Of a stretch of 64,000 nt of DNA, positions 1-64,000 are shown in pieces. The translations under genes and the position numbers were made by a program. Origin of the DNA: Actinomyces qiguomingii (GTDB lineage: Bacteria; Actinomycetota; Actinomycetes; Actinomycetales; Actinomycetaceae); the NCBI RefSeq assembly GCF_004102025.1, contig NZ_CP025228.1, positions 3,348,001 through 3,412,000 of the forward strand, written 5' to 3'. Numbering within the stretch: position 1 is the stretch's first letter; each line of letters begins with the position of its first letter. The notes below the pieces were generated by a model. That model made no database searches. It had not been told where the DNA came from and saw only the letters and a list, made by a program, of their open reading frames with translations.

Positions 1-771
1 ACGCTTGCCTGGACCGGCTTCCCGTTGCGTCAACAGCTCTCCCGCCGACTCGACCTACCGGTGTGGCTCGACGACGAGGTCAATGTCATGGCGCTGGCGG
101 CCGCCAAACGCATAGGGGCGCCCCCGGATCTCCTGTACGTCCGGCTGAGTCTGGGGCTTGGCATGGGTATTGTCTCGGGCGGACAGGTGCACCGCGGTGC
201 CGCGGCCGCCTCCGGGGAGATCGCCCATATTCAGATGGCGGGCGCCGGTGGCCGTGCCTGCCGTTGTGGACGAAGGGGCTGCCTGGAGACGACGCTCTCC
301 GGTGGCGCCATGGAGGACGCGGCAGTCACCCCACAGGCCTTGAAGCGATCCCCCTACCTGCGCCGTCTCGACGAGTCCGAAGGCGTCCGCTGCGAGCACG
401 TCTTTCGCGGCGCCGCGGAAGGGGACCCGGTGTGCGTGCGCCTGCTTACCGAGGCGGCCGACCGGCTCTCGGTGGTGCTGGCAGTGCTGACCACCACCTA
501 CAACCCCGGGGAGGTGGTGCTGGGCGGAGGTGTGGCGCAGGCAGGGGAGTTCTTCTCCCGGGCGGTCGGCCAGGCCCTGCGCCGGCGCGTTCTGCCCGCC
601 ACCTCCGAACGCCTGCGCGTGCGCATGGGAGGTGCGGACGATACCCTGTCCGGCGCGTGCCGCATGGTCACCGACGCCCTCCTGTCGGCTCACGTCATGC
701 ACGTCTGGATGCCCCACGGCTCCCCGGTAGGGGTGCAGGAGGTGGTCACCCACCGCCGCCAAGATGCGTGA
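1..771 (+). CDS. ROK family protein, C-terminal part (cut by window start)
   Basis: The reading frame is open from base 1, so the gene begins before the window; what is visible is the sugar-kinase-like part of a ROK (repressor/ORF/kinase) protein. It contains the ROK signature CRCGRRGCLE, whose Cys residues bind zinc, preceded by a glycine-rich stretch and ASGEIAH, and followed by NPGEVVLGGG near the C-terminus. ROK proteins are either glucokinases or sugar-responsive repressors. The N-terminus that would show a helix-turn-helix is missing, so the two cannot be told apart here, though the second ROK gene at 5.3 kb is clearly a repressor. A 22-bp repeat array begins about 30 bases after the stop. 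Confidence 0.85.
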   Translation, partial: TLAWTGFPLRQQLSRRLDLPVWLDDEVNVMALAAAKRIGAPPDLLYVRLSLGLGMGIVSGGQVHRGAAAASGEIAHIQMAGAGGRACRCGRRGCLETTLSGGAMEDAAVTPQALKRSPYLRRLDESEGVRCEHVFRGAAEGDPVCVRLLTEAADRLSVVLAVLTTTYNPGEVVLGGGVAQAGEFFSRAVGQALRRRVLPATSERLRVRMGGADDTLSGACRMVTDALLSAHVMHVWMPHGSPVGVQEVVTHRRQDA

Positions 772-800
772 TCACCTCCCGTCTCCCCGCCCCATTTCAC

Positions 801-862
801 CGAGATCGGTCGTTGTTACCGTCGAGATCGGTAGACATAACCACCGAGATCGGTTGATGTGG
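801..862. repeat. 22-bp intergenic array R1 (3 units, GAGATCGG core)
   Basis: GAGATCGGT occurs at 802, 824 and 846, an exact 22-bp period, with AT-richer linkers (gttacc, acataacc). Same family as arrays at 6479, 12403, 28328, 36908, 51723 and 54261. All three units here share the core variant GAGATCGG. Confidence 0.8.
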
Positions 863-899
863 CGTAGCCGGTTACGCACCACACACCTGAAGCTGCCAA

Positions 900-1020
900 C
901 GCTCGCAGCGCCGCAGCACACGCACCCGCACGGCGGCCAGGCGGTCCAGCGGCAGCAGGTTCAGGCGCTCATCGCCGTTGAGGTTGCGGCCGCCCAGCCG
1001 CTCCCCCACCTCGCAGCTCT
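900..1020 (-). pseudogene. Remnant of the 3-prime end of a GH35-type gene
   Basis: Bases about 908-1005 are nearly identical to 1763-1860, the last coding stretch of the GH35-like gene downstream. Read on the minus strand it gives GRNLNGDERLNLLPLDRLAA in the same frame as that gene's C-terminus, preceded by GERLGG instead of GEWVSG. It is therefore a slightly diverged copy of the tail with no body left. The toxin-antitoxin pair lies between the two copies. The rest of the 772-1069 gap holds only the R1 repeats. Confidence 0.7.
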
Positions 1021-1069
1021 GCTATCATGGTGATGATAAAACGTCTTCGGTGAGAGGTTGAGGATACCC

Positions 1070-1387
1070 ATGCCAGTCATCCGCCCGATCTCGGACCTGC
1101 GCAATAAGTTCACAGAAATCTCCGCAACTGTCCATGAGGACGATCGCCCGGTCTTTCTGACCCGCAATGGGGTTGGTGACATGGTGGTGATGAGCATTGA
1201 GCACTACGAGGCGCTCGCGCTCAACCGGGAAATCACCGAGGCGCTGGCCGCGGCGGAAGTCGAGATGGAGACAACCACGGAGCGGTTCACCTCGGAGGAA
1301 GTACTCGCGTACGCACTCGCCGCGATCGACAACGCCAACGAATCCAAACAGACCAGCACGTCGCACCCCGTCGAAACAGAAGCATGA
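1070..1387 (+). CDS. Phd/YefM-type antitoxin
   Basis: A 105-residue protein with the Phd/YefM N-terminal fold: PISDLRNKFTEI, then a short linker and PVFLTRNGVGDMVVMS followed by HYEALAL. These antitoxins bind their own promoter through the N-terminus and wrap the toxin with an acidic helical C-terminus, which is present here (EVEMETTTERFTSEE). The ATG at 1070 is preferred over a TTG four codons earlier because GAGG lies 6 bases before it. The stop overlaps the toxin start (ATGA at 1384), so the pair is translationally coupled. The module sits between two copies of a GH35 gene tail, suggesting it arrived by insertion. Confidence 0.88.
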   Translation: MPVIRPISDLRNKFTEISATVHEDDRPVFLTRNGVGDMVVMSIEHYEALALNREITEALAAAEVEMETTTERFTSEEVLAYALAAIDNANESKQTSTSHPVETEA

Positions 1388-1701
1388 GATCGTACGTAGT
1401 CCGCTACCTGCGCAGAGCACAGCAAGAACTCGCCGATGCTGGGCTATCGGTACTCGAGGTATCTGGAGACGTTGATTCCGCAGTGCGGACAGTGCGACGC
1501 ATCGTCACTGTCATCAACTCGTTGAGCACCATGCCGAGTCGCCACCGCGTCTATACGCCATCTCGTTCGCTCTCGCGCGAGTATCGATATATACGCGCCG
1601 ACCAGCACCTCGTCTTCTACTGGGTCGACGACGAGTCTGCAACCGTAACCGTCGTCCGGATTATCCATGTGCGCGCGGACATCAGCCGGCACCTGGAGTG
1701 A
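1384..1701 (+). CDS. RelE/ParE-family toxin
   Basis: A 105-residue protein following the antitoxin with a 4-base overlap. The order of elements (RYLRRAQQELADAG, a helical pair, MPSRHRVYTPSRSLSREYRYIRADQHLVFYWVDDE, then TVTVVRIIHVRADISRHL) is that of the RelE/ParE fold. The C-terminal VVRIIHVRADISRHL strand is the usual end of RelE/ParE toxins with an active-site Arg. RelE members cleave mRNA in the ribosome and ParE members poison gyrase; the sequence does not decide between them. It would be kept in check by the Phd/YefM partner just upstream. Confidence 0.85.
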   Translation: MRSYVVRYLRRAQQELADAGLSVLEVSGDVDSAVRTVRRIVTVINSLSTMPSRHRVYTPSRSLSREYRYIRADQHLVFYWVDDESATVTVVRIIHVRADISRHLE

Positions 1702-1752
1702 GTCCCAACCGGCTCCCGTCTTTGCACCATCACCCAACTAGTCTGCTCCCAG

Positions 1753-3348
1753 TCACCTCCACCGCCGCAGCACACGCACCCGCACGGCGGCCAGGCGGTC
1801 CAGCGGCAGCAGGTTCAGGCGCTCATCGCCGTTGAGGTTGCGACCGCTCACCCACTCCCCCGCCTCGTAACGCCCCTCGACGGCGTCATCGATCTCCACG
1901 ACCTCGCCCTCGGCACCGGCCACCTCCAGCATGAGGCCCTGCCCGATCACGAGCACCTCATCCTCACCCAGGTCGATCAGCACGCCCATGGCGCGCATGT
2001 CTGCCGGGGCCGGCACCAGCGCCTCGGCCACGTTCTCCTGCTCGCCGCGGGCCTGGGTACGCACCTGTACGCCGGCGTCCAGGAACATCCTGCCCAGCAC
2101 GTCCGCGGCGCCTTGCACGCTCCAGCTCAGGCCGCCCAGCTCGACGACGGCGCTCTCGCCCGCCTCCAGCAGCACCGGCCGGATACGCCCTTCGCGCTGC
2201 GCTGTCACAATCACGTCCTGCGCCCCGGCGAGCAGGCGGTATGCGGCGGCGAACTGGCCGTCGGGACGCACGTCGTCCACCCCGAACACGTTGAAACCGA
2301 TCGCACCGGAGCCGACCGCCCAGAACAGGTTGCCGACGGCCACCCGCGACTCGGGCACCAGCAGCGCATTGTCGGCTCGCACATACCCGGCCACCGCACC
2401 CTTGACGTCGTCGACGTAGATGTCGGGGCCGAGCAGGGCCAGCGTAGGCGCGGCCGCCTTCCACACGTCGACGACGCCGGCCACCGGCCCGCCGCTGGGG
2501 TACTGGCCCGGCAGCTCCTGCCCCGGCTGCGGCCCCAGCCAGGCGTTGGCGTAGTAGGCGACGTCCAGATGCGCACTCGCCGCTACGGCCAGCGCCTCAC
2601 AGTAGGAGGCGAAACCCCAGGCCATAAATACCTCATCGGCACCCGGCCCCTCCCCGAACACCTGCGCCCACGTGCCGGAGGCGGGTGAGCCCTGCTCACG
2701 CCACAGTCGCGAAGCCGTGCCGGTGGCCTCCGGATGCGCGGCGAGCCAGCCCAGCAGCGCCGTCGGCACCGGAGCGGCCCAGGCGGCCTCGGCGTCGGCC
2801 GCGTGGTCGCGAGAGGCGCCCAGCAGCCCGGTCTCGTTCTCAACCTGCACCATGACCACGGTGCCGTCGGCGTCTACGGCGGCGATGTGGCGGGCGAGCG
2901 CGGTCAAGGCGCGGCAGTCGGCCTGGCGCAGAGCCGGGGAGAACACCGACAGCACGGGGGTACCGGGTCGGGTGAAGGCACCGGTGGCGCCGTCGGCTCC
3001 GGCCTCCGCACGCGGGAACCGCTCCGAATCGGCGCGAACCCACCTGGGGGCGTAGGTGGAGGCCGCATTCTTGAAGGCTCCGAACCACAGCAGGGTCAGC
3101 GCCAGGCCGCGCTCGCGAGCCATCTCGATCAGCGCGTCCACTGCGGTGAAGTCATAGACACCCTCGGCGGCCTCCACCAGATGCCAACTCACGGTGGCGG
3201 TCACGGCGTTGCCGCCGAGCTCGACCACCCGGTCGAAGGCGACGCGGGCAAGGACCAGATCGGAGCTGGTGGAGTTGTGCAGCTGGCCGCCCAACAGCAG
3301 CCGGGGCCGTCCCCCGACCACCAGGTGGCGGCTGTCAATGCGGTTCAT
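1753..3348 (-). CDS. GH35-type beta-galactosidase, DUF5597 family
   Basis: A 531-residue cytoplasmic glycosidase: no signal peptide, a TIM-barrel N-terminal two thirds and a beta-rich C-terminal DUF5597-like domain. The barrel shows GNAVTATVSWHLVE, the probable acid/base in QVENETGLLG and the probable nucleophile in LLVPESRV, as in GH35. The ATG at 3348 is chosen because AAAGGAG precedes it at good distance; an upstream in-frame extension is Pro/Arg-rich and unconvincing. It is the last gene of a three-gene minus-strand operon after the probable C-glycoside deglycosidase subunits, so it may remove O-linked sugars from plant or host glycosides. The exact substrate is not predictable. Confidence 0.8.
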   Translation of the reverse strand: MNRIDSRHLVVGGRPRLLLGGQLHNSTSSDLVLARVAFDRVVELGGNAVTATVSWHLVEAAEGVYDFTAVDALIEMARERGLALTLLWFGAFKNAASTYAPRWVRADSERFPRAEAGADGATGAFTRPGTPVLSVFSPALRQADCRALTALARHIAAVDADGTVVMVQVENETGLLGASRDHAADAEAAWAAPVPTALLGWLAAHPEATGTASRLWREQGSPASGTWAQVFGEGPGADEVFMAWGFASYCEALAVAASAHLDVAYYANAWLGPQPGQELPGQYPSGGPVAGVVDVWKAAAPTLALLGPDIYVDDVKGAVAGYVRADNALLVPESRVAVGNLFWAVGSGAIGFNVFGVDDVRPDGQFAAAYRLLAGAQDVIVTAQREGRIRPVLLEAGESAVVELGGLSWSVQGAADVLGRMFLDAGVQVRTQARGEQENVAEALVPAPADMRAMGVLIDLGEDEVLVIGQGLMLEVAGAEGEVVEIDDAVEGRYEAGEWVSGRNLNGDERLNLLPLDRLAAVRVRVLRRWR

Positions 3349-3484
3349 GAGAAAGTCTCCTTTGGCTTTCGAAATGGTCGGGGCTGCGTTGATTGCGGGC
3401 GGTTGTGGAGCTAGCGTCCAGCGGCGGCGGCCCGGTGGCAAATACCGACCGGACCGCCGTCGTCGGGATGCGCCTGAGGCGGCG

Positions 3485-3877
3485 CTAAATGGTGACGGTG
3501 CGCCTCATCTCGCCGGAGAAGGGCACGGGGATGTAGGCCACGCGCGCCGAGACCCGCAGCAGCACCTCATGCTCACCCGGCGCCAGCCCGCCGTCGCGCA
3601 GCACGCGCACGGTGGCCTCGTCGGCATACTCCCAGCGGAAGAAGGTGACCGTCTCCATCTCCTCCAGGGTGAACCAGTGCTTGCCGTCGTCGGCGGTGAA
3701 GCGGATGTCCTCGCGGGGCACGGCCTCGCCGTCGAGCTCAACCTCGACGTCGTGCACCATCGACAGCGGAATACCGCGGTAATACGGGATGCGGGTGCGC
3801 ATCTGAAAGCCGATGGTCTTGCCGTCCTCCTCGGCGTTCGCGAGGGAGTTCTCGGTGAAGATGTATCCGTCGAACAT
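3485..3877 (-). CDS. Probable C-glycoside deglycosidase beta subunit (DUF6379 type)
   Basis: A 130-residue all-beta protein (MFDGYIFTENSLAN ... IPYYRGIPLSMVHDVEVELDG ... RVAYIPVPFSGEMRRTVTI). This is the short beta-sandwich family found next to TIM-barrel sugar isomerase-like proteins. Studied pairs form the C-glycoside deglycosidase complex, which breaks the C-C bond between a 3-oxo-sugar and an aglycone. Here it starts 9 bases after the stop of the matching TIM-barrel gene, the arrangement known for alpha and beta subunits. Family recognition is from memory of pattern, length and neighbour; it could serve a different 3-oxo-glycoside reaction. Confidence 0.7.
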   Translation of the reverse strand: MFDGYIFTENSLANAEEDGKTIGFQMRTRIPYYRGIPLSMVHDVEVELDGEAVPREDIRFTADDGKHWFTLEEMETVTFFRWEYADEATVRVLRDGGLAPGEHEVLLRVSARVAYIPVPFSGEMRRTVTI

Positions 3878-3886
3878 GGGTTCTGC

Positions 3887-4945
3887 TCACTTTCCGTCGT
3901 TCTGGGCCGCGCCGGTGCCGTCGTTCTTGCCGTCGTTCAAGTGCCGCTCCATGAGCTCCTGGTGCCGGCGCACCTGCTCGAGGTCGGCGATGGGCTCACC
4001 CGGCAGCGTGAAGCGCTGCCCCTCGTACTCGCTGCACACGTAACCGTCGAAACCCAACCGGTTCAGCCGGGTGAAAATGCGGCCGTAGTCGATGGAGTAC
4101 TCCTCGCCGTCGTCGGTGACCTCCCAGAACTTGCCGTGGAAGGACTTGATGTAAGGCAGGTACTCGTCCAGGGTGTCCAGCGGGGTGTTCTCGTATCCGG
4201 TTGACATCATGGCGTAGAAGCGGTCGTCAAAGCTGTGGAAGTGCCGGGTCAACTCATCCGGAAACTCGTAGTCGTCGGGGTTGTCCGGGTTGCGCGGGAA
4301 GAACTGGCGCGGGTCGGTGCCGCGGGCGAAGATATCATCGATGTACTTGATGACGTCCTCATTGACCCCACTGACCTCACGGAAGTAATCCGTGGATACC
4401 CGCGGATGCCGCTGACAGTAAATGCCGAAGTCGACCACCAGCCCGACGTGCGGGTTGTCGACCTCCCGCATCTCCTTGATCCAGGCCTCCGTCAAGGGGT
4501 GGTCGAAGCTCATACCGGCGTGCACCTCGACCGCCATGGTGATTCCCAGCTTCTCCGCCAGCGGGAGGGTGGGGCGGATCACGGCCGGGTCGGTCTGGGA
4601 GACGATGCGCACCAGCGGGAAGCCCAGCCGGTGGGTCAGGCGCAGGTCGGCGCTGAGAGCATCGACCTGCTCCTCCAGGGTCAGCCAGCGGTTCTTGTAC
4701 AGCGAGGAGTTAATGAAGATGTCGTTGGAGACGCGCTCAAGCGGGTGCCGCTCCATAACCGCTTCCCACTCGGCGAGAGTCTCCTCGCTGGCACGTGCGG
4801 CACCACGGATCATCTGATCCGAGAGGATCTCCACACCCTGCGCGCCCATTTCTTCCACGGCAGCTACCGTGCCCTCCAGGCCCATGCCGCCGCGTCCGTA
4901 GGCGTCCTGCAACGAGTACAGGGAGACGCCCTTCTTGATAGTCAT
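3887..4945 (-). CDS. Probable C-glycoside deglycosidase alpha subunit (TIM-barrel isomerase family)
   Basis: A 352-residue sugar phosphate isomerase/epimerase-type TIM barrel. Likely divalent-metal ligands fall in the usual order: Glu in MAVEVHAG, Asp in GLVVDFGIY, His in IKSFHGKFWEV and Glu in VCSEYEGQ. It starts with MTIKKGVSLYSLQDAYGRG; the ATG at 4945 has GAGAGG about 11 bases upstream. With the small beta-sandwich gene immediately downstream it resembles the two-subunit enzymes that cleave C-glycosides after oxidation at C3. No oxidoreductase that would make the 3-oxo substrate is visible in the window. An ordinary hydroxypyruvate isomerase-like role remains possible. It is transcribed divergently from the ROK repressor at 5251. 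Confidence 0.7.
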   Translation of the reverse strand: MTIKKGVSLYSLQDAYGRGGMGLEGTVAAVEEMGAQGVEILSDQMIRGAARASEETLAEWEAVMERHPLERVSNDIFINSSLYKNRWLTLEEQVDALSADLRLTHRLGFPLVRIVSQTDPAVIRPTLPLAEKLGITMAVEVHAGMSFDHPLTEAWIKEMREVDNPHVGLVVDFGIYCQRHPRVSTDYFREVSGVNEDVIKYIDDIFARGTDPRQFFPRNPDNPDDYEFPDELTRHFHSFDDRFYAMMSTGYENTPLDTLDEYLPYIKSFHGKFWEVTDDGEEYSIDYGRIFTRLNRLGFDGYVCSEYEGQRFTLPGEPIADLEQVRRHQELMERHLNDGKNDGTGAAQNDGK

Positions 4946-5250
4946 GTATCCGTCCTCTCTCCGTCCTTGGAGGTTCCTGGATGGTGTTGAATTCCAGTGC
5001 GGCCGGCAGGCGCCGCGGGCGGGATTGTCCGCGGGTGGTAGCCACAACTGGCTCGGGATGCCCCGGTTGCACCGAGGTTATGGCGCGGCGGCGAGCGGCG
5101 GCCAGGCACCCAGGTGCCGCTTCTGCACGATCACGGCATTAGCCTCGACGACGTCGGCCTTCCCGACCGGGCTCGCGGACTGATTTAGGCTGAGGCCACG
5201 TCGACGCCCCTCCCCCTGCGGCGCCGTGGTCACCATCCCGGGAGGCAGCC
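4946..5250. promoter_or_regulatory. Divergent promoter region between the deglycosidase operon and the ROK repressor
   Basis: This 305-bp gap contains no gene. It must hold the promoters of both the minus-strand operon and the plus-strand ROK gene. TTTAGGCT at 5185-5192 is a possible -10 for the ROK gene. I could not pick out a convincing operator palindrome. Confidence 0.4.
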
Positions 5251-6456
5251 GTGTTCAGCCCCATCGCCGCAATCGATACCGATGTGCGCACCACTGTCAA
5301 CCTCATCCGTACCGGCCGCGCAGTCACCAGGCAGCAGCTGGCACGCCTGACTGGAATGAGTCGCAACACGATCTCTTCGCTGATAAACATCGCCGTCGCC
5401 GCCGAACTGATCGCGCCGGACGGGTCTGCTCCCTCAACCGGTGGCAGAGCGCCCGCCACATGGCGCTTCCGTCAGGAAGCCGGGCTCGTGCTTGCGATAG
5501 GCGTACACACTTCTACCCTGCGCCTTGCGGTCACGGACCTGGCCGGAGGGCCGGTTGAACGGCGCACCCTGGATTGGCCCATCACCCGTGGCCCGAAGGA
5601 CACGCTGGCCCAGGCCGCCACCACGCTGCACGAAATGCTACGCGGACACGACCTGCCGGTGTGGGCGGCCGGTGTCTCCCTGCCGGGCCCGATCGACCAG
5701 GAGACGGGCCGCCCTTCATCCCCGCCGATCATGCCCGGCTGGGACAATTTCGACGTCGTCGGCACCCTGGAGGCCGGGCTGCGGGTGCCGGTCCGCACCG
5801 GAAACGACGTCAACATCATGCTGCTCGGCTACGCCTCCACACTGCCCGACCGGGTGCGGCGGGAGCCGGCGAATGTCCTGTACCTGCAGGTCGGCACCGG
5901 AATCGGGGTGGGGATCATGTCCAACGGGCACCTGCATTTGGGCTCCGCCGGGGCCGCCGGAGACATTGGACATGTGCGCGTATCGGGTGCGGACACAGTG
6001 ATCTGCCGCTGCGGGCGCACCGGCTGCCTGGAGGCCGTCGCGGGCGGTTGGGCGCTACTGCGCGACGCCCGCCGTGCCGCGGTGGAGGGACTGAGTCCGC
6101 ATCTGAAGAGCCGTCTGGAATGCAGCGGTGAACTGACCATTGAGGATATCGTCGCGGGCGTGAATGCCGGTGACACCGAATGCGTCACCCTCATGGTGCG
6201 TTCGGCTACCGCGGTCGGCGACGCCCTGGCCATGCTGGTCAGCTTCTTCAACCCCGGCCGGGTGGTGTTGGCCGGGCCAATGCCGCAGGGGTGTCCGATG
6301 TTCCTGGACGTCATCATGCGCATTGTCAATGAGCGCGCCCTGTCCCTGGCCACAGCCGACCTGGAGATCCTGCCGGCGCAAAGCGGACTGGACGATGAGC
6401 TGCGCGGCTGCGCCCTACTGGCCGTCAACTCGGTATTCGAGGCGGCCACCGCCTAG
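5251..6456 (+). CDS. ROK family transcriptional repressor
   Basis: A 401-residue sugar-responsive regulator. Residues about 8-50 form a winged helix-turn-helix (VTRQQLARLTGMSRNTISSL), followed by a ROK kinase-like sugar-binding domain with AAGVSLPGPID, TGNDVNIM, VGTGIGVGI and the zinc signature CRCGRTGCLE. The start is the GTG at 5251, with GGAGG 5 bases upstream. It is divergent from the C-glycoside/GH35 operon and is the natural candidate for its repressor, relieved by a sugar released from the substrate. It ends just before the R2 repeat array. Confidence 0.9.
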   Translation: MFSPIAAIDTDVRTTVNLIRTGRAVTRQQLARLTGMSRNTISSLINIAVAAELIAPDGSAPSTGGRAPATWRFRQEAGLVLAIGVHTSTLRLAVTDLAGGPVERRTLDWPITRGPKDTLAQAATTLHEMLRGHDLPVWAAGVSLPGPIDQETGRPSSPPIMPGWDNFDVVGTLEAGLRVPVRTGNDVNIMLLGYASTLPDRVRREPANVLYLQVGTGIGVGIMSNGHLHLGSAGAAGDIGHVRVSGADTVICRCGRTGCLEAVAGGWALLRDARRAAVEGLSPHLKSRLECSGELTIEDIVAGVNAGDTECVTLMVRSATAVGDALAMLVSFFNPGRVVLAGPMPQGCPMFLDVIMRIVNERALSLATADLEILPAQSGLDDELRGCALLAVNSVFEAATA

Positions 6457-6478
6457 ACCTCCTCCCGTCCCCCTCGCC

Positions 6479-6545
6479 GAGGTCGGTAGACGTTATATGC
6501 CGAGGTCGGCACAAGTAACATGCCGAGACCGGCACTTATAACGCA
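6479..6545. repeat. Intergenic array R2 (3 units, 23-bp spacing)
   Basis: GAGGTCGG at 6479 and 6502 and GAGACCGG at 6525 give a 23-bp period, one base longer than other arrays of the family. It begins 22 bases after the ROK stop codon. Linkers contain ttatatgcc, agtaacatgcc and cttataacg. Confidence 0.75.
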
Positions 6546-6617
6546 GCCGCCGCTCCGGCCCCGCCGTTGCGGGATACCGGCACTCCGACGGCCGCCTCCC
6601 ACGCGCAAAGGAGCCCC

Positions 6618-6902
6618 ATGATCCGCATCATCGCCACCTTCACCGTCCGGCCCGACGCCGTCGACGAATTCACCGCCAAGGCGCGTCAGTTAGTGGATGC
6701 CTCACGCGCGGAGTCCGGCAACATCTCCTACGAGCTGCTGCGCGCCCGCGACGACGCCACGACGCTCACCTTCCTGGAGGCATGGGCCGACGACACCGCC
6801 ATTGAGGCACACAACGCCTCCGCGCACTTCACCACGCTCATCCCACAGCTGATCGCTCTAACGACCAGCGATCCGGCCATCGTCCAGTACGAGCCGGCCT
6901 GA
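6618..6902 (+). CDS. Antibiotic biosynthesis monooxygenase (ABM) domain protein
   Basis: A 94-residue single-domain protein of the ABM/dimeric ferredoxin-like fold: MIRIIATFTVRPDAVDEFTAKARQ, ESGNISYELLRA, TFLEAWADDTAIEAHNASAHF. Such proteins act as cofactor-free quinol monooxygenases (YgiN-like) or are of unknown role; the His/Ala AHNASAHF segment lines the usual pocket. The start is fixed by AAAGGAG ending 5 bases before the ATG. It is monocistronic, between an R2 array and a long repeat-filled gap. Confidence 0.85.
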   Translation: MIRIIATFTVRPDAVDEFTAKARQLVDASRAESGNISYELLRARDDATTLTFLEAWADDTAIEAHNASAHFTTLIPQLIALTTSDPAIVQYEPA

Positions 6903-6959
6903 TTCCCGATCGCCCCCGGAAATGTGGCTCTTCCGGCCTGAGGCGTAATGGTTCCGGCA

Positions 6960-7310
6960 GGGGACTGACGATGTGGTGGTCGTGCTCGGGCGCGGGAGGA
7001 CGTGCTCGGGCTGATGAGGACGTTTGGGCGAGCGCGGGTCGTGTTCGGGCCGGCGCCTGGGTGCGTAAGCAGTTGCGGGGGCCGTTACCGGGCGGACGGT
7101 TCGTGTGTCCCCGCGACGGTTCGTCAGGTAGCAGCGACGATTCGTCCTGAACGGCGACGGTTCGTCCGTCTACCCCACGAACCGTCGCGGCAAGTGCCGA
7201 AGTGTCGGCGCAAACTGACGAATCGTCACCCGAACACACGAACCGTCGACCCGAACAGCCGAGCCGCCACCAGCCAACCCTCCGCACTCGCCGACGCGAA
7301 GAGCCTCTAA
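6960..7310. repeat. Intergenic array element B1 (GACGGTTCGTC core, direct then inverted)
   Basis: This gap of about 470 bp (6903-7373) has no gene. GACGGTTCGT-like cores at 7095, 7115, 7136 and 7156 (20-21 bp period) are followed by the reverse complement ACGAACCGTC at 7178, 7218 and 7238, so the whole could fold into a long imperfect hairpin. A stretch AAGTGCCGAAG...TCGGCGCAAACTGACG at about 7191-7220 recurs near 17632. The element ends near 7294 with ACGCGAAGAGCC, a motif that ends several other gap elements. Before it, GTGCTCGGGC-type units repeat at about 6980-7045. Confidence 0.7.
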
Positions 7311-7316
7311 TGACGG

Positions 7317-7372
7317 CTGGCCGCTTGTGCGCGGCTCGCCCTCAAGACGCCTACCTGAGGCGCACAAGACCA
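7317..7372. terminator. Inverted repeat after the AAA/DUF4143 gene
   Basis: CTGGCCGCTTGTGCG near 7320 pairs imperfectly with GCGCACAAGACCAG near 7357, just beyond the stop of the minus-strand gene. It is a plausible stem-loop terminator without a clear T-run. Confidence 0.4.
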
Positions 7373-7373
7373 G

Positions 7374-8642
7374 TCATGGGCGCAGCGCCTCCAAGGGGAA
7401 GGTCAGCGTGCCGTCGGGCAGTGTGGCCGTGAAGCCGGTTCCGGTGATAACAGCCCGGAACGCCGGCGGCGGTGCGTCGATCTGCGCCACCGCCTGCGAA
7501 AGCCGCGCTGCCCCGGCGGAAACCTGACCTCCCCCGAGCTTGACCTCCACCGCGGCCCACGAGCCGTTCGGCATGGTAATCACGGCATCGATCTCATGCC
7601 CGTTCGAGTCACGGTAGCGATGCACGCGACCGCCCGCCGCCTCGGCGTAAACAAGTAGATCGTGGACAACGGCGGACTCGAACAGGAAGCCGAGCGTCTC
7701 AAGGTCGCGAGTCAGGCGCGCAGCGTCGGCCCCCAGGGCGGCAGCGGCCAAGGCCGGATCGGCGAGGTGGTAGGCATTGCTTCGGCGCAGCTTCGCCTTC
7801 GAGCGCAGCGCAGTCGCCCACGGCGGGAGGGCCTCAACCACAAACACACGTTGCAGCAACTCGAGCAGTTTCGCGACGGTGGCCTCAGACGGCGCCGGGA
7901 GCACGCGGGCGACATCTCGGCGCAGCGTTGCCTGCGAGACCTCGCTAGCCGTGGATCGCGCCAGCGCAACCAGCATCTGTTCTACGAGGACGGGCTCGGA
8001 GCGCAGTGTGGCGAGTCTCCCGAGGTCCGTGGTAGCGGTGTCCTGAAGATAGCCGTTCAACGCACGGGTACGCACCTGCGCGTCGGCTGTGCGCAGGGCT
8101 GGGAAGCCCGGCGTGAGCACATTGTTGACTACATCGGCGAGTGGGCTGGTGAGCATTGATGGTGTCGGCTGTGAGCCGGAAAAGAGGTCTTGCAGCCCGA
8201 TGCCTGGAGTTGCCAGTTCGCCGGCCTTCTCCGCCCAGGTCATGGTGCGCTGGCGTATACGGATGAATCGGCTCGCTCCGGTGTGCCTCACCGAGTCAGC
8301 GGTAGGCACAGCCGAACCGGTGAGGATGAAACGCCCAGGCTGATTCGAGAAGTCGACCGCCCGGCGAGCAAGGTTCCAGACCTGCGGGACGGTCTGCCAC
8401 TCAGCAAGCAGCCGTGGCGTCTTGCCCTCGAGCAATATGCGCGGGTCGACGTCCGCGGCGGCCTGTGCCTCGGGAGTGTCGAGCAGAACGTACGATCCGG
8501 CGTGATGTAGGCCGGTCATGGTCTTTCCGCATCCCCGCGGCCCCTCCAACACGATGGCACCGACGGACTCGAGGGTCTTGCTGACCGCCGCATCCACAGC
8601 GCGCGGGAGGTAGGCAATACCCACTTCCTGTGCCGTATCCAT
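7374..8642 (-). CDS. AAA family ATPase with C-terminal DUF4143
   Basis: A 422-residue protein: an N-terminal AAA_14-type P-loop (Walker A GPRGCGKT near residue 34, Walker B-like SYVLLDTPEA, sensor-like FILTGSAVP) and a C-terminal DUF4143 domain with a restriction-endonuclease-like core (HEIDAVI and VEVKLGG, the D and ExK of a PD-(D/E)xK site). These proteins are common and scattered in actinobacteria; their role is unknown. The ATG at 8642 has TATGCT 6 bases upstream, fitting a leaderless transcript. Its upstream region carries five 23-bp repeats. Confidence 0.85.
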   Translation of the reverse strand: MDTAQEVGIAYLPRAVDAAVSKTLESVGAIVLEGPRGCGKTMTGLHHAGSYVLLDTPEAQAAADVDPRILLEGKTPRLLAEWQTVPQVWNLARRAVDFSNQPGRFILTGSAVPTADSVRHTGASRFIRIRQRTMTWAEKAGELATPGIGLQDLFSGSQPTPSMLTSPLADVVNNVLTPGFPALRTADAQVRTRALNGYLQDTATTDLGRLATLRSEPVLVEQMLVALARSTASEVSQATLRRDVARVLPAPSEATVAKLLELLQRVFVVEALPPWATALRSKAKLRRSNAYHLADPALAAAALGADAARLTRDLETLGFLFESAVVHDLLVYAEAAGGRVHRYRDSNGHEIDAVITMPNGSWAAVEVKLGGGQVSAGAARLSQAVAQIDAPPPAFRAVITGTGFTATLPDGTLTFPLEALRP

Positions 8643-8657
8643 GCCTGCAGCATAGCT

Positions 8658-8772
8658 GAAGGTAGGGATTTGCAGGACCCGAAGGTAGGGATCTGCGGGC
8701 ACCGAAGGTAGGGACTTACGGGCGCTGAAAGTATGGATTTACAGGACCCGAAGGTAGGGACTTGCGATCCCT
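8658..8772. repeat. Five 23-bp tandem repeats upstream of the AAA/DUF4143 gene
   Basis: Units beginning GAAGGTAGGGATTTGCAGG (variants GATCTGCGGG, GACTTACGGG, GAAAGTATGGATTTACAGG, GACTTGCGATCC) follow one another with an exact 23-bp period. They end a few bases before the -10-like TATGCT of the minus-strand gene, so they are placed as upstream regulatory or binding repeats. Confidence 0.8.
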
Positions 8773-8867
8773 TCCGCCCGGGGCGTGCAGTTCCGCGCGT
8801 ACTCGCCCTGCCTGTGGCGTCCTCCCCCCGCGCGAGGATGGCGGGACCGATCAAGGAGGATCCCGCC

Positions 8868-9030
8868 ATGTCGGCTCCCGGCGTCCAGCTCTACGCCGTC
8901 CGCGACGCCCTCGCCGCAGACACCTGGAGGGCACCCTCGCCCGCATCGCTGAGATCGGCTACACCCGGGTCGAGGCCTTCGCCTTCGTCGACCAGGCCTG
9001 GCTGCGCGCGCACGGCGTCCGAGGGCGAGC
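8868..9030 (+). pseudogene. Remnant of a sugar isomerase/epimerase gene
   Basis: The ATG at 8868 has a strong AGGAGGA upstream and reads MSAPGVQLYAVRDALAADT, a typical start of sugar phosphate isomerase/epimerase proteins. Near 8925 the frame is lost; in the next frame it continues LEGTLARIAEIGYTRVEAFA followed by FVDQAWLRAHGV, the expected continuation. Homology stops by about 9030, so most of the gene is deleted. It precedes an intact isomerase at 9191. Confidence 0.7.
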
Positions 9031-9190
9031 TCATCCTGGGCCTTCCGCACCGTACGCACAGAAGCGGGGCGCCCGGCCCTGTCGGCACCCGATTCGGCAT
9101 CGGTAGCTTCATGGTCGTCGGGGGGCTCGGGTCGCGCGACGCCGCCGCATCCGCCTCCAGACGACCGTTCGTCTGCGAAGGAGCTTTGTT

Positions 9191-10192
9191 ATGCCGCGTC
9201 CGATCAATCTGTTCACCGGTCAGTGGGTGGATCTGCCGTTCGAGGAGGTGTGCACGCTGGCGGAGCAGTGGGGCTTTGACGGCCTGGAGGTGCCGGTGGC
9301 CGGGGACCACCTGGACGTCTACCGCGCCGCCACCGACGACGCCTACTGCCAGCAGTGGAAGGACACCCTGCAACGCCACAACCTGAGCGTGTACGCCATC
9401 TCCAACCACTCCACCGGCCAGTGCATCTGCGACGACCCCATCGACTTCCGCCACCGCGGCCTGCTGTCCGACCGCGTGTGGGGCGACGGCGACGCCGAGG
9501 GGGTACGCACCCGCGCCGCCGAGGAACTCAAGCTCACCGCCCGCGTGGCCGCCAAGCTCGGCGCCAAGGTCGTCACCGGCTTCACCGGCTCCAAGATCTG
9601 GAAGTACGTGGCCATGTACCCGCCGGTGGGCGCCGACGTGATCGCCGACGGGTATGAGGACTTCGCCCGCCGTTGGAACCCGATCATCGACGTATTCGAC
9701 TCCGAGGGCGTCAAGTTCGCCCTCGAGGTCCACCCCAGCGAGATCGCCTACGACTACTGGACCACCAAGGCCACCCTGGACGCCATCGACAACCGCGAGG
9801 CCTTCGGCATCAACTGGGACCCCTCCCACATGATCTGGCAGCAGATCGACCCGGCCGTCTTCCTCACCGACTTCGCGAGTCGCATCTACCACGTCCACTG
9901 CAAGGACACCAAGACCCACTTCGACGGGCGCAACGGCCGCCTATCCAGTCACCTGCCCTGGGACGACCCCCGGCGCGGCTGGACCTTCGTCTCCGCCGGC
10001 CTGGGCGAGGCCGACCTGGACGGCTACTTCCGCACGCTGAACCAGATCGGCTACGACGGTCCGATCTCGATCGAATGGGAGGACTCCGGCATGGACCGCC
10101 TGCACGGCGCCCCCATGGCCCTGAAGTTCGCGCGCGAGCACGTCTATGACCTGCCCGACGCCGCCTTCGACTCCCACTTCGACAACCGCTGA
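9191..10192 (+). CDS. Sugar phosphate isomerase/epimerase
   Basis: A 333-residue TIM-barrel protein with the metal-binding set of this family: Glu in FALEVHPSE, Asp in NWDPSHM, His in YHVHCKDTK and Glu in ISIEWEDSGMDR. Related enzymes interconvert keto sugars or inositol-derived intermediates; the substrate is not predictable. The start is supported by GAAGGAG about 7 bases before the ATG. It follows a decayed second isomerase and probably belongs to the same carbohydrate region as the ROK genes and the deglycosidase operon, though nothing downstream shares its operon. Confidence 0.85.
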   Translation: MPRPINLFTGQWVDLPFEEVCTLAEQWGFDGLEVPVAGDHLDVYRAATDDAYCQQWKDTLQRHNLSVYAISNHSTGQCICDDPIDFRHRGLLSDRVWGDGDAEGVRTRAAEELKLTARVAAKLGAKVVTGFTGSKIWKYVAMYPPVGADVIADGYEDFARRWNPIIDVFDSEGVKFALEVHPSEIAYDYWTTKATLDAIDNREAFGINWDPSHMIWQQIDPAVFLTDFASRIYHVHCKDTKTHFDGRNGRLSSHLPWDDPRRGWTFVSAGLGEADLDGYFRTLNQIGYDGPISIEWEDSGMDRLHGAPMALKFAREHVYDLPDAAFDSHFDNR

Positions 10193-10343
10193 GCCTCAGG
10201 ACAGTCAGGCGCGCCGTCACTCGCGCTCGCGACGCACCGCGCCGGCGCCTGGCAGCTTCCAGCAGGAAAGTGCGGGGCACCGGTACCTCATACGGATAGC
10301 CCTCCCCATAGTCGGGTGCGGCACCTGCTGCCACCCTGGGAGC

Positions 10344-12311
10344 ATGCGCACCTCACCCGGCGACGACGTTGCCGCCACAGCCGCCTCGCCCGGACGCCGC
10401 AGCACCGAGTTACTGCGCGGCGTGCGCGCCGGCGGACTACTCACCGCCGTGACCGCAGGAGCCTGGGCCTGGTGGCAAACCGCGCAGTATCACGGCGCAT
10501 TCCGACTCTCCGAGAATGTCCGAAACTCTGCTCTCGGTGGCGGACTTCTCCTGGTTGCGGCCGCGTGCTGCGTCTGGTTGCTGATTGCTTCCGCGATGTC
10601 GCAGATACAACGGCGTCATGCACTGATACGCGCGCTCGTGCCGGCAGTACTGTTCGCCGCCGCTTCGCTCCTGTTCGGCTGGATGTGGTGGCGCGAGTCG
10701 CAGGAAATCCAGATGAGCTACCCGGTGCTCGCACAACTCGCCGTCGCCACCGGCGGACTCGCGGTTGCCGCAGACTCAGACCTGCAACTGCGTAGAACCG
10801 GGCCGCACACCACTAAAGCGCCGACACGCGCAGAGCAACGCCCACGCACGACGACTATCGCGACCGGCGCCTCGGCGGGACCTCTCGCCGTCGCCGTCAT
10901 CGCGTTGACCATCCCCTCAATGATGTACACCCCCACATCAGTACAGGTCGCCGCAACCGAACCAGCACCAATACCAGAAACCTTGACCGATGAGGTGCGC
11001 TGGCAACGAGTCATTGAGCACGGCCGCGACGATGACATCGAGGGTGTGATCGCCGGCGCCGCCGGGCCCATAGTCATCACCAAACACGGCGCCATGGGAC
11101 TCGACCCCAACACCGGCGAAACCACCTGGTCCTACACCCGCCCCGCCGACCTAGATTCCATAGGCGGCGATTGCCACACACGCATGGAGGCCAATTGCAA
11201 AGCAATCCTCACCCCGGATCGCACCCGGCTGGTCATGGGTTACGGTTACAACCCTCTGGAAACGGAATTCGTTGTAGTCAACACCTTTACCGGAGAGGTC
11301 ACCTTCGAGCATGCGTACAAGGATCGCTCTGAACTTGAAGAGAACCGCGGTAGGCCCTGGGTCTACCGGTACCCCAGCGTGCAAGCCACCGATCACGTGC
11401 TCGTGGTCGAGCAGGAGGTGCTGTCTCTGACCGACGGCAGCGTTCTGAGCACGCTGCCGGACGAACGCGCACCGCGACCAAGCCTAGGCAATCGCTCCGA
11501 ATGTCCCCGCGACGATTCTCCCCGGTGCGGAGGTTATCTGCCCCCGTCCCGTGCCGGGCACTCGACCCTCATCCTGGGGATCACCTGCTGGAGCCCGGAC
11601 AACGATCCAGAGAATTATGTCGATTATCCCTGGTGCGAAATGGAAGTGGCGCCGGACAGCGACCCCTCGGCAGTGAGCACAGTCAGCGGAATCGTTCCGC
11701 CTACCCATAGGCGCTGGGAAAACGATTCCGTGGTCGTGGACGGGTGGACCGTGCACTACGCCGACCCGGACGCCGCCTATGAGGAACTGAGTCGGCACAA
11801 CCTGATGGAGGAGGCGACCTCTCTCAGTTTCCCTCTGGAGGCCGTTAGCCTGGACGCCCTTGCCGGAGTCGATGATGCCGAGCCCGTCGCCCTCGGTAGC
11901 CTGAACCGCCCCGAACGCTACGAGGGCGCACACACCCTTGCCGTCCTGGGCGCCGCCGGACCGGACGCGCCGGCCACCGTCCAGGCCTGGTTCGACCCTG
12001 CTACTCGGCAGGTTTTCACTCGCGACGACGTCGGCACCCGCCCCTCCGGTCCTGGCTATCTCGACTCTCTGCACCCCACCGGGTCACGCACGGACGACGG
12101 AATTGACCTGCTTCGTCCCGACGACACCGTAGCAATGCACGTGGACTACCCCGATCAGCGGGAGATTCTCGATTACAAGTCCGAGTACACTCCGTACCTC
12201 GTACAGGCTCCCGGAACAGTAGCGATCGTCGACCACTGCAGCATCTGGCGCACAGACACGAATGACCCCGCCCCCACGGGCTATGAAACCGTCATCTACG
12301 GCGTCGGCTGA
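10344..12311 (+). CDS. Membrane-anchored PQQ-like protein, paralogue 1 of 6
   Basis: A 655-residue protein of unknown function. A short cytoplasmic start is followed by STELLRGVRAGGLLTAV and about five membrane helices (residues about 35-215, including WMWWRESQEIQMSYP), then a large extracellular part with repeated motifs: HGAMGLDPNTGETTWSYTRP, LTPDRTRLVMGY, LSLTDGSVLSTLP, HSTLILG, DGWTVHYADPDAAYEEL, PLEAVSLDALAG, QAPGTVAIVD. The GLDPxTGETTWSYTRP segment is typical of PQQ-binding/quinoprotein-like beta-propellers. Paired Cys residues in CPRDDSPRCGG and in WCE suggest disulphides. The ATG at 10344 follows CACCCT at 6 bases, as in four sister genes. It is separated from paralogue 2 by an IS110 array. 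Confidence 0.75.
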   Translation: MRTSPGDDVAATAASPGRRSTELLRGVRAGGLLTAVTAGAWAWWQTAQYHGAFRLSENVRNSALGGGLLLVAAACCVWLLIASAMSQIQRRHALIRALVPAVLFAAASLLFGWMWWRESQEIQMSYPVLAQLAVATGGLAVAADSDLQLRRTGPHTTKAPTRAEQRPRTTTIATGASAGPLAVAVIALTIPSMMYTPTSVQVAATEPAPIPETLTDEVRWQRVIEHGRDDDIEGVIAGAAGPIVITKHGAMGLDPNTGETTWSYTRPADLDSIGGDCHTRMEANCKAILTPDRTRLVMGYGYNPLETEFVVVNTFTGEVTFEHAYKDRSELEENRGRPWVYRYPSVQATDHVLVVEQEVLSLTDGSVLSTLPDERAPRPSLGNRSECPRDDSPRCGGYLPPSRAGHSTLILGITCWSPDNDPENYVDYPWCEMEVAPDSDPSAVSTVSGIVPPTHRRWENDSVVVDGWTVHYADPDAAYEELSRHNLMEEATSLSFPLEAVSLDALAGVDDAEPVALGSLNRPERYEGAHTLAVLGAAGPDAPATVQAWFDPATRQVFTRDDVGTRPSGPGYLDSLHPTGSRTDDGIDLLRPDDTVAMHVDYPDQREILDYKSEYTPYLVQAPGTVAIVDHCSIWRTDTNDPAPTGYETVIYGVG

Positions 12312-12402
12312 TCCAGCACGGCTGCCACAGTTGATCATGAGTCCATCCCACGGCCAAACCTGGTGCCAGCTACGGTTCTTCCGGTCTAAGCGTGTGTTCG
12401 CC

Positions 12403-12500
12403 GAGTTCGGTAGATATAACCAACGAGTTCGGTCGATATGACGATCGAGTTCGGTCGGTATGACGATCGAGTTCGGTCGTTATTACCATCGAGTTCGGTT
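12403..12500. repeat. 22-bp intergenic array R3 (5 units, GAGTTCGG core)
   Basis: GAGTTCGG at 12403, 12425, 12447, 12469 and 12491, an exact 22-bp period. Linkers vary (tagatataacc, tcgatatgacg, tcggtatgacg, tcgttattacc). It continues directly into the composite-element block that the IS110 array interrupts. Confidence 0.85.
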
Positions 12501-12557
12501 GGTGGGGCTGGCGGGGTGGGGGAAGTGTCCAGATTCGGCACGAACGATGTTCCCCCC
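12489..12557 (+). repeat. Composite repeat element, left part, interrupted by IS110
   Basis: The 68 bases from the last array unit to the IS junction are identical to the reverse complement of about 54203-54270, and similar to 51809-51875. Sister copies continue GCCCGACGCCGCTCACC; here the sequence switches after the C-run into GTTACCTTGTTGG, the IS110 left end. The right part of this copy is not found after the IS array. Confidence 0.8.
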
Positions 12558-13146
12558 GTTACCTTGTTGGTGGTTCCGGGAAGTCCGGGGCCGGGCCAGC
12601 CGCTGTGGGCATGATGTCTTGCCCCTGTCGTTTGATGATCCGGGGGGTGTTGTCACCCATGGTGGCGGGCGGGTGGTGATCGCTGATTAGGGGAACGACC
12701 CGCCGCAGCGCGGCGATGTCTTTCGTAACGTGGGTGCGGGGCCGTCTGCCTGACAGGCTGACCCACCAACGCACGAGAGAGGCGCAGGAAAGGTGAACAT
12801 CGAGGATGTGGAGGTCTTCGTCGGTATCGACGTGGGCAAGGCCGAGCACTGGGCCACGGCCCTGACCGACGACGGGAAGAAGATCTTCGACAAGGCCCTA
12901 CCCAACGACGAATCCAGGCTTAGGGACCTGTACGAGCGTCTGGGTGAGCATGGCCGGGTCCTGGTGGCTGTGGATCAGCCGGCAACGATCGGGGCCCTGG
13001 CGGTGGCGGTGGCTCAGGCGATGGGTATCACCGTGGGCTACCTACCCGGCCTGTCCATGCGCAGGATCGCCGACCTGACCCCGGGCAATGCCAAGACCGA
13101 CGCTCGCGATGCGGCGGTGATCGCGGATGCTGCCCGCACCATGCCC
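12557..13146 (+). mobile_element. IS110-type element, copy 1 (3-prime truncated)
   Basis: A 590-bp segment repeated directly as the first 590 bp of copy 2. It holds the left end, the 235-bp non-coding leader and the first about 118 codons of the transposase (from GTG 12793), then joins the left end of copy 2 at ATGCCCC|GTTACC. The right half is absent, so the element cannot move by itself. Confidence 0.9.
12793..13146 (+). pseudogene. IS110 transposase fragment
   Basis: The first 118 residues of the transposase (NIEDVEVFVGIDVGKAEHWA to DAARTMP), identical in sequence to the complete copy. It then reads into the next element's left end and stops after a chimeric tail at 13269. The RuvC-like Asp residues of GIDVGK and TDARDA are present, but the Ser-containing C-terminal domain is lost. 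Confidence 0.9.
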
Positions 13147-13147
13147 C

Positions 13148-13382
13148 GTTACCTTGTTGGTGGTTCCGGGAAGTCCGGGGCCGGGCCAGCCGCTGTGGGC
13201 ATGATGTCTTGCCCCTGTCGTTTGATGATCCGGGGGGTGTTGTCACCCATGGTGGCGGGCGGGTGGTGATCGCTGATTAGGGGAACGACCCGCCGCAGCG
13301 CGGCGATGTCTTTCGTAACGTGGGTGCGGGGCCGTCTGCCTGACAGGCTGACCCACCAACGCACGAGAGAGGCGCAGGAAAG
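13148..13382 (+). ncRNA. Candidate bridge-RNA region of IS110 copy 2
   Basis: A 235-bp non-coding leader conserved between copies 1 and 2 and, with changes, in copy 3. IS110-group elements encode in this position a structured bridge RNA whose loops pair with target and donor DNA. GC-rich stem-capable segments (GTTCCGGGAAGTCCGGGGCC, CCGGGGGGTG) are visible. The RNA ends cannot be set from sequence alone. Confidence 0.5.
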
Positions 13383-14588
13383 GTGAACATCGAGGATGTG
13401 GAGGTCTTCGTCGGTATCGACGTGGGCAAGGCCGAGCACTGGGCCACGGCCCTGACCGACGACGGGAAGAAGATCTTCGACAAGGCCCTACCCAACGACG
13501 AATCCAGGCTTAGGGACCTGTACGAGCGTCTGGGTGAGCATGGCCGGGTCCTGGTGGCTGTGGATCAGCCGGCAACGATCGGGGCCCTGGCGGTGGCGGT
13601 GGCTCAGGCGATGGGTATCACCGTGGGCTACCTACCCGGCCTGTCCATGCGCAGGATCGCCGACCTGACCCCGGGCAATGCCAAGACCGACGCTCGCGAT
13701 GCGGCGGTGATCGCGGATGCTGCCCGCACCATGCCCCACACGCTGCGAGCGATCGACGCCTCGGACAAGGACGCGGCCGCGTTGAGCATGCTCACAGGGT
13801 TTGACCTGGACCTGGCCCGCCAGGTCAATCAGACCGCTAACCGTATCCGGGGCCTGTACACCCAAATCCACCCAGCCCTGGAGACTGTGCTGGGCAAGTG
13901 GCTCGAACACGACCCAATACTGGAGGTGATCGCCGCCTGGCCCACCCCAGCCCACCTGCGCAAGGCCGGCCGGGCGCGGATTGACGCCAAGCTCAAATCC
14001 AAGGGCGCCAAGCGCCATGCCGCCTGGGCAAAAGCCATCACCGACGCCCTGAACAAGCAGACCGTCGTGGTCGCTGGTACCGACGCGGCCGGGGTGGTGC
14101 TGCCACACCTGGCCCGCCAGCTCATCGCCCTACACGCCCAACGCGACGATGTCGCCGCCCAGGTTGAGGCCCTGGTGGAGGCCCACCCTCTTTACCCGGT
14201 CCTGACCTCCATGCCCGGGGTGGGGGTCAGGACCGCCGCCGTCTTCCTGGCAGAGACCGCGGGCAAGACCTTTCCCTCCGGCGCCCACCTGGCCTCCTAC
14301 GCCGGCCTGACACCAGTCACCCGGCGGTCGGGGTCCTCCATACGCGGCGAGTACGTCTCCCACGCGGGCAACAAGCGCCTCAAGAGAGCCATGTTCCTGT
14401 CAGCCTTCGCCTCCCTCAGATCCGACCCCGCATCCCGGGCCTACTACGACCGCAAACGCGCCCAGGGCAAGCGACACAACCAAGCCATACTCGCACTCGC
14501 ACACCGCCGCATACTCACCCTATACGCCATGATCCGAGACGGATCCCTCTACGACCCACCAGCCCAACAACTACCCGCCGCCGCTTGA
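13383..14588 (+). CDS. IS110 family transposase
   Basis: A 401-residue recombinase. The N-terminal RuvC-like DEDD domain has Asp in VGIDVGK, an acidic position in VAVDQPATIGA, and Asp residues in TDARDAAVIADAAR. The C-terminal Tnp domain has SMPGVGVRTAAVFLAE and the catalytic Ser region SGSSIRGEYVSHAGNKRLKR. Together with a bridge RNA it inserts the element at short, sequence-specified targets without terminal inverted repeats. The GTG start has GAGAGG 10 bases upstream. The gene looks intact, unlike those in the flanking copies. Confidence 0.93.
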   Translation: MNIEDVEVFVGIDVGKAEHWATALTDDGKKIFDKALPNDESRLRDLYERLGEHGRVLVAVDQPATIGALAVAVAQAMGITVGYLPGLSMRRIADLTPGNAKTDARDAAVIADAARTMPHTLRAIDASDKDAAALSMLTGFDLDLARQVNQTANRIRGLYTQIHPALETVLGKWLEHDPILEVIAAWPTPAHLRKAGRARIDAKLKSKGAKRHAAWAKAITDALNKQTVVVAGTDAAGVVLPHLARQLIALHAQRDDVAAQVEALVEAHPLYPVLTSMPGVGVRTAAVFLAETAGKTFPSGAHLASYAGLTPVTRRSGSSIRGEYVSHAGNKRLKRAMFLSAFASLRSDPASRAYYDRKRAQGKRHNQAILALAHRRILTLYAMIRDGSLYDPPAQQLPAAA

Positions 14589-14605
14589 CAAACCACATAG
14601 GGGCA

Positions 14606-15066
14606 CGTTACCTTGTTGGTGGTTCCGGGTGGTCCGGGACCGGGCCAGCCGCTGTGGGCATGGGTGTCTTGCCCCTGTCGTTTGATGATCCGGGGGGCGA
14701 AAGTCACCCATGGTGGCGGGCGGATGGTGATCGCTGATTAGGGGAACGGACCGAGGCGCCTTGGCCTTAGAGTCCTTTCGCAGGCGTGGGTGCGGGGCCG
14801 TCTGCCTGACAGGCTGACCCACCAACACACACAAGGATGCGGAAAGGTGAATATCGAGGATGTGGAGGTCTTCGTCGGTATCGGGCGTGGGCAAGGCCGA
14901 GCACTGGGCCACGGCCCTGACCGTCGGCGGGAAGAAGCTGTTCGACAAGGCCCTTCCCAACAGCCAGAGCCGGCTGCGCGAGGTCTATAAGCACCTGGGC
15001 GAGCACGGCCGGGTCCTGGTAGTGGTAGACCAGCCGGCAACGATCGGCGCCCTGGCAGTGGCGGTC
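14606..15066 (+). mobile_element. IS110-type element, copy 3 (diverged, truncated)
   Basis: It starts with the same left end (GTTACCTTGTTGGTGG) directly after copy 2, with several differences in the leader. Homology to the transposase ends near 15066 after GCAGTGGCGGT, where unrelated DNA begins. Confidence 0.85.
14848..15066 (+). pseudogene. IS110 transposase remnant with frameshift
   Basis: GTG at 14848 begins NIEDVEVFVGIG. An extra base in ATCGGGCGTGGGC (intact copy ATCGACGTGGGC) breaks the frame within GIDVGK, and translation then continues as KAEHWATALTVGGKKLFDKA in another frame. The gene is cut after about 73 codons. Confidence 0.85.
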
Positions 15067-15131
15067 AGTCCCAGGCCGTCCAGGCGCAGGAAACTAGCAA
15101 GATCAGGGACAGCGAAGGTAGTCTCGGCCAT
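15067..15131 (-). pseudogene. Possible start of an ISL3-type transposase
   Basis: On the minus strand an ATG at 15131 reads MAETTFAVPDLASFLRLDGL and then ends at the IS110 copy 3 junction. The phrase resembles the opening of actinobacterial ISL3 transposases (xATFAxPDLTTFxRLDxLGL). It is very short, so this is only a suggestion. Bases 15132-15440 hold no gene; 15190-15255 resembles the right half of the 34-kb hairpin element, ending AAACGCGAAACGC. Confidence 0.35.
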
Positions 15132-15445
15132 CTCGAGGTCTCCGTGATCGGTGGTAGTAAGCGACCCCCAGTCATCGGGGACCTCGACCCACATACACCA
15201 CCCCGACACGCGCACCAACGACCACCCCACCACCACACCCCCAAACGCGAAACGCTACCAAACCCTCGTATCCACCCAACAGGGACAAGCCCCATCGGAG
15301 TCTCCCCCGATCAGGTAGGCCGAATGGGTGATGCCCCTCAGTCTCGTCAAGCGCAAACTCCTCCGGGTGGGCACTTTACCGCGGCCCCTCGGACACATTA
15401 ACTCCTCGACACAAAACACCTTTCCCTTCACTAACAAAGGAAAAC

Positions 15446-15629
15446 ATGCACGACCACCGTACGACCGGATATTGCGGATCTGGACAGTGCCTTCGAGGAC
15501 ATCGAAGTCATCGAACTCGACGAAACCATGATCCTCTCCGAGACTGCCGCTTCCTCGGGAATCTCTTCCTATACCAGTTGCTCCTGCTGCGTCTCGACCT
15601 CCTGTTGCTCGACCCACATCGACGCTTGA
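15446..15629 (+). pseudogene. Thiopeptide-like RiPP precursor, out of frame with its start
   Basis: From 15468 a frame without a start codon reads DIADLDSAFEDIEVIELDE, then TMILSETAASSG, then a core ISSYTSCSCCVSTSCCSTHIDA and a stop at 15627-15629. The acidic leader with IELDE...LSETAAS and a Ser/Thr/Cys-rich tail of about 22 residues (6 Cys) is the pattern of thiazolylpeptide-type precursors. The only good start, ATG 15446 with AAAGGA upstream, is in another frame; removing one base near 15467 would join them as MHDHRTT-DIADLD. So it is a frameshifted gene, a sequencing error, or less likely starts at a rare codon such as ATT 15471. An ABC exporter and a dehydratase fragment follow. Confidence 0.6.
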
Positions 15630-15698
15630 TTTTCTTCCTGAGGGGGCGGGAAACCTACCCCCGTCCCCTCCGTAGACTTGCATAAGGGAACATCGACT

Positions 15699-16397
15699 AT
15701 GCGCGCCACCAACATTTCAAAAATATACGGGGAAAAGACAGCACTGTCACCGATCAGCTTCTCCTTCAATAGCCCCGCCTCTGTAGCCGTCATCGGCCAC
15801 AACGGCTCGGGCAAGACCACTCTGCTCGAGATCCTTATGGGGCTGACCAAGCCGAACACCGGCAACGTCGACTTCAGTAAGGAGACCGAGGGAGTTCCCC
15901 TCAAGGAGCGGATCGGAGTCGTCCTCCAGGAGAACAACTTCTATGAGGATGCTACTGTTATGGAACTTCTCCGCCTCTTCCGCACCTATTACGATCAAAC
16001 ATACGACCTCGGCATGCTCATCGAGATGTTGGGAATTCACAATTTCGTCGACAAACGTTACTCACAGCTATCTGGAGGCATGAAACAGAAGGTAAACCTC
16101 GCGCTGGCGTTCCTCAACAAGCCCGCCGTGGCGATCCTCGACGAGCCCACGACAGGCCTGGACCCCGTGGCTAGGGCGGAGTTCTGGGATAGCCTCGACA
16201 CGCTGTGCCACGGCCGTCTTTTATTCCTGTCCTCCCATTACATGTCCGAGGTCCAGGAGCACTGCAGCCACGTTCTCTTTCTCAACGACAGCCGACTTGT
16301 TTATGCAGGCACCATCAAAGGACTCCTAGCGGAACAGTCCTGCAACGACCTGTCAGACGTCTACCTTAAGATCGCCCGGGAGAGGCAGTCCTCGTGA
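15699..16397 (+). CDS. ABC transporter ATP-binding protein (RiPP-associated exporter or immunity)
   Basis: A 232-residue ATPase with Walker A GHNGSGKTT, signature LSGGMKQK, Walker B AVAILDEPTTGLDP and the H-loop in SSHYMSE. The ATG at 15699 has AAGGGA 9 bases upstream and is preferred to a TTG 7 codons earlier. It overlaps the permease start by 4 bases (GTGA). It lies 69 bases after the RiPP precursor-like sequence, so it most likely exports the peptide or protects the producer. G+C and codon use are lower than in flanking genes (EKTALSPISFSFN, YYDQTYD), a sign of transfer. Confidence 0.88.
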   Translation: MRATNISKIYGEKTALSPISFSFNSPASVAVIGHNGSGKTTLLEILMGLTKPNTGNVDFSKETEGVPLKERIGVVLQENNFYEDATVMELLRLFRTYYDQTYDLGMLIEMLGIHNFVDKRYSQLSGGMKQKVNLALAFLNKPAVAILDEPTTGLDPVARAEFWDSLDTLCHGRLLFLSSHYMSEVQEHCSHVLFLNDSRLVYAGTIKGLLAEQSCNDLSDVYLKIARERQSS

Positions 16398-17137
16398 TAC
16401 TAGAACAACTCAAGATCGAACTCAAGATCTACCTGAGACAACCCCTGTACCTCCTCTTCAGTATCTTGATGCCGGTGGTTAGCTTCGCGATGTTCGGGTC
16501 CATCTACAAGAATTCCTCATACGGAGGGATCGACTTCTTTTCGGCGTACATCCCCGGCTTTTGCGTGATAATCCTGTTTGCCTCTTCCGTTTACAACGTC
16601 GGGAACCAAGTGGTCGCCGACAGAGAGAAAGGGATCTACCGAAGGCTCGGGGTGACGCCAGTCAGCCTGCCGCGCATCATGATGGTAGTCATCATGAAAG
16701 TGTTCCTGGTCGCCATGACCGCCTTCCTGCTCATAATGTTGACGGCCCGATTCATATTCGAGGTGGCCGCACCGAACATGGCGCTGTTCGTGGCGGTCTT
16801 CCTGGTGGCAGTGGTCTACTCGCTACTCTTTGGTTTCGGGATTGGGGCGATCACGCAGAAGATCAACACCTTTTCCGCGGTAATGATGGCGCTGTTCATG
16901 CCGATGATAATCCTCTCCGACGCTACAGTGCCGCTGTCGGTGATGCCCAGGACACTCCAGAACATCGCCGAGGTCAATCCCCTGTACCGCCTCAACCTGG
17001 TCCTACGGGTTGCCTGGAACCCAGAGAACCTGAGTGCTTACCACGACGGTTTCTACATCTCCGTAGTGACCCTACCGGTATTCATGGTCCTGTTCTTGCT
17101 CCTGGTGGCATCACAATGGAACCGCGCGCGCAACTGA
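16394..17137 (+). CDS. ABC-2 type permease
   Basis: A 247-residue membrane protein with about six helices (LLFSILMPVVSFAMFGSIY, YIPGFCVIILFASSVYN, VFLVAMTAFLLIML, MALFVAVFLVAVVYSLLFGF, VMMALFMPMIILSDATVPL, FMVLFLLLVASQW) and the amphipathic DREKGIYRRLGVTPVS loop of ABC-2 exporters. The GTG start overlaps the ATPase stop, making the pair one exporter. The 3-prime end overlaps the ATG of the dehydratase-like fragment at 17116, so the three were once one operon with the precursor. Confidence 0.9.
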   Translation: MILEQLKIELKIYLRQPLYLLFSILMPVVSFAMFGSIYKNSSYGGIDFFSAYIPGFCVIILFASSVYNVGNQVVADREKGIYRRLGVTPVSLPRIMMVVIMKVFLVAMTAFLLIMLTARFIFEVAAPNMALFVAVFLVAVVYSLLFGFGIGAITQKINTFSAVMMALFMPMIILSDATVPLSVMPRTLQNIAEVNPLYRLNLVLRVAWNPENLSAYHDGFYISVVTLPVFMVLFLLLVASQWNRARN

Positions 17138-17580
17138 CTCTCGACATCCATCCGTTCACGATCCGGCGCTCGAAGCTCGACGGCGCTGGCATGTGGGAGC
17201 GTTCCGCTACCGCTCAGGTCCTGGTTGACACCGAGCGCAGTCTAATAGACCTCCGCAAAGACTTACGCAGGCGGGCAACGAGCTCGCGGACGACATTGGT
17301 GCCAGCGTGCGCCAGCGGGACAACCGTCGCCACAAGCTCCTTCACCGTTTACGTAAACTCGACGCCCAGCTGCTCAACACCGAGGCAGACCTCCCGGATC
17401 CTGTTCTCACGCAACGACTACGCGCCATTATGGACGGACTGCAGGCCCTTGAAGACCGGGAACATACCGCCCGCCAGGAGTACTTCGAACGACGCAAGGC
17501 GGCTAGCTCCCGGGCCACACCACTACCAGTCGGAACGGTCCCGGAGGGGGCGGTCTTCTCCTCATCAGTCACAGTCATGA
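17116..17580 (+). pseudogene. Lantibiotic/thiopeptide dehydratase-like N-terminus, frameshifted and truncated
   Basis: ATG 17116, inside the permease end, reads LTLDIHPFTIRRSKLDGAGM and on through a helical stretch to LIDLRKDLRR. A one-base loss near 17276 shifts the frame, after which NELADDIGASVRQRDNRRHK, LLHRLRKLDAQLL and LRAIMDGLQALEDREHTARQ follow logically. This order (beta start FTIR, helix, RR.LL.LRR segment) resembles the N-terminus of LanB/TbtB-type dehydratases that modify Ser/Thr of RiPP precursors. Homology ends near 17560, replaced by repeat DNA, so over 80 percent of such a protein is missing. Confidence 0.5.
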
Positions 17581-17624
17581 CAGTAGGTCCTCTCAATCAG
17601 GGCTTACACACACCATTGAACACG

Positions 17625-17850
17625 CCCCCGGAAGTGCCGAAGCGTTGGTGCCAAGTGACGAACCGTCACCGTTCAAGACGAGCCGTCGCGCGAAGCGTCC
17701 AAGCGCTGGGGTGAAGTGCCGAACTCTCACCCGGGACACACGAGCGAACACCCAGGTCCGCACCCCCGCAACAACACACGCGCGCCCGACAGCGACCACC
17801 ACACCGCAACCCCGACCCTCATCACCACACCCTCAAACCGGAAGAGCCCC
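17625..17850. repeat. Intergenic array element B2
   Basis: AAGTGCCGAAGCGTTGGTG followed by CCAAGTGACGAACCGTCACC at 17632-17670 matches the B1 element near 7191-7230; ACGA(A/G)CCGTC recurs at 17658 and 17678 (20-bp period). A CA-rich stretch follows, ending TCAAACCGGAAGAGCC at 17833-17848, the same end motif as at 52088. It replaces the rest of the dehydratase gene and abuts the upstream block of paralogue 2. Confidence 0.65.
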
Positions 17851-17884
17851 CATTCTCCTCGCCCCAGCCCGCCCACGGGCAGTG

Positions 17885-17926
17885 CGCCCCATGGCCCGGT
17901 GCGGTACCTCCTGCCACTCTGGGAGC
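17885..17926 (+). promoter_or_regulatory. Conserved upstream block of the paralogue family
   Basis: CCCCATGGCCCGGTGCGG and then TACCTCCTGCCACTCT end 6 bases before the ATG. The same order, with few changes, precedes paralogues 1 (10300-10343), 3 (19916-19956) and 5 (23041-23082). CAC(C/T)CT-N6-ATG fits a leaderless -10. No Shine-Dalgarno is present. Confidence 0.6.
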
Positions 17927-19873
17927 ATGCGCACCTCCTCCCGCGACGACGCTGCCGCCACACCCACCCCACCCCAACGCCGCAGCACCGAAATACTGCG
18001 CGGCCTGCGCGCCGGCGGACTGCTCACCGCCGTGGGCGCAGGAGCCTGGGCCTGGTGGCAGACCGCGCACTACAACGGCGTATTCCGACTCTCCGGCGAG
18101 GATCTGGAGGCCGTTTCGTGGGTCGCCATCGGGTCGCTCATGCCCGTGCTGTTCTGGGGCTACTTCGCGCTTTTGGCGCGACACGAACGCCCTGGCCGCC
18201 TACAGAAGACACTCATACTGCTTCTGGTGGCGGCTGCGGCCTTGGCGGGGACTGTCGTGTTCGGCCGCCTGTGGTGGCGCGAGTCGCAAGACATCCAGAT
18301 GAGCTACCCTGCACTGGCGCAGTTCGCCGTCGCCGCGGCCGCTCTGGGCATCGTCGCTATCAGCGACATTCTCATCCGGGGGCGCAACGCATATCGGACC
18401 AGGCCGCGCACTCGACGGCTCCGTCTCCTCCGCCCCACGCTGCCACTGGTGCTGACTGTCATCTTCACCCTCACCGTCGGTGGAACGGCGCTGGCCGCAC
18501 CCACCCGCCTGTATGCCGCCGAGTCCGTACAGGTTGCCGCCGCCCCAGCACCAGCAATACCCGAGTCCTTCACCGACACCGCCGCCTGGCAGTTGACTTT
18601 GGACTACGAGGACACTCGCGTGGAGGGTGTCGTTGCCGGCGCGGCAGGACCGATCCTCGTCACCGATCACGGCGCCATGGGACTCGACCCCCACACTGGC
18701 GAAACCACCTGGTCCTACACCCGCCCCGCCAAGACCGTGCACTTCGGCGCGGGGTGTTGGGAGGCCGGCAACTGGTGCTACGCCGTCCTGTCCCCGGACC
18801 GGAACCACCTCGTGCTGGGCTACGACGCTGGCAGACTCGGAACGCCGCTCGTCGTGCTCAACACCGCCAACGGCGAGGTCGCCTTCGAGCACTATTACAG
18901 CGACCGCACCTGGAAGGGCAAGAACCGGGGGACTGAATTCGACAGACGCGAGGGGCCCAGCATCCAGGTCACCGATAACGTGCTCTGGGTGGGGCAGGAG
19001 ATCCTCTCGCTGACGGACGGTTCCCTCCAGGCGACGCTGTCCGACGATTCTGACGCGCGCTACGGCAGTGAGGGCTGTCCCCGTGACGATGTGCAGTCTT
19101 GCAGGCAACTGTTCCCCCCGGAGCACGGCGGCCACTCCACCCTGGTTCTTGGATCAACCTGCTGGAACCCGAACTATGTCTATGAGGAGAACAACCATGG
19201 CGTTTGGTGCGAGGTGGCCATCGCACCGGACGACGACCCCACGGGCATCATCACGGTGGACGCCGTCGTACCCAAGTCTGCTGCATGGCCGCACCTAGTC
19301 TTCGCGGACGGTTGGACCGTGCGCTACGCCGACCCCGAGGCAGCCTACGCAACTCTGTCCGAGCAGACCTCAAGGGAACAGACCGAGAAACTGAACTTCC
19401 CCCTGGAGGCCGTCAGCATTGACGCTCTCAGCGGCACCGAATCCGCACCGTCCATACCTTTGGGTGAGTTCAACGGCCCCATCGACTACTACGGGATGCA
19501 TCCTCGCACCATCACCCTATTTCAAGCCCAGGCAAACCCTGACGAAACCGGTTCCAGATCCGTGTTCGACACCACCAGCGGTCACATCTACACCTATGAC
19601 GAACTGGCCGAGCAGACCTCCGGCTACACCTACCTCGACTCCCTGCGCTTTAGCAGCAACGGCGCAAGCACCAATGTCATCCGCACCGACGACTCCATCG
19701 CCCTGCTCCTGAGGAACCTGGACCTGAGTCGCAGCGACCTATTTGGCGGTGACCTTGGCACCTATCTCTTACAGGCACCCGGCGTTATCGCCGTAGTGGC
19801 CCGGCAATACACCTTCACCGTGAACGGCGACCTCGACCGCACGACTACAGTCATTGTCGGTTTTTGTGGTTGA
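17927..19873 (+). CDS. Membrane-anchored PQQ-like protein, paralogue 2 of 6
   Basis: 648 residues with the full family layout: STEILRGLRAGGLLTAVGAG, about five membrane helices to residue about 200 (LWWRESQDIQMSYPALAQF in the fourth loop), then the extracellular part with HGAMGLDPHTGETTWSYTRP, LSPDRNHLVLGYDAG, LSLTDGSLQATL, CPRDDVQSC, HSTLVLGSTCW, WCEVAIAPDDDPTG, DGWTVRYADPEAAYATL, PLEAVSIDALSG and QAPGVIAVVA. It is closest to paralogue 1 in the membrane part. It keeps its own upstream block and is followed 83 bases later by paralogue 3. Function unknown; a surface sensor or binding protein is a guess. Confidence 0.75.
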   Translation: MRTSSRDDAAATPTPPQRRSTEILRGLRAGGLLTAVGAGAWAWWQTAHYNGVFRLSGEDLEAVSWVAIGSLMPVLFWGYFALLARHERPGRLQKTLILLLVAAAALAGTVVFGRLWWRESQDIQMSYPALAQFAVAAAALGIVAISDILIRGRNAYRTRPRTRRLRLLRPTLPLVLTVIFTLTVGGTALAAPTRLYAAESVQVAAAPAPAIPESFTDTAAWQLTLDYEDTRVEGVVAGAAGPILVTDHGAMGLDPHTGETTWSYTRPAKTVHFGAGCWEAGNWCYAVLSPDRNHLVLGYDAGRLGTPLVVLNTANGEVAFEHYYSDRTWKGKNRGTEFDRREGPSIQVTDNVLWVGQEILSLTDGSLQATLSDDSDARYGSEGCPRDDVQSCRQLFPPEHGGHSTLVLGSTCWNPNYVYEENNHGVWCEVAIAPDDDPTGIITVDAVVPKSAAWPHLVFADGWTVRYADPEAAYATLSEQTSREQTEKLNFPLEAVSIDALSGTESAPSIPLGEFNGPIDYYGMHPRTITLFQAQANPDETGSRSVFDTTSGHIYTYDELAEQTSGYTYLDSLRFSSNGASTNVIRTDDSIALLLRNLDLSRSDLFGGDLGTYLLQAPGVIAVVARQYTFTVNGDLDRTTTVIVGFCG

Positions 19874-19956
19874 CCGGCCCATTCTCCTCGCCCCCAGCCC
19901 GCCCACGGGCAGTCCGCCCCATGGCCGGGCGTGGTACCTACTGCCACCCTGAAACC

Positions 19957-21492
19957 ATGCACACCTCTTCCGCCGACGACACACGCCTCCGCCCGCCTCG
20001 CCCGGGACGGGCGATCCGTAAAGCAGCTCTGACTACCGCCGTCGCCGTCGGCCTGGTATCGCCCATGCTGGCGGGCTGCACCGACTCGACCCCAATCGCC
20101 ACGCCGTCGACGGCCTCCCCTACCCCCACAACGGCGGCCGTCTCGGTCACCGCCCCCGCAGGCATGGCCGCAGACATCCCGGCGGCCCTGGGGCAACAGG
20201 TGCGCTGGCGACACGTTATCGACAACAACGACGCCGAGATCCACCCCGTCTGGGGCGTGATGGCCGGGGCCTCCGGACCCATTGTCGTCACCGGCCACGG
20301 CGCGATGGGCCTCGACCCCGAAACCGGCGAGACCACCTGGTCCTACCGCGATCCCGAAGCCACCGTGTCAGTCACCGGATACGGCGTGGTCTCCGCCCAG
20401 CGGGCCCACGGCCAGGCGGTACTGAGTCCGGACGGCACTCGCCTGGTTCTCGGCCTGAGCGCGGGCACCGGCAGTTTCGCCACTCGGCTGGTCGGGCTCG
20501 ACACCGGCACCGGAGAGGTGCTGTTCGACCATGAGGTGACCGGCTACGCGATCGTCACCGAGCGGGCCGTAGACCTGCATATCCAGGTCACCGATCACGT
20601 AGTCATGGCCGAACGGGAAGTGATCTCGCTCGAAGACGGCTCCGTCCTGTCCACCCTGCCCCCGGACCCGGCCGTCGTCGACGGCGAGCGGCAATGCCTG
20701 CGCACCGACGTCGGCTCCTGCGAGAGCTTCTGGCCCGGCTCCCAGGGCGGGCACTCCACCCTCATTCTGGATTCGACCTGCTGGAGCCCCGGCCCAACCG
20801 CAACCAGTTGGTGCGAGTTGACCCTGGCCCCCGATGACGACCCCACAGCCTCACGGCGGGTCGGCGGCTTCGTTCCCATCGACCGGGCCACGGGCGACGC
20901 CGAGGGGCAGAGCAATGTCGCCGGGGAGAACCTTGACGGCGTCTACCCCGTTCTGACGCCGCCCGTGCTCGACGGGTGGGCCATCCGCTATAGCGACGCC
21001 AACTCCGCCTACGCCGCCATGCGCGATGAGGACGCTGACCCGCTTTCCCTCCCCCTGGAGGCCGTGAGCCTGGACGCCCTCGTGAGCACCGACGACGTCG
21101 CACCGGTGCCGCTGGGCTCCTCGGGGCGGACCGTGCGTGACTACGGCGCTCGCACTCTGGCGGTGGTGGGCGCGGACGGGAACTCCGGCGACGCGGTGGT
21201 CTTCGACCCGGCCACGCGGCAGGTGCAGGACGTAGACCAAGCTATAGAGCAGGCCACGGGAGCCATTTATCTGGATGCGCTTGCTGTCACCAGATCTGGC
21301 AGCGACCTGGACATCACTCGCCCCGACGGCTCCGTCGCCCTGCACCTGGCCGAATACGAGGCACGCATCGAGCACACCGCCGCCTACCTGGTTCCGGCGC
21401 CCGGCGTGATCGTCGCTGTAGAGCGCCACCGCACTACCACAGAGGACGGGAAGACCGATGAGTCAGAAGTCGTCATCTTCGGCGTCGGCTAG
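19957..21492 (+). CDS. PQQ-like lipoprotein, paralogue 3 of 6
   Basis: 511 residues. Unlike its sisters it lacks the multi-helix membrane region and has a signal peptide with a lipobox (TTAVAVGLVSPMLAGC), so it should be a lipid-anchored exported protein. The extracellular part is the family one: HGAMGLDPETGETTWSYRDP, LSPDGTRLVLGLSAG, ISLEDGSVLSTLP, CLRTDVGSC, HSTLILDSTCW, WCELTLAPDDDPTA, DGWAIRYSDANSAYAAM, PLEAVSLDALV, PAPGVIVAVE. It keeps the upstream block and CACCCT-N6-ATG. Its last 35 bases overlap the start of paralogue 4. Confidence 0.78.
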   Translation: MHTSSADDTRLRPPRPGRAIRKAALTTAVAVGLVSPMLAGCTDSTPIATPSTASPTPTTAAVSVTAPAGMAADIPAALGQQVRWRHVIDNNDAEIHPVWGVMAGASGPIVVTGHGAMGLDPETGETTWSYRDPEATVSVTGYGVVSAQRAHGQAVLSPDGTRLVLGLSAGTGSFATRLVGLDTGTGEVLFDHEVTGYAIVTERAVDLHIQVTDHVVMAEREVISLEDGSVLSTLPPDPAVVDGERQCLRTDVGSCESFWPGSQGGHSTLILDSTCWSPGPTATSWCELTLAPDDDPTASRRVGGFVPIDRATGDAEGQSNVAGENLDGVYPVLTPPVLDGWAIRYSDANSAYAAMRDEDADPLSLPLEAVSLDALVSTDDVAPVPLGSSGRTVRDYGARTLAVVGADGNSGDAVVFDPATRQVQDVDQAIEQATGAIYLDALAVTRSGSDLDITRPDGSVALHLAEYEARIEHTAAYLVPAPGVIVAVERHRTTTEDGKTDESEVVIFGVG

Positions 21493-23020
21493 CGGCTCCG
21501 CGCCCGCCGGCGGCTGCGGCGCCCGGTGCCGCCCGCGCCCCAGCCGGCTGGCCTTCATCGCCACCATCCTCGTACTCGCCGTCGGCGCCGCGGCGCTGGT
21601 AATCCCACAGAGGATGCACGCGCCGGAGTCCGTGCAGGTGCCGCCCGCCGCCGTCGCCCTCAGGCCGGACACTCTCGGCGAGGAGGTCGCCTGGCAGGGG
21701 GTCATCCACTACGACGACCGCGACGCCATAACCGGGGTAACCGCCGGAGCGGCGGGCCCCGTCATCGTTACCGCTCACGGCGCCTCGGGCGTGGAGCCCG
21801 CAACCGGCGAGCAGACCTGGTCCTATACCCGCCCCGCCTCACTCCGCAGAATCGGAAATCCGTGCGAACGCGATGGGGTGCCCGAGCCGCATACCGACGC
21901 CTCGTGCTATGCGGTGCTCACCCCGGATAGAAGCAGGCTCGTCTTGGGCTATGACGCCGGCCCGCTCGGAGTCCTGCTGGTCGTGCTCGATGCTGCCACC
22001 GGCGAGGTCGCCTTCGAGCACATGTATGCATACCGCAGCGACGAGGACAACCGCACCAGTGCTGGCAGACGCGTTGGCATCCACCTCACCGACCGGGTGC
22101 TCATGATGGGAGAGGAGGTGGTGTCCCTCGACGACGGGAGCCGGCTTGCCACGGTTCCCGAAAGCGCGCTTCCCGACCTCGGATTCACCAATGACTGTCC
22201 CCGCGACGACGTGGAGCTGTGCGAGAGGTTGGAGGGGCCGTCAAGCGGCGGTCATGCGACGCTCATTCTCGATCTGACCTGCTGGCGGCCGGACCATGAC
22301 TACGACAAGAACTCGACCTGGTGCGAGGCGCGGATCGCCCCGGACGACGCTCCCACCGCCATCCAGAGCATTGCCGGGGTAGTTCCCGCAGAGAGCGGCG
22401 GACCGGAGGTCATCGAGGGGTGGGTCGTGCGTTACGCCGACCCCGATGCCGCCTACGCGGAGCTGTCCCATAACTCTCGAGAGGACGTCGACGCCAGTGA
22501 GGAGGCCGCCGGGCGCGGCCTCCCCCTCGAGGCCGTGGACCTGGACTCCGTCTCCGGCTCCGAGCCCGCGGTGACGGTGCCGCTGTATGGTTTCGCTAGG
22601 GTCTATTCCTACCGCACCCGGCATCCGTACCGAGTGCTCACCGTCGAGGGCGGGCCCGAGGATGCGGGGCGGTCGGCTGGGGATGCGGCAACCGGCGCGG
22701 CGGCCGAGGCCTTAATTGTTCCGTCCGCGGGCGGGGTGTATACCGCTGCCGAGCTTGCGGGGCAGACGTCCGGAGCCGCCTGGTTGGAGACGCTCAACGT
22801 CCACAGGTCGAAGACCGACGGCGTAAGCGTGATGCGCCCGGATGGTGAGCTCGTCCTGCACCTGAACGACTACCCCGCTGCCGACAATTGGCTCCCGACC
22901 TCCGGGGCCGGCTACGTCCTCCGGGCGCCCGGCGTGATCGCCGTCGTCGATCAGCACGTGGTGGTGGATCAGACGACCAGGAACACCTCCTACGAACTCA
23001 TTATTACCGCGCTGCGCTGA
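21458..23020 (+). CDS. PQQ-like protein with one membrane helix, paralogue 4 of 6
   Basis: 520 residues. The N-terminus is a short Ser/Arg-rich stretch and one helix (LAFIATILVLAVGAAALVI) that aligns with the last helix of paralogues 1, 2, 5 and 6, so the first four helices are missing. The extracellular part has HGASGVEPATGEQTWSYTRP, LTPDRSRLVLGYDAG, VSLDDGSRLATVP, CPRDDVELC, HATLILDLTCW, WCEARIAPDDAPTA, EGWVVRYADPDAAYAEL, PLEAVDLDSVSG and RAPGVIAVVD. Its ATG lies inside the end of paralogue 3 in another frame, without the family upstream block. Translation is probably coupled. Confidence 0.75.
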   Translation: MSQKSSSSASASGSAPAGGCGARCRPRPSRLAFIATILVLAVGAAALVIPQRMHAPESVQVPPAAVALRPDTLGEEVAWQGVIHYDDRDAITGVTAGAAGPVIVTAHGASGVEPATGEQTWSYTRPASLRRIGNPCERDGVPEPHTDASCYAVLTPDRSRLVLGYDAGPLGVLLVVLDAATGEVAFEHMYAYRSDEDNRTSAGRRVGIHLTDRVLMMGEEVVSLDDGSRLATVPESALPDLGFTNDCPRDDVELCERLEGPSSGGHATLILDLTCWRPDHDYDKNSTWCEARIAPDDAPTAIQSIAGVVPAESGGPEVIEGWVVRYADPDAAYAELSHNSREDVDASEEAAGRGLPLEAVDLDSVSGSEPAVTVPLYGFARVYSYRTRHPYRVLTVEGGPEDAGRSAGDAATGAAAEALIVPSAGGVYTAAELAGQTSGAAWLETLNVHRSKTDGVSVMRPDGELVLHLNDYPAADNWLPTSGAGYVLRAPGVIAVVDQHVVVDQTTRNTSYELIITALR

Positions 23021-23082
23021 GTCGGTTGGCACGGGCAGCCCACCCCATGGCCGCGTGCGGCGCCTTCTGCCACCCTCGACTC

Positions 23083-25023
23083 ATGGCCACCGACGACGAC
23101 GCCCCACCCTCCCAGACCACGCCCGGATCGCAGTCCCCGCGACGTAACCGGATTCGGAACCAAACCCGGCGCGCCAGCATCCTGCGCGGCCTGCGCGCCG
23201 GCGGACTACTGGCCGCCGTCATGGCAGCAGCCTGGGCCTGGTGGCAGGCCAGGCAGAACCCGGGCATGTTAGGCCCACACAGCAACGGCTTGGATCCACT
23301 CTTGCTCTCCTTCATCCTGCTCCTCACAGCTGCGACGGTCTGGACCTTTTACGCCTACATAGTCGAGCCGGCAGACAGTCCCCGTCCCCGACGTACGCTC
23401 CTGCTCGCCGCGCTACTTGTACTGATTCCCTCAACCATCGCTGTAGTTCTGCTCGGCAGGTACTGGTGGCAACGCTCCCAAACCATTGGTCTCCCCTACC
23501 CGGTGCTCTCCCAACTCGCCATCGCCTCCGCCGGGATCGGCGTCGCACTCACCGCCGGCCTCCTGCTGCACCTGGAACGCGACAGTCGTACACCTTCTAA
23601 ACAACCTCTACGACGCCGCCTCCGCCCCTCTCGAACCACGACGGCGGTCGCCGTCCTCACCATCGCCGCCGCCACCACCGCACTCACACTGCCGGGCCTG
23701 ACCTTTCCAGCCCGGTCCGTCGAGGTGTCTGGTCTCCGCCCCGCGTCTGTCCCGAACGCGCTAGGCGAGCAGATTCTGTGGCAGCGCGCCTTTGACAACA
23801 ACGAGTCCGACTCGCTCAGATACGTCGTTTCCGGAACAACCGGCCCCATCGCCATCACCGACCACGGGGCCCAGGGTCTGGACCCCCAAACCGGCGAGAC
23901 CACCTGGTCCTACACCCGCCCGGCATCGACATTCAGCCTTTGCGGATACAAACATGACTCCGGCGCGTGCTACGCGGCCTTGAGCCCCAATCGCGCGCAT
24001 ATGGTGCTCGCCTACCACGCCGGTTTCGGACGCACCCTGTTCGTAGGTATTAATACCACCACCGGGCATGCGGATTTCGAATATATGCACCACTCCCCCG
24101 CCGATACGGATCCGGCGCAGTACCGCAGACAGATCACCGACCATGTGTTCGTATCAGGCCCGGAAATCATCTCTCTTGCCGACGGCAGTCAGCTGGCCAC
24201 ACTGCCGGAAGTAACCATGCCGAGTTGCGACGGACATTCATTTTGCTTCACGTCCCCTGTCCTGCACGACCCATCCAATTTGCAGGGAGGGCACTCAACC
24301 CTCATCCTCGGAGCATACTGTCCAAACACACTACCGATGGGCCCCGAGAGCATCTGGTGCGAAATGGTGGTGGCCCCTGACGACGACCTCACCGCCATCA
24401 CCACCGTCAATGGCATCCTACCCACGGATAATAATGGGCCAGTCGTAGCGAATGGGTGGACCGTGCGTCTCCACGACCCCGACGCCGCCAATCAGGAAAT
24501 AAGCGAACAGCTCGGGACAAGCCACAGCCGTCCCGTGGATGCAGTCAGCCTCGACGCCCTGTCCGGCGCTGACAACACCGCCCCGATTCCCCTCGGCGAC
24601 CTAATTCAACCCCTCAACAACAACGGCTCCTGTACACTGACAGTGCAGGGTGCTTCTTCGACCGAGGTCGTCTTCGATCCCGCCACCGGACAGGTCAACA
24701 CCACTCAGGAACTCACCGAACGAGCGTACGGCCCCGGCTACCTAAACACCCTCACCGTCGAGGAGCCCCGAGAAATATCGGAGCAACCGGACGGAAGCAT
24801 ATCCGTGGAATACACGGGAATTGACATACACAACGCCGACAACAAGATTGCAATGCACCTGGATCACGCCGATCTCGCCGCCGCCGGCGGAACCCTGGCC
24901 TACTACCACGACGGCTACCTCGTGCCCGCGCCCGGCGTCGTGGCACTGGTCTATGACCGCGCCGTCGTAGACGACAATAACGGAACCAGCAACCACCAAA
25001 CCGTGGTGGTCGGCCTCGGCTAG
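23083..25023 (+). CDS. Membrane-anchored PQQ-like protein, paralogue 5 of 6
   Basis: 646 residues with the full layout: SILRGLRAGGLLAAVMAAAW, several membrane helices, RYWWQRSQTIGLPYPVLSQL, a last helix near residue 190, then HGAQGLDPQTGETTWSYTRP, LSPNRAHMVLAYHAG, ISLADGSQLATLP, HSTLILGAYC, WCEMVVAPDDDLTA, NGWTVRLHDPDAANQEI, DAVSLDALSG and PAPGVVALVYD. CACCCT-N6-ATG and the upstream block are present. The CPRDD pair of paralogues 1, 2 and 4 is replaced by other Cys residues (MPSCDGHSFC). It is followed after 76 bases by paralogue 6, which it resembles most in the middle region (FVGI.T.TG..FE.MHH). Confidence 0.75.
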   Translation: MATDDDAPPSQTTPGSQSPRRNRIRNQTRRASILRGLRAGGLLAAVMAAAWAWWQARQNPGMLGPHSNGLDPLLLSFILLLTAATVWTFYAYIVEPADSPRPRRTLLLAALLVLIPSTIAVVLLGRYWWQRSQTIGLPYPVLSQLAIASAGIGVALTAGLLLHLERDSRTPSKQPLRRRLRPSRTTTAVAVLTIAAATTALTLPGLTFPARSVEVSGLRPASVPNALGEQILWQRAFDNNESDSLRYVVSGTTGPIAITDHGAQGLDPQTGETTWSYTRPASTFSLCGYKHDSGACYAALSPNRAHMVLAYHAGFGRTLFVGINTTTGHADFEYMHHSPADTDPAQYRRQITDHVFVSGPEIISLADGSQLATLPEVTMPSCDGHSFCFTSPVLHDPSNLQGGHSTLILGAYCPNTLPMGPESIWCEMVVAPDDDLTAITTVNGILPTDNNGPVVANGWTVRLHDPDAANQEISEQLGTSHSRPVDAVSLDALSGADNTAPIPLGDLIQPLNNNGSCTLTVQGASSTEVVFDPATGQVNTTQELTERAYGPGYLNTLTVEEPREISEQPDGSISVEYTGIDIHNADNKIAMHLDHADLAAAGGTLAYYHDGYLVPAPGVVALVYDRAVVDDNNGTSNHQTVVVGLG

Positions 25024-25099
25024 AAAGCCGCCGCGGTCGACCGAGGACGACGACACCTCGAACGCACCCTACTCCGCCGTCGGCTGACATGCTTTGACC

Positions 25100-27172
25100 A
25101 TGTGCCCCTCCGCCGAGTCAGACGAGCCCATCGCCGACGTCTCCCCGCCGCCGTCCAGCCCCGACGGCGCAATCCGGTCCGTACCTCACCCGGAGTTCCC
25201 GCCTCCTCCACCGTCCTCCATGCGTGAAGCCGCCACCGAGACCCGGACCGCCACCACCGAGGTCCTACGCGGTCTGCGCGCCGGCGGTGCGATCACCGCC
25301 GTCGTAGCAGCAGCCCGGGCGATGAGTCAGGCATCGCACAACCCCGGCATGCTGGAAGCCGCCATCGATGGGCTCGTCCCCACGCTGGTCCTGCTGACAC
25401 CGGTGGCTCTGTCGGCCTGGGCGTACTACGCGCACCTGATCCGCGTGCGTCCCCGCCCCCAGCGCACCCGGGCCGCCACCCTCCTAGTGCTGCTGCTGAC
25501 GGTCATACCGGCATTCGTCGTGACGGTCCTCTTCGGCAGGCTGTGGCTGCAACAGTCCGGGGCGATCCGTATGAATTACCCGGCGCTGCTCCCACTCACC
25601 GTCACCGCGGCCGGGCTCGCCCTCATGGTAGCCACCGACGTCCCGCTGCGCCTGCTCAGAAGACGGCACCCGACCGGACACCGGTCTGTCCTGCGCCGTC
25701 TGTGCCCCACGCCGACGGCGCTGGCCGCCACGGCTGTCACCCTTGCCATCGCGGTCACGGAATTCCTGGTCCCGGGGGTCTCCTTCCCGGACCGTGCCCG
25801 GTCCGTATGGCTGACCGCCGTGCGCCCGGTGACGGTACCCGACACGCTCGACGACGACGTCGCCTGGCAGCGGGTATTCGAAGAGACCGAGCCGGTGCTG
25901 GGCGTCATTGCGGGAACGTTCAGCCCACTCGTCATCACCGACCACGGCGTGCTCGGGCTCGACCCCAACAGCGGCTATACCGACTGGATCCAGACCCGGC
26001 CGGCGTCAACCATAAGGATCGGCAACTGCGACGGCGGCCAGCGGGAGGCCTCCTGCTACGCGGCACTCAGCCCGGACCGCACGCATCTGGTCATCGCCTA
26101 TGGCGCCGGCCCCACCCGTACCCTGTTCGTCGGCATCGACACCGCTACCGGGAACATCGCCTTCGAGCACATGCACCACCACTCCAATCGCTACTGGTCG
26201 GGCAACGACAACCGCCTGCAGATCACCGATCACGTGCTCATGGTCGACGACGACGTGTTGTCGCTTACGGACGGCTCTGTCCTGGCCACGGTGCCGGATA
26301 CGCGTTTCCCGACGTGTGAGGACGACTGGGGCTGCGCGACCTCCGGCTGGGAGCCCGCATCGTTCTTCCAGGGCGGGCATTCGACTCTCATCCTGGGCAC
26401 TTACTGCCCGAGTGACCGGGAGGGATGGTGCGAGCTGACCCTCGCACCCGATGACAATCCCACGGCCATCACCACCGTCGTCGGCGTCGTCCCCGCCGGG
26501 AGCCAGGCGGGCCCGGTGGTCGTCGACGGGTGGACCGTGCGCTACCGCGACCCCGCCGCCGTCTACACCGAGCTCGCGGAGCAGGATCGTGACGCCGTCA
26601 AGGCCGTCACGCATCCACTGGACGCGGTCAGCCTCGACGCCCTGTCCGGCGCCGCGCCCACGCCCGCGGTACCCCTGGGCGACCTCACGACCCCGATGCG
26701 GAACCACGCCGCCAGGACACTGCGCGTCCAGGCCGGTTCCTCGCCCGGCTCCGCCGACGTCGTCTTCGAGCCCGCCACCGGTAAGGCATACACCGTCCAG
26801 GAACTGATCGAGCGTGCCTCCGGTCGCGGGTACCTCGACGCTCTCACCACCACCCGCTCAGACGCTGCTTCCTCCCCGCAGGGCATGGGCCTCGACGTCG
26901 TCGCCTCGGACGGCACCGTCGCCGTGCACCTGGACCGCGAAGACATGGAGGGCGACGCCGCGGTCTCCACGGCCGATCAGCGCTACCTCGACGACGGCTA
27001 CCTGGTGCCGGCACCCGGAATCATCGCCCTGGTGTGCTCGCGCTCAGCCGCGGCCGCAGACCCGGACGGCTCCGCCCAGACCGCCTCCGGGGCGGGGAGT
27101 TCCGAGGGTACCGAGACCGTCGTCGTCGGGCTCAGCAACCGGCCAGCGGCGACCATGAGCCGCCCCGCCTGA
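25100..27172 (+). CDS. Membrane-anchored PQQ-like protein, paralogue 6 of 6
   Basis: 690 residues, the longest member, with a Pro-rich cytoplasmic start of about 45 residues, TTEVLRGLRAGGAITAVVAA, membrane helices to about residue 230, then HGVLGLDPNSGYTDWIQTRP (diverged from GETTWSYTRP), LSPDRTHLVIAYGAG, LSLTDGSVLATVP, HSTLILGTYC, WCELTLAPDDNPTA, DGWTVRYRDPAAVYTEL, DAVSLDALSG and PAPGIIALV. The ATG at 25100 is preferred over a TTG two codons earlier because CATGCT lies 6 bases before it, as in the sisters. It is the last member; the next gene is unrelated. Confidence 0.75.
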   Translation: MCPSAESDEPIADVSPPPSSPDGAIRSVPHPEFPPPPPSSMREAATETRTATTEVLRGLRAGGAITAVVAAARAMSQASHNPGMLEAAIDGLVPTLVLLTPVALSAWAYYAHLIRVRPRPQRTRAATLLVLLLTVIPAFVVTVLFGRLWLQQSGAIRMNYPALLPLTVTAAGLALMVATDVPLRLLRRRHPTGHRSVLRRLCPTPTALAATAVTLAIAVTEFLVPGVSFPDRARSVWLTAVRPVTVPDTLDDDVAWQRVFEETEPVLGVIAGTFSPLVITDHGVLGLDPNSGYTDWIQTRPASTIRIGNCDGGQREASCYAALSPDRTHLVIAYGAGPTRTLFVGIDTATGNIAFEHMHHHSNRYWSGNDNRLQITDHVLMVDDDVLSLTDGSVLATVPDTRFPTCEDDWGCATSGWEPASFFQGGHSTLILGTYCPSDREGWCELTLAPDDNPTAITTVVGVVPAGSQAGPVVVDGWTVRYRDPAAVYTELAEQDRDAVKAVTHPLDAVSLDALSGAAPTPAVPLGDLTTPMRNHAARTLRVQAGSSPGSADVVFEPATGKAYTVQELIERASGRGYLDALTTTRSDAASSPQGMGLDVVASDGTVAVHLDREDMEGDAAVSTADQRYLDDGYLVPAPGIIALVCSRSAAAADPDGSAQTASGAGSSEGTETVVVGLSNRPAATMSRPA

Positions 27173-27251
27173 AACACCCGCCGTATTCCCGAAAAGGGGC
27201 ACTGCGCCGGCCACTCAGCCGCGGGCGATAAGCCTGGGCTGCCCCGATACA

Positions 27252-27265
27252 CGAGGCTAGCCTCG
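27252..27265. promoter_or_regulatory. Perfect 14-bp palindrome over the -10 of the DUF2218 gene
   Basis: CGAGGCTAGCCTCG contains TAGCCT, which ends 6 bases before the ATG at 27270 and fits a leaderless -10. The symmetry suggests a repressor site. Confidence 0.5.
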
Positions 27266-27269
27266 TCTC

Positions 27270-27746
27270 ATGATCTCTGAATCAGCAAATGCACATGCCA
27301 CTCCCGACTTCGACTCCCGCTCGGTGGCCCGCGTGACGACCGACAAGCCGGCCGACTACGGTCGCCAGCTTGTCAGCCACATGAGCCGGAAGATCGACGG
27401 CGAGTGGAACGGCGCCGACTCCACCGGACACCTGGTTTTCAACCGTGAGGGAACCGTGGCCGGCGTGGCGGACCTGGCCTGTGAGGACGGCGCACTCGTA
27501 CTGACGCTGTCCGCCTCCGCGCAGGAGTTGGCGCGTCTGGAGGAGGTCGCCGGTCGGCATCTGGCGCGCTTCGGCTACGAGGACGGGCTGGTGGTGTCCT
27601 GGACGCGCCAGGACGGCTCCGCCGGCACCACGCAGGGCCCGCTGACCAAGGAGGACCTGGACCGTCTGAGCGCCGAGTACGAGGACCGCGCGGCGCGCGA
27701 GGGCGACTCCGACGCGGCCGAGGACTTCCCGGACCTGCGCGCCTGA
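27270..27746 (+). CDS. DUF2218 domain protein
   Basis: A 158-residue protein with SVARVTTDKPADYGRQLVSHMSRK near residue 17 and GHLVFNREGTVAGVADLACEDGALVLTLSA, the DUF2218 pattern, followed by a variable acidic C-terminus (RLSAEYEDRAAREGDSDAAED). DUF2218 proteins are small cytoplasmic proteins often found near siderophore-uptake genes, with no assigned activity; no such genes are here. The ATG is placed by a TAGCCT 6 bases upstream rather than by a ribosome-binding site. Confidence 0.8.
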   Translation: MISESANAHATPDFDSRSVARVTTDKPADYGRQLVSHMSRKIDGEWNGADSTGHLVFNREGTVAGVADLACEDGALVLTLSASAQELARLEEVAGRHLARFGYEDGLVVSWTRQDGSAGTTQGPLTKEDLDRLSAEYEDRAAREGDSDAAEDFPDLRA

Positions 27747-27844
27747 CATTCAGGTCGGCATCGGTGCCCCTGGACCCGCCGACCATGTAGCAGCCATATA
27801 CTCCTCGACCAACAGTGCACGTAACACCGCCTAGGAGGGCCATT

Positions 27845-28282
27845 ATGTCCGACGTCACGAACTCGCTGTACACCATTGAGGCTTTGGCATCCGGAGACGG
27901 CCGCAACGGCCACGTAACCTCCACCACCGGCCGCATTGACACCGACCTGGCGGTGCCGAAGGAGATGGGAGGCTCCGGCGCGAACCTGCCCAACCCGGAG
28001 GAGTTCTTCGCGGCCGGCTACGCCGCCTGCTTCCACTCCGCGCTTCAGGCCGTTGCCCGCTCCCAGAAGGCCGAGTTGGGAGATTCCAGCGTGGGCGCCC
28101 GAGTATCCATAGGCTCAAACGGTGAGGGAGGTTTCGGACTGGTCGTCGAGTTGGAGGTCGTCATTCCTGCCCAACCGCATGACGCTGCCCAGGCCCTGGC
28201 CGATGCGGCCCACCAGGTGTGCCCCTACTCCAACGCCACCCGGGGCAACATTCCGGTGACCGTAACCGTCTCTGACGACTGA
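27845..28282 (+). CDS. ohr: Organic hydroperoxide resistance protein (Ohr/OsmC family)
   Basis: A 145-residue Ohr-type thiol peroxidase that reduces organic hydroperoxides in the cytoplasm. The two redox Cys are in AACFHSAL and HQVCPYSNATRGN; YTIEALASGDGRNGHVTS and NPEEFFAAGYAACF are family landmarks. AGGAGG lies 7 bases before the ATG at 27845. It stands alone; no OhrR-type regulator is adjacent. It converges with the MFS gene across array R4. Confidence 0.92.
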   Translation: MSDVTNSLYTIEALASGDGRNGHVTSTTGRIDTDLAVPKEMGGSGANLPNPEEFFAAGYAACFHSALQAVARSQKAELGDSSVGARVSIGSNGEGGFGLVVELEVVIPAQPHDAAQALADAAHQVCPYSNATRGNIPVTVTVSDD

Positions 28283-28327
28283 TCTGCCGAAGGCTCAGCA
28301 CGGCGGCCCACCCGCCCGCCCCACCAA

Positions 28328-28386
28328 CCGAACTCGATGGTCATATCGACCGAACTCGGTGGTTATTTCGACCGAACTCGATGGGA
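28328..28386. repeat. 22-bp intergenic array R4 (3 units, minus orientation)
   Basis: CCGAACTC at 28328, 28350 and 28372 (22-bp period), the reverse complement of the GAGTTCGG core. The array overlaps the end of the MFS gene: the last codons and the stop of that gene lie within the third unit. Confidence 0.8.
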
Positions 28387-29874
28387 GGGCGGGACGGGTG
28401 AGACGGGCGGGACGGGCGGGTCAGCCGGCGGGTCCGGCACTCGCAGCATGAGCAGCAGGCCCGCCGCGAGCACCATCACAATGCCGAGAATGCCCCAGTA
28501 GCCCGCACCTTCGCCAACCACCCTGGTGCCCAACCAGATCGAGGCCCCGTACATCGCTGGCGCCATGAAGGACACGGCCCGCCCGGTGGTGGCGTACAGC
28601 CCGAACATCTCCCCCTCGCGTCCCTGGGGCGCCAGCCGCGCCAGATAGGAGCGCGCCGCCGACTGCGCCGGCCCCACACAGCCCGACAGCACCAGGCCGA
28701 GCACCCAGAAAATGGTGGCCCCGGATGAGTGCAGGAAGAACACGAGCAGTCCCGCGCTCACCAGCACCGTGAGCGCGCCGAGAATGACCCGGCGGGGGCC
28801 GAGCAGATCATCGAGTCTGCCTGCGGCGATGGTGGCGACACCGGCGACCACATTTGCTGCCACCGCAAACACGATCACGTCCCCGGAGGAGAAGCCGAAG
28901 GTGTTCTGGGCGATAATCCCCCCGTAAGTGAACACCCCGGCCAGCCCGTCGCGGAACACCGCCGCGGCCAGCAGGAACCACAGCACCTCGGGGTGGTTGC
29001 GGTACAGCCCCACAAGTGTGCGCCACAAGTGCTTGTATGAGGCCCAGACGGACTCGCGACGCATAACCGATTGTGGCGTCTCAATGGGTTCGGCGGGTTC
29101 GTTCTCCAACCCAGCCAATTCGCGGGCGTCATACCCGTCCGCCGTATCAATGGCGGCCCACCGCCGCCAAGCCGGCTTACCGGACTGGGTCACCAGCACC
29201 GGTATAGCGCACAGACCGAACCAGGCGGCGGACACGAGCATGGATACACGCACATCCAGGCCGCCCGCATCCGTCACCCCGAACCAGCCGACCTCCGGGT
29301 TTATGAAGCCCACGTACAGGATCAGCAGCAGCACAATGCCACCGAGGTACCCCATGCCCCAGCCGAGACCGGACACGGCCCCAACCTTGTCCTGGGTGGT
29401 CAGCCGGGAGAGCATCCCGTTGTAGTTCACCGAGGCCAACTCGAAGAAGACATTGCCGATTCCGAGCAGAGTGATACCCAGCCACAGGTAGCCGGGCTCC
29501 GGCAGAACGAAGTACAGGCCGGCGCTGACGGCGACCACGACTCCCGTATACGCCCCCAACCAGAATACGGTGCGCCCAGCGCGGTCGGAGCGCTGCCCGG
29601 TGACGGGGGCCAGCAGGGCAATGCAGGCGCCCGCGATCGCCAGACCCACGGACAGGGAGGACTCGGTGGTGGCCGAGTCTCCGAAGGCGGAACTGGTCAA
29701 GTACACGGAGAACACGAAGGTGGTGATCACGGCGTTGAAGGCCGCTGAGCCCCAGTCCCACAGCCCCCAGGCGAGAATCGGCCAGGTCAGCAGTCCGCCG
29801 GTTCCGGCGGAGCCGACGTGCGTGGAGCCGGCTGAATCGATCGCGGTGCCCTGTCCTGGAGCATGTGGACTCAT
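28363..29874 (-). CDS. MFS transporter, Atg22/UMF1-like
   Basis: A 503-residue membrane protein with twelve predicted helices, beginning ILAWGLWDWGSAAFNAVITT and FVFSVYLTSSAFG, the N-terminal pattern of the Atg22-like (UMF1) branch of the major facilitator superfamily. Substrate unknown. TAGGCT lies 6 bases before the ATG at 29874, fitting a leaderless transcript. The C-terminal tail PPVPPVSPVPPSHRVRSK runs into repeat array R4, whose sequence provides the last six or so codons and the stop, suggesting the array landed in the gene end. Confidence 0.88.
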   Translation of the reverse strand: MSPHAPGQGTAIDSAGSTHVGSAGTGGLLTWPILAWGLWDWGSAAFNAVITTFVFSVYLTSSAFGDSATTESSLSVGLAIAGACIALLAPVTGQRSDRAGRTVFWLGAYTGVVVAVSAGLYFVLPEPGYLWLGITLLGIGNVFFELASVNYNGMLSRLTTQDKVGAVSGLGWGMGYLGGIVLLLILYVGFINPEVGWFGVTDAGGLDVRVSMLVSAAWFGLCAIPVLVTQSGKPAWRRWAAIDTADGYDARELAGLENEPAEPIETPQSVMRRESVWASYKHLWRTLVGLYRNHPEVLWFLLAAAVFRDGLAGVFTYGGIIAQNTFGFSSGDVIVFAVAANVVAGVATIAAGRLDDLLGPRRVILGALTVLVSAGLLVFFLHSSGATIFWVLGLVLSGCVGPAQSAARSYLARLAPQGREGEMFGLYATTGRAVSFMAPAMYGASIWLGTRVVGEGAGYWGILGIVMVLAAGLLLMLRVPDPPADPPVPPVSPVPPSHRVRSK

Positions 29875-29883
29875 ACCCCGAGC

Positions 29884-30681
29884 CTACGGCTGTTGACGCT
29901 CCCTGCGGGCAAGAATCTCAGCCAGGGCCAGATCCAGGGGTGTGGTCACCTTCAGGGCGAGCGGATCGCCGGCGACGACTGCGACCTCTCCCCCCATCGC
30001 CTCGACTAGGGCGGCGTCGTCACGGGCGGCCAGCGACTCGTCCTCGGCGCGGAGCGTGCCGCGGCGGTGCGCCTCCTCCAGGGTTCGGCGGGTGAAGCCC
30101 TGAGGGGTCTGGACGGCTCTTAAACGGGCACGATCCGGCGTGCCGACCACGAGTTCCACCCTGTTTGCTTCCGGGCCGGTTGAGGACCCCGGCGTCGACG
30201 CCGCAACGACCTCCCCGACGGCGACCTCCTTGACGGTGTCGACAACCGGCAGGCCGGGGACGACGGCGTGATAACCGGCCCTCACCGCGGCCACAACGCG
30301 GCGTGTCAAGTCCGGCGGGGTAAGGGCACGGGCGGCGTCGTGGACGAGCACCACCTCGGCCTCGGGCCGCGCCTGCAGCGCAGCGGCCAGGCCGAGGGCG
30401 ACCGAGGCCTGCCGCGAGGCCGGTGAGCCGGCGACTACTCCGATCCGTCCAGCATCGGCCAGGTCGCAGACCTCGGCCGTGAAGCGTCCCACGGCGGCAG
30501 CGGGGGCGGTGATGGTGATGTGGTCGATGACTCCCGCGGCGAGCAGCCCACGGGCGGCCCGGTGCAGGAGCGTTTCACCGCACAGATCCACCAGGGCCTT
30601 GGGCCCCTCCGATCCGAGCCTGCTTCCAGAGCCGGCGGCGGTCAGTACGGCGACGGCGGGCCCGGCGGTCATATCCGACAT
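29884..30681 (-). CDS. ispD: 2-C-methyl-D-erythritol 4-phosphate cytidylyltransferase
   Basis: A 265-residue enzyme of the MEP isoprenoid pathway, joining CTP and methylerythritol phosphate. The nucleotide-binding AVLTAAGSGSRLGSEGPKAL is at the N-terminus; LVHDAARALTPPDL, a Thr/Arg-rich middle, QTPQGFTRRTLEEAH and AEDESLAARDDAALVEAMGG are family hallmarks. Two ATGs (30681, 30672) are possible; TAGTGT 7 bases before 30681 favours the first as a leaderless start. It lies downstream of carD on the same strand, a common actinobacterial order, but no ispF follows; the next gene is the MFS transporter, whose start is 9 bases away. Confidence 0.92.
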   Translation of the reverse strand: MSDMTAGPAVAVLTAAGSGSRLGSEGPKALVDLCGETLLHRAARGLLAAGVIDHITITAPAAAVGRFTAEVCDLADAGRIGVVAGSPASRQASVALGLAAALQARPEAEVVLVHDAARALTPPDLTRRVVAAVRAGYHAVVPGLPVVDTVKEVAVGEVVAASTPGSSTGPEANRVELVVGTPDRARLRAVQTPQGFTRRTLEEAHRRGTLRAEDESLAARDDAALVEAMGGEVAVVAGDPLALKVTTPLDLALAEILARRERQQP

Positions 30682-30728
30682 GTGCGGGACACTACCAGCG
30701 CCCGGCCGCCGTCCGGTCCGGCCCCCTG

Positions 30729-31223
30729 TTAGGCGGCGGCGCCGGAGGCGAGGACCTCGTCGAGCGTGTTCTCGGCCTCTTCCTCGGGAGTCTTCTGGGC
30801 GAGGGCAAGTTCGGAGACGAGAATCTGCCGGGCTTTGGCCAGCATGCGCTTCTCCCCGGCGGACAGGCCCCGGTCGGTGTCACGGCGGGAGAGGTCGCGC
30901 ACTACCTCCGCGACCTTGATGACGTCTCCGGAGGCGATCTTCTCCTGATTGGCTTTGAAGCGCCGGGACCAGTTGGTGGGCTCCTCCGTCAGGGGTGCGC
31001 GCAGCACCTCGAAGACACGTTCCAGGCCGGATTCGTCGACGACGTCGCGCACACCGATCAGGTCGACGCTGTCAGCCGGGACCAGGATGGTCAGGTCGCC
31101 CTGTGCGACCTCGAGCTGCAAGTAGGTCTTCTCCTCGCCCCTGACCTTGCGCTGGCGGATGTCGATGATCCGGGCGGCGCCGTGGTGGGGATAGACGACG
31201 GTCTCGCCGACTTCGAATGTCAT
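30729..31223 (-). CDS. carD: CarD family transcriptional regulator
   Basis: A 164-residue CarD/CdnL protein that binds the RNA polymerase beta subunit and stabilises open complexes at ribosomal and other promoters. The N-terminal RNAP-interaction domain starts [19 protein letters not shown]; the C-terminal DNA-binding helices include [17 protein letters not shown] and [20 protein letters not shown]. The ATG at 31223 matches the normal start of the family. IspD follows after about 50 bases on the same strand. Confidence 0.93.
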
Positions 31224-31314
31224 AGGTGAGGTCACTCCAGATTTGTCGCGGGGCTTCAGTTTATCAGGAAATAACACAGTAAGATCGGGGAGTTAGCTCA
31301 CACGGGGGCCGCAG

Positions 31315-32019
31315 TCAGTCGGCGGTGACCAGCCGGTAGCCAACTCCGCGCACGGTGGTCAGTAGTTTCGGGGAGGAGGGGTCCGCCTCGATCTTGGCGC
31401 GGATGCGCTTGACGTGCACATCCAGCGTCTTAGTGTCTCCCACATAGTTGGCGCCCCACAGGCGCTCGATGATCTGGCCGCGGGTTAGTACGTGGTCGGG
31501 GTGCCGCAGGAACAGTTCCAATAGCTCGAACTCCCGCTTGGGCATGGGCACCACCTGCCCGTCGACGCTCACTTCGTGACGTCCCACGTCCATGGTCACT
31601 CTTCCGGCCGTGAGCACCGGTTCCTCCGGCCTCCCATCGGCGGTGCGGCGCAGCACGGCGTGGACGCGAGCGACCAGCTCCCGGTAGGAGTACGGCTTAG
31701 TGATGTAGTCGTCCGCCCCCAGCTCCAGCCCGGCGATCTTGTCCATCTCCGCGTCCCGGGCGGTGAGCATGATCACCGGCACCCGGGAGGTGCGGCGGAT
31801 GCGACGGCACACCTCCGCGCCGGACATACGCGGCAGCATCAGGTCCAGCAGGACCAGGTCGATGGGGCCGGTACCGCCTGGCGCCCCGGCACCCTCGAAG
31901 CGTTCCATGGCGGCGGCGCCGTCGCGCGCCTCGACCACCTTGAAACCGTCACGTCGCAGGTTCAGTGCCAGGGGTTCACGGTAGTTCTCCTCATCCTCAA
32001 CCAGCAAAATGCGGGTCAT
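31315..32019 (-). CDS. regX3: Response regulator, RegX3-like (phosphate-type)
   Basis: A 234-residue OmpR/PhoB-type regulator. The receiver domain has acidic pair EDEE, phosphoacceptor Asp in LVLLDLMLP, Thr in MLTARD and Lys in TKPYS; the winged-helix DNA-binding domain has MPKREFELLELFLRHPDHVL and LDVHVKRIRAKIE. It overlaps the kinase gene by 4 bases (ATGA), and phoU is divergent just upstream of the kinase, the arrangement of actinobacterial SenX3-RegX3 phosphate-sensing systems. Confidence 0.9.
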   Translation of the reverse strand: MTRILLVEDEENYREPLALNLRRDGFKVVEARDGAAAMERFEGAGAPGGTGPIDLVLLDLMLPRMSGAEVCRRIRRTSRVPVIMLTARDAEMDKIAGLELGADDYITKPYSYRELVARVHAVLRRTADGRPEEPVLTAGRVTMDVGRHEVSVDGQVVPMPKREFELLELFLRHPDHVLTRGQIIERLWGANYVGDTKTLDVHVKRIRAKIEADPSSPKLLTTVRGVGYRLVTAD

Positions 32020-33317
32020 TGCCTGTCCTCCTGCCCGGTGCGGCTCATGCCCGACGGCGGCCCCTGGCGCCGGGCGGCGGGATCTTCGGATATGGCGGCG
32101 ATGGCGGCGAAGGAGGCGCCGGCGGCTCCGGAAGCCACCGCCTCGACCGCCTCCGGGGCCGGCCCGGGCAGGTCCGCCTCGGTGCGGTGACGGGGCAGCA
32201 GCAGCGTGAAGGTGCTTCCGCGCCCGGGCGCGGACCACAACTCCACTGTGCCGCCGTGGTCGGCGGCGACGTGCTTAACAATCGACAGTCCCAGGCCGGT
32301 GCCGCCGGTCATGCGTGAACGAGCCTTATCCACCCGGTAGAAACGCTCGAAGACTCGCTCCTGCGCCTCCTTGGCGATCCCGATGCCCTGATCGACAACA
32401 GCGATACGCACCAGTTCCGGATCCTCAGCATCCACGCTCAGCCCAACGCTTACACGGGTGCGCGGGTCGGAGTAGCGAATGGCGTTGTCCAGCAGGTTGC
32501 TGACGGCGGTTACCAGCAGCGCGGCATCCCCCAGCACGTGGAGGTTCTCCGTACCGCCCGACACCAGGGCGACCTCCTTGGCTTCCGCCTCAACCCGCAC
32601 CCGATCGAGGGCGTCGACGACGACGTCGTCGAGATTCACATCCTCCGGCTCAACCAGGGCGTCGCCGTCCTGCAACCGGGACAACTCGATGATGTCCCCC
32701 ACCAGCAGCTCCAGGCGACGTGACTCCCGACTCATGCGTCCGGCATAGTCGGCGACCAGCTCGGGGTCCTCGGCGTTCTCGCGCACGGTTTCGGCCAGCA
32801 GCGAGATGGCGCCGACCGGGGTCTTGAGTTCGTGGGATGCGTTGACCACAAAGTCGCGCCGCATCTGCTCGACCCGCCGGGCGGCGGTGCGGTCCTCCAC
32901 CAGCACCAGCAGGCGACCGCGGCCGATGGCGGCCACACGGACCTGCAGGTGGAAATTGCCCGCTCCGGCGACACGGCCGCGCGCAACCGTGATCTCCGCC
33001 TCCTCGGCCTGGCCGGTGGCGCGCACACGCTCGACCATCTGCGCCACCTGCGGCTCGCTGACCTCGTCGTCGCGCACAATGTTGTAGGTGTAGGCGGCGG
33101 CCGCGGCACGCAGGACCTCGCCGTCGTCGTCGAGCAGGACCACGGTGGAGCTCAGCGCGGCGAGCACGGGGATCAGACCGTCGCGTTCGAGCGTAGAGCC
33201 GGCGATCATGCCGTTGCCGTGCACGTCGCGGGTGGCGTGCCCGAGTGCGAGCCCTGCCGCCGCGCCGGCGGCGACACCAACGGCGGCCACGGCGATGATC
33301 AGCCAAACGGTTCCCAC
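32016..33317 (-). CDS. senX3: Sensor histidine kinase, SenX3-like
   Basis: A 433-residue kinase with one clear N-terminal membrane helix (WLIIAVAAVGVAAGAAAGLA), a PAS-like sensor part (residues about 40-150), the H-box FVVNASHELKTPVGAI, N-box NLLDNAIRYSD, G1 DQGIGI and G2 GGTGLGLSIV. The GTG at 33317 has TACCCT 7 bases upstream, so the message may be leaderless. It forms a bicistron with the response regulator and diverges from phoU; in relatives PhoU and the Pst system inhibit this kinase when phosphate is plentiful. The C-terminal Ala-rich tail of about 50 residues is an extension. Confidence 0.9.
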   Translation of the reverse strand: MGTVWLIIAVAAVGVAAGAAAGLALGHATRDVHGNGMIAGSTLERDGLIPVLAALSSTVVLLDDDGEVLRAAAAAYTYNIVRDDEVSEPQVAQMVERVRATGQAEEAEITVARGRVAGAGNFHLQVRVAAIGRGRLLVLVEDRTAARRVEQMRRDFVVNASHELKTPVGAISLLAETVRENAEDPELVADYAGRMSRESRRLELLVGDIIELSRLQDGDALVEPEDVNLDDVVVDALDRVRVEAEAKEVALVSGGTENLHVLGDAALLVTAVSNLLDNAIRYSDPRTRVSVGLSVDAEDPELVRIAVVDQGIGIAKEAQERVFERFYRVDKARSRMTGGTGLGLSIVKHVAADHGGTVELWSAPGRGSTFTLLLPRHRTEADLPGPAPEAVEAVASGAAGASFAAIAAISEDPAARRQGPPSGMSRTGQEDRQ

Positions 33318-33388
33318 GCCCCCTAGGGTAGAGGTGTGGGCGGGCCGTTCGCGAGCCCGACCGCAGCGCCGACACTTGGGAGGCAGCC

Positions 33389-34048
33389 GTGCGTGACATT
33401 TTCAACCAGGAGCTCAAACAGCTCGGGAGCGACCTGGCGTCCATGGCAGAGCAGGTGGCCACCGCCATCGAGCGTGCCGCGGAGTCGCTGCGCAACGGGG
33501 ACATAGTGGTGGCCGAGCAGGTCATCGACGCCGACGAACGCATAAACGACTTACAGCGTGACATTGACGACATGTGCGTCATGCTGCTGGCCCGTCAGCA
33601 GCCCGTGGACCGCGATCTGCGCAATGTCATCTCCGCCCTGCGCATGGCGCAGACCCTTGAACGGCAGGGCGACCTCGCCCGGCATGTGGCCGCCATCGCC
33701 CGTGGTCGCTACCCGCTCCCGCCGGTGCCCGAGCCGATCCTGGGCTTGATGGTGAAGATGGCCGACGCCGCTGTACGCGCGGGCCGGGACGTGCGCACCC
33801 TCATCCGGACCCAAGACCTGGAGCTGGCGGCGCAGATCCAGAGCCGCGACGCCGAACTGGACGCGTTGCACCGCGAATCCTTCCAGATGATCCTCGACCC
33901 GAGCATAGAGCTGACCCGGCAGCAGGTGGTCGACGCGGTTCTCATGGGCCGTTTCCTGGAGCGCTTCGGCGATCATTCGACGTCAGTGGCCCGCCGTATG
34001 GCCTACCTGGTCTCGGGTGTGACCGTGCCTGGCCCGAGCGAGTCCTGA
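33389..34048 (+). CDS. phoU: Phosphate signalling protein PhoU
   Basis: A 219-residue all-helical protein made of two PhoU repeats, with metal-binding motifs of type E..D in ADERINDLQRDIDD and DAELDALHRESFQ, and ALRMAQTLERQGDLARHVA and GRFLERFGDHSTSVARRM in matching positions. The GTG at 33389 has GGGAGG 5 bases upstream. PhoU links phosphate transport to the histidine kinase; here it is divergent from senX3/regX3, from a shared 71-bp promoter region, and stands alone with no pst genes in the window. Confidence 0.93.
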   Translation: MRDIFNQELKQLGSDLASMAEQVATAIERAAESLRNGDIVVAEQVIDADERINDLQRDIDDMCVMLLARQQPVDRDLRNVISALRMAQTLERQGDLARHVAAIARGRYPLPPVPEPILGLMVKMADAAVRAGRDVRTLIRTQDLELAAQIQSRDAELDALHRESFQMILDPSIELTRQQVVDAVLMGRFLERFGDHSTSVARRMAYLVSGVTVPGPSES

Positions 34049-34061
34049 TTGCGCCGGACGT

Positions 34062-34222
34062 AACCGGCTTTTCGTGCGTGGGGGTGTGGTGGGCGGTGTG
34101 TTCTGGGGCGTGAGGTGCTGGTTTTCGACATGAACGGCCGTCCTGCACACCAGCAGCCCACCACCAACAACCACCCCCCACCCGAACACAACCACCACGC
34201 CCCAAACGCGAAGAGCCCGTAA
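34062..34222. repeat. Long imperfect palindromic element with terminal inverted repeats
   Basis: The left end GTAACCGGCTTTTCGTGCG pairs with the right end CGCGAAGAGCCCGTAAC, and GT-rich left (GGTGTGGTGGGCGGTGTG) faces CA-rich right sequence, so the whole about 160 bp could form one large hairpin. It sits between the converging phoU and gpmA genes. The end motif AAACGCGAAGAGCC recurs in other gap elements (7294, 17833, 52088). Confidence 0.6.
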
Positions 34223-34251
34223 CCACTCGTAACCGGCCTGTGGCACACAGA

Positions 34252-34296
34252 CTAGTGGGGCGGGCAGACGCCGGTTCCGTCTGCCCGCCCCACTAG
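34252..34296. terminator. Perfect 18-bp stem, bidirectional terminator between phoU and gpmA
   Basis: CTAGTGGGGCGGGCAGAC and GTCTGCCCGCCCCACTAG flank a 9-base loop. There is no T-run, which is common in high-GC actinobacteria. It would serve both converging genes. Confidence 0.85.
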
Positions 34297-34344
34297 ACCA
34301 ATGGTCACTGTCGGCTGCGCGCATCCTCACAGATGCGCGCAGGC

Positions 34345-35082
34345 TCACTTCCCCTGGTTGGCTACGGCGGCGATCTTCGCCTCGGCCTCGGGATCCAGGT
34401 AGCGCCCACCCTTCTTGATGGGTTTGAGGGTCTCCTCATCAAGTTCGTACACGAGCGGGATACCGGTGGGAATGTTCACGCCGGCGATCTCGGCGTCGGA
34501 GATGTCGTCAAGGTGCTTGACGATGGCGCGCAGGGAGTTGCCGTGCGCAGCGATCATGATGGTCTTGCCGGTCTTGATCTCCGGGATGATGGTCCCTTCC
34601 CAGTAAGGCAGCAGCCGGACCAGCACGTCCTTAAGGCACTCGGTGGCAGGAATTGGCTCACCGGCGTAACGCGGGTCGGTGTCCTGGGAGAACTCCGAGC
34701 CGAGTTCAATGGCCGGCGGCGGCACATCGTAAGAGCGGCGCCAGAGCATGAACTGCTCGTCCCCGTACTGCTCGCGGATCTCCTTCTTGTTCTTGCCCTG
34801 CAGCGCCCCGTAGTGGCGTTCGTTGAGCCGCCAGTGCCGCTCGACCGGGATCCAGTGCCGATCAGCCGCATCCAGCGCCAGATCGGCGGTCATGATGGCG
34901 CGCCGGAGCACCGAGGTAAAGAGTTTGTCCGGAAGGACGCCCGCCTCCTTAAGGAGTTCGCCGCCGTGGAGGGCTTCGGCCCGCCCCTTCTCCGACAGCG
35001 CGACGTCCACCCAGCCGGTGAACAGGTTCTTAGCATTCCATTCGCTCTCGCCGTGGCGGAGCAGCACAAGGGTGTAAGCCAT
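34345..35082 (-). CDS. gpmA: 2,3-bisphosphoglycerate-dependent phosphoglycerate mutase
   Basis: A 245-residue glycolytic enzyme converting 3- to 2-phosphoglycerate. The phospho-His is in [12 protein letters not shown]; other active-site parts are [39 protein letters not shown] and the second His in [10 protein letters not shown]. The ATG at 35082 (MAYTLVLL) is the usual family start; an ATG three codons upstream is possible. No strong ribosome-binding site is seen. Confidence 0.95.
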
Positions 35083-35112
35083 GAGGATCATTGTGCCAGG
35101 CTCCGCCGCGCG

Positions 35113-35155
35113 CCACCAGGCCCCTGGGTCCTAGCTGGATCCAGGGGCCTGGTGG
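35113..35155. terminator. 15-bp stem terminator downstream of lsr2
   Basis: CCACCAGGCCCCTGG and CCAGGGGCCTGGTGG flank a 13-base loop between the lsr2 stop and the gpmA start. It most likely ends the lsr2 transcript (minus strand). Confidence 0.8.
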
Positions 35156-35217
35156 AAACGAGGCGCCGGCAATGCGCGCGGCGTCGCCGACCATTTTCAG
35201 GCCGACGACGCCGGAGC

Positions 35218-35547
35218 TCAGTTCTTGCCGGGGTTGTTGGCCGCCATGTAAGCCTCACGCACCGGAGCGGGAATGCGCCCACGGTCAGAAACCTCATAGC
35301 CGTTGGCACGCGCCCACTCACGGATCTTCTGCGTGACGCCCGTCGGCGGGCGACGACGGAGCGTGCGGCGTCCGCCGCGACGACGGGCCTTTACCGTCCA
35401 CTCCTCGATCGACTCGCGCAACGCGGCAGCGTGCTCCTCGTTCAGGTCGATCTCGTAAGTGACACCGTCGAGTGCGAAAGTGATGGTCTGGGTCGCCTCA
35501 GACCCGTCGATGTCGTCCACCAGGACAATCTGCGTCTTCTGCGCCAT
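35218..35547 (-). CDS. lsr2: Lsr2 family nucleoid protein
   Basis: A 109-residue histone-like protein that bridges DNA and silences AT-rich or foreign genes. The N-terminal oligomerisation domain starts MAQKTQIVLVDDIDGSEA; the linker is ARRRGGRRTLRRRPP; the C-terminal DNA-binding domain has IREWARANGYEVSDRGRIP with the AT-hook-like RGR motif. AAGGAGG sits 6 bases before the ATG at 35547. The AT-poor window offers few typical targets, except perhaps the AT-richer linkers of the 22-bp arrays; that link is only a thought. Confidence 0.95.
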   Translation of the reverse strand: MAQKTQIVLVDDIDGSEATQTITFALDGVTYEIDLNEEHAAALRESIEEWTVKARRRGGRRTLRRRPPTGVTQKIREWARANGYEVSDRGRIPAPVREAYMAANNPGKN

Positions 35548-35706
35548 ATTGGTCCTCCTTGCCACAGATTTGCGGGCCCCGCTTCTACTGCGGGATCGTC
35601 CCGCGAAACAGGATATACATAACGGCACAATTGAAGCAAGGGAATTGGGAAATACGGCGCGTCGGGTCCTCCGGGGTGGCTGTCCACGGCGTGCGGGGAC
35701 CATTGG

Positions 35707-35779
35707 AGCCACCTGTGGGAATCGAACCCACGACCTATTCATTACGAGTGAATCGCTCTGCCGACTGAGCTAAGGTGGC
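35707..35779 (-). tRNA. tRNA-Thr (CGT anticodon)
   Basis: On the minus strand a 73-base cloverleaf with acceptor stem GCCACCT/AGGTGGC, D-arm GCTCAGTCGGCAGAGC, anticodon stem ATTCA/TGAAT around loop CTCGTAA (anticodon CGT, reading ACG) and T-arm GTGGGTTCGATTCCCAC. CCA is not encoded. Confidence 0.95.
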
Positions 35780-35880
35780 CTGCCGCCAAAGCGGCGACAC
35801 GCAGGTTACCGCCTGCCGCCGCCGACACGCAATCCGGCACCCCAAACCCACGGAGTGGTTTGGAGCACAGCCGCACCCGC

Positions 35881-35886
35881 TACCCT
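35881..35886 (+). promoter_or_regulatory. Leaderless -10 (TACCCT) of the asparaginase gene
   Basis: TACCCT ends 6 bases before the ATG at 35893 with no Shine-Dalgarno. The same TACCCT-N6-start arrangement is found at tmk (55428-55433, minus strand). Confidence 0.5.
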
Positions 35887-35892
35887 GACCGC

Positions 35893-36918
35893 ATGCACGT
35901 CCACTTCACCTACGCCGGTGGAACCATCGGGATGATCGACTCACCCGGCGGGCTGCACCCGGGCGCCGACCTGGAAACCTGGCTGACAGACCTTCTTGAC
36001 GCATTCCCGGCATCGTTGACACCGATCGGGACGGCCACTGTGACCACGCTGCAGCCATTGATCGATTCCACGCAGGCCGCACCCTCCACCTGGCAGGCGA
36101 TCGTTGATGACATACGTGCGCACGCCCGCGCAGACGCCTTCGTGGTGCTACACGGAACCGACACGATGGCTTATACCGCCGCCGCCCTTTCCTACGCCCT
36201 GACAGGCCTGTCGCAGCCGGTGGTGATCACCGGCTCCCAGCTGCCGCTGTCCGCGGCGGGCTCGGACGCCCCAGCAAATGTGGTTGGCGCCGTACAGGCG
36301 GTGCTTGGGGGAGCCACCTCCGGCGTTCAGCTCTTCTTCGGCGGCCGCCTGCTGGCCGGCAATCGCGCCACCAAAACCTCCACCTGGAGTTTCCAGGGCT
36401 TCGACTCTCCGAGCACGGCGCCGCTGGCCTGCGCCGGAGCCCCCTGGCGGTGGTCCGGTCCTGCCGAGTCCGAAGCTGACACCGGCTGGAGGAGCCCGCG
36501 CCCCTTCCGTCGGCACGACGTCGTCGTCGTAGACGTGGTCCCCGGACTGACTGACACCCGTCTGGCCGCGCTGCTGGAGCCACCACCCGTCGCGGCGGTG
36601 CTGCGGGCCTACGGGGTGGGCAATCTGCCGACCGAGTTGACGACGGTAATAGCGGATGCGGTGAAGACCGGCGTAACGGTGGTGGTCACCTCCCAGTGCC
36701 TCCAGGGCACGGTGGAGTTCGGGCGCTACGCCGTCGGGAACCCCGTCGCCGCTGCGGGCGCGGTCAGCGGCGGTGACATGACCCTGGAGGCCGCGTACGC
36801 CAAGCTTCAGTTCCTGGCCTCCCAGGGGCTGCGGGGCGCCGAGCTAGGCGCCTGGATGGGCCGCAACCTGGCCGGAGAACTCACGGAGCCATCCACTCCC
36901 CTCCACCGAGACCGGTAG
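35893..36918 (+). CDS. Type I L-asparaginase
   Basis: A 341-residue cytoplasmic asparaginase, hydrolysing asparagine to aspartate and ammonia. The first nucleophile Thr is in TYAGGTIGM and the second active-site triad in VVLHGTDTMAYTAAAL; VITGSQLPLSAAGSDAPANV is the family middle motif and AYGVGNLP the substrate-closing segment. No signal peptide. The C-terminus STPLHRDR and the stop codon are encoded by the first unit of repeat array R5 (CACCGAGACCGGTAG), so the natural end of the protein may have been altered. Confidence 0.93.
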   Translation: MHVHFTYAGGTIGMIDSPGGLHPGADLETWLTDLLDAFPASLTPIGTATVTTLQPLIDSTQAAPSTWQAIVDDIRAHARADAFVVLHGTDTMAYTAAALSYALTGLSQPVVITGSQLPLSAAGSDAPANVVGAVQAVLGGATSGVQLFFGGRLLAGNRATKTSTWSFQGFDSPSTAPLACAGAPWRWSGPAESEADTGWRSPRPFRRHDVVVVDVVPGLTDTRLAALLEPPPVAAVLRAYGVGNLPTELTTVIADAVKTGVTVVVTSQCLQGTVEFGRYAVGNPVAAAGAVSGGDMTLEAAYAKLQFLASQGLRGAELGAWMGRNLAGELTEPSTPLHRDR

Positions 36919-37012
36919 TTATCACCATCGAGTTCGGTCGACGTTCCCATCGAGTTCGGTCGACGTTCCCATCGAGTTCGGTCGACGTTCCCATCGAGTT
37001 CGGTCGATATGG
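36905..37012. repeat. 22-bp intergenic array R5 (5 units)
   Basis: GAGACCGG at 36908, then GAGTTCGG at 36930, 36952, 36974 and 36996, all 22 bp apart. Three consecutive units (GAGTTCGGTCGACGTTCCCA) are identical. The first unit contains the stop codon of the asparaginase gene. It lies between two converging genes. After it, 37050-37112 repeats CAGACAGTCAGCCG-like words. Confidence 0.85.
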
Positions 37013-37112
37013 CATGGTCCAGCTCTTCAGCAGGCCGACGGCGGGCGTTCGGCCGGGCAGACAGTCAGCCGGAGCGGCAACCGGCCCGACAGGCAGCCAG
37101 CCGGACAGACAG

Positions 37113-38714
37113 TCAGCCGCAGGTGAGATCTTCCTCAGGCAGGACGCCAGCCAGCAGGTAGTCGTCCACGGCCTTGATGACGCAGTCATCGGAACGCCCG
37201 TAGGCGGTGTGGCCGTTGCCCTTCCAGGTGACCAAGCGGGCGTCGTCGAGCTGCTCCGTCAGCGCCTGGGACCAGGCGTACGGGGTGGCCGGATCGCCGG
37301 TGGTGCCAACCACCAGGATGGGGGCCGCCCCGGATGCGTGAAGCTCCGTCAACTCGCGCTTGGACTCATGCCCCCAGTTCTGGCAGAACAGGTCGGAGTA
37401 ACCCAGGACCTCACCAAAGGTCGGGGAGGCCTGCTCAAGCGCCTCCCGCTCTGCCTCCCAGCTGTCAAAGTCGCCGACCACGGGATGATCCAGGCACATA
37501 ATGGCATTGAGGGCCTCGACGCCGTTACTCGTATAGCTGCCGTCATCCCGACGCCCGGCGAACAGGTCCGCGGTGTTGAGTAGTACTGAGCCGTCATTCT
37601 GGTTCATGGCCTGACTCAGTCCCTCGGTCAAGGTGGACCAAGACTCGGACACGTACATGATCCCGATGATCCCGTACACGGCCAATGAGTAGGTTAGCGG
37701 CCGATCGGGATCGGAAGTGGGAATCGGTGAGTCCCGCGTGACTGCGAGGAGGTCCTGGATCTGCGAGACTCCGGCATCGACGTCGCCGTGCAACGGGCAG
37801 TCGCCTCCGCTCTGACAGTCCTCCACGTAGGCGCGCAGCGAATTCTCGAAGCCTGCGGCCTGCCCGAGGGTGATCTCGCCGAGGCTCAGCGTCGGGTCGA
37901 CGGCGGCGTCCAGGACCAGTCTGCCCACATTGGCGGGGAACAACTCGGCATAAGTCGCCCCCAGGTAGGTGCCGTAGGAGTAGCCGAGGTAGGCCAGCAC
38001 GTCCTCACCGACGGCGGCACGCAGAATATCCAGATCACGGGCTGCGGAGATGGTGTCCACATGGTCGAGCAGCCCAGGTGGGGTGTTCGCATTACACAGC
38101 TCCTCCAGCTCCAAGGTGCTGTCCACAACAGCCTGCTGTATGGCCACCGCGTCATCGTCGACGGCCATATCGTCTTCAGAGCCGGCGCGGAACTCATCGA
38201 GTTCGGCATCAGTCATGCAATCGATAGCTGTGGAGCGCCCGACGCCCCGCGGATCAAAACCCACCACGTCGTATGCGGCGAGCAGATCCGCGGAGAAAGT
38301 TTTCTCGCTCGACTCCGTCATGATGACGCCCGTGCCGCCCGGACCACCCGGGTTGATGAACAGGGTGCCGATCGCCTCTTTGTCCGCCGGGCGCCGCTTC
38401 ATGGCGATATCAATAGTGCTTCCGTCCGGGTTCTCGTAGTCCAGGGGGACCGTGACATAAGCACAGCTGAAGTCGGCATCGCCGTCAACCTCGGTCATGC
38501 CCTTGTCGCACGGGTACCAGGCGACGTCCTGGGAGTAATAGTTCTCCAGGCCAGCAGGGACGACGGCGCTGGCCGCGGCCGTCGGTCTGGCCGCAGCCGA
38601 GGGACTGACACCTGCGGAGGGAAACAGACCGTTGCAGGCCACCAGGCCGAAGGCTGCAAAAACTGCGACAAGTGCCACAAGTAGTCGGTGCGGACGTCCG
38701 CGAAGTGCGTTCAT
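37113..38714 (-). CDS. Secreted alpha/beta hydrolase lipoprotein (tripeptidyl aminopeptidase-like)
   Basis: A 533-residue lipid-anchored hydrolase. Signal peptide and lipobox: RLLVALVAVFAAFGLVAC. The alpha/beta hydrolase core has the oxyanion NPGGPGGTG, nucleophile Ser in GYSYGTYLG, and a C-terminal TAP-like domain with LVVGTTGDPATPYAW and the catalytic His in GNGHTAYGRSDDCV. Relatives in Streptomyces (SlpD/SlpE, Tap) remove N-terminal peptides from secreted proteins. TAGGCT lies 6 bases before the ATG at 38714, so it is probably leaderless. Confidence 0.9.
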   Translation of the reverse strand: MNALRGRPHRLLVALVAVFAAFGLVACNGLFPSAGVSPSAAARPTAAASAVVPAGLENYYSQDVAWYPCDKGMTEVDGDADFSCAYVTVPLDYENPDGSTIDIAMKRRPADKEAIGTLFINPGGPGGTGVIMTESSEKTFSADLLAAYDVVGFDPRGVGRSTAIDCMTDAELDEFRAGSEDDMAVDDDAVAIQQAVVDSTLELEELCNANTPPGLLDHVDTISAARDLDILRAAVGEDVLAYLGYSYGTYLGATYAELFPANVGRLVLDAAVDPTLSLGEITLGQAAGFENSLRAYVEDCQSGGDCPLHGDVDAGVSQIQDLLAVTRDSPIPTSDPDRPLTYSLAVYGIIGIMYVSESWSTLTEGLSQAMNQNDGSVLLNTADLFAGRRDDGSYTSNGVEALNAIMCLDHPVVGDFDSWEAEREALEQASPTFGEVLGYSDLFCQNWGHESKRELTELHASGAAPILVVGTTGDPATPYAWSQALTEQLDDARLVTWKGNGHTAYGRSDDCVIKAVDDYLLAGVLPEEDLTCG

Positions 38715-38964
38715 CCGTTCAGCCTACGAGGCGGCCACGGCCGGGACGAAGCACCGCCGAGTGGAGTCCTCCCCATTGCGACACAGCCGTAAGCACCGCC
38801 GACATCCTCACTCAGGCTTACTCAGGCCCGGCATGGCCCGGGACGCAGTTGGGGCATCCTCCTGCCGGCGGCCGGGCGGCTACACAGGCCCGGCGTGACC
38901 CCGGACGCAGACGGGGACCGGTCGACCCTCCCACGATTCCGTCGCGGCGCCTAGCCTTGAGTCC

Positions 38965-39894
38965 ATGAGCCAGCCGCCTCCTCCCGCCTCCGCCGACGCC
39001 CGCGCCGAGATCAAGGACTTCCTCACCACGCGCCGCGCCAAGGTCACCCCGCAGATGGTGGGCCTGCCGGTGGTCGCAGGGCACCGGCGCGTGCCGGGGC
39101 TGCGACGCGAGGAGGTAGCCATGCTCGCCGGAGTGAGTGTGGATTACTACACGCGTCTGGAACGCGGCCATGCGGCCGGCGCCTCCGACGAGGTCCTTGA
39201 GGCACTCGCCTCCGCTCTCCGCCTGGATGATGCCGAACGGCAGCACCTAGTCGACCTGGCGCGGGCGGTCACCCCCACCGGACGGACCAGGCGGCGTCGT
39301 TCCAGTGGGGTCGGCAGGGTGCGCTCGGACACCCAGTGGATCCTTGACGCCATGGCTATGCCCGCGGCCGTGCGCGACGCCTCCGGCAACTACCTTGCGG
39401 CCAATGCGATGGCACGGGCCCTGTACTCCCACATGTTCGTAGATCCCATCCCCGACGTGGCCGCAGAACATCCGAATATGGCGCGCTATGTCTTCCTGGA
39501 TCCGCGTTCGCGGGAATTCTTCGTCAGGTGGCAGGACGGCGCGGAGGATCTGGTGGCCATGTTGCGGCTGGACGCCGGCGCCAATCCCACCGATCCGCAG
39601 TTACAGGCACTGATCGGTGAGTTGTCCACGCGCAGCCGGGACTTCGCCGATCTGTGGGCGCGTCACGACGTCGGCTATGTGTGCCGTGACAAGAAGGTGG
39701 TGAACCACCCGGTCGTCGGCGAGATGCACCTGTTTTATGAGTCGGCCGCCATGGCCACCACACCCGGACTGACGATGCTCCTATACGGAGTGGAGCCCGA
39801 CTCCGCGAGCCAGGAGGCACTGCGGCTATTGTCCTCCTGGGCGGCCACCGAGCTGGCACAGACGGACGACGCCGCCCAACCGGCCCAGTGCTAG
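38965..39894 (+). CDS. HTH transcriptional regulator with MmyB-like ligand domain
   Basis: A 309-residue regulator: residues about 40-95 are an XRE-type helix-turn-helix (GLRREEVAMLAGVSVDYYTRLERG), followed by the MmyB-like PAS-type domain (SDTQWILDAM.MPAAVRDASG, LANAMARALYS, DLWARHDV, HPVVGEMHLFYES). Members are abundant in actinobacteria and often control a neighbouring dehydrogenase, but here no such gene is adjacent. TAGCCT 7 bases before the ATG suggests a leaderless message. It converges with holB. Confidence 0.88.
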   Translation: MSQPPPPASADARAEIKDFLTTRRAKVTPQMVGLPVVAGHRRVPGLRREEVAMLAGVSVDYYTRLERGHAAGASDEVLEALASALRLDDAERQHLVDLARAVTPTGRTRRRRSSGVGRVRSDTQWILDAMAMPAAVRDASGNYLAANAMARALYSHMFVDPIPDVAAEHPNMARYVFLDPRSREFFVRWQDGAEDLVAMLRLDAGANPTDPQLQALIGELSTRSRDFADLWARHDVGYVCRDKKVVNHPVVGEMHLFYESAAMATTPGLTMLLYGVEPDSASQEALRLLSSWAATELAQTDDAAQPAQC

Positions 39895-39922
39895 AGCCTC
39901 TCTGCGCTGGCGACGACGACGT

Positions 39923-41113
39923 TCACGCCTGAGGGCGCAGTTGCACCATGAGGGACTCCACCGCCAGCAGCGGCGCGGCGTTGGAGCGCAGCCGGTTGCG
40001 GCACTCCTCTATGGCGCCGATACGTGCCAGCGACTGCCGCGGGCCGGTGGAGGCGGCCACCTGCTCCACCGCTTCGGACAGGTCGATGTTCACCTGCTCC
40101 ACGTCGCTGCCGAGCTGTACCGCCAGTACGTCGCGGTAGAAGGACAGCAGGTCGATCATGGCCCGATCGAGGACATCCGTGCGGGCACGCCGGGCGCGCC
40201 GCTTCTGGTCCTCCTCCAGTTGCCGCACCTGGGCGCGCAACGACGGCGGCACGCGGGTGCCATCCTCCACGCCGAGAGCGCGCAGCAGGGCGGCCTTCTC
40301 GGCGGCGTCACGCTCGGCGGTGGACTGGGTGGCCTCCGCCTCGGCGGCCTCGACCAGGTCTGCGGCGGCCAGGACCGCGTCTCCGACGCTGCGCAGGGAG
40401 ATGGGTGCGAGCAACAGACGACGGCGTCGCTCCCAGGCGCCGGAGTCGACGGCGAGGTGCCGGGCGAGTCCGATGTGGGACTGGCTGGCGCGGGCGGCAC
40501 GGGCCGCCAGCTCCGGGTCGGCGCCGTCGCGGCGCACCAGCAGCTCGGCCACGGCGTCGGCGGGCGGGATGCGCAGCGTCACCAGCCGGCAGCGGGAGCG
40601 GATGGTGGGCAGGACGTCGTCGGCGCTGGGCGTGCACAGGATCCACACGGTCTGCGGCGGTGGTTCCTCAATGGACTTCAGCAGCACGTTCGTGGTGCGC
40701 TCGGCCATGCGGTCGGCGTCCTCCACCAGGATCACCCGCCAACGGCCGGTCCAGGGGCGACGCTGCGCCTCCCCGATCAGGGCCTTGACCTCGTCCATGG
40801 TGATCAGGAGCTTTTCGGTGGCCAGTCGCACCACGTCGGGATGACTGCCGCTCATTACGTCACGGCAGGCCTTGCACACCCCGCAGCCGGGTATCTCGCC
40901 GGTGCACTGCAGGGCGGCGGCGAAGGCGCGTGCGGCGACGCTCCGGCCGGAGCCGGGCGGGCCGGTCACCAGCCAGGCGTGGGTCATGGCGGAGGCGTCT
41001 ACGGCGGGCGCGCCTGAGGCGTGGGCGGCAGCGCTTAGACGGGCGGCCCGGGCGGCGGCCTGGAAGGAGGCGACCACCTTCGCCTGGCCGACGACGTCGT
41101 CCCACACGCTCAT
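39923..41113 (-). CDS. holB: DNA polymerase III subunit delta-prime
   Basis: A 396-residue clamp-loader subunit of the AAA+ class. Starts MSVWDDVVGQ; Walker A VTGPPGSGRS, zinc-module Cys in GCGVCKACRDV, Walker B VILVEDADRM and the sensor/arginine-finger SRC region in RSRCRLVTLRI; then a clamp-loader C-terminal helical part. GGGGAG lies before ATG 41113. In actinobacteria holB normally follows tmk directly; here tmk lies 13.5 kb away on the same strand, with accessory genes between. Confidence 0.92.
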   Translation of the reverse strand: MSVWDDVVGQAKVVASFQAAARAARLSAAAHASGAPAVDASAMTHAWLVTGPPGSGRSVAARAFAAALQCTGEIPGCGVCKACRDVMSGSHPDVVRLATEKLLITMDEVKALIGEAQRRPWTGRWRVILVEDADRMAERTTNVLLKSIEEPPPQTVWILCTPSADDVLPTIRSRCRLVTLRIPPADAVAELLVRRDGADPELAARAARASQSHIGLARHLAVDSGAWERRRRLLLAPISLRSVGDAVLAAADLVEAAEAEATQSTAERDAAEKAALLRALGVEDGTRVPPSLRAQVRQLEEDQKRRARRARTDVLDRAMIDLLSFYRDVLAVQLGSDVEQVNIDLSEAVEQVAASTGPRQSLARIGAIEECRNRLRSNAAPLLAVESLMVQLRPQA

Positions 41114-41307
41114 GCGCACTCCCCCGCGAAGGCCGCCGGTGCCCCGACCACGGCCGGCAGCGGAATGGACTGATTCACGTCACCAGGCTAGCGGCAACCG
41201 CCGACGCATTGCCTGCGCCCGACCATCGACATGGCTGCCCCGAGTTGAAGTAGCGTCGCCGTCTTCTTGCCGTGCCCCTAAGATCTCTGAGAGGAAAAGG
41301 AGGGACC

Positions 41308-42159
41308 ATGACTGCGGTGGCCGAGCTGTCGGGCGTCACGAAGACCTACCAGGGGCGAGAGGTGCTCCATGGCATCAACCTCTCCCTGGACACAGGGTCC
41401 ACCTACTTCCTGGTGGGACCAAACGGGTGCGGGAAGACGACCACCATTGAGACGCTCGTGGGACTGCGTGCCCCGACGAGCGGCACGATCACGCTGCTTG
41501 GAACGCACCCGGGCGATCCCTCCCTACGGCCACGCATCCGAGTGTGCTTGCAAGGCGGATCGCTGCACGCCCAGGTGACCGTCCGGGAGCACTTCGAGTT
41601 TCTCGCGGCACTCTATGGTCGGCCGGCCGGAGCGGTGGAGGACACCGCCGCGGATTTCGGCATCAGGGACCTGTTGGACCGACGGTTCGGTCGCCTCAGC
41701 GGGGGCCAGCAGAGGCGTGTCATGGTGGCGGGCTGCTTCTTCGGCGAGGCGGAACTCATCATCCTGGACGAACCGACCAGCGGCGTCGACCTGGAGAGCA
41801 GGCTCTCCCTGTGGGACTACCTGTCCCGGGTCATGGCGGGCAGGCCCGCTACGCTCCTGGTCACGACCCATGACCTGACCGAGGCCGAGGACTACGCGGA
41901 CACCGTGATCATTATGCGCGACGGCTCCATCGTGGCCTCCGGCACGGTGAGCGACCTGGTCCGCGCCTCCGGGCTGGTGGGCGTGGTGCCCGTGCCGACA
42001 GCAATTCTCGACTCCCTTCCGGCGGGCACGGCCCGGACCCGTCACGTCCTCAGCGCAGACGGCGCAGCCACCCTGGTGGGATACACCAGCGCCGAGTCCC
42101 TGCGTCGTGACGTCCGCGCTTTGGAGGAGGCGGAGCCGGGATCGGCCTGGCCTCGCTGA
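41308..42159 (+). CDS. ABC transporter ATP-binding protein
   Basis: A 283-residue ATPase with Walker A GPNGCGKTTT, signature LSGGQQRRV, Walker B LIILDEPTSGVDL and H-loop TTHDLTEAED, of the drug/peptide exporter (DRA) type. AAAAGGAGG lies just before the ATG. The C-terminus (LEEAEPGSAWPR) is abrupt compared with relatives, and the partner permease gene just downstream lacks its first half, so a deletion probably fused the end of this gene to the middle of the next one. Confidence 0.88.
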   Translation: MTAVAELSGVTKTYQGREVLHGINLSLDTGSTYFLVGPNGCGKTTTIETLVGLRAPTSGTITLLGTHPGDPSLRPRIRVCLQGGSLHAQVTVREHFEFLAALYGRPAGAVEDTAADFGIRDLLDRRFGRLSGGQQRRVMVAGCFFGEAELIILDEPTSGVDLESRLSLWDYLSRVMAGRPATLLVTTHDLTEAEDYADTVIIMRDGSIVASGTVSDLVRASGLVGVVPVPTAILDSLPAGTARTRHVLSADGAATLVGYTSAESLRRDVRALEEAEPGSAWPR

Positions 42160-42215
42160 TCGAGTCCCGCGTTCTGGCCGGGTCCAGTCTGCGCCCGGGC
42201 GGGCCGGGGCTCGTC

Positions 42216-42665
42216 ATGTCGGCGTATGCCTTGGTTCTGCTCGTCCTGGTGCTGCTGGGATGGGCCTTCTCCTATCTGGTCCTGTGGTTGGGATGGCGCG
42301 CGACGCCGCCGGCTCTCCCTTTGGCGGTTCTGGGCGTGGCGACCCTCGGCATTGTCGTGTTCCTGGTGCTGGGAATATGCGTCGCCGCCGTGGCCGGGAC
42401 GCCGCGCAGCACGCAGGGGGTCTGCTCCATGGTCTTCTTCCCGCTGCTCTTCCTGTCCGGCGCGATCTTTCCGATCAGCGCCTTCCCCGACGCGCTGCAA
42501 GCAGTCGCCGTGTGGCTGCCCGGCTACCGCCTCATGGAGGCGCTCTTACCGCTGTGGACCGGGGATCGGAGTTTCGACCCGGGCAGCGTGCTCTACCTTG
42601 TCATCGCGCTCGTAGTGGCCGTTGTGCTAGCACGCCGGCTCCTACGACGTCGCGAGGACGTCTGA
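42216..42665 (+). pseudogene. ABC-2 permease, N-terminal part missing
   Basis: 149 residues with about four helices (ALVLLVLVLLGWAFSYLVLW, LPLAVLGVATLGIVVFLVLG, VCSMVFFPLLFLSGAIFPIS, VLYLVIALVVAVVLARRLL) that match only the C-terminal half of an ABC-2 exporter permease. In frame upstream, ASLIESRVLAGSSLRPGG follows the ATPase end without the expected first helices, and no start with a ribosome-binding site is present. Probably non-functional, leaving the ATPase without a partner. Its 3-prime end overlaps the LacI gene on the other strand. Confidence 0.65.
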
Positions 42666-43679
42666 CGTCCGGCCCGCGGACGTTGAGGAGGCACGCACCA
42701 CGAGGGCGGGGGTCGCCAGACGAACGGTCCGCGAGATCCCGTCACTGAGATACGCCCGCAGGAGCCCGGCGGCGGTCTGGCCCATCTCGCCCGGCTCCCG
42801 ATGGATGGCCGTCACATCGGGACTCAGCACGCGAAGGACGGCCGAGTCCTCCAGGGAGATGACGGCCATGCCGGAGGCGATGTCCTTGTGCGCCTGTTTC
42901 AGCACCGACAGGCCACCGACCGCGAGTACTTCGTTGTCGTAGATGATCGCGTCGGGCACCCGCCTGCTCCCGATGAGTTCGGCGGTGGCCTGAGCGCCGG
43001 AGCGCTCGGAGTAGTCGGGAGCCTGCACGACCATTATCTCAACCCCCTCACGCCTACCGGAGGCAGATAAAGCGTTGGTGCGCCGCGCATTGTGCATAAC
43101 GCCGGCGGCGCCGCTGACATAGGCGATGCGAGCGCGCCTCTGCTCAATCAGGTGGGCCAGAACTATGTCCATCATGCCCTCGTCGTCGCCGACGACGGCG
43201 GGCATGCCGGCGGCGTCAGGCTCACCTACCAGCACATACGGCAGGCCGAGCTCGCCAAGCACCGCCAAGCGCGGATCCTCACTGCGCGGGTCGACCACCA
43301 CGGCGCCGTCGACCCGCCGCTGCGCCCACCACGAGCGGTAAGTGGCGATCTCCTCCGCCGTCGTCTCAACGATCTGCAGCACCAGGGCGAGCCCGTCAAC
43401 CGCCAGCTCACCCTGCATGCCGACAATGAATTCGAAGAAGAAGCGTTCGGCCGCCACGGCATGGCTCGGCCTGGCGATGACCAGGCCCACGGCCCCGGCG
43501 CGGGAGGCGGACAGGGCTCGCGCCGCAGCATTGGGCGTCCACCCCATCTGATTCGCGACGGCAACAACCCTGCTGCGGGTGCTGTCGGAGACGCCCGGAC
43601 GACCGTTCAGGGCGAAGGACACCGCCGACGGCGACACGCCGGCTACCTCCGCAATGTCGCGGATGGTGGGACGTTCCAT
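42642..43679 (-). CDS. LacI family transcriptional regulator
   Basis: A 345-residue repressor: N-terminal LacI helix-turn-helix TIRDIAEVAGVSPSAVSFALNG with the hinge helix NAAARALSASRAGAVGLV, then a periplasmic-binding-type sugar domain (FEFIVGMQGEL, VDGAVVVDPRS, LPYVLVGEPD, AIIYDNEVLAVG). It is divergent from the GH38/GH5/sugar-transporter cluster and is the obvious controller of it, probably released by a mannose-containing sugar. CATACT 6 bases before the ATG at 43679 suggests a leaderless message. Confidence 0.92.
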   Translation of the reverse strand: MERPTIRDIAEVAGVSPSAVSFALNGRPGVSDSTRSRVVAVANQMGWTPNAAARALSASRAGAVGLVIARPSHAVAAERFFFEFIVGMQGELAVDGLALVLQIVETTAEEIATYRSWWAQRRVDGAVVVDPRSEDPRLAVLGELGLPYVLVGEPDAAGMPAVVGDDEGMMDIVLAHLIEQRRARIAYVSGAAGVMHNARRTNALSASGRREGVEIMVVQAPDYSERSGAQATAELIGSRRVPDAIIYDNEVLAVGGLSVLKQAHKDIASGMAVISLEDSAVLRVLSPDVTAIHREPGEMGQTAAGLLRAYLSDGISRTVRLATPALVVRASSTSAGRTSDVLATS

Positions 43680-43729
43680 GACGGCAGTATGCCACGACTG
43701 ATCCGCTCATCGACTTCCACCAGAACCGC

Positions 43730-43758
43730 TTGACCGCTTACATAACACGGTTTAGCCT
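43730..43758 (+). promoter_or_regulatory. Promoter of the mannosidase operon with LacI-type half operator
   Basis: TTGACC (43730-43735), a 17-base spacer and TAGCCT (43753-43758) form a good sigma-70-type promoter. Over the -10, AACACGGTTTAG (43744-43755) is, on the other strand, CTAAACCGTGTT, matching CTAAACCGGTGTA in the operator-like palindrome before the sugar-binding protein gene (48269-48284). Confidence 0.6.
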
Positions 43759-43828
43759 GGCTTTCATCAGGCGGTCCGCCGCCTACGGACATTCGCCTAG
43801 TCAACCGCCCGCGCCAATGGAGGCCGCC

Positions 43829-46800
43829 GTGCACGACAACCGCCCGCTGCTCCTCAAACACGTTGACCGCATTCTCAACGAGAGGATCCGCCCGGCCGTC
43901 CTTGAGACCATCGCCCCCCTGCATGTTGAGGCCTGGGAGGTCACCGATGACGCCGGGCCCGCAGCCGGCGTCCCCGGCGCGGGTGCCCCAGTCCCCTTCT
44001 CGGTCGCCCTGGCCGCCCATACCCCTACCGCGCCTTCGAGATACCCGGGGTCTGGGGACCGGCGTGGGGCACCACCTGGTTCCGGATGAGTGTTCAAATC
44101 CCCGCTGAGATTCGCACCGAACACCTCGAGTTGGACATTGACCTCGGCTGGGAGCCCCACTCCCCCGGGTTTCAGGCCGAGGGACTGGTACGCGCCCCCG
44201 ACGGAAGCGCCGTGAAGGCAATCAATCCCCGGAATCAATGGGTTCCCGTCTCACCGGCGCTGCTGGACGACACCGGCCGCCTCACCCTGTACCTCGAAGC
44301 CGCCTCCAACCCGCTGCTCCTGGATGTCCCACCGTTCCAACCCACGGCGGACGGCTCCCGGATCACCCAGTCCCACGCGCCGCTGTACACCTTCCGCACC
44401 GCTCGGCTCGTCCGGGTCCACGATCAGGTGCGCGCCCTGGCTGCGGATGTCGACACCCTGCTGGGACTGGCGCGGACGCTGCCGGAGGACTCCCTGCGCA
44501 TGTGGAAAGTGCTGATCGGCACCGCCGAAGCGATTGACCGGCTCGATCCGGCAGACATCCGCTCCACGGCAGCCGCAGTGCGAGAACTGCTGAACCCGCT
44601 TTTGGCCACACCCGCAGCTCATGACGCGGTGACGCTGGGAACCATCGGACACGCACATATCGACTCCGCCTGGCTGTGGCCCGTCCGCGAGTCGCGGCGC
44701 AAGGCGGTGCGCACCCTGGCCAATGTGATACGCCTGCTTCAGGACGGGTCACCGATGATCTTCGCCCTCCCCGCGGCCCAGCACGCAGCCTGGGTCAAGG
44801 AGGAGGACCCGGCACTGTTCGAACAGCTCAAGGCCCAGGTCGCCGCCGGGCGCATTGTTCCGGTCGGCGGTTCCTGGGTTGAACCCGACGCGGTGCTGCC
44901 CTCGGGCGAGTCCCTGGTGCGCCAACTGACCGAGGGCACGGCCTTCTTCCGCGATGAGCTCGGGGCGGTGTGCCATGAGATCTGGCTGCCGGACTCCTTC
45001 GGTTACACCGGGGCGCTGCCGCAGATCGCCCACCTGGCCGGCTATGACAACTTCCTCACCCAGAAGATCTCCTGGAACCAGGTTGACGCCTTCCCCCACC
45101 ACACCCTGTGGTGGGAGGGGATCGACGGCACCCGGATTTTCACCCACTTCCCCCCGGCGGACACCTACGGCGCCGAGGTAAGCGCAGAACAGGTGCAGCA
45201 CGCTCAACGCAATTTCAAGGACAAGGGGCGCGCCTCCACCGAGCTCTTCCTCTACGGCTACGGCGACGGCGGAGGCGGGCCGGTCCGCGAGATGCTCGAC
45301 CGCATAGAGCGCAGAAAGGATCTGGCCGGCTCGCCCCGGATGGAGCATATGACCTCCGCGGAATTCTTTGGACGCGCCCGCGCGGAGTATCCCAACGCTC
45401 CCGTCTGGGTCGGCGAGCTGTACCTGGAGAAGCACCGGGGCACACTCACCAGTCAGGCGGCGATTAAGCGCGGCAATCGCGAGGCCGAGGCGGCACTGCG
45501 CGAGGCCGAGACCTGGTGCACAACCGCCTGGGTGCGCGGCCTGCTCGCCGACGACGCCTACCCGGCCGCCCTTCTTCATCGCCTGTGGCGCACCACCCTG
45601 CTGTGCCAATTCCACGACATCCTGCCGGGTTCGTCGATCGCCTGGGTCTATGAGGACGCCGAGGCAGCGCTGGCACAGGTCATCGCCACCGCCCGCACCC
45701 TGGCCGCGAGCGCCCGGCAGGCCCTGGCGCAACGCACGCCGACCGAGCTTGTTTCCGCCCCCGTCCCCGCTGCTGTGCGTGAAGAGCCTGCGATCTTCCC
45801 GCAGCACGGTGCCACACCTTCCCAGGCCCCGCGCCGGCTCGTATTCAATGCTGCGCCCGCGGCGCAGTGTGTGGATGGTGTGGAGATTCCGCCCCTGGGA
45901 GCCGCGGTGGTGGCGACCGGTACGGCCGGCGCCGAGGCGACCGTCATCGACGCCGGAAGCGCCGACGCCTCGATCACGCGCCTGCAGGACGGCGGGGTGA
46001 TCCTTGCGGTCGACGGCGCACGGGCGCAGTTCGACGCGTCCGGGGCAGTCCTGTCACTGTCATTCAATGTTGACGGCGATCGTCAGGAGATCGTCCCGCC
46101 GGGACAGCGACTCGGTTGCCTCCAGATCGCCAACGACTTCCCCAACGAATGGGACGCCTGGGACCTGGACCCCTTCTACCGCAACTCCATACGCGAAGTC
46201 CCGGGCCGGCTCCTTCAGGCGCGCGTGCAGGCCGGGGCGGCGCTCGCCGTCGTCGAGGCGCCCTTCGGGGATTCACGCGCCCGCCTGACATGGACGCTGA
46301 CAGGCGACGAAATGGACCTGCGCGTAGACGTCTGCTGGCAGGAGACGGACAAGCTGCTCAAACTGGCCTTCCCCACCGATGTGCACACCGACTGCGCGGC
46401 CTACGGGGCGCAGTTCGGTCACGTGCGCCGCCCCACCCATGACAACACCTCCTGGGACGCCTACCGCTTTGAGGTATGCGCCCACAAATGGCTGCAGTTG
46501 GGTGAGCCCGGCCGTGGCGTCGGCATCACCAATGACGCCACTTACGGCTGGGATATAACCCGACATCCGCGGCGGGGCGGCGGCACCTGGTCACTGGTGC
46601 GGGCTTCGCTGCTGCGGTCCGCGCGTTTCCCCGATCCGGATCAGGATCGGGGTGAGCACTCCTTCCGCTTCTCGGTGCTGCCCTGTGCCGGGACGCGCGA
46701 GGCCCGGCAGGCCGCATACCGTCTGGACCTGCCGGTGCGGGAGTTGGCCGCCCCCGACGACGCCGTCGACGTAGTCCCGCTGGTGACCGCCTCTGGCGCC

Positions 46801-47073
46801 GTCATCGAATCGCTCCATGCGGCCGACGACGACTCCGGGGATGTGCTGGTGCGCCTGTACGAGCCGGAGGGCGCGCGTACCCGGGTGACGCTGCGTTCCG
46901 ATGATCTGACCGGAGCCGTGGGGACAGACCTGCACGGAAATCCCGACTCCGCGTTGGGCGTCGCTATCGCTCCCACCCCGGACCAGGCGGGGGCCTGGAG
47001 CTTCGAATTGCACCCCTTCGGAATCGCCACCGTGCGGATGAGTCAGCAGTCCAAGCGCAAGGGAGGCCACTGA
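43829..47073 (+). CDS. GH38 alpha-mannosidase, N-terminus split by a frameshift
   Basis: The main open part (from ATG 44086, 995 residues) covers the GH38 catalytic domain: zinc site GHAHIDSAWLWP, nucleophile Asp in WLPDSFGYTGALPQI, CQFHDILPGSSI, and a long beta-rich C-terminus (NDFPNEWDAWDLDPFYR, DNTSWDAYRFEVCAHKW). The expected first about 85 residues are in another frame from GTG 43829 (GGAGG upstream): HDNRPLLLKHVDRILNERIR ... VPFSVALAA. They rejoin as YRAFEIPGVWGPAWGTTWFR at about 44020. One base change near 44015-44030 therefore splits the gene. It may be a sequencing error or a real inactivation. GH38 enzymes here would trim alpha-mannose from N-glycans. Confidence 0.85.
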
Positions 47074-47075
47074 CA

Positions 47076-48254
47076 ATGAGGTTCGGAGTCAACTACACCC
47101 CGCGAGTGGGCTGGTTCCACTCCTGGCTGGACCTGGATCCGGTGCTCGTGGCCGAAGACATGGCCACCATCCGGGCCGTCGGGGCGGACCATGTGCGGAT
47201 CTTCCCGCTGTGGCCGCTGTTGCAGCCCAATCGGTCGTTGATCCGGCCGGCGGCCGTTGACGATGTTCTGCGCGTGGTTGATATCGCGGGCCAGGCGGGG
47301 CTGACGGTGACGGTCGATGCGCTGCAGGGGCATTTGTCCTCCTTCGACTTCCTGCCATCGTGGGTGACCACCTGGCACAGCGGGAATCTCTTCACCGATC
47401 CGAGCGTGGTATCGGGCCAGGCCGAGCTGGTGCGCAACCTCGCCCGGGAGCTTTCCTCGCGCCCGCATGCCGACGGGCTGAGCCTGGGCAACGAGTTCAT
47501 CCAGTTCGCCTCCCGGCGCCATCCCCAGCGCTCACCGCTGCGAGGCGACCAGGCCGAGCACTGGCTGACCACCCTGCTGGAGGCGGCGCGGCAGGAGTGG
47601 CCCGCCGGCAGGTTTACGCACTCATTCGACGACGACCTGTGGTTCGACGACTCCCACCCCTTCACGCCCGCGCATGCGCTCCTGGGAGACGCCACCACGG
47701 TGCATTCGTGGATCTTCATGCAGGTTGGTCCGCGGTACGGCAGCGGGCACCCCGCGCTAACACTGTTCGCGCGTTATCTCGTCGAGCTGGCCCGGGCCTG
47801 GGGAGGGGATCGCCGACCCGTCTGGCTGCAGGAGGTCGGCGCGCCCGTCACGCACGTGCCCGACGCCGACGCACCCGCCTTTATCACCGACACAATCGCC
47901 CATCTCACGGGGTTGGATGGCAAACCGGCGGCGAAGAATCTGGAGGCGATCACCTGGTGGTGCTCCCACGACGTCTCCCGCGACCTGGCCGATTTCCCCG
48001 AGCTTGAGTACTCCCTCGGTCTGATCGACTCAACTGGAGCGATCAAGCCGACCGGACGCGCCTTCCGTGATGCCGTCGACGCCGTCGGCGAGTCCGCCAC
48101 CGCGCGCCCGGAGTCCCCGGAGGGCCTCCCACAACTGGTGCTGCCGACGGCCGATCCTGCGCAGCGTTCCAAGTCCGGTCCGAACTCGGATCTGTTCGAC
48201 CAGTGGCAACGAATGGCCTCTCAGGGACCGGCCCCTGAACTCCGACTGCCCTGA
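47076..48254 (+). CDS. GH5-like glycoside hydrolase (possible GH5_18 beta-mannosidase)
   Basis: A 392-residue cytoplasmic TIM-barrel glycosidase: MRFGVNYTPRVGWFHSWLDL, DHVRIFPLWPLLQPN, acid/base Glu in LSLGNEFIQFA, HSWIFMQVGPRYG, nucleophile Glu in VWLQEVGAP and the barrel end EAITWWCSHDV. The motif set fits clan GH-A family 5. The bifidobacterial GH5_18 enzymes, which split the core Man-beta-GlcNAc of N-glycans, look similar and also sit beside GH38 genes; that reading is from family knowledge, not proven here. It starts 2 bases after the GH38 stop. Confidence 0.8.
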   Translation: MRFGVNYTPRVGWFHSWLDLDPVLVAEDMATIRAVGADHVRIFPLWPLLQPNRSLIRPAAVDDVLRVVDIAGQAGLTVTVDALQGHLSSFDFLPSWVTTWHSGNLFTDPSVVSGQAELVRNLARELSSRPHADGLSLGNEFIQFASRRHPQRSPLRGDQAEHWLTTLLEAARQEWPAGRFTHSFDDDLWFDDSHPFTPAHALLGDATTVHSWIFMQVGPRYGSGHPALTLFARYLVELARAWGGDRRPVWLQEVGAPVTHVPDADAPAFITDTIAHLTGLDGKPAAKNLEAITWWCSHDVSRDLADFPELEYSLGLIDSTGAIKPTGRAFRDAVDAVGESATARPESPEGLPQLVLPTADPAQRSKSGPNSDLFDQWQRMASQGPAPELRLP

Positions 48255-48268
48255 TCTACTCAACCAGC

Positions 48269-48284
48269 ACTAAACCGGTGTAGT
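48269..48284. promoter_or_regulatory. LacI-type operator candidate
   Basis: ACTAAACCGGTGTAGT is a near-perfect 16-bp palindrome with central CCGG, typical of LacI-family sites. It lies 53 bases before the sugar-binding protein gene and shares CTAAACCG-GTGT with the site at 43744-43755. Confidence 0.6.
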
Positions 48285-48336
48285 CTCTGTTCAGTGGCGT
48301 GGACGCCACCGCTTCAATGACGAAGGGAGTTCCACC

Positions 48337-49632
48337 ATGAAGCTCACCCGCCGCCGCCTGCTCATGGGCCTTTCCGCCGCATCGGCAGCGGCCCTGTCCG
48401 CCTGCACCGGCTCCAACGGCCCCAGTGGCTCCAACGGTTCCAATCCCGGGGCTGTCTCCGGGTCCGGGGAGCTGTCCGGCGAGATCACCTTCCAGACCTG
48501 GTCACTCAAGGACGATCGCTTCACGCCCTACTTCGAGGCCCTTATCAAGGCCTTCCAGGATGACAATCCCGGCACCACCATCAACTGGATCGACCAGCCC
48601 GGCGACGGCTACGAGGAGAAGATCCTCCAGCAGGCCAACTCCGGCGAATTGCCGGACGTCATCAACCTTCCCGAGGGCTTCGCCTACAAACTCGCGCAGG
48701 TCTCCCAGCTCCTCGACCTGCGGGCGGCGGATGCTGACATTCTGGGAACCTACGTACAAGGCGGCCTGGACGCCTACACCTATGACGGCATTGAGGGTGT
48801 ATACGGCTATCCGTGGTACCTGGGCACCGACGTGTGCTGGTGGAACACCGAGATGCTGGAGCAGGCGGGCCTGTCCCCCGAGGACGCGCCCGCGGATCTG
48901 GACGCCTACATCGACTGGTGCACCACCGCCGCGGACAAGGGCGTCTACTTGGCATCCACCATGCCCGGCCTGATGGAGATCAGGGACTACGGCGTCGAGA
49001 TCTTCGACGGCACCCAGTTCACCTTCAACACCGACCGGGCCGCTCAGATCGTGGGGAAGTACGCCGAGCTCTACCGGGCCGGTGCCATGCCCTCCGAGGT
49101 CCTCAACGACGATTACGCCGGCAATGCGACCATGTACACCCAGGAGAAGGTCGGCTACACCACCGCCACGGGATCATTCGTAACCCAGTTGACGAACGAC
49201 GCGCCAACCCTCCTGGACAAGACGGACTGCTCGGCGCGCTTCACCACGCCGCCGCTGTACATCCAGGGGATCACCGTGGCCGCGAACTCCGGGAATCCCG
49301 CCCTGGCACTGGCATTCGCCCAGTACGTGACCAACAATGAAAACCAGGTCGCCTTCGTGAAGATCGCCCAGGGGTTCATGCCCGGAACTCTGGCGGGCAA
49401 CAACGATCCGGAGTCCTTCACCGGGGACGTCTCCGATCCGCTGATGAAGAAGGCCATCGAACTGGCGGCCGCGGCCATGCCCGACGCCGAGACGGTCAAG
49501 CCGGTCCAGTACACCGACGACATGAGCACCTACACCCAGCAGCAGATCGCGCTCGCGATGAAGGGGGATCTCTCCCCGAAGGAAGCACTGGACGCCGCCG
49601 TAGCGTACTGCAACGAGAATCTCAACGTTTGA
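48337..49632 (+). CDS. Sugar ABC transporter substrate-binding lipoprotein
   Basis: A 431-residue lipoprotein: RRRLLMGLSAASAAALSAC lipobox, then a family-1-type solute-binding protein (GEITFQTWSLKDDRF, DNPGTTINWIDQPGDGYEEK, PDVINLPEGFAYKLAQ, YPWYLGTDVCWWNTEMLEQA). It captures an oligosaccharide outside the cell for the two permeases downstream. No ATPase is present in the operon, so a shared MsiK/UgpC-type ATPase elsewhere is expected. A LacI-type operator candidate precedes it. Confidence 0.92.
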   Translation: MKLTRRRLLMGLSAASAAALSACTGSNGPSGSNGSNPGAVSGSGELSGEITFQTWSLKDDRFTPYFEALIKAFQDDNPGTTINWIDQPGDGYEEKILQQANSGELPDVINLPEGFAYKLAQVSQLLDLRAADADILGTYVQGGLDAYTYDGIEGVYGYPWYLGTDVCWWNTEMLEQAGLSPEDAPADLDAYIDWCTTAADKGVYLASTMPGLMEIRDYGVEIFDGTQFTFNTDRAAQIVGKYAELYRAGAMPSEVLNDDYAGNATMYTQEKVGYTTATGSFVTQLTNDAPTLLDKTDCSARFTTPPLYIQGITVAANSGNPALALAFAQYVTNNENQVAFVKIAQGFMPGTLAGNNDPESFTGDVSDPLMKKAIELAAAAMPDAETVKPVQYTDDMSTYTQQQIALAMKGDLSPKEALDAAVAYCNENLNV

Positions 49633-49646
49633 CAGGCGGTTTTCGC

Positions 49647-50606
49647 ATGCATCTGCGTCATCGCCTCACCCCCTACATCCTGGTCGCACCGGCAACGATC
49701 TGGGTAATGGTCTTCGCCCTCTGGCCCTTCGCGAACACCGTGATCCTGGCCTTCACCGATGCCAGACCGCTGCGCCCCGCCCGGTTCACCGGCCTGGACA
49801 ACTTTGCGCGCATCCTGGACGACCCGCAGGTCGGTTACGCCCTCACCACTTGCCTGGTCTACGTGCTCGTATGCGTCCCACTGCTGACGATCGTTCCGCT
49901 GCTGTTGGCGCTGCTGATATCGAAGTACATGCCCGGGATGTCCTTCTTCCGCACGGTCTACTACTTCCCCGTGATCGCCTCGGTCGTGGTCGTGGGCATC
50001 ATCTGGTCGTGGATGTTCGACTCGCGCGGGGTGGTCAATCAGGCGATCGAGTTCCTGGGCGGAACGGGTGTCGACTTCCTAACCGACCGCTGGTGGATTC
50101 TCCTGTGTTCCATCCTACTGACCACCTGGAAGGGTCTGGGGTATTACATGGTGGTCTACCTGGCGGCCCTGGGAAATGTGGGTCGTGAGCTGCACGAGGC
50201 GGCCGCATTAGACGGTGCTGGCGCGGTGCGCCGCTTCTGGTCCATCACGGTTCCCGGTGTGCGCGGCGCCATGCTTCTGGTCTCCGCTCTGATCGCCACC
50301 TCGGCCATGAGGATCTTCTCCGAGATCTACATACTCACCAACGGTTCCGGCGGCCCGGGTGGGCAGGCGATGAGCCTGGTCATGCTCATCCAGCGCAAGG
50401 GCGCGGGACTGGACGGACAGCTCGGCTACGCCTCGGCGCTATCGGTGATGCTCTTCCTGCTCACCATCGGACCACTTGTGTTGACCGCCTTCCTCAACAA
50501 TGGCACCGACATCTCCGCCATGCGCAGCGCGTTGCGCAAACGGCGCGCGCATAGGGCTGCCCTGCGTGAGAACGCCGTGCGGGCGAGCAAGAAGGTCTCA
50601 CGATGA
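49647..50606 (+). CDS. Sugar ABC transporter permease (MalF type)
   Basis: A 319-residue inner-membrane protein with six helices starting TPYILVAPATIWVMVFALWP and the EAA loop ELHEAAALDGAGAVRRFWSI that docks the ATPase. ATG 49647 is chosen over a TTG overlapping the previous stop. Its end overlaps the next permease start (ATGA, 50603). Works with the binding protein at 48337. Confidence 0.92.
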   Translation: MHLRHRLTPYILVAPATIWVMVFALWPFANTVILAFTDARPLRPARFTGLDNFARILDDPQVGYALTTCLVYVLVCVPLLTIVPLLLALLISKYMPGMSFFRTVYYFPVIASVVVVGIIWSWMFDSRGVVNQAIEFLGGTGVDFLTDRWWILLCSILLTTWKGLGYYMVVYLAALGNVGRELHEAAALDGAGAVRRFWSITVPGVRGAMLLVSALIATSAMRIFSEIYILTNGSGGPGGQAMSLVMLIQRKGAGLDGQLGYASALSVMLFLLTIGPLVLTAFLNNGTDISAMRSALRKRRAHRAALRENAVRASKKVSR

Positions 50607-51529
50607 CATCCACGACCGCCGAGCGCGCGAGAACCTCCACCCCCGCCCCGACCAAACCCTATAAGGACCGCTTCTGGCGCCGCAGGGGTGAATCCGACTT
50701 CCTGAAACCCACCGCGGCCGGCGCCGTCGTACGCTATGTGCTGCTCATCGCCATGGCGGGCATCGCCGTCTTCCCCTTCCTGTGGCAGCTGTCGACCTCC
50801 CTGAAGGGCGCGTCGGAGAACATCTATGCATTTCCGCCCCAGCTGCTCCCGGAGCATCCGACGCTAGAGCACTATGCGACGGTCTCACGTACCATACCGA
50901 TCCTGAAGTACGCCTGGCACTCACTGGCAGTGGGCGTGGCCACCGTGGCCAGCCAGGTCTTCTTCTGCACCTGCGCCGGCTACGCCATGGGCATCCTGAA
51001 GTTCCGCGGGAAGTACCTGTTCCTGGCGATATTCCTATCAACCCTGCTACTGCCGGGCGAGGTGACGCTGACCAGCCAGTACCTGACCGTCAGGTCACTC
51101 GGTTTCGCGAACTCCCTCGTGGGCGTCTTCCTGCCCGGAGCCATCGGCGCCGTCAACGTCCTGCTGATCACGACCGCCTGCGCCATGATTCCCAGGGACA
51201 TCCTTGAGGCCGCAGAGATTGACGGCGCGTCCACCTGGCAGCGCATCCGGCATGTGGTGTGGCCGAACATCCGCGGCATGGTCAGCGTCGTTGCCCTGTT
51301 CTCCTTCATCGGAGCCTGGGACGACTTCCTGTGGCCGCTGGTGGTCCTGTCGGATCCCGAGAAGTACACGCTCACCGTGGGCATGCAGTACCTGCAGTCG
51401 AACTTCGGGTCCAACCCACGCGTGGTAGCCGCCGGAACAATCATCGCGTTGGTTCCGATCATCATGCTGTTCGCCCTGGCGCAGAAGCAGTTCTTCAAGG
51501 GCGTTCAGGAAGGCGGTGTCAAAGGTTGA
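50603..51529 (+). CDS. Sugar ABC transporter permease (MalG type)
   Basis: A 308-residue permease with a hydrophilic N-terminus of about 40 residues, six helices (YVLLIAMAGIAVFPFLWQL first) and the EAA loop ILEAAEIDGASTWQRIRHVVWP. It completes the importer with the genes at 48337 and 49647 and is the last gene of the LacI-controlled cluster. Array R6 follows after about 190 bases. Confidence 0.92.
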   Translation: MTSTTAERARTSTPAPTKPYKDRFWRRRGESDFLKPTAAGAVVRYVLLIAMAGIAVFPFLWQLSTSLKGASENIYAFPPQLLPEHPTLEHYATVSRTIPILKYAWHSLAVGVATVASQVFFCTCAGYAMGILKFRGKYLFLAIFLSTLLLPGEVTLTSQYLTVRSLGFANSLVGVFLPGAIGAVNVLLITTACAMIPRDILEAAEIDGASTWQRIRHVVWPNIRGMVSVVALFSFIGAWDDFLWPLVVLSDPEKYTLTVGMQYLQSNFGSNPRVVAAGTIIALVPIIMLFALAQKQFFKGVQEGGVKG

Positions 51530-51610
51530 GGGATGTTGCCCACCCGCGCGGGCCCGTCACCCAGGCCTGCGCCAGGGGCTCGGCATACCGGAACGTCGCC
51601 GCAAGCCCGC

Positions 51611-51656
51611 GGCACACGGCACACGGCACACGGCACACGGCACACGGCACACGGCC
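51611..51656. repeat. 7-bp tandem repeat (GGCACAC x6)
   Basis: Six consecutive GGCACAC units follow the sugar transporter. Such short tandem repeats vary by slippage. The whole gap 51530-52185 has no gene. Confidence 0.85.
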
Positions 51657-51720
51657 AAGGTAGCCAGCCTACGCAACCGATCCCGCTCATTGCCGGCTCT
51701 TCCAGCTCAAACCCTACTCG

Positions 51721-51820
51721 CCGAGTTCGGTAGAAATAACCATCGAGTTCGGTAGAAATAACCATCGAGTTCGGTCGATATGACGATCGAGTTCGGTCGA
51801 TATGACGATCGAGTTCGGTT
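51721..51820. repeat. 22-bp intergenic array R6 (5 units)
   Basis: GAGTTCGG at 51723, 51745, 51767, 51789 and 51811, exactly 22 bp apart. The first two linkers are identical (TAGAAATAACCATC), as are the last two (TCGATATGACGATC). It runs into the composite-element block. Confidence 0.87.
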
Positions 51821-52103
51821 GGTGGAGCCTGCGGGGCCAGGGAAAGTGTCCGGAGTCGGCACAAACTATGTTTCGCCGCCCGACCCCGCCCACCAGGTCC
51901 GCAGAATTCCAACTAGTCTGAGGGAATCTGCTGGGAGGGGCGGGGTGTTCTGGACTGCCTGGCTGCGGATGGACCACCTGCCTGCCATTGGATCACCTGA
52001 AACGCACTCTCAGACGGTCCAACCGCAGGAACCCGGTCCAAATACGAGGCCAGCAGCCGACCGGGCCCACGCAAACTCACTACATCCTCAAACCGGAAGA
52101 GCC
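51817..52103 (+). repeat. Composite repeat element, left copy flanking the immunity-like gene
   Basis: GGTTGGTGGAGCC, GGGAAAGTGTCCGGAGTC, GGCACAAACTATGTT and ACCCCGCCCACCAGGTCC match, with changes, the inverted right copy at 54110-54258. Next, GAAACGCACTCTCAGACGG and TCCTCAAACCGGAAGAGCC (51999-52103) match the inverted 53635-53764. A further AAACACGAAAAGCC lies at about 52146. Confidence 0.75.
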
Positions 52104-52185
52104 TCGCTGCCTCCCACGTCCCATGAATTTCCCCTCCTCACCCACAAACACGAAAAGCCACATATCGAATTGTTACAGGCGAAAG

Positions 52186-53457
52186 CTACTCTGCCGCAAG
52201 CTCCCTTAATAGTTGGTCCAACCACTCAGCCTCGGAAGCTAGTTCATCCCACACCTCACACGCGGAGGTGGTGATGACACCGGAGAGTCCGGCATGCCTC
52301 ATCTTCTCTGCGAGCGCCGCATCCACATCCAACCGGTGGGCATGCGGATCGTCGGGCGGAAAGAGGCGGAGCGGAGCATCAGCCGCAGTGCCGTAAACGC
52401 GCAGAAGGAAGTAGCCGCCGCTATCGGCCTCTTCTCCCATTGAATCCCCCGCAACATCCGGCCGCTCAGCATTCCCGTCGGTGTCTGATGCCGACCGGAC
52501 CAAAAGCGACCGATACTCAATTCCGGGAACGGCCTCGGCGAGGAGCAGATCCAAGAACCTTCGCGAGACCACCTGTCCGCATCCAGTCGTCCACAGCCAG
52601 TCGGTACGCTCACCGGGCGTAATGACCTCGAGCCACAGCTCTACAGGTAGGGCCTCGACTCCCCGCTCAAAAAGGACCTGACTACAGTCTTGACCATCAG
52701 ATAGAAGATCGGACCGCATAGGGTCCTTGCCCCGCCAGCCGAGTTCCACCGTCATTGCATTCACGTCTCCAACGAGATCACTAGCATGAATTATGCACCG
52801 CTTATCCCAGCTACTCGCTAGACCTTTGCTCCCGCTTACTGACGCGCGTAGTCCGGGTTGCGACACGTGCTCCCCAGTTGTTGCTGCACCTTCAGCGTGT
52901 CTAAAGATACGCAGTTGACGCCCCACCTCTTGACGCCTTCTTTCCAACTCTTCCCGTTCCCCCGCCGTTGGCGTCATCAATATGCCCGTGAGTCGTTCCG
53001 CACGTATGCGCTCAGCCACCGCTCGATCGACCAGCATGTCGGGCGTTCGCGCGCTAGACGGGTATCGTCGCACCGCGTCTCCCGGGCCTGCCTCAGGTAG
53101 GTGAAGCAGATAGTAGCCCTCGATATCAGCACTTCGCTTGCGCCGCACGGTCAGTGGACGATACTCGACGCCCGGAACCTCCTGCTCGGCAAGAACCTGC
53201 AAGAACCGCTCCGAAACAACACATTCACCCGAGCCGCTCCAAAGCCAGTCAACACGTTTACCGTGGTTCCACGGTTCGAGCCAAAGATCATCCGGCAGCG
53301 CGGCGATGCCGTAGCCGTACAGGACGTCTTCCCAATCGCGGCCGTCGGGCAGAGCACTCGGATTCTCTCCATCTTTGCCCGGCCATCTCAAGGTTATCCA
53401 CATGTTGGCGGTGGACGCGCTCGGCCTTATTATAAAGCGATCCTCGAAAGTGTTCAT
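52186..53457 (-). CDS. Immunity-like protein with two tandem domains (Imm11/DUF1629-like)
   Basis: 423 residues, no signal peptide or membrane helix. It is an internal duplication: residues about 19-105 (MWITLRWPGKDGENPSALPD, LPDDLWLEPWNHGKRVDWLW, VVSERFLQVLAEQEVPGVEY) and about 235-325 (MTVELGWRGKDPMRSDLLSD, LPVELWLEVITPGERTDWLW, VVSRRFLDLLLAEAVPGIEY) align closely, and each is followed by a strand phrase (YYLLHLPE, YFLLRVYG). The pattern W.D....V.S.RF...L....PG.EY resembles Imm11/DUF1629 immunity proteins, which neutralise secreted toxins. No toxin gene is nearby. It is bracketed by inverted repeat elements. The family call is tentative; the duplication is plain. Confidence 0.6.
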   Translation of the reverse strand: MNTFEDRFIIRPSASTANMWITLRWPGKDGENPSALPDGRDWEDVLYGYGIAALPDDLWLEPWNHGKRVDWLWSGSGECVVSERFLQVLAEQEVPGVEYRPLTVRRKRSADIEGYYLLHLPEAGPGDAVRRYPSSARTPDMLVDRAVAERIRAERLTGILMTPTAGEREELERRRQEVGRQLRIFRHAEGAATTGEHVSQPGLRASVSGSKGLASSWDKRCIIHASDLVGDVNAMTVELGWRGKDPMRSDLLSDGQDCSQVLFERGVEALPVELWLEVITPGERTDWLWTTGCGQVVSRRFLDLLLAEAVPGIEYRSLLVRSASDTDGNAERPDVAGDSMGEEADSGGYFLLRVYGTAADAPLRLFPPDDPHAHRLDVDAALAEKMRHAGLSGVITTSACEVWDELASEAEWLDQLLRELAAE

Positions 53458-53634
53458 TATATTCTGTTCACTCCTCCCTAACCATATCAGAGTCTCAACA
53501 AACTCGGCGTCCGCCCGTTGTCTATGAAGAAGTGCAACGCCTGGGGTTGGTGGTTTTGATTGTATGTCGGCTCAGGGCTTGTTGGTGGGGGGTGCGGCGC
53601 GACCCGCCGGTGACGATGGGGCGTCATCAAAACC

Positions 53635-53830
53635 CCTCTTCCGGTTTAAGTGTGTAGCGTGCGGGTGTGGGCCCGGCCGGCTGCCGGCCTCGTACTTGGA
53701 CCGCGCTACTGCGCTTGGACCGGGCTTCTGCGGTTGGACCGTCTGAGAGTGCGTTTCAGGTGGTCCAACGGCAGCCAGACGGTCCAACGGCAACCAGGTG
53801 GTCCACGTGCGGGGGTGCTGACCACTCGGG
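53635..53830 (-). repeat. Composite repeat element, inner right arm, with TTGGACC units
   Basis: The reverse complement of 53635-53764 matches 51999-52103, with about 19 extra bases from one more array unit. TTGGACC recurs at 53696, 53715 and 53734 (19-bp period); its complement GGTCCAA recurs from about 53762 onward. This is a third array type with its own core but the same direct-then-inverted plan. Confidence 0.7.
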
Positions 53831-54107
53831 CCGGTGGGGTTGCCTTGGACGCCGGCGCACCCAAGGTCAACGGTCAAGATGCCCTAGACCTAGGCCGCGG
53901 ACGTCGCCCGCATGGCCGACAGCCGGGCCCGGCCTGCCATCGGCCGGACTGGGCCTTGGGCCGGGCCTGGCTGGTCTGCGCTCCCGACTGGGCGGTGGGC
54001 CCGGTTCGTCGTCAAAGATGTCCCAGCCGATCGGACAAGGGGCCAGTCTGCAAACAGAAGGCCTTGGCCTGCTCACCGCATCAGGGCGGTTGGTCGGCGC
54101 CTGGGAG
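53831..54107. other. Gene-free spacer inside the right arm
   Basis: About 280 bp without a convincing reading frame or repeat. Rich in GGGCC and GGCC words. It has no counterpart in the left arm (51721-52103), so it is an insertion or an older remnant. Confidence 0.5.
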
Positions 54108-54270
54108 CCAAGGTGTCCAAAATCGGCACAAACACCCCGCTCCTCCCAACAGGCGCCCTCAGAATCGTTGTAATCATACGGATCTGGTGAGCGGCGTCGG
54201 GCGGGGGAACATCGTTCGTGCCGAATCTGGACACTTCCCCCACCCCGCCAGCCCCACCAACCGAACTCGA
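54108..54270 (-). repeat. Composite repeat element, right copy core
   Basis: On the minus strand it begins with an array unit, then GGTTGGTGGGGCTGGC, GGGGAAGTGTCCAGATTC, GGCACGAACGATGTTCC, GCCCGACGCCGCTCACC, and ends with GTGCCGATTTTGGACACC, which is an inverted echo of its own AAGTGTCC-GGCACAAAC part. The first 68 bases are identical to 12489-12556. Confidence 0.8.
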
Positions 54271-54316
54271 TCGTCATATCTACCGAACTCGATGGTAATA
54301 ACGACCGAACTCGGCG
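54261..54316. repeat. 22-bp intergenic array R7 (3 units, minus orientation)
   Basis: CCGAACTC at 54261, 54283 and 54305, 22 bp apart, the mirror of R6 on the other side of the immunity-like gene. The remaining gap to 54647 shows only GTGGGTCTCGT repeats near 54341-54375 and no gene. Confidence 0.85.
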
Positions 54317-54647
54317 AGCACGGCTCAAACCGACCGGAGGGTGGGTCTCGTAGTGCGGGTGGGTCTCGTGGTGTGGGTGGGTCGGGGCTTGCCCCTGTGT
54401 CCCAGACGCGCAGCACCTCCGGGACGGGGCACCCCCAGCTCCTCTCCGATCCTCCAGGTTCGCCCTCCTTGGCTGTCTCAAGATCCCGGCAGACCACTGC
54501 ACACCCATCCAGGTAGTCCACTCACCGAGCCCCTCCCGGGGGAACTTCCACGGGTGGCACTCCCAACAGCGATCCAGCCACATGTTCACTACCTCCAGCA
54601 AACCCGGTGCAGTTCACCGCGGGGTTGGCATCAGCGCGGTCAAGCCC

Positions 54648-55421
54648 TTAGCCGCGGGCCGTACGGAAGGCCTCCAGCGGGATACGGGAGGCGGGCTCAT
54701 GCCCGCGCGCGGTGTCAACCGCCTTCTCCACTCTGCCCCGTACCAGACACAGACCTGCTCCATGATCGGCGATGAGCTGCTCGACGAGTCGATTGACCTG
54801 TGCTGACACCGCCTCCACCGGCTGGTCGGCGTCTACGACCTTGATGCGCCTGTGCTCCTGGTGCGCCAGCACCAGAAACTGCTCACGCAGTGCGCGGTGG
54901 AAGACGTCCGGCTCGCGCTCCAGGCGGTCGCGGTGCCCGCGGGAGCCGGTGCGCCGGCCGCCGACGGCGGGGTCGGCATCGAGCAGGATGGTCAGGTCGG
55001 GCAGCAGCCCATCGGTGGCCCATAGGGACAGGTCGCGCACCTCTTGCGTCCCCAGGGCGCGGGCGGCACCCTGGTAGGCGACGGAGGAATCCAAATAGCG
55101 GTCGGTCAGCACCACCTGGCCGCTGGCAAGTGCGGGCCGCACTACGGTGGCTACGTGGTGGGCACGGTCGGCTGCGTACAGCAAGGCCTCGGCGCGCGGG
55201 CTCACCTGACCTCCGTGCAGCAGCAGTTCACGGATCCGCGTACCGAGCTCGGTGCCCCCGGGCTCACGAGTGCGCCGGTAGGCGATCCGGGCCGCCTCCA
55301 GCACCGAACTCAGAAGCTCGATCTGGGTGGTCTTGCCGACGCCGTCACCACCCTCGAAGGAGATGAACAGGCCGGGCCAGGCGCGCCCAGACTCCGAGGG
55401 GGCGGAAGCTGAGTGATACAC
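54648..55421 (-). CDS. tmk: dTMP kinase
   Basis: A 257-residue thymidylate kinase (dTMP to dTDP). P-loop FISFEGGDGVGKTT, dTMP-binding REPGGTELGTRIRELLL, DRYLDSSVAYQG and the LID-like RRTGSRGHRDRLE region are present. The GTG at 55421 is chosen because TACCCT lies 6 bases upstream, the same leaderless arrangement as the asparaginase gene; an in-frame GTG 14 codons earlier lies upstream of that -10 box. In relatives holB follows directly, but here the next 13 kb are accessory genes and repeats. The C-terminus is about 40 residues longer than usual and ends RIPLEAFRTARG, possibly altered by that insertion. Confidence 0.92.
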   Translation of the reverse strand: MYHSASAPSESGRAWPGLFISFEGGDGVGKTTQIELLSSVLEAARIAYRRTREPGGTELGTRIRELLLHGGQVSPRAEALLYAADRAHHVATVVRPALASGQVVLTDRYLDSSVAYQGAARALGTQEVRDLSLWATDGLLPDLTILLDADPAVGGRRTGSRGHRDRLEREPDVFHRALREQFLVLAHQEHRRIKVVDADQPVEAVSAQVNRLVEQLIADHGAGLCLVRGRVEKAVDTARGHEPASRIPLEAFRTARG

Positions 55422-55514
55422 GGAGTCAGGGTAGCCGGAAAGCACGCTGGGCTTGGACAGCACCCCGCTTACCGGCCCCGCCCCTTCAACACCGGCCGAT
55501 GCACCCAGCTGTGC

Positions 55515-56792
55515 TCAGAAGGCCGGTATGAAAACCTCCACCCGGCGGTTGAGCTGGCGTCCGGCCGGGTTGTCCGAGCCGTCCTCATTCTCATTGGGAG
55601 CCACGGGCCGAGTCTCGCCGTAACCGGTGGCCTCCGTCGAGGCGGTCACGCCCTCGCTTATCAGCGCGTTGACAACGGCCTGGGCACGGTTCTCAGACAG
55701 AGTCTGGTTGAAGGCCTCATCCGAAATGGAGTCCGTGTGTCCGTAAACCTTAAGGGTGGGAGAGTTCGATTCGATTAGCACCTCGGCCAGATTGCCTAGG
55801 GTCTGGGCCGCATCGTCACGGATCTCGTAGGAACCGAAGTCGAACAGGACTCCGTCCTCAAGAGTGATCAGCGTGCCGCAGGACTCGACCGGCTGAATGG
55901 CATCGATCGACGGGAAGGAGCCGACCTTACCCACCGGCGGCAGCGGCTCGGCGGCCACGGTGACCGTGCCCGAGAACCCGGTGACCGTGGCAGTGCCATT
56001 ACCATCATTGGTGATCGTCACCGATGCGTCCATGTAGGTACCCGACCCATCACCATTATTGTTGATCGTCCTCGACGCGTCCATGTAGGTACCCGACCCA
56101 TCACCATTATTGTTGATCGTCACCGACGCGTCCATGTAGGTACCCGACCCATCACCATCGACGGTCACCGTCATGGTCGCGTCCAAGTAGGTACCCGCCC
56201 CGTCGCCATCGGTGGTGATCGTCACCGACGCGTCCATGTAGGTACCCGACCCATCACCATTATTGGTGATCGTCACCGACGCGTCCAAGTAGGTACCCGC
56301 CCCGTCGCCATCATTGGTGATCGTCACCGACGCGTCCGAATAGGACATCGCCCCGTCACCGTCCAGCACCGTAGTACCCGCGCCAGTCGCCAGGACTCCC
56401 GGCTCGTCGCACCGGGCGGGAGTCACTTTCACCCCGGGCACGGAGGTGATGTCCTTGGTCAGATCCGGGGTGAAGACTCCCGTGGACTGTGTGAGCAGGC
56501 TGAGGTCCGGCAAGGTGAATACCGGGATCGGGGGAATCTCACCGACCTGGTACCCGGGCACCGCCAGACTGGAGTCCGCCGAACCGGTCAATCCGGTCGG
56601 GGCGGCCGAGGCGCTCGCGGGTGCGCTGGGCGCTGCCGCTGCCGGCGGTGGGGCCGGACTCTCGGCACCGGTGGATCTGGAGGCACCACCGGCGCAGGCG
56701 GCCAGGGTCAGAGCCAGGGCCGCTGCTGCCGCGCATGTCACCGGCACGCGGGAGGGTTTACCGAAAAGGCGGGAAGTGAGCTGAGATCGCAT
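55515..56792 (-). CDS. OmpA-family lipoprotein with 17-residue repeats
   Basis: A 425-residue exported lipoprotein (VTCAAAAALALTLAAC lipobox). Residues about 145-270 are seven to eight 17-residue repeats of the type DGDGSGTYMDASVTITN, whose DGDG could bind calcium or build a beta-solenoid. The C-terminal OmpA domain has VLFDFGSYEIRDDAAQTLGN, LKVYGHTDSISDEAFNQTLS and AEGYGETRPVAPNE-like ends, for peptidoglycan binding. AAGGAA precedes the ATG. It follows a two-component system on the same strand and may be its target. Confidence 0.88.
   Translation of the reverse strand: MRSQLTSRLFGKPSRVPVTCAAAAALALTLAACAGGASRSTGAESPAPPPAAAAPSAPASASAAPTGLTGSADSSLAVPGYQVGEIPPIPVFTLPDLSLLTQSTGVFTPDLTKDITSVPGVKVTPARCDEPGVLATGAGTTVLDGDGAMSYSDASVTITNDGDGAGTYLDASVTITNNGDGSGTYMDASVTITTDGDGAGTYLDATMTVTVDGDGSGTYMDASVTINNNGDGSGTYMDASRTINNNGDGSGTYMDASVTITNDGNGTATVTGFSGTVTVAAEPLPPVGKVGSFPSIDAIQPVESCGTLITLEDGVLFDFGSYEIRDDAAQTLGNLAEVLIESNSPTLKVYGHTDSISDEAFNQTLSENRAQAVVNALISEGVTASTEATGYGETRPVAPNENEDGSDNPAGRQLNRRVEVFIPAF
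55975..56345 (-). repeat. 51-bp coding repeats within the OmpA-type gene
   Basis: GACGCGTC(C/G)-ATGTAGGTACCC-type units recur every 51 bp, seven to eight times, encoding the 17-residue repeats. Nearly identical units suggest recent expansion and possible length variation. Confidence 0.85.
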
Positions 56793-56832
56793 GGGATGGT
56801 TCCTTGTCTGTCGTTATCTGCCGATGGCTGTG

Positions 56833-57828
56833 TCAGAGCTTCGGGGAGTACTTGCTGTCAGGTGGTAGCGGCGGCGGACCAGGGGTCGGCGCGCGGGCCG
56901 GTTGGGCGGCGCGAGGTGGACCGGTGATCGGCAACGTCAGCCACACCCGAGTGCCCACGCCCTCGCGCGACGTCATTCGCACGTGCCCGCCATGGCGGTC
57001 GAGGATCGTGTGCACCAGGGCCAGGCCCAGGCCGGAGCCGGGCAGGGCACGCGCATTTCCGGCCCGCTCCAGTTCCTGGAAAACGCGGCTCATGTCCGCC
57101 TCGGGCACACCGATGCCGGTATCGGCCACCTCAATGGTGATGGTGCCGCCCTCTTCCCGGCCGCGCACCTCCACCGCGCCACCGTCCGGGGTGTATTTGG
57201 CGGCATTAGCGATGACGTTGTATACCGCCGAGTACAGCAGGTCGCCGTCGCCACGCACATGCGGCAGCGGCCAGGGCGCCGCCGGCAGGTCCATGTGCAC
57301 GCGCACCGCCGCACCCCGTCCGGCAATCTCCTCATTGACGGCACCGACCGCATCCTGAACGGTTTCGGCCAGGTCAACATCCTCCAGTGCAAGAGGCGCC
57401 GTCTCCAGCTCAGCCAGCTTGCGCAGGTCCGTCAGCAGTCGGCTCATCCGCCGGGATTGAGCATCCACCACCTCCAGGTCGGCGGCCATCTCCTGGTCGG
57501 CGGTGCGGGAGGCGTCGGCGACGGCGGCGCGCACCGCCGTCAGCGGGTTCTTCAACTCATGATCCAGCCGTTGCAGGAACCGGCGGTGACGACGGCGCTC
57601 CTGAGCCTGGACCTCCGCATGCACGCGTATCTGTGCGGCCCGACAGCGCCGCCGTCCGACTCCGATCGCAGCCACCGCCGTCAGCACCGCCGCACCGGTT
57701 ATGGCCACGGCTGTCGGCACGGCGGTAGTCACGGTTATGGACAGTCCACCCCAATGCAGGCGAGCCAGAACAGTCAGGGCCACCGCCCCAAGGACGCCGC
57801 CCGCCCAGCCCAGCCAGAAGCGCCTCAT
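56833..57828 (-). CDS. Sensor histidine kinase
   Basis: A 331-residue kinase with two N-terminal membrane helices (GWAGGVLGAVALTVLARLHW and TAVAITGAAVLTAVAAIGVG), a very short outside loop, H-box FLQRLDHELKNPLTAVRAAV, N-box NVIANAAKYTP, G1 DTGIGV and G2 GSGLGLALV. The small sensor part suggests it senses the membrane or a partner protein. It overlaps the response regulator gene by 4 bases. The C-terminus is Pro-rich. Confidence 0.9.
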   Translation of the reverse strand: MRRFWLGWAGGVLGAVALTVLARLHWGGLSITVTTAVPTAVAITGAAVLTAVAAIGVGRRRCRAAQIRVHAEVQAQERRRHRRFLQRLDHELKNPLTAVRAAVADASRTADQEMAADLEVVDAQSRRMSRLLTDLRKLAELETAPLALEDVDLAETVQDAVGAVNEEIAGRGAAVRVHMDLPAAPWPLPHVRGDGDLLYSAVYNVIANAAKYTPDGGAVEVRGREEGGTITIEVADTGIGVPEADMSRVFQELERAGNARALPGSGLGLALVHTILDRHGGHVRMTSREGVGTRVWLTLPITGPPRAAQPARAPTPGPPPLPPDSKYSPKL

Positions 57829-58562
57829 GCGTGCACCTCACCGCGGAAGCGATAGCCACCCTGGGGGACGGTCTGGATGAAGGTTGGGTCAGTGGCATTG
57901 TCTCCCAGAGCCCGACGGATCTCGCGGATACGATGATCGACGGCGCGGGTGGAGGAGGCGAAGTCGATTCCCCATAGTGCGGACAGCAGTGCCTCGCGGG
58001 TGTGCAGTTCACCGGGGTGGCACATGAGGAAGTCGAGCAGGGTCACGGCCTTGGGCGTCAGCGTCAGTTCCCGACCCGCCAGGGTGACGCGGCGACCGGC
58101 CCGGTCCAGGGTCAACTCTCCCGACACCAGCCGGGCCGCGGCGGTCAACGGCTGTCCCACCCCGCGCGTGCGGCGCAGGACGGCGCGGATTCGGGAGGCC
58201 AGCTCCGCGGGATCGAAGGGCTTGGACAGGTAGTCGTCGGCGCCGTCGTCCAGGGCGGAGACCCGCTCGTAGGAGGCGTCGACCTGGGTGAGCAGGATGA
58301 TCGGCGTCCAGGTGCCGCCGGCCCGCACCCTCCGCACGAGCTCCCGCCCGTCCATGCGGGGCATGAGTACATCGCTGACCACGATGTCGATGTCATAGTC
58401 GGCGAGCAGGTCCAGCGCTTCCACGCCGTCTCCGGCGGACATCACCCGGTAACCGCTGCGCTCCAGGTAGGAGCCGAGCGAGGTGCGGATGGGGGCCTCG
58501 TCATCTACGAGCAGGACAGTTGCTGAGGGCTGCACGGGTGCGGGGGATGTGGGCATGAGCAT
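57825..58562 (-). CDS. Response regulator, OmpR family
   Basis: A 245-residue regulator with receiver residues VDDEAPI, Asp in IVVSDVLMPRMDG, LLTQVD and LSKPFDP, and a winged-helix domain with LTPKAVTLLDFLMCHPGELH and STRAVDHRIREIRRAL. Pairs with the kinase downstream (ATGA overlap). Two ATGs (58562, 58556) are possible. Its neighbours are two cell-envelope lipoproteins, OmpA-type and DUF3060, a hint that the pair controls envelope genes. Confidence 0.9.
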   Translation of the reverse strand: MLMPTSPAPVQPSATVLLVDDEAPIRTSLGSYLERSGYRVMSAGDGVEALDLLADYDIDIVVSDVLMPRMDGRELVRRVRAGGTWTPIILLTQVDASYERVSALDDGADDYLSKPFDPAELASRIRAVLRRTRGVGQPLTAAARLVSGELTLDRAGRRVTLAGRELTLTPKAVTLLDFLMCHPGELHTREALLSALWGIDFASSTRAVDHRIREIRRALGDNATDPTFIQTVPQGGYRFRGEVHA

Positions 58563-58590
58563 GGGGCTGCACCGATTGATTCCGGGCCGG

Positions 58591-59046
58591 TCAGTTGGTC
58601 AGTCGGTCGATCACATTGCCCGAGCCCAGATCCTGCACCTCCGGGTTGCCGTCCAAGTAGTAGATCCTCACATTGGACCCCAGGGCCTTCACGCTGGCTA
58701 CCTCGCGCACGTAGACGGTTACATCCGAGCCGGCGACATTCAAGTACGAGACGGTCTCCGCCGCGACCACTACTCCCGCTCCCGTGACGTTCAGGTTGTC
58801 CAACTCACCGACCAGGTTGTAGGTACGGTTCGAGTCGGCGATCCAGTAGTCGCCGGACCGTGTCTGCCGATCGCCGTTCTCAATGGCATCGAGCCAGCCG
58901 GGATCGGTGATGTCAGCATTGGCGACGGCCGCAGTCTGCTCTGGGGAGTCTTCGGCGCCCCGGCCGAGGCTGACTGAGCACGCGGCCAAAGAAAGGGACG
59001 CAGCGAGAACGGTTACTGGGACCAGGGGCTTGCCGGTGATGCGCAC
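58591..59046 (-). CDS. DUF3060 lipoprotein
   Basis: A 151-residue exported lipoprotein (VTVLAASLSLAAC lipobox). The mature part has short beta-helix-like units typical of DUF3060 (LVGELDNLNVTGAGVVV, VSYLNVAGSDVTVYV, VKALGSNVRIYYLDG). Function unknown; such proteins are surface-located in actinobacteria. GGAGC lies before the ATG at 59046. It is the first gene of a minus-strand run with the two-component system and the OmpA-type lipoprotein. Confidence 0.8.
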   Translation of the reverse strand: MRITGKPLVPVTVLAASLSLAACSVSLGRGAEDSPEQTAAVANADITDPGWLDAIENGDRQTRSGDYWIADSNRTYNLVGELDNLNVTGAGVVVAAETVSYLNVAGSDVTVYVREVASVKALGSNVRIYYLDGNPEVQDLGSGNVIDRLTN

Positions 59047-59220
59047 GGGTGCTCCTTACAGGAATCAGCAGTTGGGTACCGAAAGAGTACAGGCGGGTAT
59101 ACCCCATGGGCGTCGCTGCCGTGTCGCAACCCTGCGACACGGTGGTAAGCCAGATTCACGGTCCCCGGTCTGCGAGCTCCTGCACTCTGACGGCGTAAGA
59201 ACCGGTGCTCGGGGGTTGGG

Positions 59221-59394
59221 GCGTCCGGTCCGCCGGGGCCATCCGCTCCGCCGGGCCATCCGCTCCGCCGGGCCATCCGCTCCGCCGGGCCATCCGCTCC
59301 GCCGGGGCCATCCGGTCCGCCGGGGCCATCCGCTCCGCCGGGGCCATCCGGTCCGCCGGGGCGTCCGGTCCGCCGGGGCCATCCGGTCGGCCGG
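59221..59394. repeat. 17/18-bp minisatellite (10 units)
   Basis: Ten consecutive units of type GCCATCC(G)(C/G)TCCGCCGGG, mixing 17 and 18 bp, lie in the 730-bp gap (59047-59777) between the DUF3060 and arcA genes. No convincing gene spans it. Confidence 0.85.
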
Positions 59395-59689
59395 GGTCGT
59401 CTGTGCGGTCGCGGCCGTGGTGCCGCGCCCGGCGGCTCCCGGCGACACGGGCGTCGTAGGAGGCTGCGCAGACAGCTGGAATCCTGCTGGCAAAGACGAG
59501 ACGGGCTGTGAATGCCTACAAAGACCATCGTTTGACCTTCTCGCTCCCCTCAGGCCCAAACACCACCCGAATACCGCATAAATTCCCCCATGACGCGCCG
59601 TTCGCGCGACCACACAGCCGACCCAGCCCTAGAGTTTTTGGACAAACGTACTAGAAGTCGCCTCTTCCCCCTTCTCGGTTCACACAAAC

Positions 59690-59709
59690 ATTGGTACGCT
59701 TGTACCAAT
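59690..59709. promoter_or_regulatory. Operator-like palindrome upstream of arcA
   Basis: ATTGGTAC-GCTT-GTACCAAT, a perfect inverted repeat with 8-base arms, 68 bases before the arcA start. TTGGAC at about 59638 could be a -35 upstream of it. Likely the binding site of the arc operon regulator, which is not in the window. Confidence 0.6.
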
Positions 59710-59777
59710 CGCGACGGGGCGACCGACCGCCCCGCACAGGCACGCAGGTGTGCTGAAGACGAATCTGGAGACACGAC

Positions 59778-61001
59778 ATGAAGTTTTCCGTCGCCTCGGA
59801 GATCGGCGAACTAGCAACGGTCATCCTTCATCGCCCCGGCAAGGAGATGAATCGACTCACCCCGGACAACAAGGACGAACTTCTGTTCGACGATGTGCTG
59901 TGGCTGGAGAGAGCGCAGCAGGATCACGACCAGTTCGCGGCGATCCTCAAGCAGCGCGGCGTAAACGTCCTCTACCTCCAAGATCTTCTCACAGACACCA
60001 TCGAAGTTCCCGAGGCTAGGCAGTACCTGCTCGAAGGCGCGCTCACTGCCGACCACACGGGGTTCACGGCCGCCCCCACGGTGCGCCGATGGGCCGAAGA
60101 GGCCCCCGCCGAGGTGCTAGCAGAGGTGCTGATCGCTGGCATCACCAAGGCCGAGCTGCTGGAGCAGCTGCCCGGGGTCTCCTCCATGGTCATGTCCTCC
60201 ATTGATGATGAGGACCTGCTGCTATCACCGCTGCCCAACCACCTGTTCACCAGGGACTCCTCCAGCTGGATCTACGACGGCGTCTCGGTCAACACCATGC
60301 GCCGTACCGCGCGCCGCCGCGAGACCCTCAATTACCGGGCCATCTACCGCTGGCATCCACTGTTCGCCAACGCCGATTTCCCCCTTTGGAACGACGGCAC
60401 CCTTGGCCGGGAGATGAGCATTGAGGGTGGCGATATCCAGATCATCGGCAACGGCGCGGTCATGATCGGGATCTCCGAACGCACCTGCCCGCAGGGGGTG
60501 GAGCATCTGGCGGCCAAGCTCTTCGCCGGGGGTATTCGCGAGGTTGTTGCCGTGCGCATGCAGAAGTCACGCGCCCAGATGCACCTGGACACAATCATGA
60601 CCATGGTGGACCGCGGCACCTTTACCAAGTACGCCGGTGCCGGCATGCTCCCCACCGTCACCCTGCGCCCGGGCGACAACCCCGATGAGATCGATGTGCG
60701 GGAGAACGCCCCCGAGCTCATGCACCAGGTGATCGCCGAGGCCCTCGGACTAGACGAGATCATCGTGCTGACCACGCCCCAGGACTCCCGCTCGGCGGCC
60801 CGTGAGCAGTGGGACGACGGCGCCAACTCCTTGGCCATCGCCCCCGGCACGATCATCGCCTATGAGCGCAATGTCAATACCAACAGGTACCTGACCAGCA
60901 AGGGGATCGAGGTACTGACCATTCCCGGCTCGGAGTTGGGGCGCGGCCGTGGCGGACCCCACTGCATGAGCTGCCCGATTCTGCGCAATCCCGTCGACTG
61001 A
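59778..61001 (+). CDS. arcA: Arginine deiminase
   Basis: A 407-residue enzyme splitting arginine into citrulline and ammonia, the first step of the ATP-yielding arginine deiminase pathway. Landmarks: [69 protein letters not shown] and the catalytic Cys in [15 protein letters not shown] lies about 8 bases before the ATG. First gene of arcA-arcB-arcC, with an operator-like palindrome upstream. Ammonia made here raises local pH, helping oral or gut actinobacteria survive acid. Confidence 0.97.
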
Positions 61002-61036
61002 CTCATCCGCGTTCAAAAACACATTAGGAGAACACC

Positions 61037-62044
61037 ATGTCGCATCCTCTGTCCGGACGTTCCTTCCTCAAGGAGCTTGATTTTACGGCGTCGCAGTGGA
61101 GTATTTTGTTGAATTTGGCGGGTCAGTTGAAGGCTGATAAGCGGGCGGGCCGGGAGGTGCAGCGTCTTAAGGGCAAGAATATTGCTTTGTTGTTTGAGAA
61201 GACTTCTACGCGTACGCGGTGCGCGTTTGAGGTGGCTGCGGCTGATCAGGGTGCTAGTACCACGTATCTGGATCCGTCGGGTTCGCAGATGGGGCATAAG
61301 GAGTCGGTGGCTGACACTGCCCGGGTGTTGGGTCGGATGTTCGATGGGATTGAGTTCAGGGGCCGTAGCCAGGCCCATGTTCAGCAGTTGGCGGATCTGT
61401 CGGGGGTGCCGGTGTGGAACGGGCTGACCGATGACTGGCATCCCACCCAGGCCCTGGCCGACCAGTTGACCATGTTGGAGCACGCGGGTCGGCCTTTGAA
61501 GGAGATCTCCTTGGCCTATCTGGGGGACTGCCGCAACAATGTGGCCAACTCCCTGCTGGTCTCCGGGGCCTTGATGGGCATGGACGTGCGCCTGATCGGC
61601 CCTGCCGAGTTGCTGCCGGCCGATGAGGTGGTCACCTCCGCCCGTCGTCTGGCGGAGGAGTCCGGTGCCCGGATCACCATCGGCTCCGAGGTTGATGCCG
61701 GCGTGAAGGGCGTGGACTTCTTGTACACCGACGTGTGGGTGTCCATGGGCGAGCCGAAAGAGGTGTGGGATCAGCGCATCGCTCTACTCAAGCCCTACCA
61801 GGTCAACGCGACCCTGGTGCAGCGCACCGGCAACCCGGAGGTGAAGTTCCTGCACTGCCTGCCCGCCTTCCACGACCGCAACACCACCATCGGCCAGGAC
61901 ATCTACACCAAGACCGGTATGGACGGCCTGGAGGTCACCGACGAGGTGTTCGAGACCGACCGCAACATAGCCTTCGACCAGGCCGAAAACCGCATGCACA
62001 CCATCAAGGCCGTCATGGTGGCCACCCTGGGCGACTGGGAGTGA
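61037..62044 (+). CDS. arcB: Ornithine carbamoyltransferase (catabolic)
   Basis: A 335-residue enzyme turning citrulline and phosphate into ornithine and carbamoyl phosphate. Carbamoyl-phosphate site [15 protein letters not shown], then [38 protein letters not shown] and ornithine-binding [15 protein letters not shown] precedes the ATG. Codon use changes sharply inside the gene: codons up to about 61450 favour T or G in third position (ttg, ttt, aat, gat), whereas the rest is C-rich like its neighbours. Confidence 0.97.
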
Positions 62045-62051
62045 TACACCC

Positions 62052-63017
62052 ATGAGAATCGTCGCAGCACTGGGAGGCAACGCCCTCATGCGCCGGGGAG
62101 AGCGCCCCGACGCACGCACCCAGATCACCAACGTCAAACGAGCCGCCAAAGCGCTGGCCGCACTGGCCGAGGAACACGAACTGATCATCACCCACGGCAA
62201 CGGCCCCCAAGTAGGCACCCTCGCCCTACAGTCAGCCAACGACGAGCGCCTGTCCGAGCCCTACCCCTTCGACACCCTCGGCGCCCAAACCCAGGGCATG
62301 ATCGGCTACTGGATCCTCCAGGCCATGCAAAACGCCCTACCCGGCCGCCACATCGCCTCACTGATCAGCCAGACCCTGGTCCTAGCCGGCGACCCGGCCT
62401 TCAACAACCCCACCAAATTCGTCGGCGAAGTCTACGACCAGCCCACCGCCCAGGCACTGGCCGCCGAACGCGGATGGACCGTCAAACCCGACGGCACCCA
62501 CTGGCGCCGCGTAGTGCCCTCCCCCAAACCCCAACGCTTCATCGAAACCCGCATGGCCCGCACCCTCCTCCAAGCCGGCGCCATCGTCATCTGCTCCGGC
62601 GGAGGCGGCATACCAGTAATCCGCAACGCCCAAGGCAAACTAGAAGGAGTCGAAGCCGTCGTCGACAAAGACCTGACCGCCGCCGTACTGGCCGAACACC
62701 TCGAAGCCGACGCCCTACTCATCCTCACCGACGTCGACGGAGTAAGAACCGACTTCGGCACCCCCAACGAACAACGCATCGACCGCGCCACACCAGCATC
62801 CCTACGAGCCCTCAACCTACCCGCCGGCTCCATGGGCCCCAAAGTAGAAGCCGTATGCCGCTTCGTCGAACTCACCGGCGACATGGCCGCCATCGGCCGC
62901 CTGGAGGACACCACCGCAATCATCAACGGCACCGCCGGAACCATCATCACCCCCGGCGGCAACTACGGCCAACCCGAAGACATCCGCCCACCCACGCCGG
63001 GTCTCGTGCCCTCCTAA
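62052..63017 (+). CDS. arcC: Carbamate kinase
   Basis: A 321-residue enzyme that makes ATP from carbamoyl phosphate and ADP, the energy-yielding step of the pathway. Starts MRIVAALGGNALMRRGERPD; THGNGPQVGTLALQ, RRVVPSPKPQRFIE, ICSGGGGIPVI, VDKDLTAAVLAEHLEADALLILTDVDGV and MGPKVEAVCRFVE are family motifs. It follows arcB by 7 bases. Its codons are strongly A/C-rich (ccc aac gaa caa cgc), the opposite bias to the start of arcB. Confidence 0.97.
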   Translation: MRIVAALGGNALMRRGERPDARTQITNVKRAAKALAALAEEHELIITHGNGPQVGTLALQSANDERLSEPYPFDTLGAQTQGMIGYWILQAMQNALPGRHIASLISQTLVLAGDPAFNNPTKFVGEVYDQPTAQALAAERGWTVKPDGTHWRRVVPSPKPQRFIETRMARTLLQAGAIVICSGGGGIPVIRNAQGKLEGVEAVVDKDLTAAVLAEHLEADALLILTDVDGVRTDFGTPNEQRIDRATPASLRALNLPAGSMGPKVEAVCRFVELTGDMAAIGRLEDTTAIINGTAGTIITPGGNYGQPEDIRPPTPGLVPS

Positions 63018-63152
63018 CACCAGTAGCTCGAATGCTCCCGGATTCACACAGCCAAGGAGTGATGCCCGCCCGCAATCACTGAACCGCGAAGATCCGACCA
63101 ATCGTCCGCAACCACCAAGCAGCAGACACACATTCACAAGGAAGTGACCACC

Positions 63153-64000
63153 ATGACGAAGATCGTCAACTCATGGAACGACTTCGACCCGCTCAAGCAC
63201 GTCATCGTCGGACGTGCCGAGCACTCCGTGATTCCGCCCGAGGAGCCCGCCACCTCGGAGAAGGTGCCGATCGACTCCGAGATGCGCGGCATGTGGGGGC
63301 CCCGGCCCCTGGAGACCGTGGAGAAGGCGGCCGTCCAGCTCGACTTCCTCGCCAAGACTCTCGAGGAGCACGGCGTCAAGGTGGACCGGCCCACCCCGTT
63401 GCAGTGGAACCAGCACATCCAGACGCCCGACTTCCGCAACGACTCGATGATGACCTGTATGCCGCCTCGCGACATCCTGCTCACCATCGGCAACGAGATC
63501 ATGGCCTCCGCCAACTCCTTCCGCTGCCGGTACTTCGAGTACCTGGCCTACTGGCCGCTCATGAAGCAGTACTTCGACGAGGACCCGGAGTTCAAGTGGA
63601 CCCAGGCCCCTCGCCCCCGTCTGACGGACAAGTCCTACAAGCACAACTACTACGACGAGAAGATCTCCCTGGAGGAGCGCCTCGTACGTACCGCGAACAA
63701 GGACTTCGTCACCACCGAGGTCGAGCCTATGTGGGACGCCGCCGACGTGCTGCGCCTGGGCAAGGACCTGTTCATCCAGCACGGTCTGACCACCAACCGC
63801 ACGGCAATGGAGTGGTTCAAGCGCTACTACCCGGACCTGCGCGTACACGCGGTCAACTTCCCGGGTGACCCCTACCCGATCCACATCGACGCGACCTTCG
63901 TGCCGCTGCGGCCGGGCCTGATCATCAACAACCCGCACCGCCGCCTGCCTGAGGAGCAGCGCAAGATCTTCGAGGCCAACGACTGGCAGATCGTCGACGC
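63153..64000 (+). CDS. Glycine/inosamine-type amidinotransferase (partial, runs off window)
   Basis: The first 282 residues are visible, with no stop before the window end. It matches the AGAT family along its length: NSWNDFDPLKHVIVGRAEH, MPPRDILLTIGNEIMASANS, FRCRYFEYLAYWPLMKQYF, FVTTEVEPMWDAADVLRLGK (Asp of the triad) and HIDATFVPLRPGLIINNPHR (His). The catalytic Cys would lie beyond 64000. These enzymes move the amidino group of arginine to an amine, leaving ornithine. GAAGTGA lies before the ATG. It is 135 bases after arcC, on the same strand, and shares arginine and ornithine with that operon. Confidence 0.88.
   Translation, partial: MTKIVNSWNDFDPLKHVIVGRAEHSVIPPEEPATSEKVPIDSEMRGMWGPRPLETVEKAAVQLDFLAKTLEEHGVKVDRPTPLQWNQHIQTPDFRNDSMMTCMPPRDILLTIGNEIMASANSFRCRYFEYLAYWPLMKQYFDEDPEFKWTQAPRPRLTDKSYKHNYYDEKISLEERLVRTANKDFVTTEVEPMWDAADVLRLGKDLFIQHGLTTNRTAMEWFKRYYPDLRVHAVNFPGDPYPIHIDATFVPLRPGLIINNPHRRLPEEQRKIFEANDWQIVD

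Follow-up and report, generated by a model that had tools for sequence, protein, structure and literature searches.

A probable remnant of a thiopeptide gene cluster with an intact ABC transporter pair in Actinomyces qiguomingii

Within a stretch of 64,000 nucleotides of the Actinomyces qiguomingii genome, analysed as a whole and referred to as the window, we found a locus that is most probably the remnant of a horizontally acquired thiopeptide cluster and is now dead. After its acquisition the precursor would have been put out of frame, a core cysteine lost, the dehydratase gene broken and the other enzymes removed. The peptide would no longer be made, since a ribosome starting at 15446 leaves the leader frame and since the modifying enzymes are missing.

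Reading frame and identity of the precursor

The ATG codon at 15446 is preceded by the sequence AAAGGA (15436-15441). The precursor presumably once started here, with this ribosome-binding site and its ATG (15436-15448, forward strand). Read from this ATG the DNA encodes an unrelated 79-aa frame, MHDHRTTGYCGSG..., such that the start no longer shares the frame of leader and core. Both are found in the +1 frame, which is open on the forward strand from 15435, following a TAA at 15432-15434, to a TGA at 15627-15629. Its translation reads ...DLDSAFEDIEVIELDETMILSETAASSG followed by ISSYTSCSCCVSTSCCSTHIDA, where the leader carries the motif LSETAASSG and the latter part constitutes the core region (15561-15626, forward strand). 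The ATG at 15446 is located 46 bases upstream of the conserved Phe of the leader; in intact relatives this distance amounts to 9 to 33 codons. A preliminary description of this DNA had placed an ATG with a perfect ribosome-binding site one base off the precursor frame; the site is indeed a good one and the ATG is in another frame. It had also counted 6 Cys and about 10 Ser/Thr in the tail; the 10 Ser/Thr are correct, while the number of Cys is 5. In frame with leader and core there is no ATG, GTG or TTG before the ATG at 15528, which lies inside the leader. Judged from its sequence, the precursor of the window cannot be started normally.

The +1 frame exceeded the cut-offs of three curated models for thiazolylpeptide precursors: PF19409 with 47.7 bits (E 1.3e-12, cut-off 23.5 bits), NF033400 with 42.5 bits (cut-off 30) and TIGR03892 with 27.3 bits (cut-off 25). 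A single-sequence homologue search with the precursor frame returned no homologue, and an alignment search provided 134 proteins, of which 120 were listed, out of 7,987 scored candidates. The proposal of a thiazolylpeptide precursor, to be checked with RiPP models, is thus borne out by the three models as well as by relatives that carry nearly the same leader and core beside orthologous ABC genes. By these comparisons the frame 15435-15629 is a thiopeptide precursor and not a chance reading. It shares with the precursors described by the three models the leader and the Cys/Ser-rich core but differs from them in being out of frame with its start, in having Tyr for the first core Cys and in missing its enzymes. 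The closest named actinobacterial precursor, a thiazolylpeptide-type bacteriocin of Actinomyces oris (P0030), has nearly the same leader and core but is in frame and has the Cys. Four core and leader strings gave no match in the literature.

The precursor was the sole PF19409 match in the whole 3,988,549-base genome, and among 49 genomes of the genus the model matched in 2. The other one (G012) has a different core, TNCFCYPCCSCS. This thiopeptide-like precursor, at C1:1321746-1321835 of that genome (locus L006, 1474-1644) with the core region TNCFCYPCCSCSAPSSSSA, adjoins transposase-like sequence.

The first core Cys of thiopeptides normally gives rise to the thiazole adjoining the central ring. 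At this position, after the first core Ser pair, the window has a TAT codon (15570-15572) and thus Tyr, where all seven intact relatives have Cys. Of the 20 homologues closest in leader, 18 keep the Cys; the other two (P0093, P0138) diverge or end earlier. Among the 120 listed homologues 12 did not fit the pattern used for counting, and of the 108 that did, 97 have the Cys; a Tyr occurs in none of the remaining 11. Considering all invariant columns, the precursor shows exchanges in 3 of 29 (T to I, C to Y, V to T); for every one of the seven intact relatives the count was 0 of 26. The corresponding numbers were 0 of 37 for the permease of the locus (16 relatives) and 1 of 58 for its ATPase (8 relatives aligned), giving 3/29 for the precursor versus 1/95 for the ABC genes (one-sided P 0.04).

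Intact relatives and missing enzymes

We compared the locus with related clusters, using 18 of 23 proteins related to the permease for a genome scan that yielded 10 loci in 10 genomes. A PF19409 precursor was present in 7 of these genomes and was located directly upstream of the ABC pair in all seven loci. The gene order of the relatives is precursor, ATPase, permease and dehydratase-like gene. In L021 and L024-L027 the ABC pair is followed by this dehydratase-like protein of ~830 aa, proteins of ~350 aa and 300-490 aa, a YcaO and proteins of 420-465 aa, ~280 aa and ~260 aa. For L021, a TIGR03891 (thiopep_ocin) protein and a SagB dehydrogenase were matched above cut-off, a YcaO/SagD-type protein below cut-off and TbtD/PbtD weakly. 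As far as these comparisons reach, the ancestral type is a cluster whose carriers are for the most part Firmicutes, Lactobacillus johnsonii plasmids among its locations. The plasmids CP016630.1 and CP024782.1, Gracilibacillus, Lachnospiraceae and Bombilactobacillus share with the window the order precursor-ATPase-permease-dehydratase. They carry YcaO, SagB and other enzyme genes, whereas the window stops within the first enzyme gene.

The L021 contig (JALFQD010000087.1), filed as a Clostridium MAG, is identical to the L. johnsonii plasmids at 99.97% over 12 kb and at 100% over 8.7 kb, and is probably mis-binned. On the plasmid of L. johnsonii BS15 (CP016630.1, L042) ATPase and permease are in pieces at 9577-10752 and the enzyme ORFs are open; on the pf01 plasmid (L041) both ABC genes are whole.

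The preliminary description would have been contradicted if homologues and RiPP enzymes at the same place were lacking everywhere, yet the Firmicute relatives have both. The comparison with related strains that it suggested succeeded for these homologous clusters but not within the window's own family, where the other 212 of 213 genomes held no relative of precursor and permease. Searching viral contigs gave no match, and the accessible part of a Rothia paper (PMC13347742) contains no account of this cluster.

Following the permease gene we found the stump of a dehydratase-like gene (17134-17477, forward strand) in two different frames, matched by the L021 protein in tblastn with E 1.0e-6. The segment 17134-17178 corresponds to residues 1-15 and the segment 17268-17477 to residues 42-111 of the 829 residues of this protein. 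The dehydratase-like protein of L026 matched the stump as well (tblastn E 0.008), while the other 23 of 25 cluster query proteins had no tblastn match in the 64-kb window at E 0.01. For the ~829-aa protein itself there was no confident Pfam or NCBIfam name, DUF1664 being the only match and below cut-off. A profile of five ~830-aa members matched TbtB (PDB 6ec7) over residues 700-814 with E 3.7e-12. A search with the predicted fold gave 11 matches with E <= 0.001, all of them dehydratases of the TbtB/GodF/NisB/MadB/MibB type. TbtB was the best match (E 9.4e-24, TM-score 0.39), obtained with a fold model of middling quality (mean pLDDT 67.5, pTM 0.53). The ~830-aa protein is, according to profile and model, very likely the tRNA-dependent dehydratase component. 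When testing for a functional cluster, the dehydratase-like stump was all that we found beside the precursor; YcaO, SagB and a pyridine-forming enzyme were not found there. A PF04738 search of the own genome gave no match, nor did it match any control.

YcaO and PF14028 have a single match each in the genome, located at C1:96 kb and 105 kb, which is 3.26 Mb from the relic along the contig or ~720 kb on a circular contig. Both are part of another cluster (G000 C1:96027-107818, loci L004 and L005) with YcaO (TIGR03604, 338 bits), a TIGR03882 protein, a TIGR03891 protein, SagB-like proteins below cut-off and an own ABC pair. This cluster also contains four short tandem precursor-like ORFs of 52-55 aa (100384-101132). 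They have leaders like MEVLPEGNALG, and their Ser-rich cores differ from that of the window; PF19409 matched none of these four peptides.

These enzymes allow one to conceive a live precursor that is translated by programmed frameshifting or from a non-standard start and receives its modifications in trans from the cluster at C1:96-107 kb. The other cluster would supply YcaO, the TIGR03882 and TIGR03891 proteins and SagB-like proteins, and the near-cognate codons ATT 15471 and CTG 15480 are in frame with the precursor. However, the cluster comes with its own four peptides, whose leaders and cores are different, the near-cognate codons are far downstream from the ribosome-binding site, and the Tyr in place of the first core Cys cannot become a thiazole. 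We did not see a slippery site either, and programmed frameshifting, which the preliminary description had listed among three readings of the frame break, was rejected as it found no supporting evidence. Overall, a live precursor is highly improbable.

The second of these readings, a misread base, would imply that the break is an artefact of sequencing or assembly and that the living cell has its precursor in frame. Errors are most commonly of this kind, with a single change of frame within a short stretch, and the leader is otherwise nearly perfect. An error may apply to the frame break alone, but would leave the Tyr at an invariant Cys, the frame-broken stump and the missing enzymes unexplained. 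Moreover, the assembly is a single contig rated 99.99% complete. We consider such an artefact unlikely. A newly dead gene, the remaining reading, fits best to the Cys to Tyr exchange, the frame-broken stump and the location of the sole YcaO in the other cluster.

Surroundings of the locus

Upstream of the precursor the DNA is rich in insertion sequences. Directly upstream of the island we found the end fragment of an ISL3-family element (15058-15251) that is 86.7% identical to an ISL3 element at C1:108 kb, which encodes a PF01610 transposase. Before it lies a full-length IS110-family transposase gene (13383-14588, forward strand; NF033542, 235.5 bits, cut-off 140), followed by an IS110 fragment (14606-15065, forward strand) with 85.6% identity to 12557-13010 and 13147-13600. 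The region 12557-15065 can be described as an IS110 tandem in which two copies of the left end are accompanied by a full-length gene and a diverged fragment; the first two left ends match the fragment identically. The GC content of precursor, ATPase and permease is 55-56%, compared to 66% for the window. Large ORFs of ~520-740 aa that look paralogous and share motifs, e.g. DHGAMGLDP.TGETTWSYTRP, occupy 10146-27172 on both sides of the relic.

Taken together, the departures from invariant columns, the Cys to Tyr exchange, the low GC content and the flanking IS fragments suggest that the cluster was acquired from outside, truncated and decayed. The IS elements were likely involved in this.

The ABC transporter pair

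Both ABC genes are intact. The ATPase of 232 aa starts at ATG 15699 (15699-16397, forward strand; PF00005, E 7.1e-29) and is 40-55% identical to 8 aligned relatives. The ABC-2 permease of 247 aa (16394-17137, forward strand; PF01061, E 3e-21) is 88% identical to an unplaced metagenome protein and 49-65% to the other listed relatives. Their named sources include Arcanobacterium hippocoleae, Rothia, a Coprococcus MAG, Gracilibacillus, Enterococcus rotai and Lactobacillus johnsonii. Among 49 genomes of the genus no close relative of the permease was found, the best other match having 58.3 bits and 25% identity versus 509.6 bits for the permease itself. The pair has in common with DrrAB- and SagH-type exporters only the general type: the ATPase resembles drrA (141.9 bits) and the permease drrB (58.2) and SagH (46.5), far below the cut-offs of 312, 223 and 450. 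Phages gave 971 records with the ATPase, the best ones listed being ~30% identical and none of them specific.

Between the precursor stop and the ATPase start an RNA hairpin with an 11-pair stem and a 9-base loop is predicted (15640-15670, forward strand), which is a possible attenuator. Separating a bacteriocin gene from the genes downstream by an attenuator is a common design. Compared to shuffled sequences the hairpin was strong for a 57-base stretch (z -3.5, 0 of 200 shuffles as strong) and less so for a 74-base stretch (z -2.0, 8 of 200). Folding the precursor-ATPase gap of seven relatives gave long hairpins in five, as judged by eye with no shuffle control. An Rfam scan of 12000-18000 had no match. 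The out-of-frame precursor and the hairpin might now have the sole function of a leader ORF and attenuator controlling the expression of the ABC pair. The strength of the hairpin and the hairpins predicted at the same place in relatives would agree with this role, as would the intact precursors kept in the absence of YcaO by Lachnospira multipara and Lentilactobacillus diolivorans (see below). A promoter scan of the forward strand upstream of the precursor, however, found no promoter-like match, and a terminator scan made no call at the hairpin, whose 9-base loop exceeds the limit of the scan. We regard this role as quite improbable.

Transporter pairs of this type also occur without production enzymes. 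YcaO was undetectable in 5 of the 10 genomes with the permease (L022, L023, L028, L029, L030), though several relatives are MAGs, for which absence is weak evidence. L022 and L023 are Lachnospira, 98.2% alike over 1.7 kb, and L029 and L030 are 98.7% alike; the set comprises at most three lineages besides the window. L029 and L030 lack a precursor, and a cluster may never have been present in them. Genomes that keep an intact precursor but no YcaO are those of Lachnospira multipara and Lentilactobacillus diolivorans DSM 14421 (loci L023 and L028). Among 24 Lentilactobacillus genomes the permease was present only in the central one itself, leaving long retention unsupported there. Both L022 and L023 carry dehydratase stumps. 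Between them the ABC genes differ by 12 synonymous and 8 nonsynonymous changes (P 1.5e-4 versus neutrality), the stump by 4 synonymous and 10 nonsynonymous changes (P 0.27). The contrast between the two falls short of significance by itself (one-sided Fisher P 0.07), and some of the divergence may predate the enzyme loss. These sequence changes favour selection on the ABC pair without production, short of proving it.

For the window, the pair may have been kept for exporting such a thiopeptide or warding it off when neighbours make it, which would provide immunity without the cost of production. Retention for self-protection is the reading that we favour, as possible though short of probable. 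The plasmid of L. johnsonii BS15 shows the reverse, namely ABC genes in pieces and open enzyme ORFs. Furthermore, the pair could be intact merely because the locus died recently. In that case of plain decay it would be as dead as the rest and simply not yet hit, for which there is a real chance as well. This is a single locus with a recent loss in IS-rich surroundings, and the departures of permease and ATPase from invariant columns are within the relatives' own range (0-9 and 0-4), giving no sign either way on the branch of the window. Plain decay is opposed by the YcaO-less ABC pairs of other lineages and by the synonymous excess in Lachnospira.

More generally, the ABC pair of this thiopeptide family might, as a rather tentative proposal, be a portable immunity module. 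Lachnospira, Lentilactobacillus diolivorans and this actinobacterium would have lost the enzymes and kept the transporter, with a dead or idle precursor ORF and the hairpin left as control element. Such strains would be immune non-producers where relatives still make the thiopeptide. Micrococcin P1 clusters resemble the window in that a thiopeptide is made from a short precursor by related types of enzymes. The presumed basis of their immunity is TclQ, a paralogue of ribosomal protein L11, in the accessible part of the source (PMC12724294). On this partial account, ABC-type immunity of the present family would therefore be a different solution.

For genome mining the locus is a warning, as three precursor models match though presumably nothing can be made. 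By itself it would be a dead gene cluster, and its importance lies in being one case of a transporter pair without enzymes in several lineages. If the pair represents retained immunity, its two genes would be candidate self-protection genes of this thiopeptide family.
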